Below, piece by piece: positions 1-46,443 of a DNA stretch of 46,443 nt (position 1 is the first letter of the stretch; each line of letters begins with the position of its first letter). Where the stretch lies: contig JAFEFQ010000243.1 in the NCBI GenBank assembly GCA_018240505.1, positions 1 through 46,443 on the forward strand. The letters run 5' to 3'. Source of the stretch: Pseudomonadota bacterium (GTDB lineage Bacteria; Pseudomonadota; Gammaproteobacteria; Xanthomonadales; Rhodanobacteraceae). A program made the translations under genes and the position numbers. The notes under the pieces were generated by a model. That model was not told the DNA's origin. It was given only the letters and a program-made list of their open reading frames with translations, and did no database searches.

Positions 1-437
1 ACCGGATCGCGCACCGGGCGCACGTCGACGAGCGAACCCGGCAGGAACGCGCGCACGTCCTTGATGTCCACGGTGAAGCCGCCCTTGACCTTGCCCGACA
101 CGCGGCCGGTCACGGTGGCATTGGCCTTCTGCGCTTCTTCCAGCTCGTCCCACACCATGGAACGCTTGGCTTTTTCGCGCGACAGGCGGGTTTCGCCGAA
201 GCCGTCTTCGATCGCGTCGAGGGCTACCTTCACCTCGTCGCCGACCTGCACTTCCAATTCGCCCTGCTCGTTGCGGAATTGCTCTATCGGCACGATGCCT
301 TCCGACTTCAAGCCCGCGTTGACGACGACGACGTCGTTGCGGATTTCCACCACGATGCCGGAGACGATGGTCCCGGGCTTCAATTTGGCCAGCGATTGTT
401 GGCTCTGTTCAAACAGTTCGGCAAAACTTTCGGTCAT
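1..437 (-). CDS. rpsA: 30S ribosomal protein S1 (5' part; continues past left edge)
   Basis: The minus strand from an ATG at 435-437 encodes [13 protein letters not shown] followed by repeated S1/OB-fold sequence. The first S1 repeat contains [11 protein letters not shown] and the second begins near [16 protein letters not shown]. About 145 residues are present; the full protein is normally around 560 and the rest lies beyond base 1. S1 binds mRNA on the 30S subunit and helps initiation on messages with weak Shine-Dalgarno sequences. The gene lies directly downstream of cmk on the same strand, the usual gammaproteobacterial order. The Shine-Dalgarno (AGAG) is weak, as is common for rpsA, which is known to be autoregulated through its leader. 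Truncation is only a window effect. Confidence 0.97.
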
Positions 438-570
438 GTTGATTCTCTAGTTGATGTACGGATCGCCCGGGGTTGGCTAGTCGGCGCGATCCACCGGTTA
501 TGGCACGTCGGCTGGACGCCTGCGTACCGTTGCAATTCCCCACCGACGACGGCGAGGGCCCAAAGCAGAC

Positions 571-587
571 GCGGCCCGACGGGCCGC
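571..587. other. GC-rich hairpin between cmk and rpsA
   Basis: A perfect inverted repeat, GCGGCCC-GAC-GGGCCGC, lies in the 206-bp cmk-rpsA gap. It has no T-run on the minus-strand side, so it is not a convincing cmk terminator. It could be a leader structure of rpsA or an attenuating hairpin. The T-rich flank (591-600) is on the plus strand, where no gene ends. Confidence 0.4.
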
Positions 588-643
588 ATCCATTTGTTTT
601 CTTGTCTTCCAAACGCTGCGGAAAAGACAGCGTCGATACTCGA

Positions 644-1333
644 TCAAGGTCGCACGAGCGCCAGGACTTTTGCGACGACCGCATCGATCGACATTCCGGT
701 CGAATCGATCAGGATCGCATCCGTCGCCGGCTTCAGCGGCGCCACTGCGCGCTCGGCGTCGCGTACGTCGCGTGCCTCGATTTCGCGCAAAAGGGTTGCT
801 AGTGTAACGTTCAAACCCTTTTCTTTCAACTGTTTATAGCGCCTTTTCGCGCGTTCCTCGGCGCTGGCGGTCAGGAATACCTTGTGGCCGGCGTCGGCGA
901 AGATCACCGTGCCCATGTCGCGCCCGTCCGCGACCAGGCCCGGCGCCTTGAGGAACGAGCGCTGCTTGTCGAACAACGCCGCGCGCACCGAGGGGATGGC
1001 GGCGATCGCCGAGGCCGCAGCGCCGCAGGTTTCCGTACGGATTTCCGCGGTCGCGTCGAGGCCGTTGACGATGACCCGCGTCTCGCCGCCGTCCTTGGGA
1101 TCGCGGAAGGAAATCTTCGTCGTTTCCGCGCAGCGCGTCACCGCTTCGGCATCGGACAGATCCAGACCGGCCATGCCCGCGGCAAAGCCGACCGCGCGAT
1201 ACAGCGCGCCCGAATCGAGCAGGTGCCAGCCAAGCGCATCGGCCACGCGCGCGCTGATCGTGCCCTTGCCCGAGCCGGAGGGACCATCGATCGTCAACAC
1301 CGGCACGAGCTTTTCGGTTTGCGCTGCGGACAT
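644..1333 (-). CDS. cmk: Cytidylate kinase
   Basis: A 229-residue protein that phosphorylates CMP and dCMP to the diphosphates using ATP in the cytosol, part of pyrimidine nucleotide salvage. The P-loop GPSGSGKG is at residues 17-24, followed by the NMP-binding region [10 protein letters not shown] and the lid region around [10 protein letters not shown]. Length is normal for the family. The ATG at 1333 is chosen because it places the P-loop at the usual distance from the N-terminus; a minus-strand -10-like TAGAAT lies at 1361-1366, about 27 nt upstream. rpsA follows on the same strand. In many relatives aroA precedes cmk; here the upstream neighbour is divergent msrP, so the aroA linkage is lost or lies elsewhere. 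Confidence 0.97.
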
Positions 1334-1526
1334 GGATTTCGGCGGGAGCGAAGACGCGGCATTCTAGCCGAGACGGATCGCGATGCCGAAGCGGACCGAC
1401 AGAAATTGTGCGCTTGCGCCGGCAGGGCGAAGCCCGCAGTCTCTGTAAGGAAATTCGCGCGAATCGGTCGAATACTGCGTACGCGGCGGATCCCGGATCT
1501 CCGCTTCCACCGCAGGAGAAAGCAGC

Positions 1527-2519
1527 ATGCATCCAGTTCGACACAGCGGTATCCGTCCCAGCGAGATCACGCCGGAAGCGGTCTACCGGCAGCGCCGCCG
1601 CGTGCTCAAGATGCTCGGCCTCGGCGCCGCCGGGCTCGTTGCCGGTTGCGGCCCGGAAAACGCGCCGAGCGCGGCGGTCGCCGAGGATGCCGGTGCCGCT
1701 ACTGACAAGCCGCTGGCGATCGCGAAGAAAGGCGAGTACACCCTGCCCGATCCGCCGACCAGCTACAAGGACGCGACGCACTACAACAATTTCTACGAGT
1801 TCGGCACCGACAAGGCCGACCCGGCGCGCAACGCCGGCCGCTTCAAGCCCGCGCCTTGGAGCGTGGAGATCGCCGGCCACGCCGAAGTCACCGGCAAGTT
1901 CACGCTCGAGGACATCCTCAAGCCGCATCCGCTCGAGGAGCGCGTCTACCGCCACCGCTGCGTCGAGGGCTGGTCGATGGTGATCCCGTGGGACGGCATT
2001 TCGCTCGCCGATCTGCTCAAGCGCTTCAAGCCGACCGCGCAGGCGAAGTACGTCGCCTTCACCACGATCAACCGTCCGTCCGAGATGCCGGGACTGCGCG
2101 ATGCGGTGCTCGACTGGCCCTACCGTGAAGGCCTGCGCATCGACGAGGCCATGCATCCGCTCGCCTTCCTCGCCACCGGCCTGTACGGTCGCGCGTTGCC
2201 GAACCAGAACGGCGCGCCGCTGCGCCTGATCGTGCCGTGGAAGTACGGTTTCAAGGGCATCAAGTCCATCGTCAAGATCGACTTCGTCGAGACCATGCCG
2301 CGCACGACCTGGAACCTCGCCGCGCCGCGCGAGTACGGTTTCTATTCCAACGTCAATCCGGACGTCGACCATCCGCGCTGGAGCCAGCGCAGCGAGCGGC
2401 GCATCGCCGGCGACGGCCTCAACCTGTTCGGCAACCGCATCGAGACCAAACCGTTCAACGGCTATGCCGAGCAGGTCGCGAGCCTGTATGCGGGCATGGA
2501 CCTGCGCAGAAACTTCTGA
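1527..2519 (+). CDS. msrP: Protein-methionine-sulfoxide reductase catalytic subunit MsrP
   Basis: A 330-residue molybdopterin-dependent periplasmic enzyme that reduces methionine sulfoxide in oxidised envelope proteins. The N-terminus has a twin-arginine signal (RRR at 23-25 followed by a hydrophobic segment ending near AGCG), consistent with Tat export of a cofactor-loaded protein. The oxidoreductase molybdopterin domain follows, with the Mo-coordinating cysteine in [11 protein letters not shown] (Cys145). The HYNNFYEFG segment near 85-93 is typical of YedY/MsrP. It overlaps nothing upstream, and msrQ starts 2 nt after its stop codon, so the two are co-transcribed and probably translationally coupled. 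MsrP takes electrons from MsrQ. Confident from motif, length and partner gene. Confidence 0.96.
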
Positions 2520-2521
2520 TC

Positions 2522-3175
2522 ATGGCCCTGTTCCGCGACCGCATCGCCGCGAGCAAGCCGCTGGTCTTCCTGCTCTGCCTGGCGCCGCTCGCCGCGCTGG
2601 CGTGGGACACGATCCAGAACGAACTCGGCACCGATCCGGTCGCGCAGCTCGAGCACCGCAGCGGCCTGTGGGCCCTGCGCCTGCTGCTCGCCACGCTCGC
2701 GATCACGCCGTTGCGCCGCGTCACCGGCTGGAACAAGGCGGTGCGCTACCGGCGCATGCTCGGCCTGTTCGCGTTCTTCTATGCGAGCGTGCACCTGGCC
2801 ATCTATCTGTTCATCGACCTCGGCGGCTACTGGGCCGACATCTTCGAGCAGATCGCGAAGAAGCCCTACATCACGGTCGGCTTCGCCGCGTGGTTGCTGC
2901 TGATTCCGCTCGCGGTCACTTCGACGCAGAAGATGATGCGCCGCCTCGGCCGGCGCTGGGGCCGGTTGCACAAGCTCGTCTACGCGACTGCACTGCTCGG
3001 CGTGCTGCATTTTCTCTGGTTGGTCAAGGCCGACAAACGCGAGCCGCTCGCCTACTTCGCGGTGTTAGCCGCGCTGATGCTGTGGCGCCTGCCGTGGGCA
3101 ACACTCAGTTCGCGGAACCAGCACCTTCGCACGTTGCAGCGTCAGCCCGTACCACAGATGCAGCATCGCGAATAG
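2522..3175 (+). CDS. msrQ: Haem-binding membrane subunit MsrQ
   Basis: A 217-residue inner-membrane protein of the ferric reductase-like transmembrane family that passes electrons from the respiratory chain or flavin reductase to periplasmic MsrP. Hydrophobic helices appear at about residues 13-28, 48-62, 77-95, 115-132, 150-165 and 173-190. Conserved histidines (RSGLWALR context, ASVHLAIY, LHKLVY, GVLHFLW) are expected haem ligands. The start is the ATG 2 nt after the msrP stop; longer upstream reading in this frame would overlap the msrP coding sequence in another frame and is not credible. Its stop codon lies 47 bp from the converging HNH endonuclease gene, where the base composition changes sharply. 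Confidence 0.95.
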   Translation: MALFRDRIAASKPLVFLLCLAPLAALAWDTIQNELGTDPVAQLEHRSGLWALRLLLATLAITPLRRVTGWNKAVRYRRMLGLFAFFYASVHLAIYLFIDLGGYWADIFEQIAKKPYITVGFAAWLLLIPLAVTSTQKMMRRLGRRWGRLHKLVYATALLGVLHFLWLVKADKREPLAYFAVLAALMLWRLPWATLSSRNQHLRTLQRQPVPQMQHRE

Positions 3176-3222
3176 CATGTGCTTTGTGCGGCATTCGAGT
3201 CGCAGGCAAAGCAGACAGCTCG

Positions 3223-4170
3223 CTATGTCGTTACCGAGAGCAACTCGGCAAGTGGATCAGCAGAGTTCTTCCATCCCCTTTCGAATACCGCATTCCGATG
3301 ATATTCGAGGTAGGCTTTCTGCTCGTCAAAGAAATGACCACAACTGCGACCCGCCGAGAGACGGAGGCCGATTCGCCGGGAAACTTCGGAAGGCAAATCA
3401 CCCGCGGTCAGTAACCGGCCACTATTCTCGAAGCTTATCCACCCTCGGTCGAAAAGAAAATCAGCAGCAGGCGTAAGTAGCAGCCCATTGTTCCCGTCCA
3501 CTCTTTCCTGTCCCGACGCACATCTAGACCATGGCTTAATGTGGCTTGCCCGAAGGAAACGCAGATCGGCAATACCAGTGATCCGACAGGCCTTCTCCAC
3601 GGTCAGCAAGCGACGCTTGAACAGGGTTTGCTTCGCACGGATTTCGACAAGCTGACGCGTCGTCGTCTCTGCCAAAGTAACTTCCGGCAGAGCTTTGTCG
3701 GCGATGGAGTGTTGGAAAGGCGCGAAGTCATCTTGCACAGGTTCCAGCTTGAAAACGAGTGCTGTTCGCAGATTTCCCGTTGTATCGGGAACCCCGGGTT
3801 GCTCGTAAGAAAAGATATATCGAAATTCGCCAAGAAAGCGGTATGGCTGACCATGTCCCATCATCTGGAATAGCAGCAGACGCTTGTTGTTTAAGAGATG
3901 TTCGCGAATTGCTCGATTGCCGCCTCGGTCCTGCATATCCCCGCGTTGGCCTTCACCGTAATAGTGAAGAATTCCTTGGTCGTCCCAAAAATCGTGATAA
4001 CCATGTTGTTGGCCTGCTTCGCCCGTGAACAAAATGACAAATGGGCTGGTCGCTGGCGTGGAAATGCCTCCTTGTTGCTGCCCTCCCAGTCTCGCATGAA
4101 TGTCATTTCGACGGCTGTATAAAGCTCCAATCTCGTAGGGAAGATCGGTGGCTGGTAGAAGGCGCTCCAT
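3223..4170 (-). CDS. HNH endonuclease with SRA-like N-terminal half (putative modification-dependent restriction enzyme)
   Basis: A 315-residue protein. Residues about 12-145 carry GGQQQGGISTP and YYGEGQRGDM plus GNRAI, which resemble the SRA-like module of ScoMcrA-type enzymes that read modified DNA. Residues about 185-250 form an HNH_2-type nuclease: Cys195 in CRITG, ASHIKPW with His210, Asn227/228 in NNGLLL and Asp241 in FDRGWISF. All expected catalytic positions are present, so it looks intact. It probably cleaves DNA bearing foreign base modification, acting alone as a type IV-like system. The gene is visibly AT-richer than both neighbours, which points to horizontal acquisition. The frame is open upstream to a stop near 4240 without another ATG, so ATG 4170 is kept. 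The modification read is unknown. Confidence 0.82.
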   Translation of the reverse strand: MERLLPATDLPYEIGALYSRRNDIHARLGGQQQGGISTPATSPFVILFTGEAGQQHGYHDFWDDQGILHYYGEGQRGDMQDRGGNRAIREHLLNNKRLLLFQMMGHGQPYRFLGEFRYIFSYEQPGVPDTTGNLRTALVFKLEPVQDDFAPFQHSIADKALPEVTLAETTTRQLVEIRAKQTLFKRRLLTVEKACRITGIADLRFLRASHIKPWSRCASGQERVDGNNGLLLTPAADFLFDRGWISFENSGRLLTAGDLPSEVSRRIGLRLSAGRSCGHFFDEQKAYLEYHRNAVFERGWKNSADPLAELLSVTT

Positions 4171-4272
4171 GTCGCGCCCAGGATAACCGGATGTTCGCAG
4201 AATTGACCATAGCGAAGGCCGCTGGAACCAAGGATAGGATTAATGCCGTGGATAAACACCGCTCACATCACA

Positions 4273-4896
4273 CTACCGATCAGCAGGACAAACGCCCTTC
4301 CCCGCCGCGACGTAGCTCCGCGCCGCAGATGCAATCCGACCAGCGATCGCAGCCAGCGCCTGGCGGTGCGCGCGCACGAGTTCGGCGTAGCCCTGCCCTG
4401 CGACTTCGCGCGCGCTGCTCGTGCAGACCAGCGGCGATGACTTCGCATCGTTGATGCCGAGGCTCCAGACCGCGTCGACCGCCGCGTACGCGCCGGGCAC
4501 GGAATCGAAGCGGCGCAGGTCGATCTTGATGCCGAGCACGCGCGCGTCCGCTGGGCGCGGCTGGCCGGCGACGTCGGTCGTCGCCAGCTCGCGCGACAGG
4601 TCGGCGGACAGCGCCGCGCGCGCCTCGTCGGCAAGCGGCGCGATCCAGCGCTCCTGTTCGAGCGGCAGCACGCCGCCGCCATCGCGCACCACGAGTTGCG
4701 GGCGGTCGACCTGCGCCGGGATGCCGACCGGTTGCACATCGATCAGGAATGCGGCCGATGAACCCGCCGCCATGGTTTCGGCCGACGCCTCGAGCAGGCT
4801 GTGGTAATGCGTAGGCACGCTGCTGGCGCAGGCGCCGAGCAGCAAGGTTCCCGCGGCGGCGAGCGCAGGCCGGCTGATCGCAAGGCGCGGCGTCAT
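4273..4896 (-). CDS. pqiC: PqiC-type outer-membrane lipoprotein (MCE transport auxiliary)
   Basis: A 207-residue lipoprotein with a signal peptide and lipobox LLGAC near residues 19-23. The rest matches the ABC-type transport auxiliary lipoprotein family, with THYHSLL near the N-terminus, VGIPAQVDRPQLV (residues about 57-69), LPLEQERWIAPL and an Asp/Arg-rich segment DLRRFDS. In E. coli PqiC anchors the PqiB needle-like tube at the outer membrane to bridge the periplasm for lipid movement. Its ATG overlaps the pqiB stop codon by 4 nt (ATGA), indicating coupled translation and a fixed stoichiometry with PqiB. Last gene of the operon. Confidence 0.92.
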   Translation of the reverse strand: MTPRLAISRPALAAAGTLLLGACASSVPTHYHSLLEASAETMAAGSSAAFLIDVQPVGIPAQVDRPQLVVRDGGGVLPLEQERWIAPLADEARAALSADLSRELATTDVAGQPRPADARVLGIKIDLRRFDSVPGAYAAVDAVWSLGINDAKSSPLVCTSSAREVAGQGYAELVRAHRQALAAIAGRIASAARSYVAAGKGVCPADR

Positions 4897-6572
4897 GGCT
4901 TGTTTCCTTTGGCGTCTTTTTCCGGCGCATCGCGCAACGCCGGATCGGCCGGCTTGCCGCGCAGCAGCGATTCGGGATGGATGCCGAGATAGTCGGTCAG
5001 CGCGCGCAGCGAGCGCGCGGCACGCTGCATTTCGGCCAGCGTCTGCGCGAGGTTCTGTTGCAACGGCGCGTCGGTCGAGATCGCCTTTTGCGCGCTGCCG
5101 AGCGTGCCCTGCGCACCGGCGAGCGTGGCGTTGAACTGCGGCAGCGTCGCCTCGTTGACCTGGCGCAAGGCCTTGTCGAGTTGGGCGATCGTGCTGTCGA
5201 GATGGCGACCGATGGCCTCGAGTGGAAGCTTGTCGATCTTCTCGACGATGCCGGTCATCTGCTCCTGCAGGCGATCGAAACTGCCCGGCGTGGTCGGCAG
5301 TTCCACCGGCCGCGCTGCGGGATCGAATGCGATCTTGGTCGCGTTCGGCAGGAAATCGAGCGCGATATAAAGCTGGCCGGTCAGCAGGTTGCCGGTGCGC
5401 GCCTGGGCGCGCAGGCCGCGCGCCACCATCGGCTCGATCAGGTGCGCCAGGCGCGCGTTGTCGTCGTCGCTGCCCCTCGGCACGAGCTGCGCGATCTTCT
5501 CGCCAGCACGGCCGAAGCGTTGCGGATAGATGACCACGCCGACGATCAGCGGGAAAGCCTGCTTGTCCACGTCGTAGTCGAGCCGGACCGATGCCACCTT
5601 GCCGACGACGATGCCGCGGAAATCGACCTGCGCGCCGACGCTCAATCCGCGCAGTGACTGCTCGAAGCGCATCTGCAGATACTCCGGCTCGCCATCCGGC
5701 GGCGCGAATGCGCCCTGCATGTCGTCGAACAGCGTGAACTGTGCATTGTCCGCGGCCGGCGCCGTGTCGCGCGGTCCGGGCGGCGTCGCGAACGCGAGGC
5801 CGCCGGCGACGACGGTGGCAAGCGACTGCGTGTTCAGCTTGAGCCCGCCCGCGTCGAGGTTGAGGTCGACTCCGCTCGCGTTCCAGAAGCGCGAGGAGAC
5901 GGTGACGAAGCGGTCGTAAGGCGCATCGACGAAGATATCGACGTGCATTTGCCTGCCGTCCCTGTCGAGTTCGTAGGACACGAGGCGGCCGACCTGGATG
6001 CGCCGGTAGTACACGGGCGAACCGATATCGAGCGAGCCGATGTCGTTCGCGAGCAGGGTGAAGCGCTTGCCGGGCGAGCCGTGGATCACCGCGGGCGGCC
6101 GCTCGAGGCCAATGAAACTTTTCTTCACCTCATGCGACTCGCCGTTGTCGGCGCCGATGTAAGCGCCCGAAAGCAAGGTGCCGATGCCCGACACGCCGCT
6201 CGTGCCGAAGCGCGGGCGCACGACCCAGTAACGCGCGTCGGCGGTGGCGAAGCCGGCGGCGTCCTTGCTCAGGTTCACGCGCACGACGACGTGCGTGTTG
6301 TCGCCGGCGAGGCGGATCGAATCGACCAGGCCGATGACCACTTCCTTGTACTTGACCTGGGTCTTGCCCGCCTCCAGGCCCTCGGCGGTGATGAACGAAA
6401 TCTCGATCACCGGCCCTTCGGAGGCCCAGTTGTGGATCACCATGCCGATGCCGATCAGCGCTGCGACCACGGGCACGAGCCAGATCAGGCCCGCGCTCCA
6501 GCGCCCGCGCCGGACCACGCTTACCGGCGGCAACGGCGGCGGCGCGGCGGCGGAAACGTCCTCGTCACTCAT
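4893..6572 (-). CDS. pqiB: Intermembrane transport protein PqiB (MCE family)
   Basis: A 559-residue inner-membrane-anchored periplasmic protein. After a proline-rich cytoplasmic start, one transmembrane helix (about 29-47) is followed by three MCE repeats, seen as ISFITAEGLEAGKTQVKYK, then a domain with LANDIGSLDIGSPVYYR, then MRFEQSLRGLSVGAQVDFRG. The C-terminal stretch from about residue 430 is helical and coiled-coil-like (EQMTGIVEKIDKLPLEAIG onward), matching the helical needle of PqiB. It forms a tube for lipid movement between membranes. It lies 6 nt after the second PqiA half and overlaps pqiC. Length is normal. Confidence 0.95.
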   Translation of the reverse strand: MSDEDVSAAAPPPLPPVSVVRRGRWSAGLIWLVPVVAALIGIGMVIHNWASEGPVIEISFITAEGLEAGKTQVKYKEVVIGLVDSIRLAGDNTHVVVRVNLSKDAAGFATADARYWVVRPRFGTSGVSGIGTLLSGAYIGADNGESHEVKKSFIGLERPPAVIHGSPGKRFTLLANDIGSLDIGSPVYYRRIQVGRLVSYELDRDGRQMHVDIFVDAPYDRFVTVSSRFWNASGVDLNLDAGGLKLNTQSLATVVAGGLAFATPPGPRDTAPAADNAQFTLFDDMQGAFAPPDGEPEYLQMRFEQSLRGLSVGAQVDFRGIVVGKVASVRLDYDVDKQAFPLIVGVVIYPQRFGRAGEKIAQLVPRGSDDDNARLAHLIEPMVARGLRAQARTGNLLTGQLYIALDFLPNATKIAFDPAARPVELPTTPGSFDRLQEQMTGIVEKIDKLPLEAIGRHLDSTIAQLDKALRQVNEATLPQFNATLAGAQGTLGSAQKAISTDAPLQQNLAQTLAEMQRAARSLRALTDYLGIHPESLLRGKPADPALRDAPEKDAKGNKP

Positions 6573-6578
6573 CCGGAT

Positions 6579-7187
6579 CTACTCTTCATCGCCGTCCCAG
6601 ATCAGGCGCGGATCGAAACTCATCGCCGCGAGCATGGTCAACACGACGACGAGGCCGAAGAACACGATGCCGAGGCGCGGCTCGGCCGTGCCGAGCAGAT
6701 GGAACTGGATCAGCGCGCAGACCAGCGCGACCACGACCACATCGAGCATCGACCAGTAGCCTATCAATTCGACGAAACGATACAAGCGCGAGCGCTGCAG
6801 CCGCGCCCACGCGCTGCGCCGCCGCGCGCTCACGAGCAAGGCCGCGAGGACGAGGAACTTGGTCGACGGCACGGCCACGCTGGCGATGAAGATCAACAGC
6901 GCGATGTCCCACGAGCCTGCCTTCCAGAACTCGACCACACCGTGCAGGATCGTGCTCGCCTCACCGCGCCCGAGCATGCTCGTGTACATGACCGGCAACA
7001 CGTTCGACGGGATGTAGAAGATCAGTGCGGCGATCAGGAAGGCCCAGCAGCGCGCGAGCGAATCGGGTTTGCGCGCATGCAGACGCGAATCGCAACGCGG
7101 GCATCGCGCATGCTCGGCCGCGCAAGCCAGGCCGCAGGTATGGCAACCGGTGAGGCCGAGTTCGCGCGCGCGCGGGGCAGCGGTCAT
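6579..7187 (-). CDS. pqiA: PqiA-family membrane protein, second half
   Basis: A 202-residue membrane protein starting MTAAPRARELGLTGCHTCG. It carries two zinc-ribbon-like Cys pairs (CHTCG and CPRC) before a membrane domain with about four helices, including the conserved IFYIPSNVLPVMYT. E. coli PqiA is one polypeptide with two such halves; here they are separate genes, and this one corresponds to the C-terminal half. The ATG at 7187 is chosen because it overlaps the upstream stop as ATGA and puts the Cys motif at the N-terminus; a longer reading would run through the preceding gene. PqiA is the inner-membrane partner feeding the PqiB tube. Confidence 0.92.
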   Translation of the reverse strand: MTAAPRARELGLTGCHTCGLACAAEHARCPRCDSRLHARKPDSLARCWAFLIAALIFYIPSNVLPVMYTSMLGRGEASTILHGVVEFWKAGSWDIALLIFIASVAVPSTKFLVLAALLVSARRRSAWARLQRSRLYRFVELIGYWSMLDVVVVALVCALIQFHLLGTAEPRLGIVFFGLVVVLTMLAAMSFDPRLIWDGDEE

Positions 7188-7807
7188 TCGCGCAATTCCA
7201 CGGCGACGCGGGCGGACAGCGGCTCCCAGAGCGTGCGCACATCGTGCTGGGCGATCAGCGTGATCAGCACGGTCAGGATCGCCGTCGCCCAGGCGCCCGG
7301 CCCGGCGATCACGCTGAGCATGCCGGACAGCTTCACGATCGCGACGAGCACGCCGAGCAGGAACACCTCGGTCATGCTCCACGGCCGGATCCGGTGCAGC
7401 CAGCGCATCGCGAAAGCGAACCCCGGCGCGCGCCGGCGCGCACGCGCGAACACCAGCACCCAGCCGAGCAGCACGATCTGCAGCAGCGGCACGACGAACA
7501 GCGTCGCCGCCGCGACGAGGCCGACGATCAACCCCGAGCCGTGCGACAGCGCCGCGATCGACTGCAGCAGGTTGGCTTCGTTGTGCATGCCGCTTACCGC
7601 GATGCGGATCACCGGCGACGCGTTGGCGATGACGAAGACGATCGCCGCGGCGAGGGTCAGCGCGAGCAACTGGTCGATGTCGGCCCGGCTCGCGCGATAG
7701 AGCACGGCGCGGCAACGGCCGCAGCGCGCGATCTCGTGGTCGCCGAGTTCGCTGCGGCACCAGACCGAATCGCAGTATTCGCAGATGACGAGTTCGGGGT
7801 ACGTCAT
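7184..7807 (-). CDS. pqiA: PqiA-family membrane protein, first half
   Basis: A 207-residue protein with N-terminal Cys pairs CEYC and CGRC (zinc-ribbon-like, residues about 9-33) and about four membrane helices starting with DQLLALTLAAAIVFVIANASP, then HGSGLIVGLVAAATLFVVP. It corresponds to the N-terminal half of PqiA. Start at the ATG 7807, which gives MTYPELVICEYCD. The stop overlaps the start of the second PqiA half. It begins 20 nt downstream of the FHA-domain gene, so the FHA protein and the Pqi proteins should be made from one transcript. Separate PqiA halves are a known arrangement in some proteobacteria. Confidence 0.92.
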   Translation of the reverse strand: MTYPELVICEYCDSVWCRSELGDHEIARCGRCRAVLYRASRADIDQLLALTLAAAIVFVIANASPVIRIAVSGMHNEANLLQSIAALSHGSGLIVGLVAAATLFVVPLLQIVLLGWVLVFARARRRAPGFAFAMRWLHRIRPWSMTEVFLLGVLVAIVKLSGMLSVIAGPGAWATAILTVLITLIAQHDVRTLWEPLSARVAVELRE

Positions 7808-7827
7808 CGTCGGACGGGCTGCCGCCG

Positions 7828-8691
7828 TCAGATGACGCCGAGGAACAACAGGCAGAGGCCCGCGGCAATCACCGCGGCCGCGGCGATCAACCACCAGATG
7901 TCGTTCTTGCCGGCGCCGGTTTCGCCGCCACGGGCCGCGGCGGAATCCGCGGGCGGCGCCGCGTCGCGCGCAGCAACCACCTGCATCGTCTGGGTGATCA
8001 TCGGGTCGGTGCTGGCGCGCCATGCCGACTCGGCGCCGTACACGGCGCGCTGCGGCAGACCCGGTGCCTCTACGAGAAAGCGATCGCGGCCGAAGCAGAT
8101 CTGGTCGCCCGCGCGCAGGATCGCGTCACGCACCTCGACGCCGTTGACGTGGCTGACGCCACTTTCGCCGAGAGCGCGCAGCACGATCGTTTCATTCGCG
8201 AACTCGACGGCCGCATGCCGTGCGCCGACGACGGAGTCGTCGAGATCGAGGTCGGCCTGCACGCCCCGGCCGACGACGAGGCGGCCGCGCACCGGCACGA
8301 TCTTGCCGAAACGGGTGCCCGACAGGCCGCGCAGCAGCACGCGCGGCGGCAGACCGTCGGCCGCTGCGGGCGCCGACGGCGGCGGAATGTCGCGACGGAT
8401 GTCGGCGTCGCGGTCGGGCTTGAGCACGAGCGACACGCTGCCGAGGCTGACCACGTCGCCGAGCCGCAGCATCGCCTTTTCGCGCACCGGCCGCGTGTTC
8501 ACGTGGGTGCGCGCCTGCGCGTCGAGCACGATCAGTTCGATGCCGCGCTCGCCGAGCTTCAGGCACAGATGATGCGGCGCGACGCCGCTGCCGCGGACAA
8601 CGATGCTATTGTCGGCTGCCGCGCCGATTCGGGTCTCGCCGCTGCCGACCAAGGTGTCGTCCTGCTCCTTGCCCGGGAAGGAAATACGCAT
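7828..8691 (-). CDS. Double FHA-domain protein with C-terminal membrane anchor
   Basis: A 287-residue protein. FHA domain 1 spans about residues 1-90 (RIGAAADNSIVV, then HHLCL) and FHA domain 2 about 110-195 (LVVGRG, then VVGARHAAV, then HVNG). After a low-complexity linker a single hydrophobic segment near the C-terminus (WWLIAAAAVIAAGLCLLFLG) would tail-anchor it with the FHA domains in the cytoplasm. FHA domains usually bind phosphothreonine; the second has the conserved Gly-Arg, the Ser/Gly-x-x-His and Asn positions, and the first is more divergent. It is the first gene of the pqi operon, 20 nt before pqiA. The start at 8691 is the ATG giving MRISFPGKEQDD; a further upstream ATG has no better support. 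No kinase or phosphatase gene is in view. Confidence 0.85.
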   Translation of the reverse strand: MRISFPGKEQDDTLVGSGETRIGAAADNSIVVRGSGVAPHHLCLKLGERGIELIVLDAQARTHVNTRPVREKAMLRLGDVVSLGSVSLVLKPDRDADIRRDIPPPSAPAAADGLPPRVLLRGLSGTRFGKIVPVRGRLVVGRGVQADLDLDDSVVGARHAAVEFANETIVLRALGESGVSHVNGVEVRDAILRAGDQICFGRDRFLVEAPGLPQRAVYGAESAWRASTDPMITQTMQVVAARDAAPPADSAAARGGETGAGKNDIWWLIAAAAVIAAGLCLLFLGVI

Positions 8692-8729
8692 GCTCAATTG
8701 TGTTCCACTCGTTGGTACACAATGTAGCA
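8691..8729. promoter_or_regulatory. 39-bp dyad in the divergent FHA-pqi / PHA-granule promoter
   Basis: An inverted repeat centred on base 8710: TGCT (8691-8694) pairs with AGCA (8726-8729), ATTGTGT (8697-8703) with ACACAAT (8717-8723), and CCA (8705-8707) with TGG (8713-8715). It lies between the start of the FHA-pqi operon and the polyhydroxyalkanoate gene. Possible -10 boxes overlap it on both strands (TAGCAT 8725-8730 plus; TACATT 8721-8726 minus). The geometry suits an operator for a dimeric regulator that could control both directions. The regulator is unknown. Confidence 0.6.
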
Positions 8730-8774
8730 TACGGCCTCGCGTATCGGCCCTGAATGAACGAGGATGAAGCAACC

Positions 8775-9050
8775 ATGCCCAGCATCGATATCCGCCGCAA
8801 GCATCATCATTCGCTGAAAGAGGCGAAGGCCGCGGTAAAGAAGACCGCGGCCGCGATCGGCAAGAAGTTCGGCATCGAAAGCGCATGGCAGGGCAACACA
8901 CTGCATTTCGAGCGCCCCGGCGCGAGCGGCAAGATCCATGTGACCGAGAAGGAAGTGCACGTCACCGCCGAGCTCGGCTTTCTCCTCGGCGCGCTGAAGC
9001 CGCTGATCGAGAAGGAGATCCAGGGTCATCTCGACAAGGGCCTGGCTTGA
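8775..9050 (+). CDS. Polyhydroxyalkanoic acid system family protein
   Basis: A 91-residue protein beginning MPSIDIRRKHHHSLKEAK. It matches the small family found beside PHA storage genes (PHA_gran_rgn type), with the N-terminal I-x-I-x-R-x-H-x-L-S-like pattern, a Lys-rich helix, and the C-terminal LGFLLGALKPLIEKEI helix. Its exact role is not established; family members occur in PHA granule clusters. The ATG at 8775 is preferred over the one at 8754 because AGGA lies about 10 nt upstream of it and the family N-terminus fits. The phasin gene follows 150 bp downstream. No PHA synthase gene is in the window. Confidence 0.85.
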   Translation: MPSIDIRRKHHHSLKEAKAAVKKTAAAIGKKFGIESAWQGNTLHFERPGASGKIHVTEKEVHVTAELGFLLGALKPLIEKEIQGHLDKGLA

Positions 9051-9128
9051 GGATTTGTCTCGTAGCTGCCGCGCTTCGAGGCAGGCTCAATTTCGCCGAC
9101 CCGCGCGCAAAACCGATAGTGTGAATAT

Positions 9129-9147
9129 TCTAGGCTGCGTACCTAGA
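9129..9147. promoter_or_regulatory. Inverted repeat upstream of the phasin gene
   Basis: A perfect inverted repeat, TCTAGG (9129-9134) and CCTAGA (9142-9147), separated by 7 nt, lies 54 bp upstream of the phasin ATG. It is a plausible operator in the phasin promoter region. Phasin genes are commonly controlled by the DNA-binding repressor PhaR, but this sequence has not been compared with a PhaR site. Confidence 0.45.
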
Positions 9148-9200
9148 TTGGCCCCATGACGACGCATCCGCGTCCTCAGAATCGAACCGGGAGGAAAACG

Positions 9201-9860
9201 ATGGCTGGCAAACCGAAACTCAAATCCAGGACCAAGGCGGCGGCGGGCGACAACGCGGCGGCGAACAAGTCGATCATGGAATCCGCGCAGCAGATCTGGC
9301 TTGCCGGCCTCGGCGCGTTCACCAAGGCGCGTGAAGACGGCACCAAGCTGTTCGAAAACCTGGTCAAGGAAGGGTTGAGCCTCGAAGCTGCCACGCGCAA
9401 GATCGCCACCGGCAAGGTCGACGAAGTGCGCGGCGCGGTCGAATCGGGCGTCAGCCAGGTGCGCGAGCGCACCCAGGAAACCTGGGACCGCCTCGAGCAG
9501 GTGTTCGAGTCGCGCGTTTCGCGCGCGCTGGGCAAGCTCGGCGTACCCGGACGCAAGGATCTCGACGAGTTGCTCAAGCGCATCGACGAGCTGAACAGCC
9601 AGGTCGTCAAGCTCAACCCGGCGGCGAAGAAAGCAGGCCTCGCCGAGGCGCTGACGAACAAGGTCAAGCGCGCGCGCGACGACTTCGGCGACCTGGTCAA
9701 GGACATCGAAGACGCGCAACTCGCCGCGAAGCAGACGGTGCAGCGCCAGGTTGCGCGTCTTGCCGACGCGGTGGCGCCGGTGCCGGCCAAGCCGGCGCGG
9801 AAGACCGCGGCGAAGAAGGCAGTGAAGAAGGCGGCGAAGAAGGTCGCGAAGAAGAAGTAA
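9201..9860 (+). CDS. Phasin-family polyhydroxyalkanoate granule protein with histone-like tail
   Basis: A 219-residue protein. Residues about 15-120 form the phasin helix region (SIMESAQQIWLAGLGAFTKA, then LFENLVKEG), followed by a leucine/charged helical stretch with coiled-coil character around DELLKRIDELNSQVVKLN. The C-terminus is an Ala/Lys/Pro repeat (KPARKTAAKK and AKKVAKKK) like the histone H1-like tail of PhaF, which links granules to the nucleoid. It likely coats PHA granules and binds DNA. The ATG at 9201 has a strong GGGAGG Shine-Dalgarno; an upstream start at 9156 has none. It ends just before a strong terminator. Confidence 0.9.
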   Translation: MAGKPKLKSRTKAAAGDNAAANKSIMESAQQIWLAGLGAFTKAREDGTKLFENLVKEGLSLEAATRKIATGKVDEVRGAVESGVSQVRERTQETWDRLEQVFESRVSRALGKLGVPGRKDLDELLKRIDELNSQVVKLNPAAKKAGLAEALTNKVKRARDDFGDLVKDIEDAQLAAKQTVQRQVARLADAVAPVPAKPARKTAAKKAVKKAAKKVAKKK

Positions 9861-9887
9861 GCCTCTTTCGCGTCATCTGCGTCGACC

Positions 9888-9922
9888 CAGAACCCCCGGC
9901 CGCGTCCGGGGGTTCTGCTTTT
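9888..9922 (+). terminator. Rho-independent terminator after the phasin gene
   Basis: A perfect 12-bp stem, CAGAACCCCCGG (9888-9899) with CCGGGGGTTCTG (9906-9917), a 6-nt loop and a CTTTT tail. It ends the phasin transcript 28 bp after the stop codon and insulates the efflux operon. Confidence 0.93.
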
Positions 9923-9992
9923 GCGGCGCGAAATCGCCGTGCGGCGCCGCGCGCGGCCTGATCGTCAGGTTAAATAAACTTTATGGTATGTA

Positions 9993-10026
9993 ATTGCCTT
10001 GACAATTATTGTTTCGGCAATATTAT
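9993..10026 (+). promoter_or_regulatory. Promoter and autoregulatory dyad of the marR-efflux operon
   Basis: A sigma70-type promoter: -35 TTGACA (9999-10004), 16-nt spacer, -10 TATTAT (10021-10026). A nested inverted repeat centred on 10007 covers it: ATTGCC (9993-9998) with GGCAAT (10016-10021), and inside ACAAT-T-ATTGT (10002-10012). This is the size and position expected of a MarR-dimer operator that blocks RNA polymerase. The -10 is only 6 nt from the marR ATG, so transcription should start at or next to the start codon. Confidence 0.78.
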
Positions 10027-10032
10027 CGGCAC

Positions 10033-10494
10033 ATGCAAAAGCACCTCTCCCTGGAAGGCCTGCGCGACGATTCGAGCCTTGCGTTCCTGATCTGGCGGAT
10101 TCGCGAAAACCTGCTGCGCCTGATCGAGCGCGACATCGAAGCCGACGGCAACGAGATCAACTACAGCAAGTATCGGGTCGTGAAGATTCTCGCCACCTGC
10201 GGCCCGCAGATGCCGGGCGAACTCGCCCGCTTCCTCCAGCACAACGCCGGTGCGATGTCGCGCCTGCTCGACCAACTCGAAGCCAAGGGCTATGTGCAGC
10301 GCAAGCCGCACGAGCAGGATCGACGCGCGCTGACGATCGAGCTGACCGCGGCCGGACAGGATCAGTGGCGCACGATGAAGAAATACATGGAACGCGCCCA
10401 GGAAACCGCGTTGCGCGACCTGAATGCCGGCGACCGCGCCAAGCTGTTCGATCTGCTCAAGCGCGTGCGCGACACGCTCGACGCAACCCCATGA
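10033..10494 (+). CDS. MarR-family transcriptional regulator of the efflux operon
   Basis: A 153-residue winged-helix repressor starting MQKHLSLEGLRDDSS. The DNA-binding domain spans about residues 45-120, with helix-turn-helix sequence MPGELARFLQHNAGAMSRLLDQLEAKG and wing EQDRRALTIELT. It probably acts as a dimer that represses its own operon until a toxic ligand binds, as EmrR/MprA does for emrAB. The ATG at 10033 lies 6 nt after the -10 box, implying a leaderless message; an upstream TTG at 10009 falls inside the promoter and is rejected. Its stop overlaps the start of the next gene (ATGA), so regulator and outer-membrane channel are co-expressed. Confidence 0.9.
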   Translation: MQKHLSLEGLRDDSSLAFLIWRIRENLLRLIERDIEADGNEINYSKYRVVKILATCGPQMPGELARFLQHNAGAMSRLLDQLEAKGYVQRKPHEQDRRALTIELTAAGQDQWRTMKKYMERAQETALRDLNAGDRAKLFDLLKRVRDTLDATP

Positions 10495-11972
10495 ACCCGA
10501 CCAACCGGAACCCCGCCATGCTCGCCATCCGACTCGCCTCCACGCTGCTGGCCGCAGCGCTCGCGCTGGCCGGCTGCGCCAGCAGCGGCGACCTCCACAC
10601 CGACGGCGTGGCCACCGATGCCGCCAGCCTGCACAGCGAACGCAGCTTCGCCAGGATCAAGACCACGCCGGCCGCCTGGCCCGCGTCCGACTGGTGGACC
10701 CGGCTCGGCGACGCGCAGCTCGACGCGCTGGTCGCCGAAGCGCTCAAGGACAATCCCGACCTCGCCGGCGCCGATGCGCGCGCGAAACAGGCGCAGAGCC
10801 AGGTCGACCTGCAGAACGCCAAGCGCCTGCCGACGCTGAACGCCGACGCCAGCGTCGCCGGCGCGCGCCTGCCGACGACGGTGGCGCCGAAACCGGTCGG
10901 CGGCTCGTTCGCCACGTATCCTGCGGTCTACGCCAGCTTCAGCTGGGGTCTCGACATCTGGGGCGGCAAGCGCGCCGCCTGGGAAGCCGCGCTCGGCCAG
11001 GCACGCGCTGCCGAGATCGATGCGCACGCCGCGCGTCTCGCGCTTTCGGTCAACGTCGCGCGCGCCTACGTGCAGTTCGGCTACGCCTTCGCCGAGAAGG
11101 ACGTCGCCGACGCGCAACTCAGGCGCGCGAATGCCTCGCATGCGCTGGTCAGGCAGCGCGTCGCCGCTGGCATCGACAACCGCATGCAGATCAAGCAGGC
11201 CGAAGCCGAGGTCGCGACGGCCGAGCAGCAGGTCGCCGTGGCGGCCGAAGCGATCGATTCCGGGCGCATCGCCCTCGCCGTGCTGCTCGGCAAGGGACCC
11301 GACCGCGGTCTCGACATCGCCCGGCCAAAGGCGCTGCAGCCCGCCGCGCTCGCGCTGCCGCCGAACCTCGGTGCCGAGTTGATCGGCCGCCGCGCCGACC
11401 TCGTCGCCGCGCGCTGGCGCGTGGAGGCGGCGACCCGGGACATCGCCGCGGTGAAGACCGAGTTCTTGCCCAATATCGGCCTGTCCGCGTTCGCCGGCCT
11501 GACCTCGTCGTCGTTCGACAACCTGCTCTCGTTGCCCGCGCGCTTCTACATGGTGCAACCGGCGATCAGCCTGCCGATCTTCGACGGCGGCCGCCGCCGC
11601 GCCGACCTGAACCACGCGGACACGAACTTCGATCTCGCCGTCGCGCAGTACAACTCGACCCTGGTCGGCGCGATCAATGACGTCGCCGACCGGCTCGCCA
11701 ACCTCGATTCGCTGCAGGTGCAGATCGCCGCGCAGCATCGCGCCGTCGACGCCGCGCGCCAGGCATTCGACCTCTCGCAGCAGCGCTACAAGGCGGGCAT
11801 CGGCAGCTATCTCGACACGCTGAGCGTGCAACAGCAACTGCTCGCTGCGGAGCAGCGCGCGGCTGCGCTCGATGCGCAACAGGTCGATACCTCCGTGCGC
11901 CTCGTCCAGGCCCTCGGCGGCGGCTTCGACGCGGGCGGCGACGTGCCGCCGGTCGCCAGCGCCGCGCCGTAA
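10491..11972 (+). CDS. Outer-membrane efflux lipoprotein (OprM/NodT family)
   Basis: A 493-residue TolC-like channel. The signal peptide ends at lipobox LAGC (Cys29), so it should be lipid-anchored. Two outer membrane efflux repeats follow, with WWTRLGDAQLDALVAEAL at the start of the first and the channel-lining helices around YVQFGYAFAEKDVADAQL and YNSTLVGAINDVADRLANL. It provides the outer-membrane exit for the EmrA-EmrB pump encoded downstream. ATG 10491 overlaps the marR stop codon; an alternative ATG at 10518 would give a slightly shorter signal peptide. Length is normal for the family. Confidence 0.94.
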   Translation: MNPTNRNPAMLAIRLASTLLAAALALAGCASSGDLHTDGVATDAASLHSERSFARIKTTPAAWPASDWWTRLGDAQLDALVAEALKDNPDLAGADARAKQAQSQVDLQNAKRLPTLNADASVAGARLPTTVAPKPVGGSFATYPAVYASFSWGLDIWGGKRAAWEAALGQARAAEIDAHAARLALSVNVARAYVQFGYAFAEKDVADAQLRRANASHALVRQRVAAGIDNRMQIKQAEAEVATAEQQVAVAAEAIDSGRIALAVLLGKGPDRGLDIARPKALQPAALALPPNLGAELIGRRADLVAARWRVEAATRDIAAVKTEFLPNIGLSAFAGLTSSSFDNLLSLPARFYMVQPAISLPIFDGGRRRADLNHADTNFDLAVAQYNSTLVGAINDVADRLANLDSLQVQIAAQHRAVDAARQAFDLSQQRYKAGIGSYLDTLSVQQQLLAAEQRAAALDAQQVDTSVRLVQALGGGFDAGGDVPPVASAAP

Positions 11973-12014
11973 TCAATCAAACGCACCCCAAGACATTTCA
12001 TCGAGACTCTCCCC

Positions 12015-13208
12015 ATGAGCACTCCCAACCCCGCTCCCTCAGCCGCCGTGCCGACCAACGGCAAGCGCAAGCTCCTGCTGCGCCTCGTCCTCCTGATCGT
12101 CGTCCTCGGCGCGATCAGCGCCGGCGTCTGGTACTACGCGGTCGGCCGCTGGCATGAAGGCACCGACGACGCCTACGTCAACGGCAACGTCGTGCAGATC
12201 ACGCCGCAGGTCGCCGGCACCGTGGTCAAGATCAACGCGGATGACGGCAACCTCGTGCACAAGGGCGACGTGCTCGTCGAGATCGACGGTTCCGACGCAC
12301 GCATCGCCCTGCAGCAGGCCGAAGCGCAGCTCGCGCGCAGCGTGCGCCAGGTGCGCGGCCTGTACAGCAACGTCGAGAGCGGCCAGGCCGTCGTCGCCGC
12401 GCAAAAGGTGTCGCTCGACCGCGCGCGCGCCGACTATGCGCGCCGCCAGGGCCTCGTCGCCACGGGCGCGATCTCGGCCGAGGAACTCGCCCACGCGCGC
12501 GACGCGCTCGCCTCGGCCGAGAGCCAGCTCGCCTCGACCCAGCAGCAGTTGAGCACGACGCGCGCGCTCGTCGACGAGACCGTGATCGCCAGACACCCCG
12601 ACGTGCTCGCCGCCGCCGCCGCACTGCGCGTGGCCTATCTCAACGACGCGCGCTCGAAGATCTACGCGCCGGTCGACGGCTACGTCGCCAAGCGCAGCGT
12701 ACAGGTCGGCCAGCGCCTGCAACCCGGCGCGCCGCTGATGGCCGTGGTGCCGCTGCACCAGGTCTGGGTCGACGCGAACTTCAAGGAAACCCAGCTCGCG
12801 CACATGCGCATCGGCCAGCCGGTGACGCTGAAGTCGGACCTGTACGGTTCGAGCGTCGAGTTCAAGGGCAAGGTGCAGAGCCTCGGCGTCGGCACCGGCA
12901 GCGCATTCTCGCTGCTGCCCGCGCAGAACGCGACGGGCAACTGGATCAAGATCGTGCAGCGCGTTCCCGTGCGCATCGAACTCGATCCATCGGTACTCGA
13001 CAAGAACCCGCTGCGCATCGGCCTGTCGATGGCGGCCGAGGTGAACCTGCACGACCAGAGCGGCCCCGCGCTCGCCCAGCAATCGCCGAAGGAACCCGCG
13101 TTCACTACCGACGTCTACCAGGGCCAGATGCAGGGCGCGCAAGCCGACATCGACCGCATCATCCACGACAACGCGGCGCACACCGGCGGCGACGTCGCGG
13201 CGAAATAA
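12015..13208 (+). CDS. emrA: EmrA-type periplasmic adaptor (HlyD family)
   Basis: A 397-residue membrane fusion protein that links the EmrB transporter to the outer-membrane channel. One N-terminal membrane helix (about residues 20-44) is followed by the TDDAYVNGNVVQITPQVAG lipoyl-type beta segment, a long coiled-coil hairpin (about 95-200) and a second half-motif DGYVAKRSVQVGQRLQPG, then a beta-barrel region containing WVDANFKETQL. These are hallmark sequences of EmrA/HlyD adaptors. It starts 42 nt after the oprM-like gene, and emrB follows after a REP pair. The C-terminal 40 residues are hydrophilic and variable. Confidence 0.95.
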   Translation: MSTPNPAPSAAVPTNGKRKLLLRLVLLIVVLGAISAGVWYYAVGRWHEGTDDAYVNGNVVQITPQVAGTVVKINADDGNLVHKGDVLVEIDGSDARIALQQAEAQLARSVRQVRGLYSNVESGQAVVAAQKVSLDRARADYARRQGLVATGAISAEELAHARDALASAESQLASTQQQLSTTRALVDETVIARHPDVLAAAAALRVAYLNDARSKIYAPVDGYVAKRSVQVGQRLQPGAPLMAVVPLHQVWVDANFKETQLAHMRIGQPVTLKSDLYGSSVEFKGKVQSLGVGTGSAFSLLPAQNATGNWIKIVQRVPVRIELDPSVLDKNPLRIGLSMAAEVNLHDQSGPALAQQSPKEPAFTTDVYQGQMQGAQADIDRIIHDNAAHTGGDVAAK

Positions 13209-13209
13209 C

Positions 13210-13284
13210 GTAGGGGCGCGATGAATCGCGCCCGCGCAGACGTGCGGAAAATCAAAAGCCGGGCGCGATGAATCGCGCCCCTAC
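13210..13284. repeat. REP-type inverted pair between emrA and emrB
   Basis: Two 24-nt palindromic units, 13210-13233 and 13261-13284, are near-perfect reverse complements of each other (cores GGGCGCGATGAATCGCGCCC; outer GTAGG and CCTAC). Each unit is itself a hairpin. The pair resembles a bacterial interspersed mosaic element. It lies inside an operon, where it could stabilise the upstream message or damp expression of emrB. Confidence 0.85.
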
Positions 13285-13297
13285 GGTGCAAACCACA

Positions 13298-14836
13298 ATG
13301 GCCACGCCCAATCCAATGCCATTCCGCCCCGCGAACCCGGGCCTGACCACGGTCGGCCTGTCGCTCGCCGTGTTCATGCAGGTGCTCGACACGACGATCG
13401 CCAACGTGTCGCTGCCGACGATCGCCGGCAACCTCGGCGCCAGCGCCGACCAGGCGACCTGGGTCATCACCTCGTTCGCGGTGAGCAACGCGATCGCCCT
13501 GCCGCTGACCGGATTTCTGACCAAGCGCTTCGGCGAAGTGAAGATGTTCGTGGCGACCACGCTGCTGTTCGTGTTCGCCTCGTTCCTCTGCGGCATCGCT
13601 CAGAGCATGACCATGCTGATCCTGTTCCGCGCATTCCAGGGCGCCGTCGCCGGCCCGATGTATCCGGTCACGCAAAGCCTTCTGCTCTCGATCTATCCAC
13701 CCGAGAAGCGCTCCCACGCGCTGGCCTTGCTCGTCATGGTCACGATCGTCGCGCCGATCGCCGGCCCGATCCTCGGCGGCTGGATCACCGACACCTACAC
13801 CTGGCCATGGATCTTCTTCGTCAACGTGCCGGTCGGCATCTTCGCCGCCCTGGTCGTCTATGGGCAGATGCGCCATCGCCCCGAGCAGACCGTGCGCCCG
13901 CGGATGGACTACATCGGCCTCGCCACGCTCGTGGTCGGCGTCGGCGCGCTGCAGATCGTGCTCGACAAGGGCAACGACGAGGACTGGTTCCAGTCGAACT
14001 TCATCATCGTCACGGCAATCGTCTCGGCCGTCGCGCTCGCGATCTTCCTGATCTGGGAGCTGACCGACAAGGAACCGATCGTCGACCTCAAGCTGTTCCG
14101 CCACCGCAACTTCGTCTTCGGCACGATCGCGATGACGCTGGCCTACGGCGCATTCTTCGCGATCAACGTACTCGTACCGCAGTGGTTGCAGCGTTATCTC
14201 GGCTATACCGCCACCTGGGCCGGCTTCGCCGCCGCGCCGCTGGGCATCCTGCCGATCCTGCTCACGCCGTTCATCGGCCGCTACATCAACCGCGTCGATC
14301 TGCGCATCGCCGCCTCGGTGGCGTTTTTCATCATGGGCATGACCAGCTTCATCCGCTCCGACTTCTATCTCGAGATCGACTTCCATCATGTCGCGATGGC
14401 GCAGTTCATCCAGGGCCTCGGCGTCGCGTTCTTCTTCATGCCGCTGATGCAGATCATGCTTTCCGATCTGCAGCCGAACGAGATCGCTTCGGGCACGGGC
14501 CTCGCCACCTTCGTGCGCAACCTCGGCGGCAGCTTCTCCGCGTCGATCACCAATTTCATGTGGCAGCACCGCGCGATCGTGCACCACGCGCAGTTGAGCG
14601 AACACCTGACGCCGTTCGATCCCGACGCGCAGCAGGCGGTCGCGACGCTTGGCCAGGGCAACGATCCGGTCGCCTGGCGCATACTCGAACGCATGATCGA
14701 TTCGCAGTCCTACCAGATCTCGTTCAACGAGCTGTTCCACGTGCTCGGCTACATCTTCCTCTCGCTGATCGTGGTGATCTGGTTCGCACGGCCACCGTTC
14801 GGCGCACGCGCCGGTGGTGGCGGCGGCGGACACTGA
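13298..14836 (+). CDS. emrB: EmrB-type multidrug efflux permease (MFS, DHA2 family)
   Basis: A 512-residue inner-membrane drug:proton antiporter with 14 predicted helices. Motif C-like VLDTTIANVSLPTIAG near the N-terminus, WVITSFAVSNAIALPLTGFL, and the mid-protein segment MVTIVAPIAGPILGGWITD are characteristic of the EmrB/QacA group. It exports hydrophobic toxins through EmrA and the TolC-like partner. The ATG at 13298 (MATPNPMPF) is preferred; an in-frame ATG at 13268 lies inside the REP unit and would encode repeat sequence. Last gene of the operon. Substrates cannot be told from sequence. Confidence 0.95.
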   Translation: MATPNPMPFRPANPGLTTVGLSLAVFMQVLDTTIANVSLPTIAGNLGASADQATWVITSFAVSNAIALPLTGFLTKRFGEVKMFVATTLLFVFASFLCGIAQSMTMLILFRAFQGAVAGPMYPVTQSLLLSIYPPEKRSHALALLVMVTIVAPIAGPILGGWITDTYTWPWIFFVNVPVGIFAALVVYGQMRHRPEQTVRPRMDYIGLATLVVGVGALQIVLDKGNDEDWFQSNFIIVTAIVSAVALAIFLIWELTDKEPIVDLKLFRHRNFVFGTIAMTLAYGAFFAINVLVPQWLQRYLGYTATWAGFAAAPLGILPILLTPFIGRYINRVDLRIAASVAFFIMGMTSFIRSDFYLEIDFHHVAMAQFIQGLGVAFFFMPLMQIMLSDLQPNEIASGTGLATFVRNLGGSFSASITNFMWQHRAIVHHAQLSEHLTPFDPDAQQAVATLGQGNDPVAWRILERMIDSQSYQISFNELFHVLGYIFLSLIVVIWFARPPFGARAGGGGGGH

Positions 14837-14842
14837 CGACAC

Positions 14843-14863
14843 TTGTCCGCGCAGACGCGGGCA
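14843..14863 (+). terminator. Weak hairpin downstream of emrB
   Basis: A stem TTGTCCGCG (14843-14851) with CGCGGGCAA (14855-14863, one T-G pair) lies 6 bp after the emrB stop. No T-run follows, so termination by this hairpin is uncertain; it may only protect the 3' end. Confidence 0.35.
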
Positions 14864-14971
14864 AATGATCCGACCGCCGCGATGCATTCGCGACCGTCGA
14901 TTCGGAAGAAATGGCCGGTGCGAATGGAAACGTCGTGGCGCGGCCGCCGCGGCACACGCTAAGCTTGCGGC

Positions 14972-15535
14972 ATGAGGATCCATGGCACATTGGCCAGGTG
15001 GAACGACGAAAGGGGATTCGGGTTCATCGCACCCGCGGGCGGCGGCGATGAGCTGTTCGTGCACGTCTCCGCGTTTCCGCGCGATGGCGTGCGCCCACGC
15101 GTAGGCGAGTTGATTTCGTTCGAGACCGAAACCCGCGCCGACGGAAAGAAACGCGCCGCCCGGGTCATGCGCCCGACCGTTCGCGCGCCGCGATCGGCGC
15201 CGCCCGCCGCTGCACGGACAAGGACCTCGTTCGTGCGGGCCGCGGCATTGGCGGCGGTTGCTTCGCTGGGCGCCTACGCGTTTCTTTCATCCAGCAATCC
15301 GCCGAGACCGGAACCTCCGGCCCGCACCCCCACACTCGAGACGAAAACCCGGGCCGGCACGGCCTCGCCTGCACTGCTGCAGACACCCGCGGAAGCGTTT
15401 TCCTGCGATGGGCGTACGCACTGCTCGCAGATGACATCATGCAAGGAAGCGAAATTCTTCCTGAAGAACTGCCCGAATGTCGAAATGGACGGCGACGGCG
15501 ACGGAGTGCCGTGCGAAAAACAATGGTGCGGTTGA
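14972..15535 (+). CDS. Cold-shock domain protein fused to a membrane segment and an Excalibur domain
   Basis: A 187-residue protein with an unusual layout. Residues 1-68 form a cold-shock OB-fold (GTLARWNDERGFGFIAP, ELFVHVSAF). A basic linker leads to one hydrophobic helix (about 88-105), then a Pro/Thr-rich stretch, and residues about 144-187 form an Excalibur-type domain with paired cysteines and the calcium-binding-like DGDGDGVPCE. The nucleic-acid-binding part would face the cytoplasm and the Excalibur part the periplasm. CSD plus membrane helix proteins with various tails are known; the function of this combination is not. The ATG follows GCTAAGCTTGCG by 2 nt, suggesting a leaderless message. 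Confidence 0.85.
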   Translation: MRIHGTLARWNDERGFGFIAPAGGGDELFVHVSAFPRDGVRPRVGELISFETETRADGKKRAARVMRPTVRAPRSAPPAAARTRTSFVRAAALAAVASLGAYAFLSSSNPPRPEPPARTPTLETKTRAGTASPALLQTPAEAFSCDGRTHCSQMTSCKEAKFFLKNCPNVEMDGDGDGVPCEKQWCG

Positions 15536-15560
15536 AAGGCCGCCTTCTCCGCGGACGTCT

Positions 15561-16076
15561 TCAGTCTCCGGCGGCGTAAAGCAACGTCTCCAGATCTTCC
15601 TTCGGCGGCAGGCGCAGCGATTTCTCGAAGCGGAATCCGAGCTTTTCCAGCAGGCCGATCGAGCGCGCATTGCCGGGCGAGACGATCGCCACGACACGGC
15701 GCAGATCGAGCGTCTCGCGCGCGTAAGTCATCGTCGCGGACGCGGCTTCGTAGGCATAACCGCCGCCGCGCGCCTGCGGCAGGAAGGCAAAACCGAGATC
15801 GATGTCGGCCAGCGTGTCGCGCTTGATCAAGCCGCACATGCCGATCGCCTCGCCGCCGGCCTTCGAATCCACGCAATACAAGCCATGGCCGTGTCGCGCG
15901 TACATGGCTATCGGGCCGTTGCGCAGATAGGCGCGCGCGTCGTCCAGCGTGCGCACGCCCTTGTCGCCGATGAACTTCAGCCAGTCCGCATCGTTGACCA
16001 GGGTGAGAACGAAGGCAGCGTCGCGCTCCTCGAGGCGGCGCAGGATCAAGCGCGGGGTTTCGACGATGATGGTCAT
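15561..16076 (-). CDS. GNAT-family N-acetyltransferase
   Basis: A 171-residue acetyltransferase, RimJ/RimL-like, starting MTIIVETPRLILRRL. The ETPRLILR N-terminus, the central beta strand, the acetyl-CoA loop region LPQARGGGYAYEA (where the usual R/Q-x-x-G-x-G/A is present as QARGGG), and the C-terminal NARSIGLLEKLGF are typical. It probably acetylates an amino group of a small molecule or protein N-terminus; the substrate is unknown. The start at 16076 has GGAG 5 nt upstream; a longer reading from 16160 lacks family support. It converges with the cold-shock/Excalibur gene, the stops being 25 bp apart. Confidence 0.9.
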   Translation of the reverse strand: MTIIVETPRLILRRLEERDAAFVLTLVNDADWLKFIGDKGVRTLDDARAYLRNGPIAMYARHGHGLYCVDSKAGGEAIGMCGLIKRDTLADIDLGFAFLPQARGGGYAYEAASATMTYARETLDLRRVVAIVSPGNARSIGLLEKLGFRFEKSLRLPPKEDLETLLYAAGD

Positions 16077-16201
16077 GCCAGCTCCACAGAGGATGAAGCC
16101 GGACTCTATCGACTTCGCCCGCGCCGCGACAGCCCCGCGAAACACATCCTCCGGCGCCACGGATCAGCCGTTGAGCGCGCTCATCGCCGTCAACGACGCT
16201 T

Positions 16202-16331
16202 GAACCTTTCTCAAATCGAAACCGTTCGTGCTTTGTACGGTCTTCAGACCCTTCGACTTCGGCACTGCGCGCGCCGTAGCCCGTCCTGAGCATAGTCGAA
16301 GCGCTCAGGACGAACGGAGTTTGAGAGGTTC
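16202..16331. repeat. 130-bp composite inverted repeat
   Basis: This lies in the 386-bp gene-free stretch 16077-16462. The ends match in inverted orientation (GAACCT at 16202 and AGGTTC at 16326-16331; CTCAAA and TTTGAG; CCGTTCGT and ACGAACGG). An inner hairpin, CGTCCTGAGC (16282-16291) with GCTCAGGACG (16303-16312), is like a repeat family common in proteobacterial intergenic DNA. No coding potential is seen. It may be a MITE-like or REP composite. Confidence 0.65.
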
Positions 16332-16338
16332 TGGGCAT

Positions 16339-16369
16339 CGTCATTCCGGCAGGGACTGCCGGGATGACG
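16339..16369. repeat. REP-like hairpin (CGTCATTCC family)
   Basis: CGTCATTCCGGCA (16339-16351) pairs with TGCCGGGATGACG (16357-16369), one mismatch. It belongs to the same family as the hairpins at 22629, 23070 and 31889. It lies 94 bp upstream of the glycosyltransferase start. Confidence 0.75.
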
Positions 16370-16462
16370 GCTTCGGATAACGAATTGTTCCGCACGCTAC
16401 ACGAGCAGAGACAGCAGGCGCCCGTCTTCGTCCGGTCAAATACGCCTTGTAACGTCGACGTC

Positions 16463-17626
16463 ATGAACATCCTGATGCTGTCCGACGTCTACTTCCCGCG
16501 CGTCAACGGCGTGTCGACCTCGATCCGCACGTTCGCGCGCGAGCTGCGCCGGCTCGGCCACGGCGTGACCATCGTCGCGCCACAATATACCGAGGGCGAG
16601 GGCACCGACGACGATATCGAAATCCTGCGCCTGCCCGCGCGCAAGATCTTCTTCGACCCGGAAGACCGCCTGATGCGCCGCAAGGCATTGCGCGATGCGG
16701 CGACGCGACTCGCGCGCCGGCATTGGGACGTGATCCACGTGCATACGCCGTTCCACGCGCACCAGCTCGGCGTCATGCTGCGCCAGCTGTGCGGGCGCCC
16801 GCTCGTCGAGACCTACCACACCTATTTCGAGCCCTATGCCAAGCACTATTTCCCGTGGCTGCCGGTCGCGCCGCTGCGTTACGCAGCGCGCCGCATTTCG
16901 CGCAGGCTGTGCGCCGAAGTCGATCATCTGATCGTGCCGACGCAGCAGATGGACGATGTGCTCAGGCAGTATGGCATCGCAACTCCCGCAACGATCATCC
17001 CGACCGGAATCGACCTCGACGAATTCCGCGGCGGCGACGGGGCGCGCTTCCGCCGCGAGCATGGCATCGGCGAGCGGCAGCCGGTTTTGGTCACCGTCAG
17101 CCGGCTCGCGGCGGAGAAGAACATCGGCTTCCTGCTCGAGGTCGCGCAGGCGCTCGTCGGCAAATTCCCGGACCTCGCCTTCATCGTCGCCGGCGAAGGT
17201 CCGGACGGCAGCCGCCTGCAAACGCAGGCGCGGGCCCTGGGCATCGCGAAGCATCTGCACTTTCCGGGCAACCTCGACCGGCGCGGCGCCTTGCTCGACT
17301 GCTACAAGGCCGGCGACGTGTTCGTCTTCGCTTCGCCGACCGAGACCCAGGGGCTCGTGCTGATCGAGGCGATGGCGCTCGGCGTGCCGATCGTCTCGAC
17401 CGCGGTGATGGGCACGGCGGCCGTGCTCGCCGGCGCGCGCGGAGCGCGCATCGGCGCGGACGACGTCGCCGCCTTTGCCGGCGAGGTTGCCGCGCTGCTG
17501 CACTCGCCCGAACTGCGCAAGGGACTCGCGGCCGCCGGCCGCGAGGACGCACACGCATGGAGCGCGCCCGCACTGATGTGCAGGACCGTGGATCTGTACG
17601 AACGCCTGGCGCGCGGACAGCGATAG
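16463..17626 (+). CDS. Family 4 glycosyltransferase
   Basis: A 387-residue GT-B fold retaining glycosyltransferase starting MNILMLSDVYFPRVNGVSTS. The N-terminal acceptor half contains HVHTPFHAHQLG and the YHTYFEPYAKHY segment seen in glycolipid mannosyl- and glucosyltransferases. The C-terminal donor half has VSRLAAEKN, GEGPDG and the E-x7-E motif in SPTETQGLVLIEAMALG. It transfers a nucleotide-activated sugar, probably to a diacylglycerol or other lipid, at the cytoplasmic face of the membrane; the exact acceptor is inference from similarity to PimB/MgtA/diglucosyldiacylglycerol-synthase-like proteins. The start at 16463 is chosen because family sequence begins there and the upstream in-frame stretch runs through REP DNA. 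It stands alone. Confidence 0.92.
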   Translation: MNILMLSDVYFPRVNGVSTSIRTFARELRRLGHGVTIVAPQYTEGEGTDDDIEILRLPARKIFFDPEDRLMRRKALRDAATRLARRHWDVIHVHTPFHAHQLGVMLRQLCGRPLVETYHTYFEPYAKHYFPWLPVAPLRYAARRISRRLCAEVDHLIVPTQQMDDVLRQYGIATPATIIPTGIDLDEFRGGDGARFRREHGIGERQPVLVTVSRLAAEKNIGFLLEVAQALVGKFPDLAFIVAGEGPDGSRLQTQARALGIAKHLHFPGNLDRRGALLDCYKAGDVFVFASPTETQGLVLIEAMALGVPIVSTAVMGTAAVLAGARGARIGADDVAAFAGEVAALLHSPELRKGLAAAGREDAHAWSAPALMCRTVDLYERLARGQR

Positions 17627-17724
17627 CCTTCCTTCCGGGACCGGCAGCCCGAGCATGACCTTCGCCACGTATGGCGCGCACCGACGCGGCGCATAATCCG
17701 CGTTCACTTCCGCCGGGGAAACCG

Positions 17725-19758
17725 ATGAAACGCCTGCTCGCAATCGCTCCGATCGCGCTGTCGCTGCTCGCCGTCAACGCACTCGCCGCCGAAACCACGA
17801 AGTACACCGCGCTCGTCAACGGCGGCAAGACCAAGGCCGGGCACCAGACCGTCGTGCGCGACGGCGACGGCACGACCAAGGTCGAGTTCCTGTTCAAGGA
17901 CAACGGCCGCGGACCGGAACTCAAGGAGGAATACAAACTCGACAAGGACGGCAATTACGCGAGCTACCACGTGTCCGGGCAATCGACGTTCGGCGCGATC
18001 ATCGACGAGACCTTCGCGCGTCAGGGCGACAAGGCGCGCTGGAAATCGACATCGGACAAGGGCGAGCAGGAAGTGTTCGGCGGCGCGCTGTACACACCGC
18101 TCGGCGGCACGCCGGATGCGTTCTCGGTCGCGATCGCCGCACTGGCCAGGCGCAGCGACGGCAAGCTTCCGCTGATTCCGAGCGGCACGCTGACGATGCA
18201 GAAGCTGGTCGACTCCGAAGTGACCCGCGGCGCCGAAAAGAAAAAGGTGCAACTGCTCGCGCTGACCGGAATAGGCTTTACCCCGAACTTCGTCTGGGCG
18301 ACGACCGACGCGACGCCGCACATGTTCGCCTTCATCTTCCCGGGCTTCGTCCAGCTCGTCGAGGACGGTTGGGAAAGCAACGGCGCCGCGCTCGAGAAGC
18401 AGCAGAAGGCGGCCGAGAAGGATCTGCTGGTCAAGATGCAGCAACGCCTCGCCCACCCGCTCGCCGGGTCGACGCTGATCCGCAACGCGCGCGTGTTCGA
18501 CAGCGAACGCGCGACGCTCGGAGGCGCCAGCGACGTGCTGATCGAGAACGGCCGCGTCATCGACATCGTCGACACGGGCAAGGAGCAGCGCAAGACCGAA
18601 CGCACGATCGACGCCGGCGGCCGCGTGCTCCTGCCCGGCCTGTTCGACATGCACGCGCACACGAGCGCGTTCGAGGGCGGCCTGCACCTCGCCGCGGGCG
18701 TGACCAGCGTGCGCGACATGGGCAACGACAACGCGACCCTGCAGGACCTGATCGCGCGCGAGCGCGACGGCAGCCTGCTCGCGCCGCACATCGTTCCCGC
18801 CGGCTTTATCGAGGGCGAAAGCCCGATGTCGGCGCGCAACGGCTTCGTGATCAAGAACCTCGACGAAGCGAAGCACGCGATCGACTGGTACGCCGAGCAC
18901 GGCTATCCGCAGATCAAGGTCTACAACTCGTTCCCGAAGGCGATCCTGCCCGAGACGACGGCGTACGCACACAGCAAGGGCCTGCGCGTCAGCGGCCACG
19001 TGCCCGTGTTCCTGCGCGCGCAGGACGTGGTCGAGCAGGGCTACGACGAGATCCAGCACATCAACCAGGTGTTGCTCAACTTCCTCGTCACCGACAAGAC
19101 CGACACGCGCACGCTCGACCGCTTCCAGTTGCCGGCGGACAAGGTGGCCGGACTCGATTTCGACTCGAAGCCGGTGCAGGACTTCATCGCCTTGCTGGTC
19201 AAGCACCACACCGCGATCGACCCGACCCTGACCACGTTCGACTTCATCCGCCAGAAGGACGGCGACATGTCGCAGGCCTACGCGATGGTCGCCGACCACA
19301 TGCCGCCCGACGTCAGCCGCGGCTTCCTGCAGGGCCAGATGAAGATTCCGGACGACAAGACCGCGCAGCTGCACGAGAAGTCGTACGCGAAGATGATCGA
19401 GTTCGTCGGCCGCATGTACAAGGCCGGCGTGCCGATCGTCGCCGGCACCGACGCGCTCGCCGGCTTCACCCTGCAGCGCGAACTCGAACTCTACGTGCAG
19501 GCCGGCCTCACGCCCGCGCAGGCGCTGCAGGTCGCGACGCTCAATGGCGCGAAGTACTCGCGCGTCGAGGAAGACCGCGGCGTGATCAAGCCCGGCTGGC
19601 GCGCCGACCTGATCCTCGTCGACGGCGATCCGACGAAGAACATCTCCGACGTGCGCAAGGTCGCCCTCGTGGTCAAGGGCGACAAGGCCTACTACCCGAG
19701 CGAGGTCTACGAAGCGCTCGGCATCAAGCCGTTTGCCAAGGCGTTGACGGTTGACTAG
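17725..19758 (+). CDS. Secreted amidohydrolase with extra N-terminal domain
   Basis: A 677-residue protein. A signal peptide ends around ALAAE (residues 19-23). Residues about 25-235 form an unassigned, probably beta-rich domain. The amidohydrolase TIM barrel runs from about 248 to 660: metal-binding HAH (310-312) in LFDMHAHTS, bridging-Lys region QIKVYNSF, histidines in SGHVPVF and IQHIN, and Asp in AGTDALAG. All expected metal ligands are present, so it should be an active periplasmic metal-dependent hydrolase, of the imidazolonepropionase-like group that includes peptidases and N-acyl amino acid hydrolases. The ATG at 17725 begins the signal peptide; GGGGAA lies 7 nt upstream and a -10-like CATAAT at 17692-17697. 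Substrate unknown. Confidence 0.9.
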   Translation: MKRLLAIAPIALSLLAVNALAAETTKYTALVNGGKTKAGHQTVVRDGDGTTKVEFLFKDNGRGPELKEEYKLDKDGNYASYHVSGQSTFGAIIDETFARQGDKARWKSTSDKGEQEVFGGALYTPLGGTPDAFSVAIAALARRSDGKLPLIPSGTLTMQKLVDSEVTRGAEKKKVQLLALTGIGFTPNFVWATTDATPHMFAFIFPGFVQLVEDGWESNGAALEKQQKAAEKDLLVKMQQRLAHPLAGSTLIRNARVFDSERATLGGASDVLIENGRVIDIVDTGKEQRKTERTIDAGGRVLLPGLFDMHAHTSAFEGGLHLAAGVTSVRDMGNDNATLQDLIARERDGSLLAPHIVPAGFIEGESPMSARNGFVIKNLDEAKHAIDWYAEHGYPQIKVYNSFPKAILPETTAYAHSKGLRVSGHVPVFLRAQDVVEQGYDEIQHINQVLLNFLVTDKTDTRTLDRFQLPADKVAGLDFDSKPVQDFIALLVKHHTAIDPTLTTFDFIRQKDGDMSQAYAMVADHMPPDVSRGFLQGQMKIPDDKTAQLHEKSYAKMIEFVGRMYKAGVPIVAGTDALAGFTLQRELELYVQAGLTPAQALQVATLNGAKYSRVEEDRGVIKPGWRADLILVDGDPTKNISDVRKVALVVKGDKAYYPSEVYEALGIKPFAKALTVD

Positions 19759-19820
19759 CATCCACGGAACGGGATTGCGTGGTTCCCCACGCGCAATCGG
19801 CCCGAGAGAGGATTTCAGCC

Positions 19821-20204
19821 TTGATCACAGTCGCCCCTTCAGTTCCCAGCAGCAACGATTCCATTGTCGTCTCTGTACAGTGGCGCGGCTGCGTTCTGGA
19901 TCGTGGCATCGATCGAGCCGGTAGCGTATTCAACATTCACTACAACTACAGCAACATCTGTTATGCGACCGCACCGGGAGGTACGGCAACGTTCGAACTG
20001 GGCCAATTGCCCACTGGGGGTTACACGGTGAATTACATCCAAACGGTGACCGGCAACCTCGTCGGGCAGGAAACCACGTCGTTCGAGGTAGGCGCTGCGG
20101 ACGCGCAAGCCTTCGCTGCACCTGCGCTCGGCCCAATTGGGCTCGGTATTCTGGCTGCCGCCCTGGCATCAATCGCCCTACGTTCGAGACGGCGCAGTTC
20201 TTGA
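19821..20204 (+). CDS. Hypothetical protein with C-terminal sorting-type tail
   Basis: A 127-residue reading from a TTG at 19821 with GAGAGAGGA about 9 nt upstream (an alternative GTG is at 19779). No domain is recognised. The middle is polar and beta-like (NIHYNYSNICYATAPGG). The end, APALGPIGLGILAAALASIALRS then RRR, has the pattern of an IPTL-type C-terminal anchoring signal: short motif, hydrophobic helix, basic cluster. Such proteins normally carry an N-terminal signal peptide, which is absent here, so this may be the 3' remnant of a longer gene or may have a misplaced start. The following hairpin terminator supports a real transcript end. Confidence 0.5.
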   Translation: MITVAPSVPSSNDSIVVSVQWRGCVLDRGIDRAGSVFNIHYNYSNICYATAPGGTATFELGQLPTGGYTVNYIQTVTGNLVGQETTSFEVGAADAQAFAAPALGPIGLGILAAALASIALRSRRRSS

Positions 20205-20268
20205 ACTGAAAAAAGCGAATGTCGACGCGCCGCATTTGGACATGCAAGCGTTCTCGCTTTTTTTAGTT
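20204..20268. terminator. Bidirectional terminator between converging genes
   Basis: An imperfect inverted repeat: AACTGAAAAAAGCGAA (20204-20219) against TTCTCGC followed by a T-run and AGTT (20251-20268). An A-run on one side and a T-run on the other let it work for both the hypothetical gene (plus) and yceI (minus). Confidence 0.7.
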
Positions 20269-20308
20269 CGCGCAACTCGATGCAGTCTGGCTCTGCGCGT
20301 AGTGGAGA

Positions 20309-20890
20309 TCATTCCGCCTGCACGGCCTCGACCTGGATACGCAGGCTCACATCCATTTTGAAGCCGTACGCCTTGCCCGCGTCCATGCCGAAGTCGGCGC
20401 GGATGAAAGCGCCGTAGGCGTCGGCGCCGCAGAGTTCCCGCGTCTTGTACAGCGGATGCGGGATGCACTTGAACGAAGCGATCTTCAGCGTCAGCGGGCG
20501 CGTCGTGCCGTGCAGCGTGAACTCGCCGACGACTTCGCCCGGCGCGCCGTTGCGGAAACCGGCAAGCCGGCCCTTGTAGATCGCGGTCGGGTATTTGGCG
20601 ACGTCGAGCAACTCGTCGCCTTTCGCCTTCTCGTTCATCTTGTCGAGGCCGTAGTCGACGCTGGTCGTGTCGACCGTCACTTCGACCGTGCCGGTGCGCG
20701 CGGCCTTGTCGAGCACGATCTTGCCCGCGGTCTTGTCGAACTTGCCGCGCCAGACCGACAGCCCGCCCATATGGTCGGCCTCGAAACTCGGATAGGTGTG
20801 CGCGGGATCGATTTCATAAGTCACCGGGGCGGCGTTCGCACCGCGGGCGAGCGCGGACAGGATGAGTGCAAGGAAGGCGTGCTTGTACAT
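20309..20890 (-). CDS. YceI-family periplasmic lipid-binding protein
   Basis: A 193-residue exported protein. The signal peptide [20 protein letters not shown] is followed by the YceI lipocalin-like barrel: [51 protein letters not shown] and [14 protein letters not shown], all family landmarks. YceI proteins bind long isoprenoid chains such as octaprenyl compounds in the periplasm. Start at ATG 20890, with AGGA 7 nt upstream. It is transcribed away from the DHA2 transporter at 21167, leaving a 276-bp divergent region in which a plus-strand TACAAT (21144-21149) is the best promoter element. Confidence 0.93.
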
Positions 20891-21166
20891 GGAATTCCTC
20901 ATGGATGATTTGCGTGATTGCACGGATACGACGGTTCGGCCGCAGCGAAATCGACAGACGTCGCGAACGAAGTTCGAGTCCATCGTCGCACGATCGACCG
21001 CAGCGGCGAAAATGGCATCACGCCACTTCGCATCGGTTGAACTTTCGCATCCGCCACTATTCCTATATCGTCCCTTCTCCAGCGCGGCACAATCGCGTGT
21101 GGTTGCCCGTGTCGATTTCTGCGTGACCCGTTCGTCGCACGAATACAATCCGGAAGAGTGCCAACG

Positions 21167-22618
21167 ATGACCGAACCGAATCCCGCCCCCGTATCCCACG
21201 CCGACAAACGCAAATGGCTCGCGCTGACCGTGCTTTGCCTCGGCGTGCTCATGGACGTGCTCGACACGACCATCGTCACCGTCGCCCTGCCCTCGATCCG
21301 GAACGACCTGCATTTCAACAACACCTCGCTGGCCTGGGTGATCAACGCCTACATGCTCACCTTCGGCGGCTTCCTGCTGCTCGGCGGTCGCCTCGGCGAT
21401 TTGTACGGGCACCGCAAGTGGTTCCTGATCGGCATCGCCGGATTCGCATTGACCTCGCTCGCCTGCGGGCTGGCGCAATCGCAGGACGTGCTGATCGCCG
21501 CGCGCGCCGCGCAGGGCGTCGCCGGCGCGGTGATCGCGGCCGTCGCGCTGTCGCTGATCATGGACCTGTTCCCGGAACCGGTCGAACGCGCCAAGGCGAT
21601 GGGCGTGTACAGCTTCGTCGCTTCGGCCGGCGGCAGCGTCGGCACGATGCTCGGCGGATTGCTGACCCATGCGCTGAACTGGCACTGGATCTTCCTCGTC
21701 AACCTGCCGGTCGGCGCAGCGGTGATCGCGTTTTCGCTCAGGCTGTTGCCCGACACGCACAACGAGAAGGCCGATCCGCGCCTCGACGTGTCCGGCGCCG
21801 TCACCGTCACTGCGGGCATGCTGCTCGCCGTCTACGCAGTCATCAACGGCAACGCCGCGGGCTGGGCGTCGGCGCAGACGCTGGGCCTGCTCGGCGCCGC
21901 GGCCGTGCTGCTCGCGATCTTCCTCGCGATCGAGGCGCGCGTCGCCCATCCATTGATGCCGCTGGCCATGTTCCGCCTGCGCAACGTCTCGACCGCGAAC
22001 GCGATCGGCGTGCTCTGGGCTGCGGCGATGTTCGCCTGGTTCTTCCTCTCCGCGCTCTACATGCAGCAGGTGCTCGGCTACGATCCGCTCGAGGTCGGCC
22101 TTGCCTTCCTGCCGGCGAACCTGATCATGGCCGCGTTCTCTCTGGGACTTTCCGCCAAGGTCGTCCTGCGTTTCGGCATCCGCTGGCCGATCGTGGCCGG
22201 ACTCGCGCTCGCCGCGCTCGGCCTCGCGCTGTTCGCGCGCGCGCCGGTCGACGGCGGATTCGCGCCCGACATCCTGCCCGGCATGCTGCTGCTCGGCCTC
22301 GGCGCCGGTATGGCGTTCAATCCAATGATGCTCGCGGCGATGAGCGATGTGAGCCCGAGTGACTCCGGTGTCGCCTCGGGTCTGGTCAACACGAGCTTCA
22401 TGATGGGCGGCGCGCTCGGCCTCGCCGTGCTCGCCAGCCTCGCGGCCGCGCAGACCGACCACCTGCTCGCCGCGAACGCGCACAGACTCGTTGCGATCAA
22501 CGCCGGCTACCACGCGGCATTCTTCGTCGGCGCAGTTTTTGCCGTGCTCGCGGCCACGCTCGCTGCGCTGTTCATCCGCGCGGGCGCGCCAAGCAGCGAG
22601 GCGTTGTCGGCGCATTGA
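21167..22618 (+). CDS. MFS transporter, DHA2 family (14-TM drug:proton antiporter)
   Basis: A 483-residue inner-membrane transporter. [19 protein letters not shown] and [27 protein letters not shown] (motif A-like) identify the EmrB/QacA subfamily, with motif-C region [19 protein letters not shown]. There is no adaptor or outer-membrane gene next to it, so it probably works as a single-component pump, unlike the emrAB set at 12-15 kb. The ATG at 21167 is taken; a GTG at 21158 lies 8 nt after the TACAAT -10-like box and is an alternative leaderless start. Substrate unknown. Confidence 0.93.
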
Positions 22619-22628
22619 ATCGATTTTC

Positions 22629-22667
22629 GCTCGTCATTCCCGCACGCTTCCGGCGGGAACGACGAGC
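22629..22667. repeat. REP-like hairpin after the DHA2 transporter
   Basis: GCTCGTCATTCCCGC (22629-22643) pairs with GCGGGAACGACGAGC (22653-22667), 14 of 15 positions. It sits 10 bp after a stop codon, the typical place for a REP element that may act in termination or message protection. Confidence 0.8.
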
Positions 22668-22735
22668 ACAAGAGCCGCGCGCCAACCGTGCATCGCGTGT
22701 AAACTCATTGCGTGCTCGCGGAACCGAGAACGGCG

Positions 22736-23050
22736 ATGAACGACGAAGACAACTACGAAGAGCAATGGTGGATCGCCTCGCTCGGCGACGCGCTGATCTG
22801 GGCGCGCCTGCGCGTGCTCGACTCGGGCGTGGCCGAAGTGTTCAACGCCGAAGGTGAAATCCTGCGCTACGACGACGAGGACGCCGCGCACATGGCTCTG
22901 CTCGACGCCGAGTTCCGCGCCTTCGACGGACTCGACGACGACGATGCGATGGCGCTCGGCTTCGAGCTCGATTCGATCGAACCGCCCGACGCCGAAAGCG
23001 ACGAGGAGTTGCTGCCGCTGATGACGGAAAAGCTGTCGATGCGGCATTGA
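22736..23050 (+). CDS. Small acidic protein of unknown function
   Basis: A 104-residue protein, very rich in Asp and Glu, starting MNDEDNYEEQWWIASLGDAL. No signal peptide, membrane helix or known domain is seen. The N-terminal half reads like a small beta fold (WARLRVLDSGVAEVFNAEGEI) and the C-terminal half is acidic and probably helical. A GTG at 22712 lies exactly 6 nt after a -10-like TAAACT (22700-22705), so a leaderless start giving 112 residues is possible. Codon use looks like its neighbours, so it is probably a real native gene. It is flanked by two REP-like hairpins. Confidence 0.65.
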   Translation: MNDEDNYEEQWWIASLGDALIWARLRVLDSGVAEVFNAEGEILRYDDEDAAHMALLDAEFRAFDGLDDDDAMALGFELDSIEPPDAESDEELLPLMTEKLSMRH

Positions 23051-23069
23051 GCGACCAGAAAAAAAATGT

Positions 23070-23121
23070 CGTCATTTCCGCGGCTTTCAACAGCCGAAGG
23101 GCTGGTCAAGCGGGAATGACG
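23070..23121. repeat. REP-like element upstream of the SDR gene
   Basis: CGTCATTTCCGC (23070-23081) pairs with GCGGGAATGACG (23110-23121). The 28-nt interior contains a smaller GGCTTTC/GAAGGGCT-type structure. It lies between the acidic-protein stop and the SDR start, so translation initiation of the SDR gene directly follows a structured element. Confidence 0.7.
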
Positions 23122-23142
23122 GCAGAAAAAAGGTGCCTGACC

Positions 23143-23934
23143 ATGGATCTCGATCTTTCCGGCAAACACGCTCTCGTCTGCGGCGGCTCGCAGGGCATAG
23201 GCCGCGCGGCGGCGCTCGAACTGGCGAGCCTCGGCGCCGACGTCACCCTGCTCGCGCGCTCGCGCGAGCCGCTCGAAGCAGCGCTCGCGTCGCTGCCGGT
23301 CCTGCATGCGAACCAGCGCCACGCGAGCATCGCCGTCGACATGCGCGACCACGCCGCGCTGCGCGCGAAAGTCGAGGCCACGATCGCGGCGCCGAACCCC
23401 GTGCAGATCCTGGTCAACAACACCGGCGGCCCGCCTGGCGGGCTCGCGCAGAACGCGAGAGTGGAAGAGTATCTTGCCGCGTTCGAGCAGCACCTGATCG
23501 CCAACCAGGTGCTGGTGCAAGCCGTGTTGCCCGGCATGCGCGCATCCGGTTACGGACGCATCGTCAACGTGATCTCGACCTCGGTGAAGGAACCGATCCG
23601 CAACCTCGGCGTCTCCAACACGATCCGCGGCGCGGTCGCGAACTGGTCGAAGACGCTCGCGGGCGAACTCGGGCCGTACGCCATCACCGTCAACAACGTG
23701 TTGCCCGGCTACACGAAGACGCAGCGCCTCGACCAGATCCTCGACGACCGCACGCGCACGACTGGCAAGAACGCGGACGACATCGCCAAAGCGATGCTCG
23801 CGAGCGTGCCGCTCGGCCGTTTCGCCGATCCGTCGGAAGTGGCGAACGTGATCGCCTTCCTCGCCTCGCCCGCCGCCGGTTACGTCAACGGCGTCAACAT
23901 TCCGGTCGACGGCGGACGTACCTTGTCGCTGTGA
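23143..23934 (+). CDS. SDR-family protein lacking the catalytic Tyr/Lys pair
   Basis: A 263-residue Rossmann-fold protein of the 3-oxoacyl-ACP reductase-like group. The nucleotide-binding GGSQGIG (14-20) and NNTGG (92-96) are present, and a serine (Ser145 or Ser147) sits where the catalytic serine belongs. The usual Y-x-x-x-K is replaced by S158-N-T-I-R162. A recognised subgroup of BKR-like SDRs departs from the catalytic tetrad in this way. It may use other residues or act on substrates needing no classic proton relay. The start at 23143 begins family sequence; the longer reading from 23047 runs through the REP element. Its stop overlaps the GTG of the next gene (GTGA), so the two are coupled. 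Confidence 0.9.
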   Translation: MDLDLSGKHALVCGGSQGIGRAAALELASLGADVTLLARSREPLEAALASLPVLHANQRHASIAVDMRDHAALRAKVEATIAAPNPVQILVNNTGGPPGGLAQNARVEEYLAAFEQHLIANQVLVQAVLPGMRASGYGRIVNVISTSVKEPIRNLGVSNTIRGAVANWSKTLAGELGPYAITVNNVLPGYTKTQRLDQILDDRTRTTGKNADDIAKAMLASVPLGRFADPSEVANVIAFLASPAAGYVNGVNIPVDGGRTLSL

Positions 23935-25256
23935 AGCGCGCGGGCGTGCCGGCGCGGGCGTTCGTCCTCGTCGCCGCGCTGCTTGGCGCCTGCACGCAAG
24001 ACCCGACGCGATCGACCGCTACGAACGCGTCCTCCGTGCGCCCCACGACATCCGCGCACGTCACTCCCGGCACGTTCGCCGAACTCAACGCGCTGCAGCG
24101 CGAGGCGAACGCGCTGAACTCGCCGCTCGCCGCGCACGAGTTCTACCGCAGGCGCTTCGAGCAGAGCGAAGGCGGCCTGCGCAACCTGATCGCGCAGGTG
24201 CTCGCCGCGAACGAGGCCGAGCTCGGCGACTACGAGCGCGCCGTGCTGCGCTTCCCGCTCGGCGCGCCCGGCCTGCGCGGCGCGCCGGCGGCGCTGCCCG
24301 ACCGCGACACCCATCGCGCGGTGAACGCCGCCGACGGCATCGCCGCGCTGGCGCGCGAACGCCGCATCGTCGTGGTCAACGAAGCGCACCACGCCGCGCA
24401 GACGCGCGTGCTCACGCTGCAACTGCTGCCGAAGCTGCGCGACCTCGGCTACACCCATCTCGCCGTCGAAGGCCTCGACGAGCGCGACCGCGAGATCGCA
24501 ACGCGCGGCTATCCGGTGCAGGCCAGCGGCACCTATCTGCGCGAGCCGCTGTACGCCGAGATCGTGCGCCGCGCGCTCCGACTCGGCTACGTCGTCGTGC
24601 CGTACGAGTCGGCGCGCCCGCAAGCCGACGCGGACACGCGCGAGGAAGACCAGGCGCAGCACATCGTCGAGCGCGTGTTCCGCGCGGCGCCCGACGCGAG
24701 ACTGCTCGTGCACGCCGGCTACGCGCACGCGCACGAGCGCACCGGCTACCTCGACGCCGAACCGATGGCGCTGCGCCTGAAGCGCAAGACCGGTTTCGAT
24801 CCGCTCACGATCGACCAGACCCTGCTGCGGCCGATCGAGCCCGCGCGCGAATATCGCGACTATCGCGAATTGCTGCGCCGCTTCGCGATCGCCGCGCCGG
24901 GCATCCTCGTCGCCAAGCGCGACGGCGCGGCGTGGAGCCTCGAGCCCGGCTACTACGATGTCAGCGTCGTGCTGCCGCCGCCGGCGAAACTCATCGTCGG
25001 CCGGCCCGACTGGCTGACGCTGGGCGGCACGCGCGCGCCGGTCGCGATCGACGTCGACCTGAGCGCCGCGCACCTGCCCTGCCTGATCGAGGCGCGCCAT
25101 GCCGGCGAGAACGACAAGGCCGTTCCCGCCGACCGCGAACTGGTCGAGCGCGACGCCACGCAGGCCGTGCTGTTCCTCGCGCCCGGCGACTACCGCCTGT
25201 CCGCGGTCGATGCCTCCGGCAGCGTTTTCCTGCGCCGCAGCCTGCGCGTCGATTGA
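23931..25256 (+). CDS. NEAH-motif lipoprotein (EreA/ChaN-like superfamily), paralog A
   Basis: A 441-residue protein from a GTG that overlaps the SDR stop. The signal peptide ends in lipobox LLGAC (Cys21), so it is membrane-anchored in the periplasm. A core around VVVNEAHHAAQTRVLTLQLL, then YTHLAVEGL and HAGYAHAHE, resembles the erythromycin-esterase/ChaN-like superfamily, in which Glu and His of such motifs bind metal or haem or catalyse hydrolysis. The C-terminal part (EPGYYDVSVVLPP, PCLIEARHAGEND) is beta-rich. It is clearly a paralog of the protein at 26033-27457. The actual activity is not known; the superfamily assignment is by motif only. Confidence 0.75.
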   Translation: MKRAGVPARAFVLVAALLGACTQDPTRSTATNASSVRPTTSAHVTPGTFAELNALQREANALNSPLAAHEFYRRRFEQSEGGLRNLIAQVLAANEAELGDYERAVLRFPLGAPGLRGAPAALPDRDTHRAVNAADGIAALARERRIVVVNEAHHAAQTRVLTLQLLPKLRDLGYTHLAVEGLDERDREIATRGYPVQASGTYLREPLYAEIVRRALRLGYVVVPYESARPQADADTREEDQAQHIVERVFRAAPDARLLVHAGYAHAHERTGYLDAEPMALRLKRKTGFDPLTIDQTLLRPIEPAREYRDYRELLRRFAIAAPGILVAKRDGAAWSLEPGYYDVSVVLPPPAKLIVGRPDWLTLGGTRAPVAIDVDLSAAHLPCLIEARHAGENDKAVPADRELVERDATQAVLFLAPGDYRLSAVDASGSVFLRRSLRVD

Positions 25257-25337
25257 GAGTCGCGCCGCGCGCCCACGCGAACCTGATCGCGCCTCGACCG
25301 ACGATCGCCCGGCGCGAGTCCTGCTAAGCTTGCGCGC

Positions 25338-26024
25338 ATGACGACATCGCAGCCGCCGAAATCCCGCCTCGCCCATCTGCTCGAACGCAACCGCGCCTGG
25401 TCGCTGGATCTGCGCGCGCGCGATCCGGACTACTTCCGCCGCCTCGCCGACCAGCAGGCGCCGAAGTACCTGTGGATCGGCTGCTCGGATTCGCGCGTGC
25501 CGGCGAACCAGATCATCGACATGGCGCCGGGCGAGGTGTTCGTACAGCGCAACGTCGCCAACGTGGTCGTGCACACCGATCTCAACTGCCTTTCGGCAAT
25601 GCAGTTCGCTGTCGACGTGCTCAAGGTCGAGCATATCCTCGTCGTCGGCCACTACGGTTGCGGCGGCGTCAAGGCCGCGCTCGAGGGCGCGCGCCTCGGC
25701 CTGGTCGACAACTGGCTGCGCCATGTCGGCGACGTGGCGCAGAAGCACGCCGGCACGCTCGAGAAAGTCGATCTCGCCACGTTGCGGCACGCGCGCCTGT
25801 GCGAGCTCAACGTGATCGAGCAGGTGGTCAACGTCGCGCAGACGACCGTGGTGATGGACGCCTGGGAACGCGGCCAGAATTTGACCGTGCACGGCTGGTG
25901 CTACAGCCTCGAGCACGGCCTGGTCAACGACCTCGGCCTCGAAATCGCGCAACATTCGCAACTGCCCGAGCAGTACCATCGCGCACTGACGCGGCTGCAC
26001 GACAACCTGCTGCGCACCGCGTAG
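25338..26024 (+). CDS. can: Beta-class carbonic anhydrase
   Basis: A 228-residue cytoplasmic zinc enzyme interconverting CO2 and bicarbonate. Zinc ligands are Cys49 and Asp51 in CSDSR, with His105 and Cys108 in GHYGCGG. The substrate-orienting Asp51/Arg53 pair is intact. Length and sequence match the E. coli Can group. The ATG lies 7 nt after a TAAGCT box in GCTAAGCTTGCG (25323-25334), indicating a leaderless or very short-leader message. The gene is inserted between two paralogous NEAH-motif genes, the downstream one starting 8 nt after its stop, so at least that one is probably co-transcribed. Confidence 0.96.
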   Translation: MTTSQPPKSRLAHLLERNRAWSLDLRARDPDYFRRLADQQAPKYLWIGCSDSRVPANQIIDMAPGEVFVQRNVANVVVHTDLNCLSAMQFAVDVLKVEHILVVGHYGCGGVKAALEGARLGLVDNWLRHVGDVAQKHAGTLEKVDLATLRHARLCELNVIEQVVNVAQTTVVMDAWERGQNLTVHGWCYSLEHGLVNDLGLEIAQHSQLPEQYHRALTRLHDNLLRTA

Positions 26025-26032
26025 GACGAAAC

Positions 26033-27457
26033 ATGCCATCGACGAAGATGCGGCTTCTGCTGCTGTGCCTGCTGCTTGCGACGCCGCTGATGGCGCCGGC
26101 GCAAAGCGATCCGATCACCGAAGCGGGCCGCCGCGGCCTGCTGCGCCGCGGCCAGGAGTCGCCGAAGGAACACGAAATGACGCCAGCCGAGTGGCGTCGT
26201 CGCCAGCTTGCCGCGGCGGACAAGTCCGAGGAGATCATGCGCCGCGCGCAGAAGCAGCCTGGCCTGCTCGCGCAATACCTGACGATGCAGGCGGAGTACG
26301 ACGAGAACAACGAGCGCGCGTTCCGCCTGATCTTCGGCCAATACCTGTCCTGGTTCCAGACCTGGATCGGCGACTACCCCGGCGCGGCACGCTCGTTCTC
26401 GATCGCGCAGCCGGTGCAGCCCGACGATGCGCCTTCGCCGCTGACCGGCGCCTGGCATGCTCGGCCCGCCGCCGATGTGATCCTCGAACTCGCCAAGGGC
26501 CGCAAGGCCGTGTTCTTCAACGAGGCTCACAGCGCGCCGCTGACGCGCACGCTTACCGTCGAGCTGCTCGCGCGCCTGCGCGCCGAGGGCTTCACCCACT
26601 TCGCCGCGGAAACGCTCTACCTCAAGGAGGCCGAGGCCCTGCGCAAGCGCGGCTATCCGACCGCGAAAGCCGGCTTCTACACCGAGGAGCCGATCTACGG
26701 CGAAATGGTGCGTGCGGCGCAGAAGCTCGGCTACACCGTCGTCGCCTACGACGCCGAGGACGCCGGCGTCGGCGATGCGCGCGAGCGCGCCGGCGCACAG
26801 TCGCTGTACGACCAGGTGTTCAGGCGCGACCCGAACGCGCGCCTCGTCGTCAACGCCGGCTTCGGCCACATCCAGAAGACCGGCGTCTACCTCGGCGGCT
26901 CGAGCATGGCGAAGTTCTTCGCCAAGATCGCGAACACCGACCCGCTCTGCATCGAGCAGACCATGCTGATCGAGCACGCGCGCAGCGATCAGGATCATCC
27001 CTGGTACACCGCGGCGATGCAGGCCGCGCATCCAGCCCAGCCGTTCGTCTATGTCGATGCCGGCGGCAAGCCGTGGACGTTGAAGCCCGGGCTGTACGAC
27101 GTCAGCGTGTTCTTTCCGCCCGCGGTCGAGAACGACGGCCGCCCGACCTGGGTCGGCCTCGACGGCACGCGCCTGCCCTACCCGATCAGCAGCGACCTCT
27201 GCCGCAACCAGTTCCCGTGCATGATCGAGGCGCGCTACGCCGGCGAAGGCGAGGATGCGATTCCCGCCGATCGCGCGGTGCTCAACGTGATCGACCCGAA
27301 CGCGCCGATGTCGCAGCGCGTAGTTGCTAACCACGGCTCGGCGCAGAGCCGGCTGTATCTGTACCCCGGCAACTATCGGTTGACCGCGATGGACGGCCGC
27401 GGGCGCACCGTGTCGGCGCAGTCGGTCACGATTGCGGCGAACCCGGCGAAGCCCTGA
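26033..27457 (+). CDS. NEAH-motif exported protein (EreA/ChaN-like superfamily), paralog B
   Basis: A 474-residue protein with a cleavable-looking signal peptide (MRLLLLCLLLATPLMAPAQS, start at 26033 or 26048). The core VFFNEAHSAPLTRTLTVELL, FTHFAAETLY and NAGFGHIQK aligns with paralog A, as do RGYP, EEPIYGEMVR and the C-terminal KPGLYDVSVFFPP, PCMIEARYAGEGED and LYPGNYRLTA. It has no lipobox, so it is probably soluble in the periplasm, unlike paralog A. The shared end-domains indicate an old duplication. It starts 8 nt after the carbonic anhydrase stop. Function unknown; hydrolase or metal/haem-binding roles are guesses from the superfamily. Confidence 0.75.
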   Translation: MPSTKMRLLLLCLLLATPLMAPAQSDPITEAGRRGLLRRGQESPKEHEMTPAEWRRRQLAAADKSEEIMRRAQKQPGLLAQYLTMQAEYDENNERAFRLIFGQYLSWFQTWIGDYPGAARSFSIAQPVQPDDAPSPLTGAWHARPAADVILELAKGRKAVFFNEAHSAPLTRTLTVELLARLRAEGFTHFAAETLYLKEAEALRKRGYPTAKAGFYTEEPIYGEMVRAAQKLGYTVVAYDAEDAGVGDARERAGAQSLYDQVFRRDPNARLVVNAGFGHIQKTGVYLGGSSMAKFFAKIANTDPLCIEQTMLIEHARSDQDHPWYTAAMQAAHPAQPFVYVDAGGKPWTLKPGLYDVSVFFPPAVENDGRPTWVGLDGTRLPYPISSDLCRNQFPCMIEARYAGEGEDAIPADRAVLNVIDPNAPMSQRVVANHGSAQSRLYLYPGNYRLTAMDGRGRTVSAQSVTIAANPAKP

Positions 27458-27543
27458 CCGAAGCGCGTCCGCGGCGACGAATCCGGCTGCCGCCGACTGC
27501 TCCGCATCCACGTGCGGTGCTGCCGGCGACAGAGCCGATGTCG

Positions 27544-28578
27544 CTACTTTGCGCCGCCGGGCGCCACGGCGTAGCGCAGCAGGCCGGCCTTGGTGTCCTT
27601 CGCGCCGCCGACCGCCAGGTAGAGCTGGCCGACTTCGGGAACGAGATAGGACGTCTTCGCGCCTTTCTCGGACGGCACGCGCGCGATTTCCTTGTAGTGA
27701 TCCGCGTCTTCCTGGGCGAACACGCCGATGTAGTCGTCGCCGCTGGCGTAGATGCGGCGGTTCGCGGCGTCGAAGACCAGACCGTTGGTGCGGCCGGGCG
27801 CGTCGAAGCTCGCCACCGATTGCCCGTTGTCGGTGTTCACCACGACGAACTTGAACGGCTTGCGCGTGATGATGAACAGGCGCTTGTTCTTTTCGTCGAG
27901 GTCGATCGCCGAATTGTTCTGCCCTTCCTTGACCGGCCACGTCGCGAGCACCTTGCCGTTCTTCTTGTCGAGCACGGCGATTTCGCTGCGGCCGGCGACG
28001 TTGACGAACACGCGCGGGCCATGCTGCTCGGCGATGATGCCTTCGGTGAAGTCGGTGTCGAACTGGGTTTCGCTGACCGTCTTGCCCGTGTCGGCATCGA
28101 CCTGGGCGACGGTGACCTTGGGCAGCTTCTTCGGCGCGTTCTTGCCGCCGACGACGAACCAGAGGCGATTGGTGGACGCGTCGTAGCTCATGACGTCCGC
28201 GCCCTGGATCAGCTTGACCGTGCCGACGACGTTGTAGGTCTTGCCGTCGAGAATCTTGCTCAGGCCCTCGCCGGCGTTGCTGACGAAGATGCGGTCCTTC
28301 TTCGCGTCGTAGTAGACCGCGTGCGGTTCTTCCATGTCCTTCACGGTTTTCAGATGCGCGCCGTTGTGCAGGTCGAAGACCTCGAGCGTGCCGCCTTCTT
28401 CGCCGGCAAGGAACAGGCGATTGCCCTTGACGTCGGCGCCGAAGTGGTCGAAGTCGCCCTCGTACCCGGGCATGTCGGTGCGACCGAGCGGCTTGAGCTG
28501 CGAAGCAGCATCGGCAAAAGCAAGAGCGGGCAGGACAAAAACGAGTGCCGCAACGAGCGGGCGTATTCTGGTTTTCAT
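27544..28578 (-). CDS. Exported YVTN/YncE-type beta-propeller protein
   Basis: A 344-residue protein with a signal peptide ending near FADA (residues about 20-24). It contains repeated propeller blades such as DVKGNRLFLAGEEGGTLEVFDL, DAKKDRIFVSNAG, DASTNRLWFVVGG and DEKNKRLFIITRK. Such seven-bladed periplasmic propellers bind ligands or partners and generally lack enzymatic activity. Start at ATG 28578 with GGGAG 8 nt upstream. It lies 180 bp downstream of the small exported protein at 28759-29292 on the same strand and may be co-transcribed with it. The 3' end converges with paralog B; no clear terminator is visible in the 86-bp gap. Confidence 0.85.
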   Translation of the reverse strand: MKTRIRPLVAALVFVLPALAFADAASQLKPLGRTDMPGYEGDFDHFGADVKGNRLFLAGEEGGTLEVFDLHNGAHLKTVKDMEEPHAVYYDAKKDRIFVSNAGEGLSKILDGKTYNVVGTVKLIQGADVMSYDASTNRLWFVVGGKNAPKKLPKVTVAQVDADTGKTVSETQFDTDFTEGIIAEQHGPRVFVNVAGRSEIAVLDKKNGKVLATWPVKEGQNNSAIDLDEKNKRLFIITRKPFKFVVVNTDNGQSVASFDAPGRTNGLVFDAANRRIYASGDDYIGVFAQEDADHYKEIARVPSEKGAKTSYLVPEVGQLYLAVGGAKDTKAGLLRYAVAPGGAK

Positions 28579-28758
28579 GTAGTTATCTCCCTGGATGCGT
28601 GGGTACGGGCCTGCGCGACGGCCCGGGTTGCGGCCGGACCCGCGCAACGCACTGCGGAAACGCCATGCGCTTGTGCGCCGGATTCCGCCCGTAGCGCCAT
28701 GCATCGCCACGAACGGAATCAGGAACAGAAGACCCGTATGCTGTCCGCGGTCCCGTGC

Positions 28759-29292
28759 TTATTTGGCTTCCGCGTAGAGCGCGTCGTAGCTCGGAATCTT
28801 CTTCGCCAGTGCGTCGCGCAGATCGTTTGCCTTTTTCAGGTAAGCCAGTTCATCGGCGCTGTTGTTCGCGTTCGCCGGCGGGTTCTTCCACGCGTAGACG
28901 ACGAGGCCGATGTTCTCGCCCTTGACGTCGCGCATCGGCATGAGGATGACGAATTTCTTCGGGTTGTCCTTGGTGCGGTTCCAGCGCGGGTCGACGATGG
29001 TGATGCCCTTCTTGGACACATCGATGTCGTCCGGATCGTCCGGGTTGCCGACGCGGTCCGGATAGGAGCCGGCAAACATCGTGTACTTGTCGGTCGAGCC
29101 GGGCACGAGGCCGTGCAGGGTGACGCTCAGAAGTTCCGGATGCGCGGCCATCGTCTCGTCGGACAGCTTCTGGCCGAGAATCTTGTGCGCCGGCGGCGTC
29201 CAGTTCTTTTCGGCCGCGCACGCCGACGAGGCTGCACCGAACATCGTCGCGCCCGCGAGCGCAACGGCCAGGGTCAACTTGAACAGCTTCAT
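28759..29292 (-). CDS. Exported protein with one copy of an unnamed HP-x-L domain
   Basis: A 177-residue protein with a signal peptide ending near ACAAE (residue about 26). The mature part is one domain: LGQKLSDETMAAHPELLSVTL, then a Pro/Asp-rich loop, FVILMPMRDVKGENIGLVVYAW, and a C-terminal helix LKKANDLRDALAKKI. The same order, a D-E/R-T...HP-x-L helix start, a strand pair with a D-x-x-G-x-x-(I/V)-G turn, and a terminal helix, occurs twice in the divergent gene at 29511. The fold is not recognised; a PAS/Cache-like sensor or ligand-binding module is possible. The start at 29292 has a very strong GGGAGG. Confidence 0.7.
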   Translation of the reverse strand: MKLFKLTLAVALAGATMFGAASSACAAEKNWTPPAHKILGQKLSDETMAAHPELLSVTLHGLVPGSTDKYTMFAGSYPDRVGNPDDPDDIDVSKKGITIVDPRWNRTKDNPKKFVILMPMRDVKGENIGLVVYAWKNPPANANNSADELAYLKKANDLRDALAKKIPSYDALYAEAK

Positions 29293-29374
29293 GAAACCTC
29301 CCTCACTTGTTGTGGATTTGTCGCATCCGGGTTTGGAAGCGTGCGTGCAATGTAGGCGGTGACTCTGTATGCAT

Positions 29375-29459
29375 CCTGTCGCGATCCTGAAAAGTTTTTC
29401 AGCCAGGCGCGGACCGCGACCTGACAGTGTTTTCATGAAGCCTTCACGTTCGCGACAGG
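29375..29459. promoter_or_regulatory. Paired dyads in the divergent 28759/29511 promoter region
   Basis: The 218-bp divergent gap holds a 10-bp inverted repeat with distant arms, CCTGTCGCGA (29375-29384) and TCGCGACAGG (29450-29459). Between them, next to the left arm, is a perfect palindrome CTGAAAA-GT-TTTTCAG (29387-29402). A third copy-like GCGACCTGACAG lies at 29416-29427. These could be operator half-sites shared by the two exported-domain genes. Confidence 0.45.
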
Positions 29460-29510
29460 TTGCCGCACTAGCGTAGCGCGCGCGTCCAACTACCAGAGGC
29501 GGAGAGACCC

Positions 29511-30410
29511 ATGATGAAACGCGAAAGACGGCCCTCGTGGCTGCCGATGATGGCAGCCGCCGCGACGGCCGCGATCCTGTCGGCGCAGGCCCGTGCGCAG
29601 ACCGCGATCCCGGTGAAAATCTGGGCGCAGGAGCTCGTCGACCGCACCGTCGCGCAACATCCCGACCTGCGCACGATCACGATCTACGCCACGCCGCCGA
29701 AGACGAATGCCAGCCTCGTCCTCGCCTCGAACATCGGCCTGATCGGCACGCCGGCCAACAAGGCGGATGCCGATGTCGCTGCGAGCGGCAAGACGCGCGT
29801 CGTCGCAACCGCGAACCGGCGCACCGCAATCGAACTGCCGCTGCACGATCTCGCCGGGCTGAGCGTGGGCACGCTCGCGCTGACCTGGGCGAGCCCGGGC
29901 GCTGGCGGCAGCACCGCGCTCGAAAAAAAGGCGACCGCGATCCGCGATGATCTCTCGCGACATATCCTCAACACGGCCAACCTGCTCGACCCCTACCCCT
30001 ACGTGGCGACGGCCACGACACGTTCGCGCGCGCAGACCTTGGTCGACGAAACGTTCCGCCGCCACCCCGAAGTGACCGTGCTCGCGCTGCGCCTCAAGGT
30101 GCCGCCGAAGAACGAGCTCGTCGTGGTCGGCTCGACCTTCGGTCGCCACGGCAAGCCCGCGGACGGCGACGACATGAAAGTGCTCGATGCGCCGGCGCCG
30201 ATTCCGGGTCTGTATTCGAACGACCGGCGCTTCGGCGTCGACCTGCCGGTGAAGGACGCCCGCGGCACCGCGATCGGCACGATGAACGTCGGCTACGCCT
30301 ACAGCGGCCACGAAGACAGGAAGGCGCTGGAAGCGAAAGCCGTGGCGCTGCGCGATGAAGTCCAGGCGCGGCTTGCCGCGATCCCTGCCGCCGAGGAAAT
30401 CGATCCATGA
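29511..30410 (+). CDS. Exported protein with two tandem copies of the HP-x-L domain
   Basis: A 299-residue protein with a signal peptide ending near ARAQT (residue about 29). Copy 1 (about 33-155) starts WAQELVDRTVAQHPDLRTITIY and contains LPLHDLAGLSVGTLALTW; copy 2 (about 165-290) starts AQTLVDETFRRHPEVTVLAL and contains LPVKDARGTAIGTMNVGY. Each ends in a K-A-x-x-(I/L)-R-D-x-(L/V) helix. Both match the single-domain protein encoded divergently at 28759. Start at 29511 (a second ATG follows at once) with GGAGAG upstream. Its stop overlaps the start of the PstS-like gene (ATGA). A ligand-sensing or binding role is inference. Confidence 0.72.
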   Translation: MMKRERRPSWLPMMAAAATAAILSAQARAQTAIPVKIWAQELVDRTVAQHPDLRTITIYATPPKTNASLVLASNIGLIGTPANKADADVAASGKTRVVATANRRTAIELPLHDLAGLSVGTLALTWASPGAGGSTALEKKATAIRDDLSRHILNTANLLDPYPYVATATTRSRAQTLVDETFRRHPEVTVLALRLKVPPKNELVVVGSTFGRHGKPADGDDMKVLDAPAPIPGLYSNDRRFGVDLPVKDARGTAIGTMNVGYAYSGHEDRKALEAKAVALRDEVQARLAAIPAAEEIDP

Positions 30411-31855
30411 ACGCATCGAAGTTCATTCTGCTGGCCGCGGCCACCGCGGCTTTCTGTTTTCCTCCAGGGATCGATGCCGCCGAAAACGTCACCGTGTCCA
30501 GCATCGGCGCGAGCGAGATGGGCCCGCTCATGGACGCATGGATGCAGGCGCTGCATCAGGCACATCCGGAAATCTCGCGCGGCGCGAAATGGCAGCATGC
30601 CGGCAACGATGCCGCGATCGGCGCGTTGATGTTCGAGCAGGCCGACGTCGCGCCGGTCACGCGGTCGTTCGAGAAGGAGGAAATCGCGCCCTACGTGCAC
30701 CAGTTCGCCGGCGACATGATGAAGGCGCCGGTGAGCGTGCGCGTCGCGCTGCGCGACGGCAAGCCGGTGTTCCTCGCGTTCAACAAACGGCCGGACACGC
30801 CGCCCGCGCCGGCGGTGTCCGCATTCGTGCGCTTCGCGCTGGGCGCGCAAGGCCAGAAAATCGTCGCGCAGACGGCCGGATTCCAGCCGCTTGCGGCGGA
30901 CGAGATCCAACAGGAGTTGCCGAAGATCGCCGGCTACGTCGCCAGGCTCGACCCGGCGCTGCCGGTCTACGCGGCAAACACAAAAGTCCAGGGCGATATC
31001 CGCAGCGTCGGCAGCGACGGCATGAAATCGCTGATGGAACGCTGGATGCGCGACTTCCGCGCGCTGCAGCCCGGCGTGCGCAAGGGCGATCCGTGGGAAC
31101 ACCTCGGCACGCTCAACGGCTTCGGCGCGCTGATGGTGGGCATGACCGATCTCGCGCCGATGGGTCGCGAACTCTGGCCCGACGAAGACGCCGCCTTCTC
31201 CAAACTGCACGGCGGCGAAAAGCTGTTCGAGATCCGCGTCGCGCGCGGCGGTTTCAACACGCCGCAGCGCACGACCGCGCAGGCGATCTTCGTCAACGAC
31301 AAGAATCCGCTCAGGCAGATCACGCTGGCGCAGCTCGCGGCGGTGTTCGGCAAGAACCCGACCATCACGCGCTGGGGCCAACTCGGCCTCGGCGGCGAAT
31401 GGGCTGACCGGATCATCTTGCTCGACGTGCCGCCGCTGGTCGCGCCGAACTCGATGTCGATGCAGTTCATGGTGCTGCACGGCGGCGCCTGGAGCGACGG
31501 CGCGCATCAGGCGCCCTATGCCGACACCGCGAAGGCGATCGCGGCCGAACCCGCCGCACTCGGCTTCGGCGGTCTCGAAGAAGGCGGCCCGGGCCTGCGC
31601 GCCGTGGCGGTTGCGCGCGACGCGAACAGCCCGGCGATCGCCATCGACGCCGACTCCGCATCGAGCGGCCGCTATCCGCTGACGCGCTACATGTACATCC
31701 GCCTGCGCCGCGCGCCCGGCCAGCCGCTGCCCGCGCCGATCAGGGAGTTCCTGCGCTACGTGCTGAGCCGGCAAGGCCAGGAACCGATCCCCTATTCGGG
31801 CTACTTCCCGCTCAATGCAGGCGAGGTGAAGGAAGAACTCGCGAAGCTCGACTAA
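30407..31855 (+). CDS. PstS-like periplasmic binding protein with duplicated, partly deleted module
   Basis: A 482-residue protein with a signal peptide ending near GIDAAE. It holds two copies of a phosphate-binding-protein-like module. Copy 2 (about 195-482) looks complete, with IRSVGSDGMKSLMERWMRDF at the start and FLRYVLSRQGQ and YFPLNAGEVKEELAKL at the end. Copy 1 (about 25-178) has matching ends (VSSIGASEMGPLMDAWMQAL and FVRFALGAQGQ, FQPLAADEIQQELPKI) but lacks the middle. PstS-type proteins bind phosphate or similar anions; no transporter genes are nearby, so a sensing or scaffolding role is as likely as uptake. It overlaps the preceding gene by 4 nt. Confidence 0.8.
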   Translation: MNASKFILLAAATAAFCFPPGIDAAENVTVSSIGASEMGPLMDAWMQALHQAHPEISRGAKWQHAGNDAAIGALMFEQADVAPVTRSFEKEEIAPYVHQFAGDMMKAPVSVRVALRDGKPVFLAFNKRPDTPPAPAVSAFVRFALGAQGQKIVAQTAGFQPLAADEIQQELPKIAGYVARLDPALPVYAANTKVQGDIRSVGSDGMKSLMERWMRDFRALQPGVRKGDPWEHLGTLNGFGALMVGMTDLAPMGRELWPDEDAAFSKLHGGEKLFEIRVARGGFNTPQRTTAQAIFVNDKNPLRQITLAQLAAVFGKNPTITRWGQLGLGGEWADRIILLDVPPLVAPNSMSMQFMVLHGGAWSDGAHQAPYADTAKAIAAEPAALGFGGLEEGGPGLRAVAVARDANSPAIAIDADSASSGRYPLTRYMYIRLRRAPGQPLPAPIREFLRYVLSRQGQEPIPYSGYFPLNAGEVKEELAKLD

Positions 31856-31888
31856 ACGATGTCTCGGGACCCTGCTCTTTTCGCCACA

Positions 31889-31987
31889 CCCGCGAAGGCG
31901 GGAATCCAGCTCTTGCTCGTAAATGTCATTGCTGCCACGAAAAAGCATTCAAAAGAAGAACTGGATTCCCGTTTTCGCGGGAATGAC
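31889..31987. repeat. Long REP-type element between converging genes
   Basis: A left arm (31889-31910, CCCGCGAAGGCGGGAATCCAGC) is itself a hairpin and pairs with a right arm (31961-31987) that contains CTGGATTCCCG and TTCGCGGGAATGAC. The 50-nt middle is AT-rich. It fills the gap between the PstS-like gene (plus) and the outer-membrane gene (minus) and may stop or stabilise both transcripts. Confidence 0.8.
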
Positions 31988-32012
31988 GGACGAGCCATGA
32001 GGATCATTGCCC

Positions 32013-32798
32013 TCAAAGCGGCACTTCGAAGATCGCCTTCATCGTCCACTTGTCGCTGGCCGCGTTGAGTCCGCGGCCAATGCCGAAATTGAACGGGACG
32101 GCGACGCCGCCGGCATCGAACGCAACAAACAGCTGCTGGCTCTGCTTGCGCGCCGGTTCGAAATTGCCGAACGGACCCATCTCGTCGTAGTACTCGATGC
32201 CGACGGCGTTGTCGCCGCCGATACTGCGGGAGACCTTGATGCCCGGCCCGAACTGCGCCCTGGAGTCGACGTAGCGCGAGCGGAATGTCTTGTCGATCGC
32301 CGGATTGAACGCGACCAGCCAGTCCTCGTTGCGATAGCCGAGGATCGGTCGCAGCTCGACGATCGGGCGGCCCTGTTCGAGCCGTTCGTTCACCGCGCCG
32401 ACCTCGACATTGAGGCCGCCGAACAGCCCGGCCTCGCCCTCGGCGGGCTTGAACGCCATCCATTTCAGGCGCACGCGCGGCCCGGCGAAGTACGTGGTGC
32501 CCGAGGAATCGCGCAGGAACGGCAGGTACAGGCCGGCCTCGAGCGAATCGGTCAGGCCATAAGACCATTCCATCGTCGCGCGCACACCGTGGTTCGGCGG
32601 GATTTCGCGCGGCCAGTCCGGTTCCGAGCGCCCATCGAGCGTGGTGTTGAGATGCAGTTCCAGGCCGAGCTGGCCCTTCCTGTTGATGCTGTCGTCGTAG
32701 ACCTGGATTTCGTCGGTGAGATCGGCGTGCGCGTTCGCCGCGGCGAGCGCAAGGAGGATGGACGCGGCGCGTCTGGCGGCTCGAAGGCGACGGTGCAT
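32013..32798 (-). CDS. Putative outer-membrane beta-barrel protein
   Basis: A 261-residue exported protein with a signal peptide ending near NAHA (residue about 25). The mature part is built of alternating amphipathic strands, such as GQLGLELHLNTTLDG, RATMEWSYGLTDSLEAGLYLP, RVRLKWMAFKP and KWTMKAIFEVPL, typical of a small outer-membrane barrel. The last residue is Leu rather than the common Phe. No family function is known to me. It starts 21 nt after the stop of the PepSY-reductase gene, at the end of the TonB-receptor gene series, so a role in the same uptake process is likely but unproven. Confidence 0.7.
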   Translation of the reverse strand: MHRRLRAARRAASILLALAAANAHADLTDEIQVYDDSINRKGQLGLELHLNTTLDGRSEPDWPREIPPNHGVRATMEWSYGLTDSLEAGLYLPFLRDSSGTTYFAGPRVRLKWMAFKPAEGEAGLFGGLNVEVGAVNERLEQGRPIVELRPILGYRNEDWLVAFNPAIDKTFRSRYVDSRAQFGPGIKVSRSIGGDNAVGIEYYDEMGPFGNFEPARKQSQQLFVAFDAGGVAVPFNFGIGRGLNAASDKWTMKAIFEVPL

Positions 32799-32819
32799 GG
32801 GTCCGCTCCTGCTCTTCTT

Positions 32820-34877
32820 CTACAAGTCCAGCACCAGCACCGGGCTCTTCGCACGCGAGCAGCACGGTGTGAAGCGGTCGTTGCGCGCGCGTTCCTCCGC
32901 GGTGAGCACGCGATCGCGGTGGTCGGGCACGCCGTCGAGCACGCCGGTCAGGCAGGTGCCGCAGACGCCCTGCTCGCACGAGCGCGGCAGCACGATGCCG
33001 TTCGCGGCGAGCACGTCGAGCGCACTGTCGTTCTTGCCGACCGTGTAGCTTTTGCCGGAACTGGCGAGCTTGATCGTGTACCCGGTGTCGTTCTCCGAAT
33101 GCAACACATCGGCGGCGAAGTACTCGCGATGCAGGTTCTCCTCGCGCCAGCCGGCATGCTTCGCCGCGGCCAGCACCGCGTCCATGAATCCGTTCGGGCC
33201 GCAGACATACAGGTGCGTGCCGGCGTCGGGCTGCGCGAGCAGTCCGTCGAACTTGCCCTCGCGCGCCGCGCCCTCGCTGAAATGGAACTGCGTGCGGTCG
33301 GCGAACGCCGAGCGTTCGATGCGCTCGACGAACGCGGCGCGTTCGCGCGAACGCGCGAAGTAGTGCAAGCGGAAACCCGAGCCGATGTTGGCCAGGCGCT
33401 CGGCCATGCACAGGATCGGGGTGATGCCGATGCCGCCGGCCAGCAGCAGCGAGTGGACGGCGCCGTGCGCGAGCGGGAAGTGGTTGCGCGGGTCGCCGAT
33501 GCGGATCAGGTCGCCCTCGTCGACTTCCTCGTGCAGCGCGCGCGAGCCGCCGCGCGAATCGGGCGTGCGCAACACGCCGATCAGGTAGCGATGCGTCTCG
33601 CGCGGATCGTTGCACAGCGAATACTGGCGCACGATGCCGTCGCGCGCCTGCACGTCGATGTGCGCGCCGGCCGAGAACGCGGGCAGCGCGGCGCCATCCG
33701 GATCGGCCAGCTCGAACGTGCAGATGTTCGTCGCCGCGGCCGTCTTGCGCACGACGCGCACCTGGCGCGGCAGGCGCGACGGATCGCGCTCGGCGCGGCG
33801 CAGCCAGCTGCGGATGCCGGTATAGCCGAGCCACGGCACACCGATCGCGCCGAGCAGCAACAGCAACTGGCCGATCCAGCCGCCGACGTAACCCATGTGC
33901 GCCGACAGCGTCCAGAAGTACAGTTTGTGGCCGAGGCTGGTCTGCGCATACGGCGTGAAGTCCAGCGTCTCGCCACTGAACGCGTCCACCGTCATCAGCG
34001 TGCGCGCGTTCGGATGCGGCGCATCCTTGCCGATCGAATAGATCTCGACCGCATCGTCCGCATGCTGCGGGTAATGGATCAGCACTTCCCTGGACGGCGG
34101 CACCGTCGCCTGCACCTTCTGCCAGATCGTTTCCACCGGCAGGCGCGGCGTACCCGGCGCGACTTCATGCGACGCCGGCAGATGCCCCGGCGGCGTCGAG
34201 CCCGTCAGCCAGTAGACGCTCTTGCGATACCAGTCGAACGACTGCGGCAGGCCGGTCAACACGCTGAACAACACGATCACGGCCACGTACGGCCCGACCA
34301 GCCGGTGCAGGGAAATATCCTTCGCAGGTCCCGCGGCCGGCCGCGGCGCGTTCCACGCCAGCGCACGCCGCACGCCGCGCCACGACCCCGGCCACCACAG
34401 CACGAGACCGCCGATCACCAGCACGAGGCCGAGCAGCAGCGCGCTCGTGCCGACGATGAGGTTGCCGCGCGGCATGAAACGGAAGCGATGCAGCTGCTCG
34501 ACGAAGCCGAACGGCCCGCCCCAGCGATGGCGCAGCCCGAGCACCTCGCCGGTGCACGGATTGAGGTAGACGAACATTTCGTCGGTGAAGCGGAACGCCG
34601 TCGCCGGGATGCGTGCCGCGCCGTCCCTGCCCGTGCGGATGCGCACGTAGTCGAGCTTGCCTTGCGGATACGCCTTCACGCCGTTCGTCGCCAACGTATC
34701 GATCGGCACGCGGTTCGTGCAGGCCGGCACGGTGTACAGCTCGGGCGCCTGCGGCACTTCCAACTGCTTGCGGAACACGAGGAAGATGCCGGTCAGCGCC
34801 ATCCATACGACGACGAGGCCGGCGGTCAGGCCGACCCAGCGGTGCACGGGGCGAAGGGCGCGGCGCAGCGCGATCAT
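32820..34877 (-). CDS. PepSY membrane domain fused to ferredoxin-NADP reductase and [2Fe-2S] domain
   Basis: A 685-residue inner-membrane electron carrier. Residues 1-360 form a PepSY-associated domain with four helices (about 14-35, 139-162, 194-212, 332-354) and histidines (12, 130, 191, 318, 327) suited to haem binding. Residues about 370-575 are a ferredoxin-reductase module: FAD-binding RQYSLCND (417-424), NAD(P)-binding AGGIGITP (480-487), VCGPNGFM (558-565). Residues 600-685 are a plant-type [2Fe-2S] domain, Cys634, Cys639, Cys642 and Cys672. Electrons could pass from NAD(P)H across the membrane to reduce a periplasmic metal complex. PepSY reductases with a flavodoxin-reductase partner are linked to siderophore use. 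It follows the binding-protein gene by 19 nt. Confidence 0.92.
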   Translation of the reverse strand: MIALRRALRPVHRWVGLTAGLVVVWMALTGIFLVFRKQLEVPQAPELYTVPACTNRVPIDTLATNGVKAYPQGKLDYVRIRTGRDGAARIPATAFRFTDEMFVYLNPCTGEVLGLRHRWGGPFGFVEQLHRFRFMPRGNLIVGTSALLLGLVLVIGGLVLWWPGSWRGVRRALAWNAPRPAAGPAKDISLHRLVGPYVAVIVLFSVLTGLPQSFDWYRKSVYWLTGSTPPGHLPASHEVAPGTPRLPVETIWQKVQATVPPSREVLIHYPQHADDAVEIYSIGKDAPHPNARTLMTVDAFSGETLDFTPYAQTSLGHKLYFWTLSAHMGYVGGWIGQLLLLLGAIGVPWLGYTGIRSWLRRAERDPSRLPRQVRVVRKTAAATNICTFELADPDGAALPAFSAGAHIDVQARDGIVRQYSLCNDPRETHRYLIGVLRTPDSRGGSRALHEEVDEGDLIRIGDPRNHFPLAHGAVHSLLLAGGIGITPILCMAERLANIGSGFRLHYFARSRERAAFVERIERSAFADRTQFHFSEGAAREGKFDGLLAQPDAGTHLYVCGPNGFMDAVLAAAKHAGWREENLHREYFAADVLHSENDTGYTIKLASSGKSYTVGKNDSALDVLAANGIVLPRSCEQGVCGTCLTGVLDGVPDHRDRVLTAEERARNDRFTPCCSRAKSPVLVLDL

Positions 34878-34896
34878 CGTGGGCGTGCCGTCGAGG

Positions 34897-35913
34897 TCAA
34901 TGCTGCGCCTTCAGCGCCTTGTCGACGAACGCGTTCGTGTAGGTCTGCTTCACGTCGACCGACTTGTACTTCGGATTCGCCTCGGCGAGCACGCGGTACT
35001 CGCCCGCCGCACCGTCCTCGGGCATGCGCCCGTCGTTGGCGAACATCGGGATCTGCTCCTTGAGCACCTTCAGGTAGTCGTCGCCGTACTGCTTGCGCAC
35101 GTCGGCCGGAATCTTCGCCATGATCTCCTCCGGCGTGTGCGTGTTGATGAACTTGAGCGTGCGCACGAAGGCGTTGGCCAGATGCTGCGCGATCTCGGGC
35201 TTCTCCTTGACCAGCGCGCTTTTCATGAAGATCGTGTTCGACGGAAACAGCACGCCGAACGCCTTGCGCGTGCCTGCGGGCGTGGTCAGGTCGGCGAAAA
35301 GCGACGCGCCCTGCTTCTCGTAGAAAAAGCCGTCCGGCGTCGGCGCGACAACGAGATCGGCCTTGCCCTCGCTCAGCAGCTTCGCGTTCGCGTCCTTGCC
35401 TTCCGTTCCGGCGCGCGTGTACTCGTCGAGCTTGTGGCCACCGGCAAGGACGAGGTAATTCGCCGTCGTCGACTTCGACGAACCCGCGCCTCCCGCGATG
35501 ATGCGTGCGCCCTTGAGATCGGCCGGCGTCTTGTACTTGTCGCGCGCCTGGTTGGAGACGAGCACGCGCATGCCCGGCGTCACGCCGAGCGTGACCACGG
35601 CCTCAATCTCCTTGCCGGCCGCGCGATAAACGACGTTGTGATGCCAGTAGGCCATGACCGCATCGATGCGGCCGTCCATGAGCATGTCGATGTACGGCTC
35701 CTCGTTGCGCGTGTTCATCACGGTGACGTCGACGCCCTCGTCGCGGAAATAGCCGAGCTGCTCGGCGATCAGCACCGGGAACGAACGGATCTGCCTCACC
35801 TCGTCGACGAGCAGGACGATGCGTTCGCGCGGCGCGGGCGTGGCGGGCGGCGCAGCCGTGGCCGCGGCGCAGAGCAGGCAGAGCAGGAATGCGGTCAGAC
35901 CTTTGATTTTCAT
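34897..35913 (-). CDS. NMT1/NitT-TauT-type solute-binding protein
   Basis: A 338-residue periplasmic binding protein with a signal peptide ending near TAAPP (residue about 21). Family sequences: FPVLIAEQLGYFRDEGVDVTV, DAVMAYWHHNVV, the hinge GARIIAGGAGSSKSTTANYL, and ADLVVAPTP. This group binds sulfonates, nitrate, aromatic acids or thiamine precursors. The ligand here is not predictable. No permease or ATPase is encoded next to it, so it is an orphan binding protein. Start at ATG 35913, with a very good GGGGAGGTG Shine-Dalgarno. It lies 108 bp downstream of the small secreted protein and 19 nt before the PepSY-reductase gene. Confidence 0.88.
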   Translation of the reverse strand: MKIKGLTAFLLCLLCAAATAAPPATPAPRERIVLLVDEVRQIRSFPVLIAEQLGYFRDEGVDVTVMNTRNEEPYIDMLMDGRIDAVMAYWHHNVVYRAAGKEIEAVVTLGVTPGMRVLVSNQARDKYKTPADLKGARIIAGGAGSSKSTTANYLVLAGGHKLDEYTRAGTEGKDANAKLLSEGKADLVVAPTPDGFFYEKQGASLFADLTTPAGTRKAFGVLFPSNTIFMKSALVKEKPEIAQHLANAFVRTLKFINTHTPEEIMAKIPADVRKQYGDDYLKVLKEQIPMFANDGRMPEDGAAGEYRVLAEANPKYKSVDVKQTYTNAFVDKALKAQH

Positions 35914-36021
35914 GTGTCACCTCCCCGGGTTGCGCCCGCGAGTCTGCGGCGCGAACCTGAAAGGCGCATTAAAAATCCTTGAAACCGGCTCCCGGAGGTT
36001 GAGCATCCGTCGATACGAATG

Positions 36022-36432
36022 TCATTCGAGTTTCTTCAGCCAATCGGCGGCGGTGGTCGGCCCCGTCGCCACCGTGTCGGTGTGCTCGACAATGGTTTGG
36101 CGAATCGCGATCCAGAACCTGGCGCCTGTGGGTGCGCCGAGCTTCTTCAGCGCCGCGTCGCGGAGTGCTTCCTTCGCGGGCTCCACGTTTTCGTTCTGGA
36201 TCAGGAGAAAGTCCCACGAGCCACCATCCGAATGCACGTACAGCTCCCGCGGCGACAAGCCCGCCTGGCGATTGGCTTCGTCGTACAACGCGATCAACTT
36301 GAGAAACTCGACATGTTTGCCCGGCGCAATGTGGTAAATCTCGATCATCCGCGAGTCGTTCTGCGCAGCGAGGGCAGGAACGACCGGCGCCAGCGCGATG
36401 ACGACGGCGAGCAGGGTTTTGCAAAGCGTCAT
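36022..36432 (-). CDS. Small secreted alpha/beta protein (dimeric-barrel-like)
   Basis: A 136-residue protein with a signal peptide ending near PALAAQ (residue about 23). The mature part, MIEIYHIAPGKHVEFLKLIALYDE, then a WDFLLIQNEN strand, looks like a dimeric alpha/beta barrel (EthD/NIPSNAP-like ferredoxin fold), members of which bind haem or small aromatic molecules. No catalytic residues can be named. Start at ATG 36432 with AAGGAG 7 nt upstream. Being exported is unusual for this fold. It lies between the propeller-amidohydrolase and the binding-protein genes on the same strand. Confidence 0.65.
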   Translation of the reverse strand: MTLCKTLLAVVIALAPVVPALAAQNDSRMIEIYHIAPGKHVEFLKLIALYDEANRQAGLSPRELYVHSDGGSWDFLLIQNENVEPAKEALRDAALKKLGAPTGARFWIAIRQTIVEHTDTVATGPTTAADWLKKLE

Positions 36433-36530
36433 GGTGATCTCCTTGGTGAGGGCTGCTTGTCTGCCGAATGGCAAAAAACGGGACAACGAACTCTTCCGGC
36501 GAACGCAATGCTCGCCGCTACAGGCGTGAG

Positions 36531-39500
36531 TCAGGGTGGTATCCGCCTGGATTCGATCTCTCCTCTCTCGCGCGCGAACCACTGTGGCGCCAGCTTGCGC
36601 GGCTCGGGATAGATCTCATCGAGCGTCGCTGCGTCGTAGAGACGGCCGTTCTTCATCACCCATGCGATCGCCAGCGCGTTGCGGATGTCGCGAAGCGGAT
36701 TCCTGTCGAGGATTACGAGGTCGGCATACTTGCCGGCGTCGATGCTGCCGATCTCGTCCTGCCGCCCGATCGTCTCGGCCGAACCGATCGTCGCCGCACG
36801 CAGCACTTCATGAGGCGTCATCCCGCCGGCCGCATGCGCCTGCATCTCCCAGTGGATACCGTAGCCCGGGACTTCGCCGTGCGAACCGATGCCGACAAGG
36901 CCGCCGGCGCGCTGCACGCTTGCCGCACCTTGCGCGATCGCGCCAAAAAAATATTCCTCGGGCGCATACCAATGGCGCCGCGAAAACTTCTTTTCGGCGA
37001 GCAGCGGCGGCGAAAAATGCGCGAGCCTGGCATCGTTCTGCGGCAAATCGCGTTCGATGAAGAAATTCTGCGCGGGCGGTCCCCCGTGCGAAATCTGCAG
37101 CGTCGTGGTGTAGCTTGTGCGCGTCTGCGCGAGCAGCTGGATCACGTCCTTGTACAGCGGTGCCGCGGTCAACGCGTGCTCGTTGCCGGGAAAGCCGTCG
37201 ATGATCTGGGTCAGGTCCAGTTTCATGTCGAGCGCACCTTCGCAGGTGGGCTGCAGGCCAAGTTCGTTCGCGGCGATCGCCACCCACTCGCGCACGCGCC
37301 GGTTGCCGGTGCGATATTCCTTGAGATTGCGCGAACGGAAGTGGTCGGGATAGCGTGCGAGCACTTCCCGCACCTGGTCGAGACTGGTGAATTCGTTGTA
37401 CGAGAACACCGCAACGCCGGTCGTGAAAACGCGCGGGCCCAGCGACAGGCCGGCGTCGAGCAGGTCCTCGTAAGCGAACATGTCGATGGACAGCGACGAT
37501 GGATCGAGCCCGGCGGTCTGGCCGAAGGCGAGGTCGGCAAGGAAGCTCCAGTTCTGCATGTCGAGCACGCCGCGGCGGATCTCGGCCCAGTGGTCGTGCG
37601 TGTCGATGAAGCCCGGCACGATGAATTTGCCCGAAACATCGCGCACGACCGCATTCGCCGGAACCGCCACCGCTCCGCGCTTGCCGACCGCGGCGATGCG
37701 GTTGTCGACTGCGACGACGTCGGCATCCTCGATGACTTCATCGCCGCGCATCGTCACTGCGGTCGCGCCACGCAGCACGAGCGCACCGTGCGGCACGTCG
37801 CGTGGCACTTCGACCCTCGCCGCGAACACCTGGACGCCATCTTTGCCGGCCTGTGGATGCGCACGCTGCCCTGCCTCGCCCGCGCGATCGAGCGCGATGT
37901 TCGCGAGTGGCTGCTTGTACAGTGTCGAACCGATTGCCCAGAACACGCTCTTGCCGCCGTCGGCCCAGCCGAAGAAATCCGCACCGACGCTCGTGAGCTG
38001 GCGGTGTGCGACCGGCGGCGCGGCGAGGTCCAGCGTTTCGCCGGGCTTGGCCGGCATGCGCAGCAAATGGAGTTGCTCGACGATCTGGGCGAGCACGTAT
38101 CGGCCATCGGGACTCAGGCGCAGATCGTCGGCCGCGACGCGGCCCTCCTGGAAGTAGTAGCCCGGTCCGGTGATCTTGACGAGCGTGCGCCTGCCCGAGC
38201 CATCGAGCTTGACCGCTTCGAGTCCCGCGTCGGAAACGATCGCGACCTCGCCCGGATCGGCGCCGAAATGCGGCACGCCGCCGAAGCGCCCGTGCGCGAG
38301 CACGCGCGCTGCGCCGCCTTGCCCGGGCAGCGCGATCAGATCGAGTTCGCGCAGCGGGCCGTATTCCATGTACGTGTGCATGCGCTCGTAGTTGCTCGAG
38401 CGCTCGGCGACGAGGTTTTTGCCGTCCGGCGTGAATGCGGGGTGCGTGTAATACGCGGCTTCCGCGGTCAACGCGCGCGGTTCGCCGCCGGCCGCATCGA
38501 TGCGCCAGATGCGGCCGGCGGCGCGAGCGGCCCAGCTCACGTAGGCGATCGTCTTGCCATCGGGCGACCATGCCGGTTCGAATGCCGCCACGCCCGCAGG
38601 CGACAGCACGCGCGGCGCGGCGTTGTCCGCCAGTTCCATCGTATACACGCGGCCGAGTGCCGAGAACGCGACGCGGCGGCCGTCGGGCGACAACGCGGGC
38701 GCCTGGATCAGGCGCGCCTTCACGGGCCCGGTGTCGTCCTTGAACGAGCGGCGCAGCGAGGGGCCGACATCGAGATCGACGCGCACGCGAAATGGAATCA
38801 CGCTTGCCTTGCCGCTCGCCAACTCGACGCGATGGATCTTGCCGCCATACGCGGCGACTAGCGCGTGGCCGTCCGGGGTGAACGCATAGCCTGGCATCAA
38901 ATCGCGAGTCGAAAGCCCTTCCTGGTCGTCGTGCTGGACCGGATAAACGAGTTCGCGATCGTCGCCGCTCACGAGATCGCGTGCGCGCAGGCCGGTCTGG
39001 CTGCGGTAGCGCGCAGCGTAGATGAGAGTCCTGCCGTCGGGAGACAGCGCCGGGCGCATCGCGCTGCCCTGATTGGTCACGATGGTCTCGCTCGCCCCGG
39101 TCGAAAGATCGCGGCGCTCGATGCTCCACATCGGCAGGCTCATGTCTTCGTCGAACGTGCCGTAGCGGCCGGCATAGTAGAGATGCCGGCCGTCACGCGC
39201 CGCGACGGCGCCGAGCACGCTGTAACGCTGGTCTTTCGGCTGCGCGTCGTAGCTCTTGCCCGCGGTGACGCGTTCGCCTTTGCCGTCGCCGTCGAGCGCG
39301 AAGCGCCAGAGCTCGTACGCGGTCAGGTCGGAATGGAAGATCGAAACATAGATCGCACGGCCGTCAGCCGACCAGGCCGGCGAGGCGAACACCGCGTTGT
39401 CGTCGAACGTCGAAATCTGGCGCGCATGCGTGCCATCGGCATCCGCGATCCAGACGTTCTCGTTGCCCGAGCGGTCGCTGACGAACGTGATGTGCCTGCC

Positions 39501-39773
39501 GTCTGGCGCGAATCGCGGCTGCGAATCGAATTCGAGACCGTGCGTGATCGCCTTCGCCTCACCGCCGCCGATCGGCAAGGTATACAAATCGCCGAGCAGC
39601 TCGAAAACGATACGGCGCCCGTCCGGAGCGACGTCGAGCGATATCCAGGTGCCCTCGTCCGTGTCGATGCGCACATGCCGCGTGGGAGTCAGCGGCAACG
39701 TGCCGTCCTCCGCCGCCGCAAAGCCGGACGCTGCGCAGAGAACCCCGAGCCAAAGCAGTCTCTTCAATGACAT
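36531..39773 (-). CDS. Secreted TolB-type propeller fused to amidohydrolase
   Basis: A 1080-residue exported protein with a signal peptide ending near FAAAE (residue about 21). Residues about 40-650 contain many TolB/WD40-like PD40 repeats (FAPDGRHITFVSDRSG, LSPDGRTLIYAARY, WSPDGKTIAYVSW, LSPDGRYVLAQI). Residues about 660-1070 form an amidohydrolase: metal-binding HDH (726-728) in FIDTHDHWAE, histidines in LQISHGG and GSHGEVPGYGIHWEM, and the terminal AGKYADLVILDRNPL. It should be a large periplasmic hydrolase whose propeller gates access to the active site, as in tricorn-like peptidases. Start at ATG 39773, 49 nt after the preceding gene's stop; the Shine-Dalgarno is weak. Substrate unknown, peptides or amides likely. 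Confidence 0.9.
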   Translation of the reverse strand: MSLKRLLWLGVLCAASGFAAAEDGTLPLTPTRHVRIDTDEGTWISLDVAPDGRRIVFELLGDLYTLPIGGGEAKAITHGLEFDSQPRFAPDGRHITFVSDRSGNENVWIADADGTHARQISTFDDNAVFASPAWSADGRAIYVSIFHSDLTAYELWRFALDGDGKGERVTAGKSYDAQPKDQRYSVLGAVAARDGRHLYYAGRYGTFDEDMSLPMWSIERRDLSTGASETIVTNQGSAMRPALSPDGRTLIYAARYRSQTGLRARDLVSGDDRELVYPVQHDDQEGLSTRDLMPGYAFTPDGHALVAAYGGKIHRVELASGKASVIPFRVRVDLDVGPSLRRSFKDDTGPVKARLIQAPALSPDGRRVAFSALGRVYTMELADNAAPRVLSPAGVAAFEPAWSPDGKTIAYVSWAARAAGRIWRIDAAGGEPRALTAEAAYYTHPAFTPDGKNLVAERSSNYERMHTYMEYGPLRELDLIALPGQGGAARVLAHGRFGGVPHFGADPGEVAIVSDAGLEAVKLDGSGRRTLVKITGPGYYFQEGRVAADDLRLSPDGRYVLAQIVEQLHLLRMPAKPGETLDLAAPPVAHRQLTSVGADFFGWADGGKSVFWAIGSTLYKQPLANIALDRAGEAGQRAHPQAGKDGVQVFAARVEVPRDVPHGALVLRGATAVTMRGDEVIEDADVVAVDNRIAAVGKRGAVAVPANAVVRDVSGKFIVPGFIDTHDHWAEIRRGVLDMQNWSFLADLAFGQTAGLDPSSLSIDMFAYEDLLDAGLSLGPRVFTTGVAVFSYNEFTSLDQVREVLARYPDHFRSRNLKEYRTGNRRVREWVAIAANELGLQPTCEGALDMKLDLTQIIDGFPGNEHALTAAPLYKDVIQLLAQTRTSYTTTLQISHGGPPAQNFFIERDLPQNDARLAHFSPPLLAEKKFSRRHWYAPEEYFFGAIAQGAASVQRAGGLVGIGSHGEVPGYGIHWEMQAHAAGGMTPHEVLRAATIGSAETIGRQDEIGSIDAGKYADLVILDRNPLRDIRNALAIAWVMKNGRLYDAATLDEIYPEPRKLAPQWFARERGEIESRRIPP

Positions 39774-39822
39774 GGGTGGAGAGTTCCTGTCGGCGGGCTT
39801 GCGAGCGACATGGTGAACAGCG

Positions 39823-41145
39823 TCATGGGCGATAAGCGGGCGGCCAGGGATCCTTCGCAAGCTTCGGCGCGTATCGGTCGCGAAGCAGGGTCTGGCGCGT
39901 GATTGGCGATGCCTGCACCCCGCGGACGAACACGACTTCAGGCGCGCTCGACGGCTCGAATGGGTCGCCATTCCAGAGGACGAGATCGGCATCGAGGCCG
40001 CGCGCCATGCTGCCGTAGTGGTCCGCAATGCCGAAAATACGCGCCGGATTCACGGTCAGCGCCTTCATCGCATCGGCGTACGCCAATCCGTTGGCAACGG
40101 CCAGACCCGCACCTTCGCGCACCGCGACGCCGGCGTTGTGGCTGAGGTAGATGGTGTTGCCCGACACGCTGAACGCGATCGTCACGCCGGCGCGCGCGAG
40201 GATCGCCGCGTTGTCGGCGCGCGCGCCGAGTTCGTCGAATGTCCACGGCAGATCCGCCTCGGGATCGAGCACGACGGCGGCCTTGTGCGCGGCGAGCAAA
40301 TCCGCGCAGCGCCAGGCCTCGGCGCCGCCGATCACGATGAGGGACAGGCCGTAACCGTCCGCGAGGCGCACCGCCTGGCGAATATCGGACTCGCGCGAGA
40401 CGCGCAGGGCGAGCGGAACCCGCTTTTCGACCATTGCGCGCAACGCGGCGATGTTGAGCGCATTCTGCAGTTGATCGCGCGGCGCGCCCACGCCGGACTT
40501 CGGCGGCACGTAGGCCTTCGCCTCGTCGAACGCGTTGCGCAGCCATTGCCATTGCGCACTGCGCGAGCCGCCGCTTTGCTTGGCGCCGAAACCGCCGACG
40601 CTCGCGTACATCGCGGCCCTCGCGCGGTCGAGGACATCTCCGCCGGGCTGCACCCGCAGCACCGCACCCATGCCGAGAAAGGCCGCGTCGGCAGCCGCGG
40701 ACGGGCTCGTCACCGCGCGCGTCAGTCCGTCGGCAAGGACCACCGGCAGCAATGCCGAATTGCGGTTGAGGCCGTACTGCACATCGAACGCGGCACCGAG
40801 CGGGCCGGCATTGACGCCGTAGTCGCGCGTCTCCTCGAGCGAAGACACTTCGACGAGCCCGAGATGCGTATCCGCGCTCATCAGGCCCGGCGTGACCACG
40901 CGACCGGTGGCGTCGATCACGCGCGCACCCGCCGGTGGCGGCGCCTTGGCCGCAACCGATTCGTAGCGGCCATCGCGGATGACGATGGTGGCGTCGTCGA
41001 CGCGGCCGCCGGATGCTTCGACCATCGTCCACGCATTCGCATGGACGATGGCGATCGTCCCGCCCGCGGCCATGCTCATCGCCGGCACCATCGGGAGCAA
41101 CGCGATAGCGAGTATATTTTTGACGATTTTATACTTTCCCTTCAT
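39823..41145 (-). CDS. Amidohydrolase-like secreted protein lacking metal ligands (probable pseudoenzyme)
   Basis: A 440-residue protein with a signal peptide ending near SMAAG (residue about 27). It has the amidohydrolase shape: the N-terminal beta domain (VIRDGRYESVA), PGLMSADTHLGL, and the C-terminal NPARIFGIADHYGSMARGLDADLVLWNGDP. The metal-binding H-x-H is replaced by D92-T-H94, and the histidines expected after the fifth and sixth strands are absent (LALRVSRESDI in place of a H-containing strand; IVIGGAEAW). It probably cannot hold the metal centre and may act as a structural partner for the intact enzyme encoded just upstream, whose stop codon is 4 nt from this ATG. The N-terminus is unusually Lys/Ile-rich. 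Confidence 0.8.
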   Translation of the reverse strand: MKGKYKIVKNILAIALLPMVPAMSMAAGGTIAIVHANAWTMVEASGGRVDDATIVIRDGRYESVAAKAPPPAGARVIDATGRVVTPGLMSADTHLGLVEVSSLEETRDYGVNAGPLGAAFDVQYGLNRNSALLPVVLADGLTRAVTSPSAAADAAFLGMGAVLRVQPGGDVLDRARAAMYASVGGFGAKQSGGSRSAQWQWLRNAFDEAKAYVPPKSGVGAPRDQLQNALNIAALRAMVEKRVPLALRVSRESDIRQAVRLADGYGLSLIVIGGAEAWRCADLLAAHKAAVVLDPEADLPWTFDELGARADNAAILARAGVTIAFSVSGNTIYLSHNAGVAVREGAGLAVANGLAYADAMKALTVNPARIFGIADHYGSMARGLDADLVLWNGDPFEPSSAPEVVFVRGVQASPITRQTLLRDRYAPKLAKDPWPPAYRP

Positions 41146-41149
41146 CGCC

Positions 41150-42583
41150 CTATTCCGCCTCGGCCGCCATGCTCGGCTGACCCAACTCGAAATCCGAACG
41201 CGGATGCCGTGCCGGATTGCCGCGGTCGTAGACCACCGCGCCGTCGATGAAAACCTGATCGGCCTTCACATAAACGCTGAACGGATCTCCCGACCAGATC
41301 ACGACGTCCGCGTTCTTCCCCGGCTCGAGCGAACCGATCCTGGCGTCGAGACCAAGAACCTTTGCGGAATTCAACGTAATCCATTCGATCGCCCGTTCCG
41401 GGCCGATCGCGAGACCCGCACGCCGCCCCGCGGCGAGCGCCTTGCCGGCTTCGAGCCTCAGGCGTTGACCGAGCCAGGGCGAGTCCGAATGCAATGTGAC
41501 GCAAGCTCCGGCGGCGTCGACGAACGCGGCGTTCTCGCGAATGCCGTCGAGCGCCTCCATCTTGTAGCCCCACCAATCCGACCATACGACCGCGCAGGCA
41601 TGGTTGGCGACGAACAATTGCGGAATCTTGTACGCCTCCACCGCATGGTGAAACGCGTCGATATGGAAACCGGCTTCGCGGGCAACATCGAACAGCGTCG
41701 CCATGTCGTCGGCACGGTAGCAGTGCCAGTGCACGCGGATGTCACCCGCGAGCACGCCGGCGAGCGTGTCCTTCTTCAAGTCGTCGTCGGGCCGCTTGCC
41801 GTGTCCGCCGGCGTAGTCGAGCCACTTCGCCCGATATTCGGCGGCTTCGAGGAACGCCGCGCGCACGCCGGCCACGTTGCCCATGCGACTGGTCGGAAAT
41901 CTGCCTTTCTCGCCGTAGTTGTATTTCGGATTTTCCCCGCACGCGAGCTTGACGCCGTACGGCGCATCCGGAAATTTCATCGCCTGCACGGTCGTGGCCG
42001 GAACGTTCTTGAGCACGACGGAGCGGCCGCCGATCAGATTGCTCGATCCGGGCAGGATCTGCAGCGTCGTGACGCCTCCGGCCAGCGCGCGCCCGAACGA
42101 GGGATCCTGCACGGCGATGGAGTGCTCGGCCCAGACATTCGGCGTGATCGGGTCGCTGCCCTCGCTCACGTCGGAGTTCTGCGCATCGAGGCTGGTGAAC
42201 GGCGCGGAGAAGTCGCCGTCGTGCGAATGCACGTCGATGATGCCTGGCGTGACCCAGCGTCCCTTCGCATCGATCGTCGCGGCACCCGCGGGCGCTGCGA
42301 TGGCCTGGGTGGAGAGTGCGACGATCTTGCCGTCGCGCAACAGCAGATTCGCATGTTCGAAGCGATGTCCCGCGCCGTCGAGGACGGTAGCGTCGACGAT
42401 CAGCGCGTCCTGCCGCGGCAAGGGCCGGTACGTACTCGGGAACGGGTCGCGCTTCCACGGCAGAGTCGCCTGGGCCGCCCCGTGCTCGCGCGCGGACTGC
42501 GGCCTTCCGTCCTCGCCGCGTGGTCCCGCTTGCGCCGCCGATGCGGTCAGCGCGAGAGCCAGCGAGAGCGCGGCGAGCTTCAT
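41150..42583 (-). CDS. Secreted imidazolonepropionase-like amidohydrolase (intact metal site)
   Basis: A 477-residue exported metal-dependent hydrolase with a signal peptide ending near AAQAG (residue about 19). Metal ligands: HSH (119-121) in IIDVHSHDGD, a lysine in the GVKLACGENPKYNYGEKG region, histidines in IRVHWHCYRADD and IDAFHHAVEAY, and the aspartate in VTLHSDSPW. The C-terminal GLDARIGSLEPGKNADVVIWSGDPF closes the family pattern. It likely cleaves an amide or cyclic amide in the periplasm. Start at ATG 42583, 10 nt after the TonB-receptor stop, so receptor and hydrolase are co-expressed. Followed by the probable pseudoenzyme with a 4-nt gap. Confidence 0.92.
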   Translation of the reverse strand: MKLAALSLALALTASAAQAGPRGEDGRPQSAREHGAAQATLPWKRDPFPSTYRPLPRQDALIVDATVLDGAGHRFEHANLLLRDGKIVALSTQAIAAPAGAATIDAKGRWVTPGIIDVHSHDGDFSAPFTSLDAQNSDVSEGSDPITPNVWAEHSIAVQDPSFGRALAGGVTTLQILPGSSNLIGGRSVVLKNVPATTVQAMKFPDAPYGVKLACGENPKYNYGEKGRFPTSRMGNVAGVRAAFLEAAEYRAKWLDYAGGHGKRPDDDLKKDTLAGVLAGDIRVHWHCYRADDMATLFDVAREAGFHIDAFHHAVEAYKIPQLFVANHACAVVWSDWWGYKMEALDGIRENAAFVDAAGACVTLHSDSPWLGQRLRLEAGKALAAGRRAGLAIGPERAIEWITLNSAKVLGLDARIGSLEPGKNADVVIWSGDPFSVYVKADQVFIDGAVVYDRGNPARHPRSDFELGQPSMAAEAE

Positions 42584-42593
42584 GCGGCGAGCT

Positions 42594-44756
42594 TCAGAAC
42601 TTGCGCGTGATCGTGAAATTGGCTGCGCGGCGCAAGCCGTAGAAACATTGCGACGTGCTCGAGCAACGCGACAGATATTCCTTGTCGAACAGATTCGCGA
42701 CATTGAGCTGCATCACCCATTTGTCGAGATTGTAGTGAACTGTCGCGTCCCAGAGTACAACCGACGGTGCCGGGAACTGATTGAACGAGTCGCCGTAGCT
42801 CTTGCCGACGTAGCGCATGCCGAGGCTTCCGCCCAGGCCCGCGAGCGACCCTTCCTGCTGCGTATAGTCGACGAGTGCCGAGAGCATCTGCTTGGGCACC
42901 TGCACGAGTTCCTTGCCGAGGCTCGCATCGGTGGCCTTGGTGACTTCCGAGTCGGTATAGGTGTACGCCGCGTTGAAGCTCCAGGTTTCGTTGAAGCGGG
43001 CGACCGCTTCGAGTTCGATGCCTTTGACTTCGACCTCGCCGGTTTGCACGCTGAAGAACAGATGCGCCGGATCGGCGGTCAGCACGTTCTTCTGGGTCAG
43101 GTCATAAGCCGCCGCGGTGAACAGCAAACTCTTGCCCGGCCCGAGCGATGGCTGGTACTTGATGCCGGCTTCGACCTGGTTGCCTTCGGACGGTTTGAAC
43201 AGGTTCTTGTCGTAGTCCGCGCCCGGCGTCGGCTGGAACGAGGTCGCGTACGAGACGTACGGCGCGATGCCGCCGTCGAACAGGTAGTTGAGGCCGGCGT
43301 GATAGGTGAACTTGTTGTTGGTCGACGAGGTGCCGGAACTTGCGGTGTTGACGTTGTCCTCGCGGCCGCCGAGCGTTACCACAAGGCGATCGATCTTGAT
43401 CTGGTCCTGTACGTAGAGGCCGGTCTGCTTCTGCACTTCGTTGACGTACGGAAACAATTGCGCGGGCGGCGTACCGATGTTGCCGTAGACCGGGTGGAAC
43501 AGGTCGAGCGGCGGAGCAACGGCGAAACCGAATTCCGAATCGTCGGTGTAGCGACGATAGTCGAGACCGACCAGCAGATCCTGCTTGACCGAACCGCTGA
43601 CGATCTTGCCTTCGACGCGCGAATCGACGTTGAACGATTTGACGTTCTCGTTGAACGGGAAGTTGTAGCGGTTGACCAGGCCGTAGTTGAGCGAACCGTC
43701 GGCGTTGCTGGCCAGGCCCGCGCCGTAGATCTGCTTGATCTTCACATCGGACGAGAAGTATTTGAGGTTCTGCTCGAAGCGCCAGTCGTCGTTGAACTTG
43801 TGGTTGAAGTCGTAGCCGACACCGTATTGGTCGCGGTCGAAATGGTTGTAGTCGGGCTCGCCGAGGTTGGTGCTCGTCGGCACGCGGCCGAGCGGATTCG
43901 GCGCATCGACGCCGTAAATCGGCAGGAAGCCGCCGCCGTCGCCGTAGACGTCGTCGTGCTGGAAATAGCTGAGCCAGGTCAGGTTCGTTTCCGGCGAAAT
44001 CACCCAGGTCAGCGCCGGCGCGATGTAATAGCGATCGGTGTCGACGCCGTGGGCCTGCGTGCCCTTGTCGAACCACAGCGCGGTGATGCGGCCGAGGAAG
44101 CGGCCGTCCGCATCGAGCGGGCCGGTGAAATCGGCAGCGAGTTGCGTGTTCGCGTAGCTGCCGTACTGCGCCTGCAATTCACCACTGAACTGCGCCTCGG
44201 GGCGACGGCTGGTCAGGTTGACGATGCCGCCCGGGGGCGACAAGCCGTACAGCGTCGACGACGGGCCCTTGAGCACCTCGACGTTCTGGAAGCCGTACAG
44301 GTCGACGCCGACGTTGCTGACCGAACCGATCGGCGCCTGCAGGCCGTCGATGTATTCGGGCGGGTAGAAGCCGCGCAACGTGAGCCAGTCGTAGCGAGGA
44401 TCGGGGCCATAGTTCTCGCCGATCACGCCCGAGGTGTAGCGCACGACCTGGCTGAGATTCTGCCAGTCGAGCAGGTCGATCTGGTCGCGCGTGATCACCG
44501 TCACCGACTGTGGCGTCTCGATCAGCGGCACGTTCGACTTGGCCGCACCATTGGTTTCTATCGGTACGTAGTCCGGCGCGGAAACGACGATGCTCCCGAG
44601 TTGCGCCACCTCCTTCTTCTGATCGCTGTCGACCGCCGGATCCGCGGTGGCGGAATGCACCGCCGCGGCAGGCAGGATCAACGCCAGCAGCATGCCGACA
44701 TACAGCGGATGACGCCGGCAAGGATGGGACGGAAAAATCGATTCACGAATGGTCAT
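42594..44756 (-). CDS. TonB-dependent siderophore-type receptor (FhuA/FoxA-like)
   Basis: A 720-residue outer-membrane receptor. Signal peptide through about residue 37; a TonB-box-like GSIVVSA (54-60); plug domain about 75-180 with IETPQSVTVITRDQI, YDWLTLRGF, VEVLKGPSSTLYG and PGGIVNLTSRRP; then a 22-strand barrel ending with NLFDKEYLSRC, a C-x6-C pair and a terminal Phe. The end segment resembles hydroxamate siderophore receptors. No N-terminal signalling domain is present, so it does not itself drive a sigma/anti-sigma pair. It is the first gene of the minus-strand series down to 32013. The 157-bp upstream gap shows no convincing Fur box. The siderophore class is inference; another chelate or peptide is possible. 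Confidence 0.93.
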   Translation of the reverse strand: MTIRESIFPSHPCRRHPLYVGMLLALILPAAAVHSATADPAVDSDQKKEVAQLGSIVVSAPDYVPIETNGAAKSNVPLIETPQSVTVITRDQIDLLDWQNLSQVVRYTSGVIGENYGPDPRYDWLTLRGFYPPEYIDGLQAPIGSVSNVGVDLYGFQNVEVLKGPSSTLYGLSPPGGIVNLTSRRPEAQFSGELQAQYGSYANTQLAADFTGPLDADGRFLGRITALWFDKGTQAHGVDTDRYYIAPALTWVISPETNLTWLSYFQHDDVYGDGGGFLPIYGVDAPNPLGRVPTSTNLGEPDYNHFDRDQYGVGYDFNHKFNDDWRFEQNLKYFSSDVKIKQIYGAGLASNADGSLNYGLVNRYNFPFNENVKSFNVDSRVEGKIVSGSVKQDLLVGLDYRRYTDDSEFGFAVAPPLDLFHPVYGNIGTPPAQLFPYVNEVQKQTGLYVQDQIKIDRLVVTLGGREDNVNTASSGTSSTNNKFTYHAGLNYLFDGGIAPYVSYATSFQPTPGADYDKNLFKPSEGNQVEAGIKYQPSLGPGKSLLFTAAAYDLTQKNVLTADPAHLFFSVQTGEVEVKGIELEAVARFNETWSFNAAYTYTDSEVTKATDASLGKELVQVPKQMLSALVDYTQQEGSLAGLGGSLGMRYVGKSYGDSFNQFPAPSVVLWDATVHYNLDKWVMQLNVANLFDKEYLSRCSSTSQCFYGLRRAANFTITRKF

Positions 44757-44913
44757 AGGTCACCCCAAGGGCAATGTGTGAAAACGATGCGGGGGCTGTT
44801 CTCCCCTTTGTTCGAACTTTCGATGCCGTTCCGTCGCATCCACTCTCGTCCTCTTCTTTCCGTCACGCCTACGCGGCAGGGTCTTTCATCGTCGAGTTCA
44901 GGCCATCGCAACG

Positions 44914-45882
44914 CTACTCGAAAAGCCGGGACAGCCATGCCGCTCCGTCGGCAATCGCCCGATCGGCGAGTTCCGAAATGGACACGGCTTCGAGAAAACT
45001 GTGGGTCGCACCGGCGTATTCCACGAGATCCGCCGGCACGCCCGCCGCGCGCAACTTCGCCGCGAAGGCGATGCTTTGTTCGGCCAGCACGTCGCATTGC
45101 GCGCAGACCAGAAACGCAGGTGGCAGGCCGGCAAGGTCCGCGCGCATCGGCGAAGCAAGCGGATTGAGGGATTCGCTGGTTCGTTCAAGGTAGTTGACCC
45201 AGAAGGTCTCCATCTCCGCAGCCGTCAGGAGATTGCCTTCCGCGCCGAAACCGCTCGCCGCGGCGTCGGAAATCTCGGGCGTGTAGCAGCCGTAGATCAG
45301 CAACATGCCGCGCAACCATTGCGATGCACCGATATCGCGCAAGACAAGGCTCGTGGCGACGGACAGGTTGGCGCCTGCCGAGTCGCCGCCGATCGCGAGG
45401 CGCGTTGCGTCGAGGCCGAAATCCGACGCCCCTTCACGCAACTCCCGCACGGCATCGACGACCTGCTCGAGCGCATGGGGGAATTTCACTTCGGGCGACA
45501 GCGCGTAGTCGATGCCGACGACCGTGGCCGCGGCCCTCGCGGCGAACTCGCGCATGATGCGGTCGTGCGTGTCCAGGCTGAACATCGTCCAGCCGCCACC
45601 GTGAAGATAAACGAGCGCCGGCTGAGCTTCGGGGCCCGCAGCCGGGCGATGGATTCGCGCCCTTATCGGGCCGTGACGCGTGGGCAACGATGTCTCCCGC
45701 GTCGTCGCCATTCCGGGTCCGCCCTGGCGCCACGGCGTTCGAACGATTTCGGCAATGCGCCGTTTCTCCACCACAGGCAACGACTCGACGGCGGGGTATT
45801 CCGCCCATGCCCGCGCCAAGGCGGCCACGAAACGGCGGATCTCGGGATCGAGCGGATCGCGGGCGAATATCTCCGCACTCAT
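44914..45882 (-). CDS. Alpha/beta hydrolase, HSL-type esterase
   Basis: A 322-residue cytoplasmic serine hydrolase of the hormone-sensitive-lipase family. The oxyanion-hole motif HGGG (94-97), nucleophile Ser168 in GDSAG, Asp264 in QCDVLAE and His294 in THSFLEAV form the catalytic set. It hydrolyses short acyl esters or esters of larger organic molecules. No signal peptide is seen. Start at ATG 45882. It lies 157 bp upstream of the TonB receptor on the same strand and is divergent from an AraC-type regulator. A link to the receptor's ligand (for instance hydrolysis of an ester in an imported chelator) is speculation from position. Confidence 0.93.
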   Translation of the reverse strand: MSAEIFARDPLDPEIRRFVAALARAWAEYPAVESLPVVEKRRIAEIVRTPWRQGGPGMATTRETSLPTRHGPIRARIHRPAAGPEAQPALVYLHGGGWTMFSLDTHDRIMREFAARAAATVVGIDYALSPEVKFPHALEQVVDAVRELREGASDFGLDATRLAIGGDSAGANLSVATSLVLRDIGASQWLRGMLLIYGCYTPEISDAAASGFGAEGNLLTAAEMETFWVNYLERTSESLNPLASPMRADLAGLPPAFLVCAQCDVLAEQSIAFAAKLRAAGVPADLVEYAGATHSFLEAVSISELADRAIADGAAWLSRLFE

Positions 45883-45914
45883 GCCTTGTGTTCCTCTCTG
45901 CGCATCGATGCTCC

Positions 45915-45928
45915 CAAACCAAGGTTTG
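45915..45928. promoter_or_regulatory. Palindrome in the esterase/AraC divergent promoter
   Basis: A perfect inverted repeat CAAACC-AA-GGTTTG lies 33 bp upstream of the esterase start, between it and the AraC-type gene. A plus-strand -10-like TAGAAT is at 45959-45964. It is a candidate operator; AraC-type proteins more often bind direct repeats, so another regulator is possible. Confidence 0.4.
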
Positions 45929-46057
45929 TGACGATTGCGTGACCTTCGGTTCTGTGCTTAGAATCGAATCACGACTTCACCCAAGCGCCCGTCAATCTAG
46001 TCCGCACCGGGAAATACGCTGTCGAAAGGGGATCGTTCGTCGTCTCGCGTGGGCCAC

Positions 46058-46443
46058 ATGCAGCGCAGCAAGAGAAGCATCGATTATCAGTACGTGCCTC
46101 GACCGATCGCGGTGCTGGCCGACGAGTATCCGTCCGGTTTCCACGATCCGAAGCATCGTCACGTTCGCGCGCAGCTCGTCTATGCGATCAGCGGCGTCAC
46201 CATCCTCAGCACGCAAGATGCAAGCTACGTGGCGCCGCCGCAGCGCGCGATCTGGATTCCTCCCGGTGTCGAACACGAAGTCCGCTGCCGCGGCTGCGTG
46301 CAGATCCGCACCTTGTATATCGCACCCGACGCCGCGCCCGATTTGCCGCAGAGCTGCCAGGTATTCGAGGTATCGAATCTCTTGCGCGAACTGATACTCG
46401 CAGCGACCGAAATGCCGGTCGAATACGCGCTCGAAGGCCGCGA
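46058..46443 (+). CDS. AraC-family transcriptional regulator, N-terminal part (continues past right edge)
   Basis: The reading frame from ATG 46058 encodes MQRSKRSIDYQYVPRPIAVL and then a cupin-like sensor domain: HDPKHRHVRAQLVYAISGVTIL with metal/ligand-type histidines, and RAIWIPPGVEHEV. This is the N-terminal arm of AraC-type regulators with a cupin (AraC_binding) domain; the two C-terminal helix-turn-helix motifs would lie beyond the window. About 128 residues are visible. It is divergent from the HSL esterase and probably regulates it, and possibly the receptor genes beyond. A likely -10 TAGAAT lies about 90 nt upstream of the start. Confidence 0.85.
   Translation, partial: MQRSKRSIDYQYVPRPIAVLADEYPSGFHDPKHRHVRAQLVYAISGVTILSTQDASYVAPPQRAIWIPPGVEHEVRCRGCVQIRTLYIAPDAAPDLPQSCQVFEVSNLLRELILAATEMPVEYALEGR

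What the first reader, a model, noticed from the sequence alone, without database searches (positions are those of the whole stretch)
32013..44756. Candidate new uptake-and-processing system: TonB receptor, three secreted amidohydrolase-type proteins, binding protein and PepSY-[2Fe-2S] reductase
Seen: eight same-strand genes with gaps of 4-157 nt, all but the PepSY-reductase with a signal peptide, ordered receptor, intact amidohydrolase, metal-less amidohydrolase, propeller-amidohydrolase fusion, small alpha/beta protein, NMT1-type binding protein, PepSY-reductase, outer-membrane protein. Known: the receptor resembles hydroxamate-siderophore receptors, PepSY reductases serve siderophore iron release, and imidazolonepropionase-like amidohydrolases cleave amides. 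Inference: an amide-containing chelate or peptide is imported, cut in the periplasm and its metal reduced. No transporter permease/ATPase and no clear Fur box is seen, so the route into the cytoplasm and the regulation are open.
Basis: partly seen in the sequence, partly recalled or inferred. Interest (0 to 1): 0.8.

Follow-up and report, generated by a model that had tools for sequence, protein, structure and literature searches.

The report
Import-and-cut kit for foreign siderophores
Two distant groups of bacteria share a set of neighbouring genes, in shuffled orders, that is predicted to take in an iron carrier made by another microbe, would strip off the iron and then likely cut the carrier into pieces; the last three genes of the original finding belong to a separate unit.

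Summary
The eight same-strand genes are there, but they are two units meeting at a sharp homology break at 35,976-36,024. OMP, PepSY-reductase and NMT1 stand apart from the rest in both genus-mates that carry them; in one of these the amidohydrolase cluster lies about 1 Mb away. The other unit (36,022-46,443) is a real conserved cluster that extends past the finding and is cut by the contig end. In the four nearest named relatives it reads: amino-acid permease, FMN-binding protein, FoxB-like PepSY_TM protein, AraC | alpha/beta hydrolase, FhuA-type receptor, AH1, AH2, propeller-amidohydrolase, with a small barrel protein in two. Much of the set recurs, reshuffled, in sphingomonads: receptor in 18, hydrolase in 17, PepSY_TM in 13, AH1/AH2 in 12 of 21 loci. 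AH1 keeps all metal-ligand positions (39 of 39); AH2 lacks the first HxH histidine in 40 of 40 yet is under purifying selection, a conserved pseudoenzyme. Best reading: import of a ferric hydroxamate-type xenosiderophore, reduction by the FoxB-like protein, amide cleavage of the emptied ligand. Ligand and all catalysis are inferred. New variant of the FoxA/FoxB-HiuABC kind.

The parts
46049..46443 (+). divergent AraC-type regulator, N-terminal 131 residues; cut by the contig end
   Evidence: 92% identical to the AraC of L056 over residues 1-131, rest not found in the held assembly; Pfam HTH_18 and AraC_binding on the L056 copy
44914..45882 (-). alpha/beta hydrolase (abH), hormone-sensitive-lipase type, no signal peptide by eye
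   Evidence: Pfam PF07859 198 bits; LipP1 237 bits, below that model's cut-off of 350; in 9 of 10 loci with propAH at 49% identity or more and 17 of 21 sphingomonad loci
42594..44756 (-). TonB-dependent receptor, FhuA/FoxA/FetA type
   Evidence: TIGR01783 378 bits, cut-off 223.5; PDB matches FetA, FhuA, FoxA at E about 1e-120
41150..42583 (-). AH1, secreted amidohydrolase with all ligand positions
   Evidence: 3ooq at E 1e-60; ligand positions kept in 39 of 39 rows
39823..41145 (-). AH2, metal-less paralogue of AH1 (pseudoenzyme)
   Evidence: 3ooq at E 2e-32; first His of HxH in 0 of 40, strand-6 His in 0 of 40 rows; dN/dS 0.14-0.25 against the four nearest relatives
36531..39773 (-). propAH, beta-propeller fused to an amidohydrolase domain
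   Evidence: PD40 and Amidohydro_1; H726, H728, K818, E845, H866, H965 kept in 23 aligned rows
36022..36432 (-). small secreted protein (sab), predicted ferredoxin-like dimeric-barrel fold
   Evidence: no Pfam or NCBIfam family; model pLDDT 87; Foldseek NIPSNAP and ABM proteins, best E 4e-4, TM 0.38-0.51 over the 50 rows listed
35976..36024 (.). break between the two homology blocks
   Evidence: L056 and L062 match from 36,025 up; L075 and L076 match down from 35,975 and 35,974
34897..35913 (-). NMT1-type binding protein; separate unit, not part of the system
   Evidence: in G053 and G337 with the next two genes, apart from the cluster
32820..34877 (-). PepSY_TM / ferredoxin-reductase / [2Fe-2S] protein; separate unit
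   Evidence: Pfam; with NMT1 in G053 and G337
32013..32798 (-). predicted outer-membrane protein; separate unit

Best explanation
The genes at 36,022-46,443 are one half of a conserved gene cluster that is predicted to import a ferric hydroxamate-type xenosiderophore through an FhuA-like receptor, would release its iron with a FoxB-like PepSY_TM reductase (encoded beside AraC in relatives, beyond this contig's end), and would likely cut the emptied ligand in the periplasm with the amidohydrolases AH1 and propAH. AH2, a metal-less paralogue kept beside AH1, would act as its structural or regulatory partner. Amino-acid-like pieces would enter through the permease of the cluster and be finished in the cytoplasm by the alpha/beta hydrolase and the FMN-binding protein; AraC would sense ligand or product. 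Shown here: gene content, linkage in changing gene orders, protein families, metal-ligand conservation (AH1, propAH) or loss (AH2), purifying selection on AH2, and the separateness of NMT1, PepSY-reductase and OMP in relatives. Inferred: ligand, metal, reduction, every cleavage, AH1-AH2 contact, order of steps, and that this very genome has the missing half.
For: Linkage: in the ten named loci with propAH at 49% identity or more, AH1+AH2 in 9, abH 9, AraC 9, FMN_bind_2 8, FhuA-type receptor 6, PepSY_TM 6, permease 5, small protein 4. In 21 sphingomonad loci: receptor 18, abH 17, AraC 14, FMN_bind_2 14, PepSY_TM 13, AH1 and AH2 12, permease 8, small protein 5, in many gene orders. PepSY_TM is FoxB-like: FoxB (7abw) is the only solved match, E 7e-27 by profile, with four His invariant in 37 sequences at His of FoxB, and Foldseek's top hits. 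Receptor nearest FetA, FhuA, FoxA. AH1 ligands 39 of 39, propAH set kept in 23 rows. Fur-type site before the receptor in L062 and a Fur-like palindrome before the receptor in 10 of 21 sphingomonad loci, against 1 site elsewhere in 411 kb. Literature: HiuAB and B. cenocepacia FhuB show FhuA-type receptor plus FoxB-like protein used for hydroxamates (PMC13001220; PMC10866019); bacterial amidases degrade iron-free desferrioxamines for C and N (passage in PMC11800396).
Against: No substrate is known. The missing half was not found in this genome: no orthologue of the FoxB-like gene, FMN-binding protein or the rest of AraC in the held assembly, which is 86% complete (the permease was not searched for). 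PepSY_TM is not seen in L063-L065 or in 8 of 21 sphingomonad loci, and AH1/AH2 not in 9 of 21. No Fur box in the window; L056-L058 and L059 have none near the cluster. Five loci at 41-47% have propAH without any of the other genes. Most AH1-AH2 pairs examined elsewhere stand without this receptor, so the pair is not siderophore-specific. TIGR01783 receptors need not carry siderophores (recalled).
Confidence: 0.5

Rival explanations
1. The conserved cluster imports and breaks down another amide-containing natural product (peptide, lipopeptide or antibiotic, perhaps a copper or other metal chelate), as food or for detoxification; the siderophore-type receptor and PepSY_TM protein serve that ligand.
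For: Some loci lack PepSY_TM and use a distant receptor (L063-L065). Copper receptors of the CrtA type are followed by PepSY_TM genes in more than 75% of loci (passage in PMC12914433). AraC control and an amino-acid permease suit catabolism. No Fur box in the window.
Against: Receptor nearest FetA, FhuA, FoxA; PepSY_TM nearest FoxB; Fur-type or Fur-like sites before the receptor in L062 and 10 of 21 sphingomonad loci.
Confidence: 0.28
2. General scavenging of dipeptides or cyclic amides by secreted amidohydrolases, with the receptor and PepSY_TM genes only loosely associated.
For: propAH's amidohydrolase part matches dipeptidase-type structures (Cc2672, 'possible prolidase') besides phenylurea hydrolase B; AH1-AH2 and distant propAH relatives occur without the receptor.
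Against: Receptor in 18 of 21 and abH in 17 of 21 sphingomonad loci despite reshuffled order.
Confidence: 0.14
3. One reading: NMT1 protein, PepSY-reductase and OM protein work with the receptor and hydrolases as one operon.
For: In this contig all are on one strand with gaps of 4-108 nt, and the PepSY-reductase could stand in here for the FoxB-like protein that was not found in this genome.
Against: The three genes lie apart from the cluster in G053 (no AH2 or propAH match) and G337 (about 1 Mb away); absent near the cluster in 15 named and 21 sphingomonad loci; homology break between NMT1 and the small protein.
Confidence: 0.05

Closest known systems
HiuABC of Caulobacter crescentus (PMC13001220; abstract and passages seen)
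   Same: FhuA-related receptor encoded with a FoxB-like PepSY protein; a predicted Fur box upstream there, Fur-type or Fur-like sites in part of the relatives here
   Different: no hydrolases named in the passages I saw (the word 'hydrolase' occurs 0 times); here three amidohydrolases, an alpha/beta hydrolase, an FMN-binding protein, a permease and AraC; HiuC not looked for
FoxA/FoxB of Pseudomonas aeruginosa and FhuA/FhuB of Burkholderia cenocepacia (PMC10866019; passages)
   Same: receptor type and PepSY_TM reductase family next to each other
   Different: no amidohydrolase is mentioned in the B. cenocepacia paper ('hydrolase' and 'amidohydrolase' 0 times)
Thermotoga-type amidohydrolase 3ooq (identity recalled as TM0814)
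   Same: AH1 (E 1e-60) and AH2 (E 2e-32) align over most of their length
   Different: AH2 lacks the ligands; function of 3ooq not found in print in the held library
CrtA copper receptor with PepSY_TM partner (PMC12914433; passages)
   Same: receptor plus PepSY_TM gene
   Different: our receptor is nearest hydroxamate/pyochelin receptors; no hydrolases in the passages I saw; CrtA itself was not compared

Membership tests
FoxA/FoxB - HiuAB type hydroxamate xenosiderophore uptake | FhuA/FoxA-type TonB receptor | tested here: met
   (TIGR01783 over cut-off; FhuA and FoxA equivalog models below cut-off)
FoxA/FoxB - HiuAB type hydroxamate xenosiderophore uptake | FoxB-like PepSY_TM protein encoded near the receptor | tested here: inconclusive
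   present in 6 of 10 named loci and 13 of 21 sphingomonad loci; in this genome the contig ends before the place and no orthologue is held
FoxA/FoxB - HiuAB type hydroxamate xenosiderophore uptake | Fur control | tested here: inconclusive
   no site in window; site in L062; Fur-like palindrome in 10 of 21 sphingomonad loci
FoxA/FoxB - HiuAB type hydroxamate xenosiderophore uptake | iron from hydroxamate siderophores in growth tests | not testable with these tools
   needs strains and ligands
FoxA/FoxB - HiuAB type hydroxamate xenosiderophore uptake | small HiuC-like membrane protein | not tested
   no HiuC sequence was fetched
amidohydrolase superfamily, AH1 | HxH, bridging acid, two His, Asp (scheme recalled) | tested here: met
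   39 of 39 rows
amidohydrolase superfamily as active enzyme, AH2 | same ligands | tested here: not met
   first HxH His 0 of 40, second 5 of 40, strand-5 His 4 of 40, strand-6 His 0 of 40; Asp at the loosely aligned strand-8 column in 12 of 40
amidohydrolase superfamily, propAH | same ligands | tested here: inconclusive
   HxH, K and H kept, but Glu and His stand at the His and Asp places in all 23 aligned rows: a variant site
Atxe2-type lasso-peptide isopeptidase | propeller plus serine-peptidase domain | tested here: not met
   propAH scores 77 bits against a cut-off of 400, on the propeller; its second domain is an amidohydrolase
   0 of 15 named loci, 0 of 21 sphingomonad loci; apart in G053 and G337

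The most novel reading that the evidence does not exclude
A siderophore-eating system: a gene set spread over Alpha- and Gammaproteobacteria that couples FoxB-type reductive iron theft to periplasmic dismantling of the stolen siderophore by an enzyme-pseudoenzyme amidohydrolase pair and a propeller-amidohydrolase, so that one molecule pays in iron, carbon and nitrogen. It would give genes to the deferrioxamine- and ferrichrome-degrading activities described in bacteria.
Probability: 0.33. Interest if true: 0.8.

Novelty: new variant of a known kind. Interest (0 to 1): 0.6.

Why it matters
Known receptor/FoxB-type modules take the iron and leave open what happens to the ligand. If this cluster does what its parts suggest, it supplies candidate genes for bacterial siderophore breakdown, an activity for which the passages I saw name amidases but no such gene set, and it makes the question testable in named strains: Dyella amyloliquefaciens DHC06, Rhodanobacter sp. 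PCA2, Rudaea sp. 3F27F6, Sphingobium subterraneum DSM 102255. It also points to a widespread amidohydrolase enzyme-pseudoenzyme pair. I found no paper describing this gene set or this pair in the held open-licence library (searches, judged from listings and the passages named in the report); most subscription papers are not held there.

Tried and rejected
Eight-gene operon: rejected by the separate location of the last three genes in relatives and the homology break. NMT1 as the system's binding protein: rejected for the same reason. Lasso-peptide isopeptidase for the propeller fusion: sub-cut-off match on the propeller only. Decayed gene for AH2: rejected by dN/dS of 0.14-0.25 against the four nearest relatives (0.44 against L059 at 55% identity, where propAH gives 0.47) and by open frames of at least 300 codons in the rows used. 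Conserved neighbours for stand-alone AH1-AH2 pairs: in 12 larger loci no neighbour was shared by more than four. RNA elements in 31000-46443: four matches, all below gathering score. Promoter and terminator scans: 1 and 11 sites, shuffles 1.3 and 11.1. FoxB-like gene, FMN-binding protein and the rest of AraC elsewhere in the window's genome: no orthologue held. The omega-aminotransferase of G053: best match in the window's genome 33%. Fur-like pattern in four sphingomonad genomes: six places, four of them the receptor promoters it was made from, two others (L116, L121) near an ORF without Pfam match and a flavin monooxygenase-like gene; the reversed-pattern control gave none. This neither proves nor excludes Fur.

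Rows dropped before counts: one search left out 11 duplicate locus ids and the raw window frames; one search left out 8 duplicates and the raw window frame. Of the 30 genomes other than L061's own that passed, 20 were fetched, chosen from the higher-scoring matches; the other 10, among them partial and weaker matches, were not examined.
Full report
What is in the window. The window is a whole contig (C159) of a 3.5-Mb, 281-contig assembly estimated 86% complete. The eight minus-strand genes of the finding are real and in the stated order. Pfam and NCBIfam give families to six; the small protein and the OM protein have none. 157 nt upstream of the receptor, on the same strand, is an alpha/beta hydrolase gene (abH, 44914-45882), and beyond it a divergent AraC gene runs off the contig end.

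Two units, not one. A search with the NMT1 protein over 299 genomes of the order found it in four at E <= 1e-40, the window's own among them. In G053 and G337, both of the same genus, it stands with the PepSY-reductase and OMP genes. G053 has no match to AH2 (E <= 1e-20) or propAH (E <= 1e-100). In G337 the amidohydrolase cluster is on the same contig but about 1 Mb away (118,676 against 1,138,521). The fourth hit (G054, 31%) has no PepSY-reductase or OMP match nearby. In G053 an omega-aminotransferase gene (NCBIfam AptA, 690 bits, cut-off 500) precedes NMT1; a similar-looking gene lies there in G337 (not scanned). Blastn shows the break directly: window 36,025-46,443 matches cluster relatives L056 and L062, window 32,012-35,975 matches L075 and L076, with 49 nt between. 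The second block reaches 62 nt upstream of the NMT1 start codon, so that unit keeps its leader. Whether the junction is a natural rearrangement or a mis-assembly cannot be told without reads. The trio was found near the cluster in 0 of 15 named relatives and 0 of 21 sphingomonad loci.

The real system. The one genome-contig scan with propAH gave 15 loci: ten at 49-82% identity, five at 41-47%. Mapped with the window's and relatives' proteins, the four nearest (L056, L057 Dyella, L058 Rhodanobacter, L062 Rudaea) read: amino-acid permease - FMN_bind_2 - PepSY_TM - AraC | abH - receptor - AH1 - AH2 - propAH, with the small protein next in L056 and L062. Pfam supports the first four on single copies. 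Of the ten, AH1+AH2 are in nine (not L061; AH1 is cut by the contig end in L060), abH and AraC in nine, FMN_bind_2 in eight, the FhuA-type receptor and PepSY_TM in six, the permease in five, the small protein in four. L063-L065 have a distant receptor, scanned in L063 and over the TIGR01783 cut-off, and no PepSY_TM match. The five loci at 41-47% show none of the other genes. In the window's family the close form is patchy: 5 of 233 genomes at 77% or more, the window included, all five with abH-receptor-AH1-AH2-propAH in order; 26 further genomes hold only a 35-37% relative. What follows the cluster differs: UvrC and PgsA in L056, a pyrroline-5-carboxylate reductase in L057, whose relative lies there in L058.

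An independent lineage. In the family of Sphingobium subterraneum (Alphaproteobacteria), 31 of 397 genomes hold propAH at E <= 1e-200. I fetched up to 20 kb around 20 of the other 30 (two pieces are shorter) and mapped them with L061. Of 21 loci: receptor 18 (one at 38% identity), abH 17, AraC 14, FMN_bind_2 14, PepSY_TM 13, AH1 12, AH2 12, permease 8, small protein 5. Orders and strands differ between groups of loci, so the linkage is not simple synteny; the loci are related, so the counts are not independent events. The protein lists agree: six FoxB-like clusters share their longest-contig length with small-protein clusters.

The hydrolases. AH1 aligns with 3ooq over residues 64-457 (E 1e-60) and keeps every ligand position in 39 of 39 rows. 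AH2 aligns with the same structure (E 2e-32) but has the first His of HxH in 0 of 40, the second in 5, the strand-5 His in 4 and the strand-6 His in 0; Asp stands at the loosely aligned strand-8 column in 12. Its dN/dS against the four nearest relatives is 0.14-0.25 (AH1 0.12-0.13, propAH 0.16-0.21); against L059 it is 0.44 (AH1 0.26, propAH 0.47). AH2 is thus a kept pseudoenzyme. The pair is wider than this cluster: 86 of 151 order genomes have an AH2 relative at E <= 1e-20, and all 18 loci L006-L023 have AH1 beside it. Of the 16 larger loci, one is the cluster itself (L024) and only one other (L034) shows any, distant, match to the window's receptor. propAH keeps H726, H728, K818, E845, H866 and H965 in the 23 rows: Glu and His stand where His and Asp are usual (scheme recalled), a variant site rather than decay.

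The other parts. The receptor's nearest solved relatives are FetA, FhuA and FoxA. The PepSY_TM protein of relatives has FoxB (7abw) as its only solved match, E 3.5e-4 by single sequence and 6.8e-27 by profile; four His invariant in 37 sequences align with His in FoxB; Foldseek puts FoxB first at TM 0.68-0.72, the only matches below E 0.001. The small protein is predicted to be a ferredoxin-like dimeric barrel, a fold-level statement only.

Regulation. The window has no Fur-box match within three mismatches. L062 has a 16-of-19 match holding TGATAATAATTATCA between abH and the receptor, 0 in 100 shuffles; L056, L057, L058 and L059 have none at 13 of 19 or better near the cluster (L057's lies outside it). 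In sphingomonads a site matching TATTGCGAATCATTCGCAATA at 15 of 21 or better stands within 450 nt upstream of the receptor in 10 of 21 loci and at one other place in 411 kb. That it is Fur is inference; a four-genome check did not settle it.

How it would work. Shown: gene set, linkage, active-site patterns. Inferred: a ferric hydroxamate-type ligand enters by the receptor; the FoxB-like protein reduces the iron in the periplasm, as proposed for HiuB and B. cenocepacia FhuB (PMC13001220; PMC10866019); AH1, partnered by AH2, and propAH cut amide bonds of the emptied ligand; small products enter by the permease and are finished by abH and the FMN protein. A passage of PMC11800396 says that bacterial desferrioxamine amidases act on the iron-free form and that the product served as carbon and nitrogen source, which fits this order. 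The main rival is another amide-rich ligand or another metal, since PepSY_TM is missing from some loci and copper receptors can have PepSY_TM partners (PMC12914433).

Verdict. It works like, and in part belongs to, the FoxA/FoxB - HiuABC kind, with a hydrolytic arm added. I found no description of it in the held library. Papers: PMC13001220 outline, abstract and passages; PMC10866019, PMC12914433, PMC11800396, PMC12364333 and PMC8891985 passages only; all others search listings.

Noticed in passing
L006-L023 and window 39823-42583: AH1 beside a metal-less AH2 is a common pair across the order, mostly without the rest of the cluster; a candidate enzyme-pseudoenzyme heteromer of unknown function.
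   Followed up: partly
window 35913-35975; L075 and L076 upstream of NMT1: About 62 nt before the NMT1 start codon are similar in the window and two genus-mates, with an A/T-rich stretch at the far end that resembles a -10 element by eye.
   Followed up: partly
L075:10421-18024 and L076:1272-9212: The NMT1 / PepSY-reductase / OMP unit lies in a region with an omega-aminotransferase (L075), a GABA-type aminotransferase (scanned in L076), a GntR-type regulator and a dipeptide-type binding protein (scanned in L075); perhaps an amine-use locus.
   Followed up: partly
window 17671-19758 (+): Another large protein (695 aa) with an amidohydrolase domain at residues 320-669.
   Followed up: no
window 20309-22615 (-): 768-aa protein whose C-terminal part is a YceI domain.
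   Followed up: no
window 28759-30410: Two secreted-looking proteins (minus-strand 28759-29292, plus-strand 29511-30410) with no Pfam match that look alike by eye near their N-termini; both have matches beside the NMT1 unit in G053.
   Followed up: no
window 30407-31855 (+): 482-aa PstS-like protein (PBP_like_2), next to the NMT1 unit also in G053.
   Followed up: no
L116:1501-1518 and L121:1501-1518: In two sphingomonad genomes the Fur-like pattern also lies near an ORF without Pfam match and a flavin monooxygenase-like gene.
   Followed up: partly
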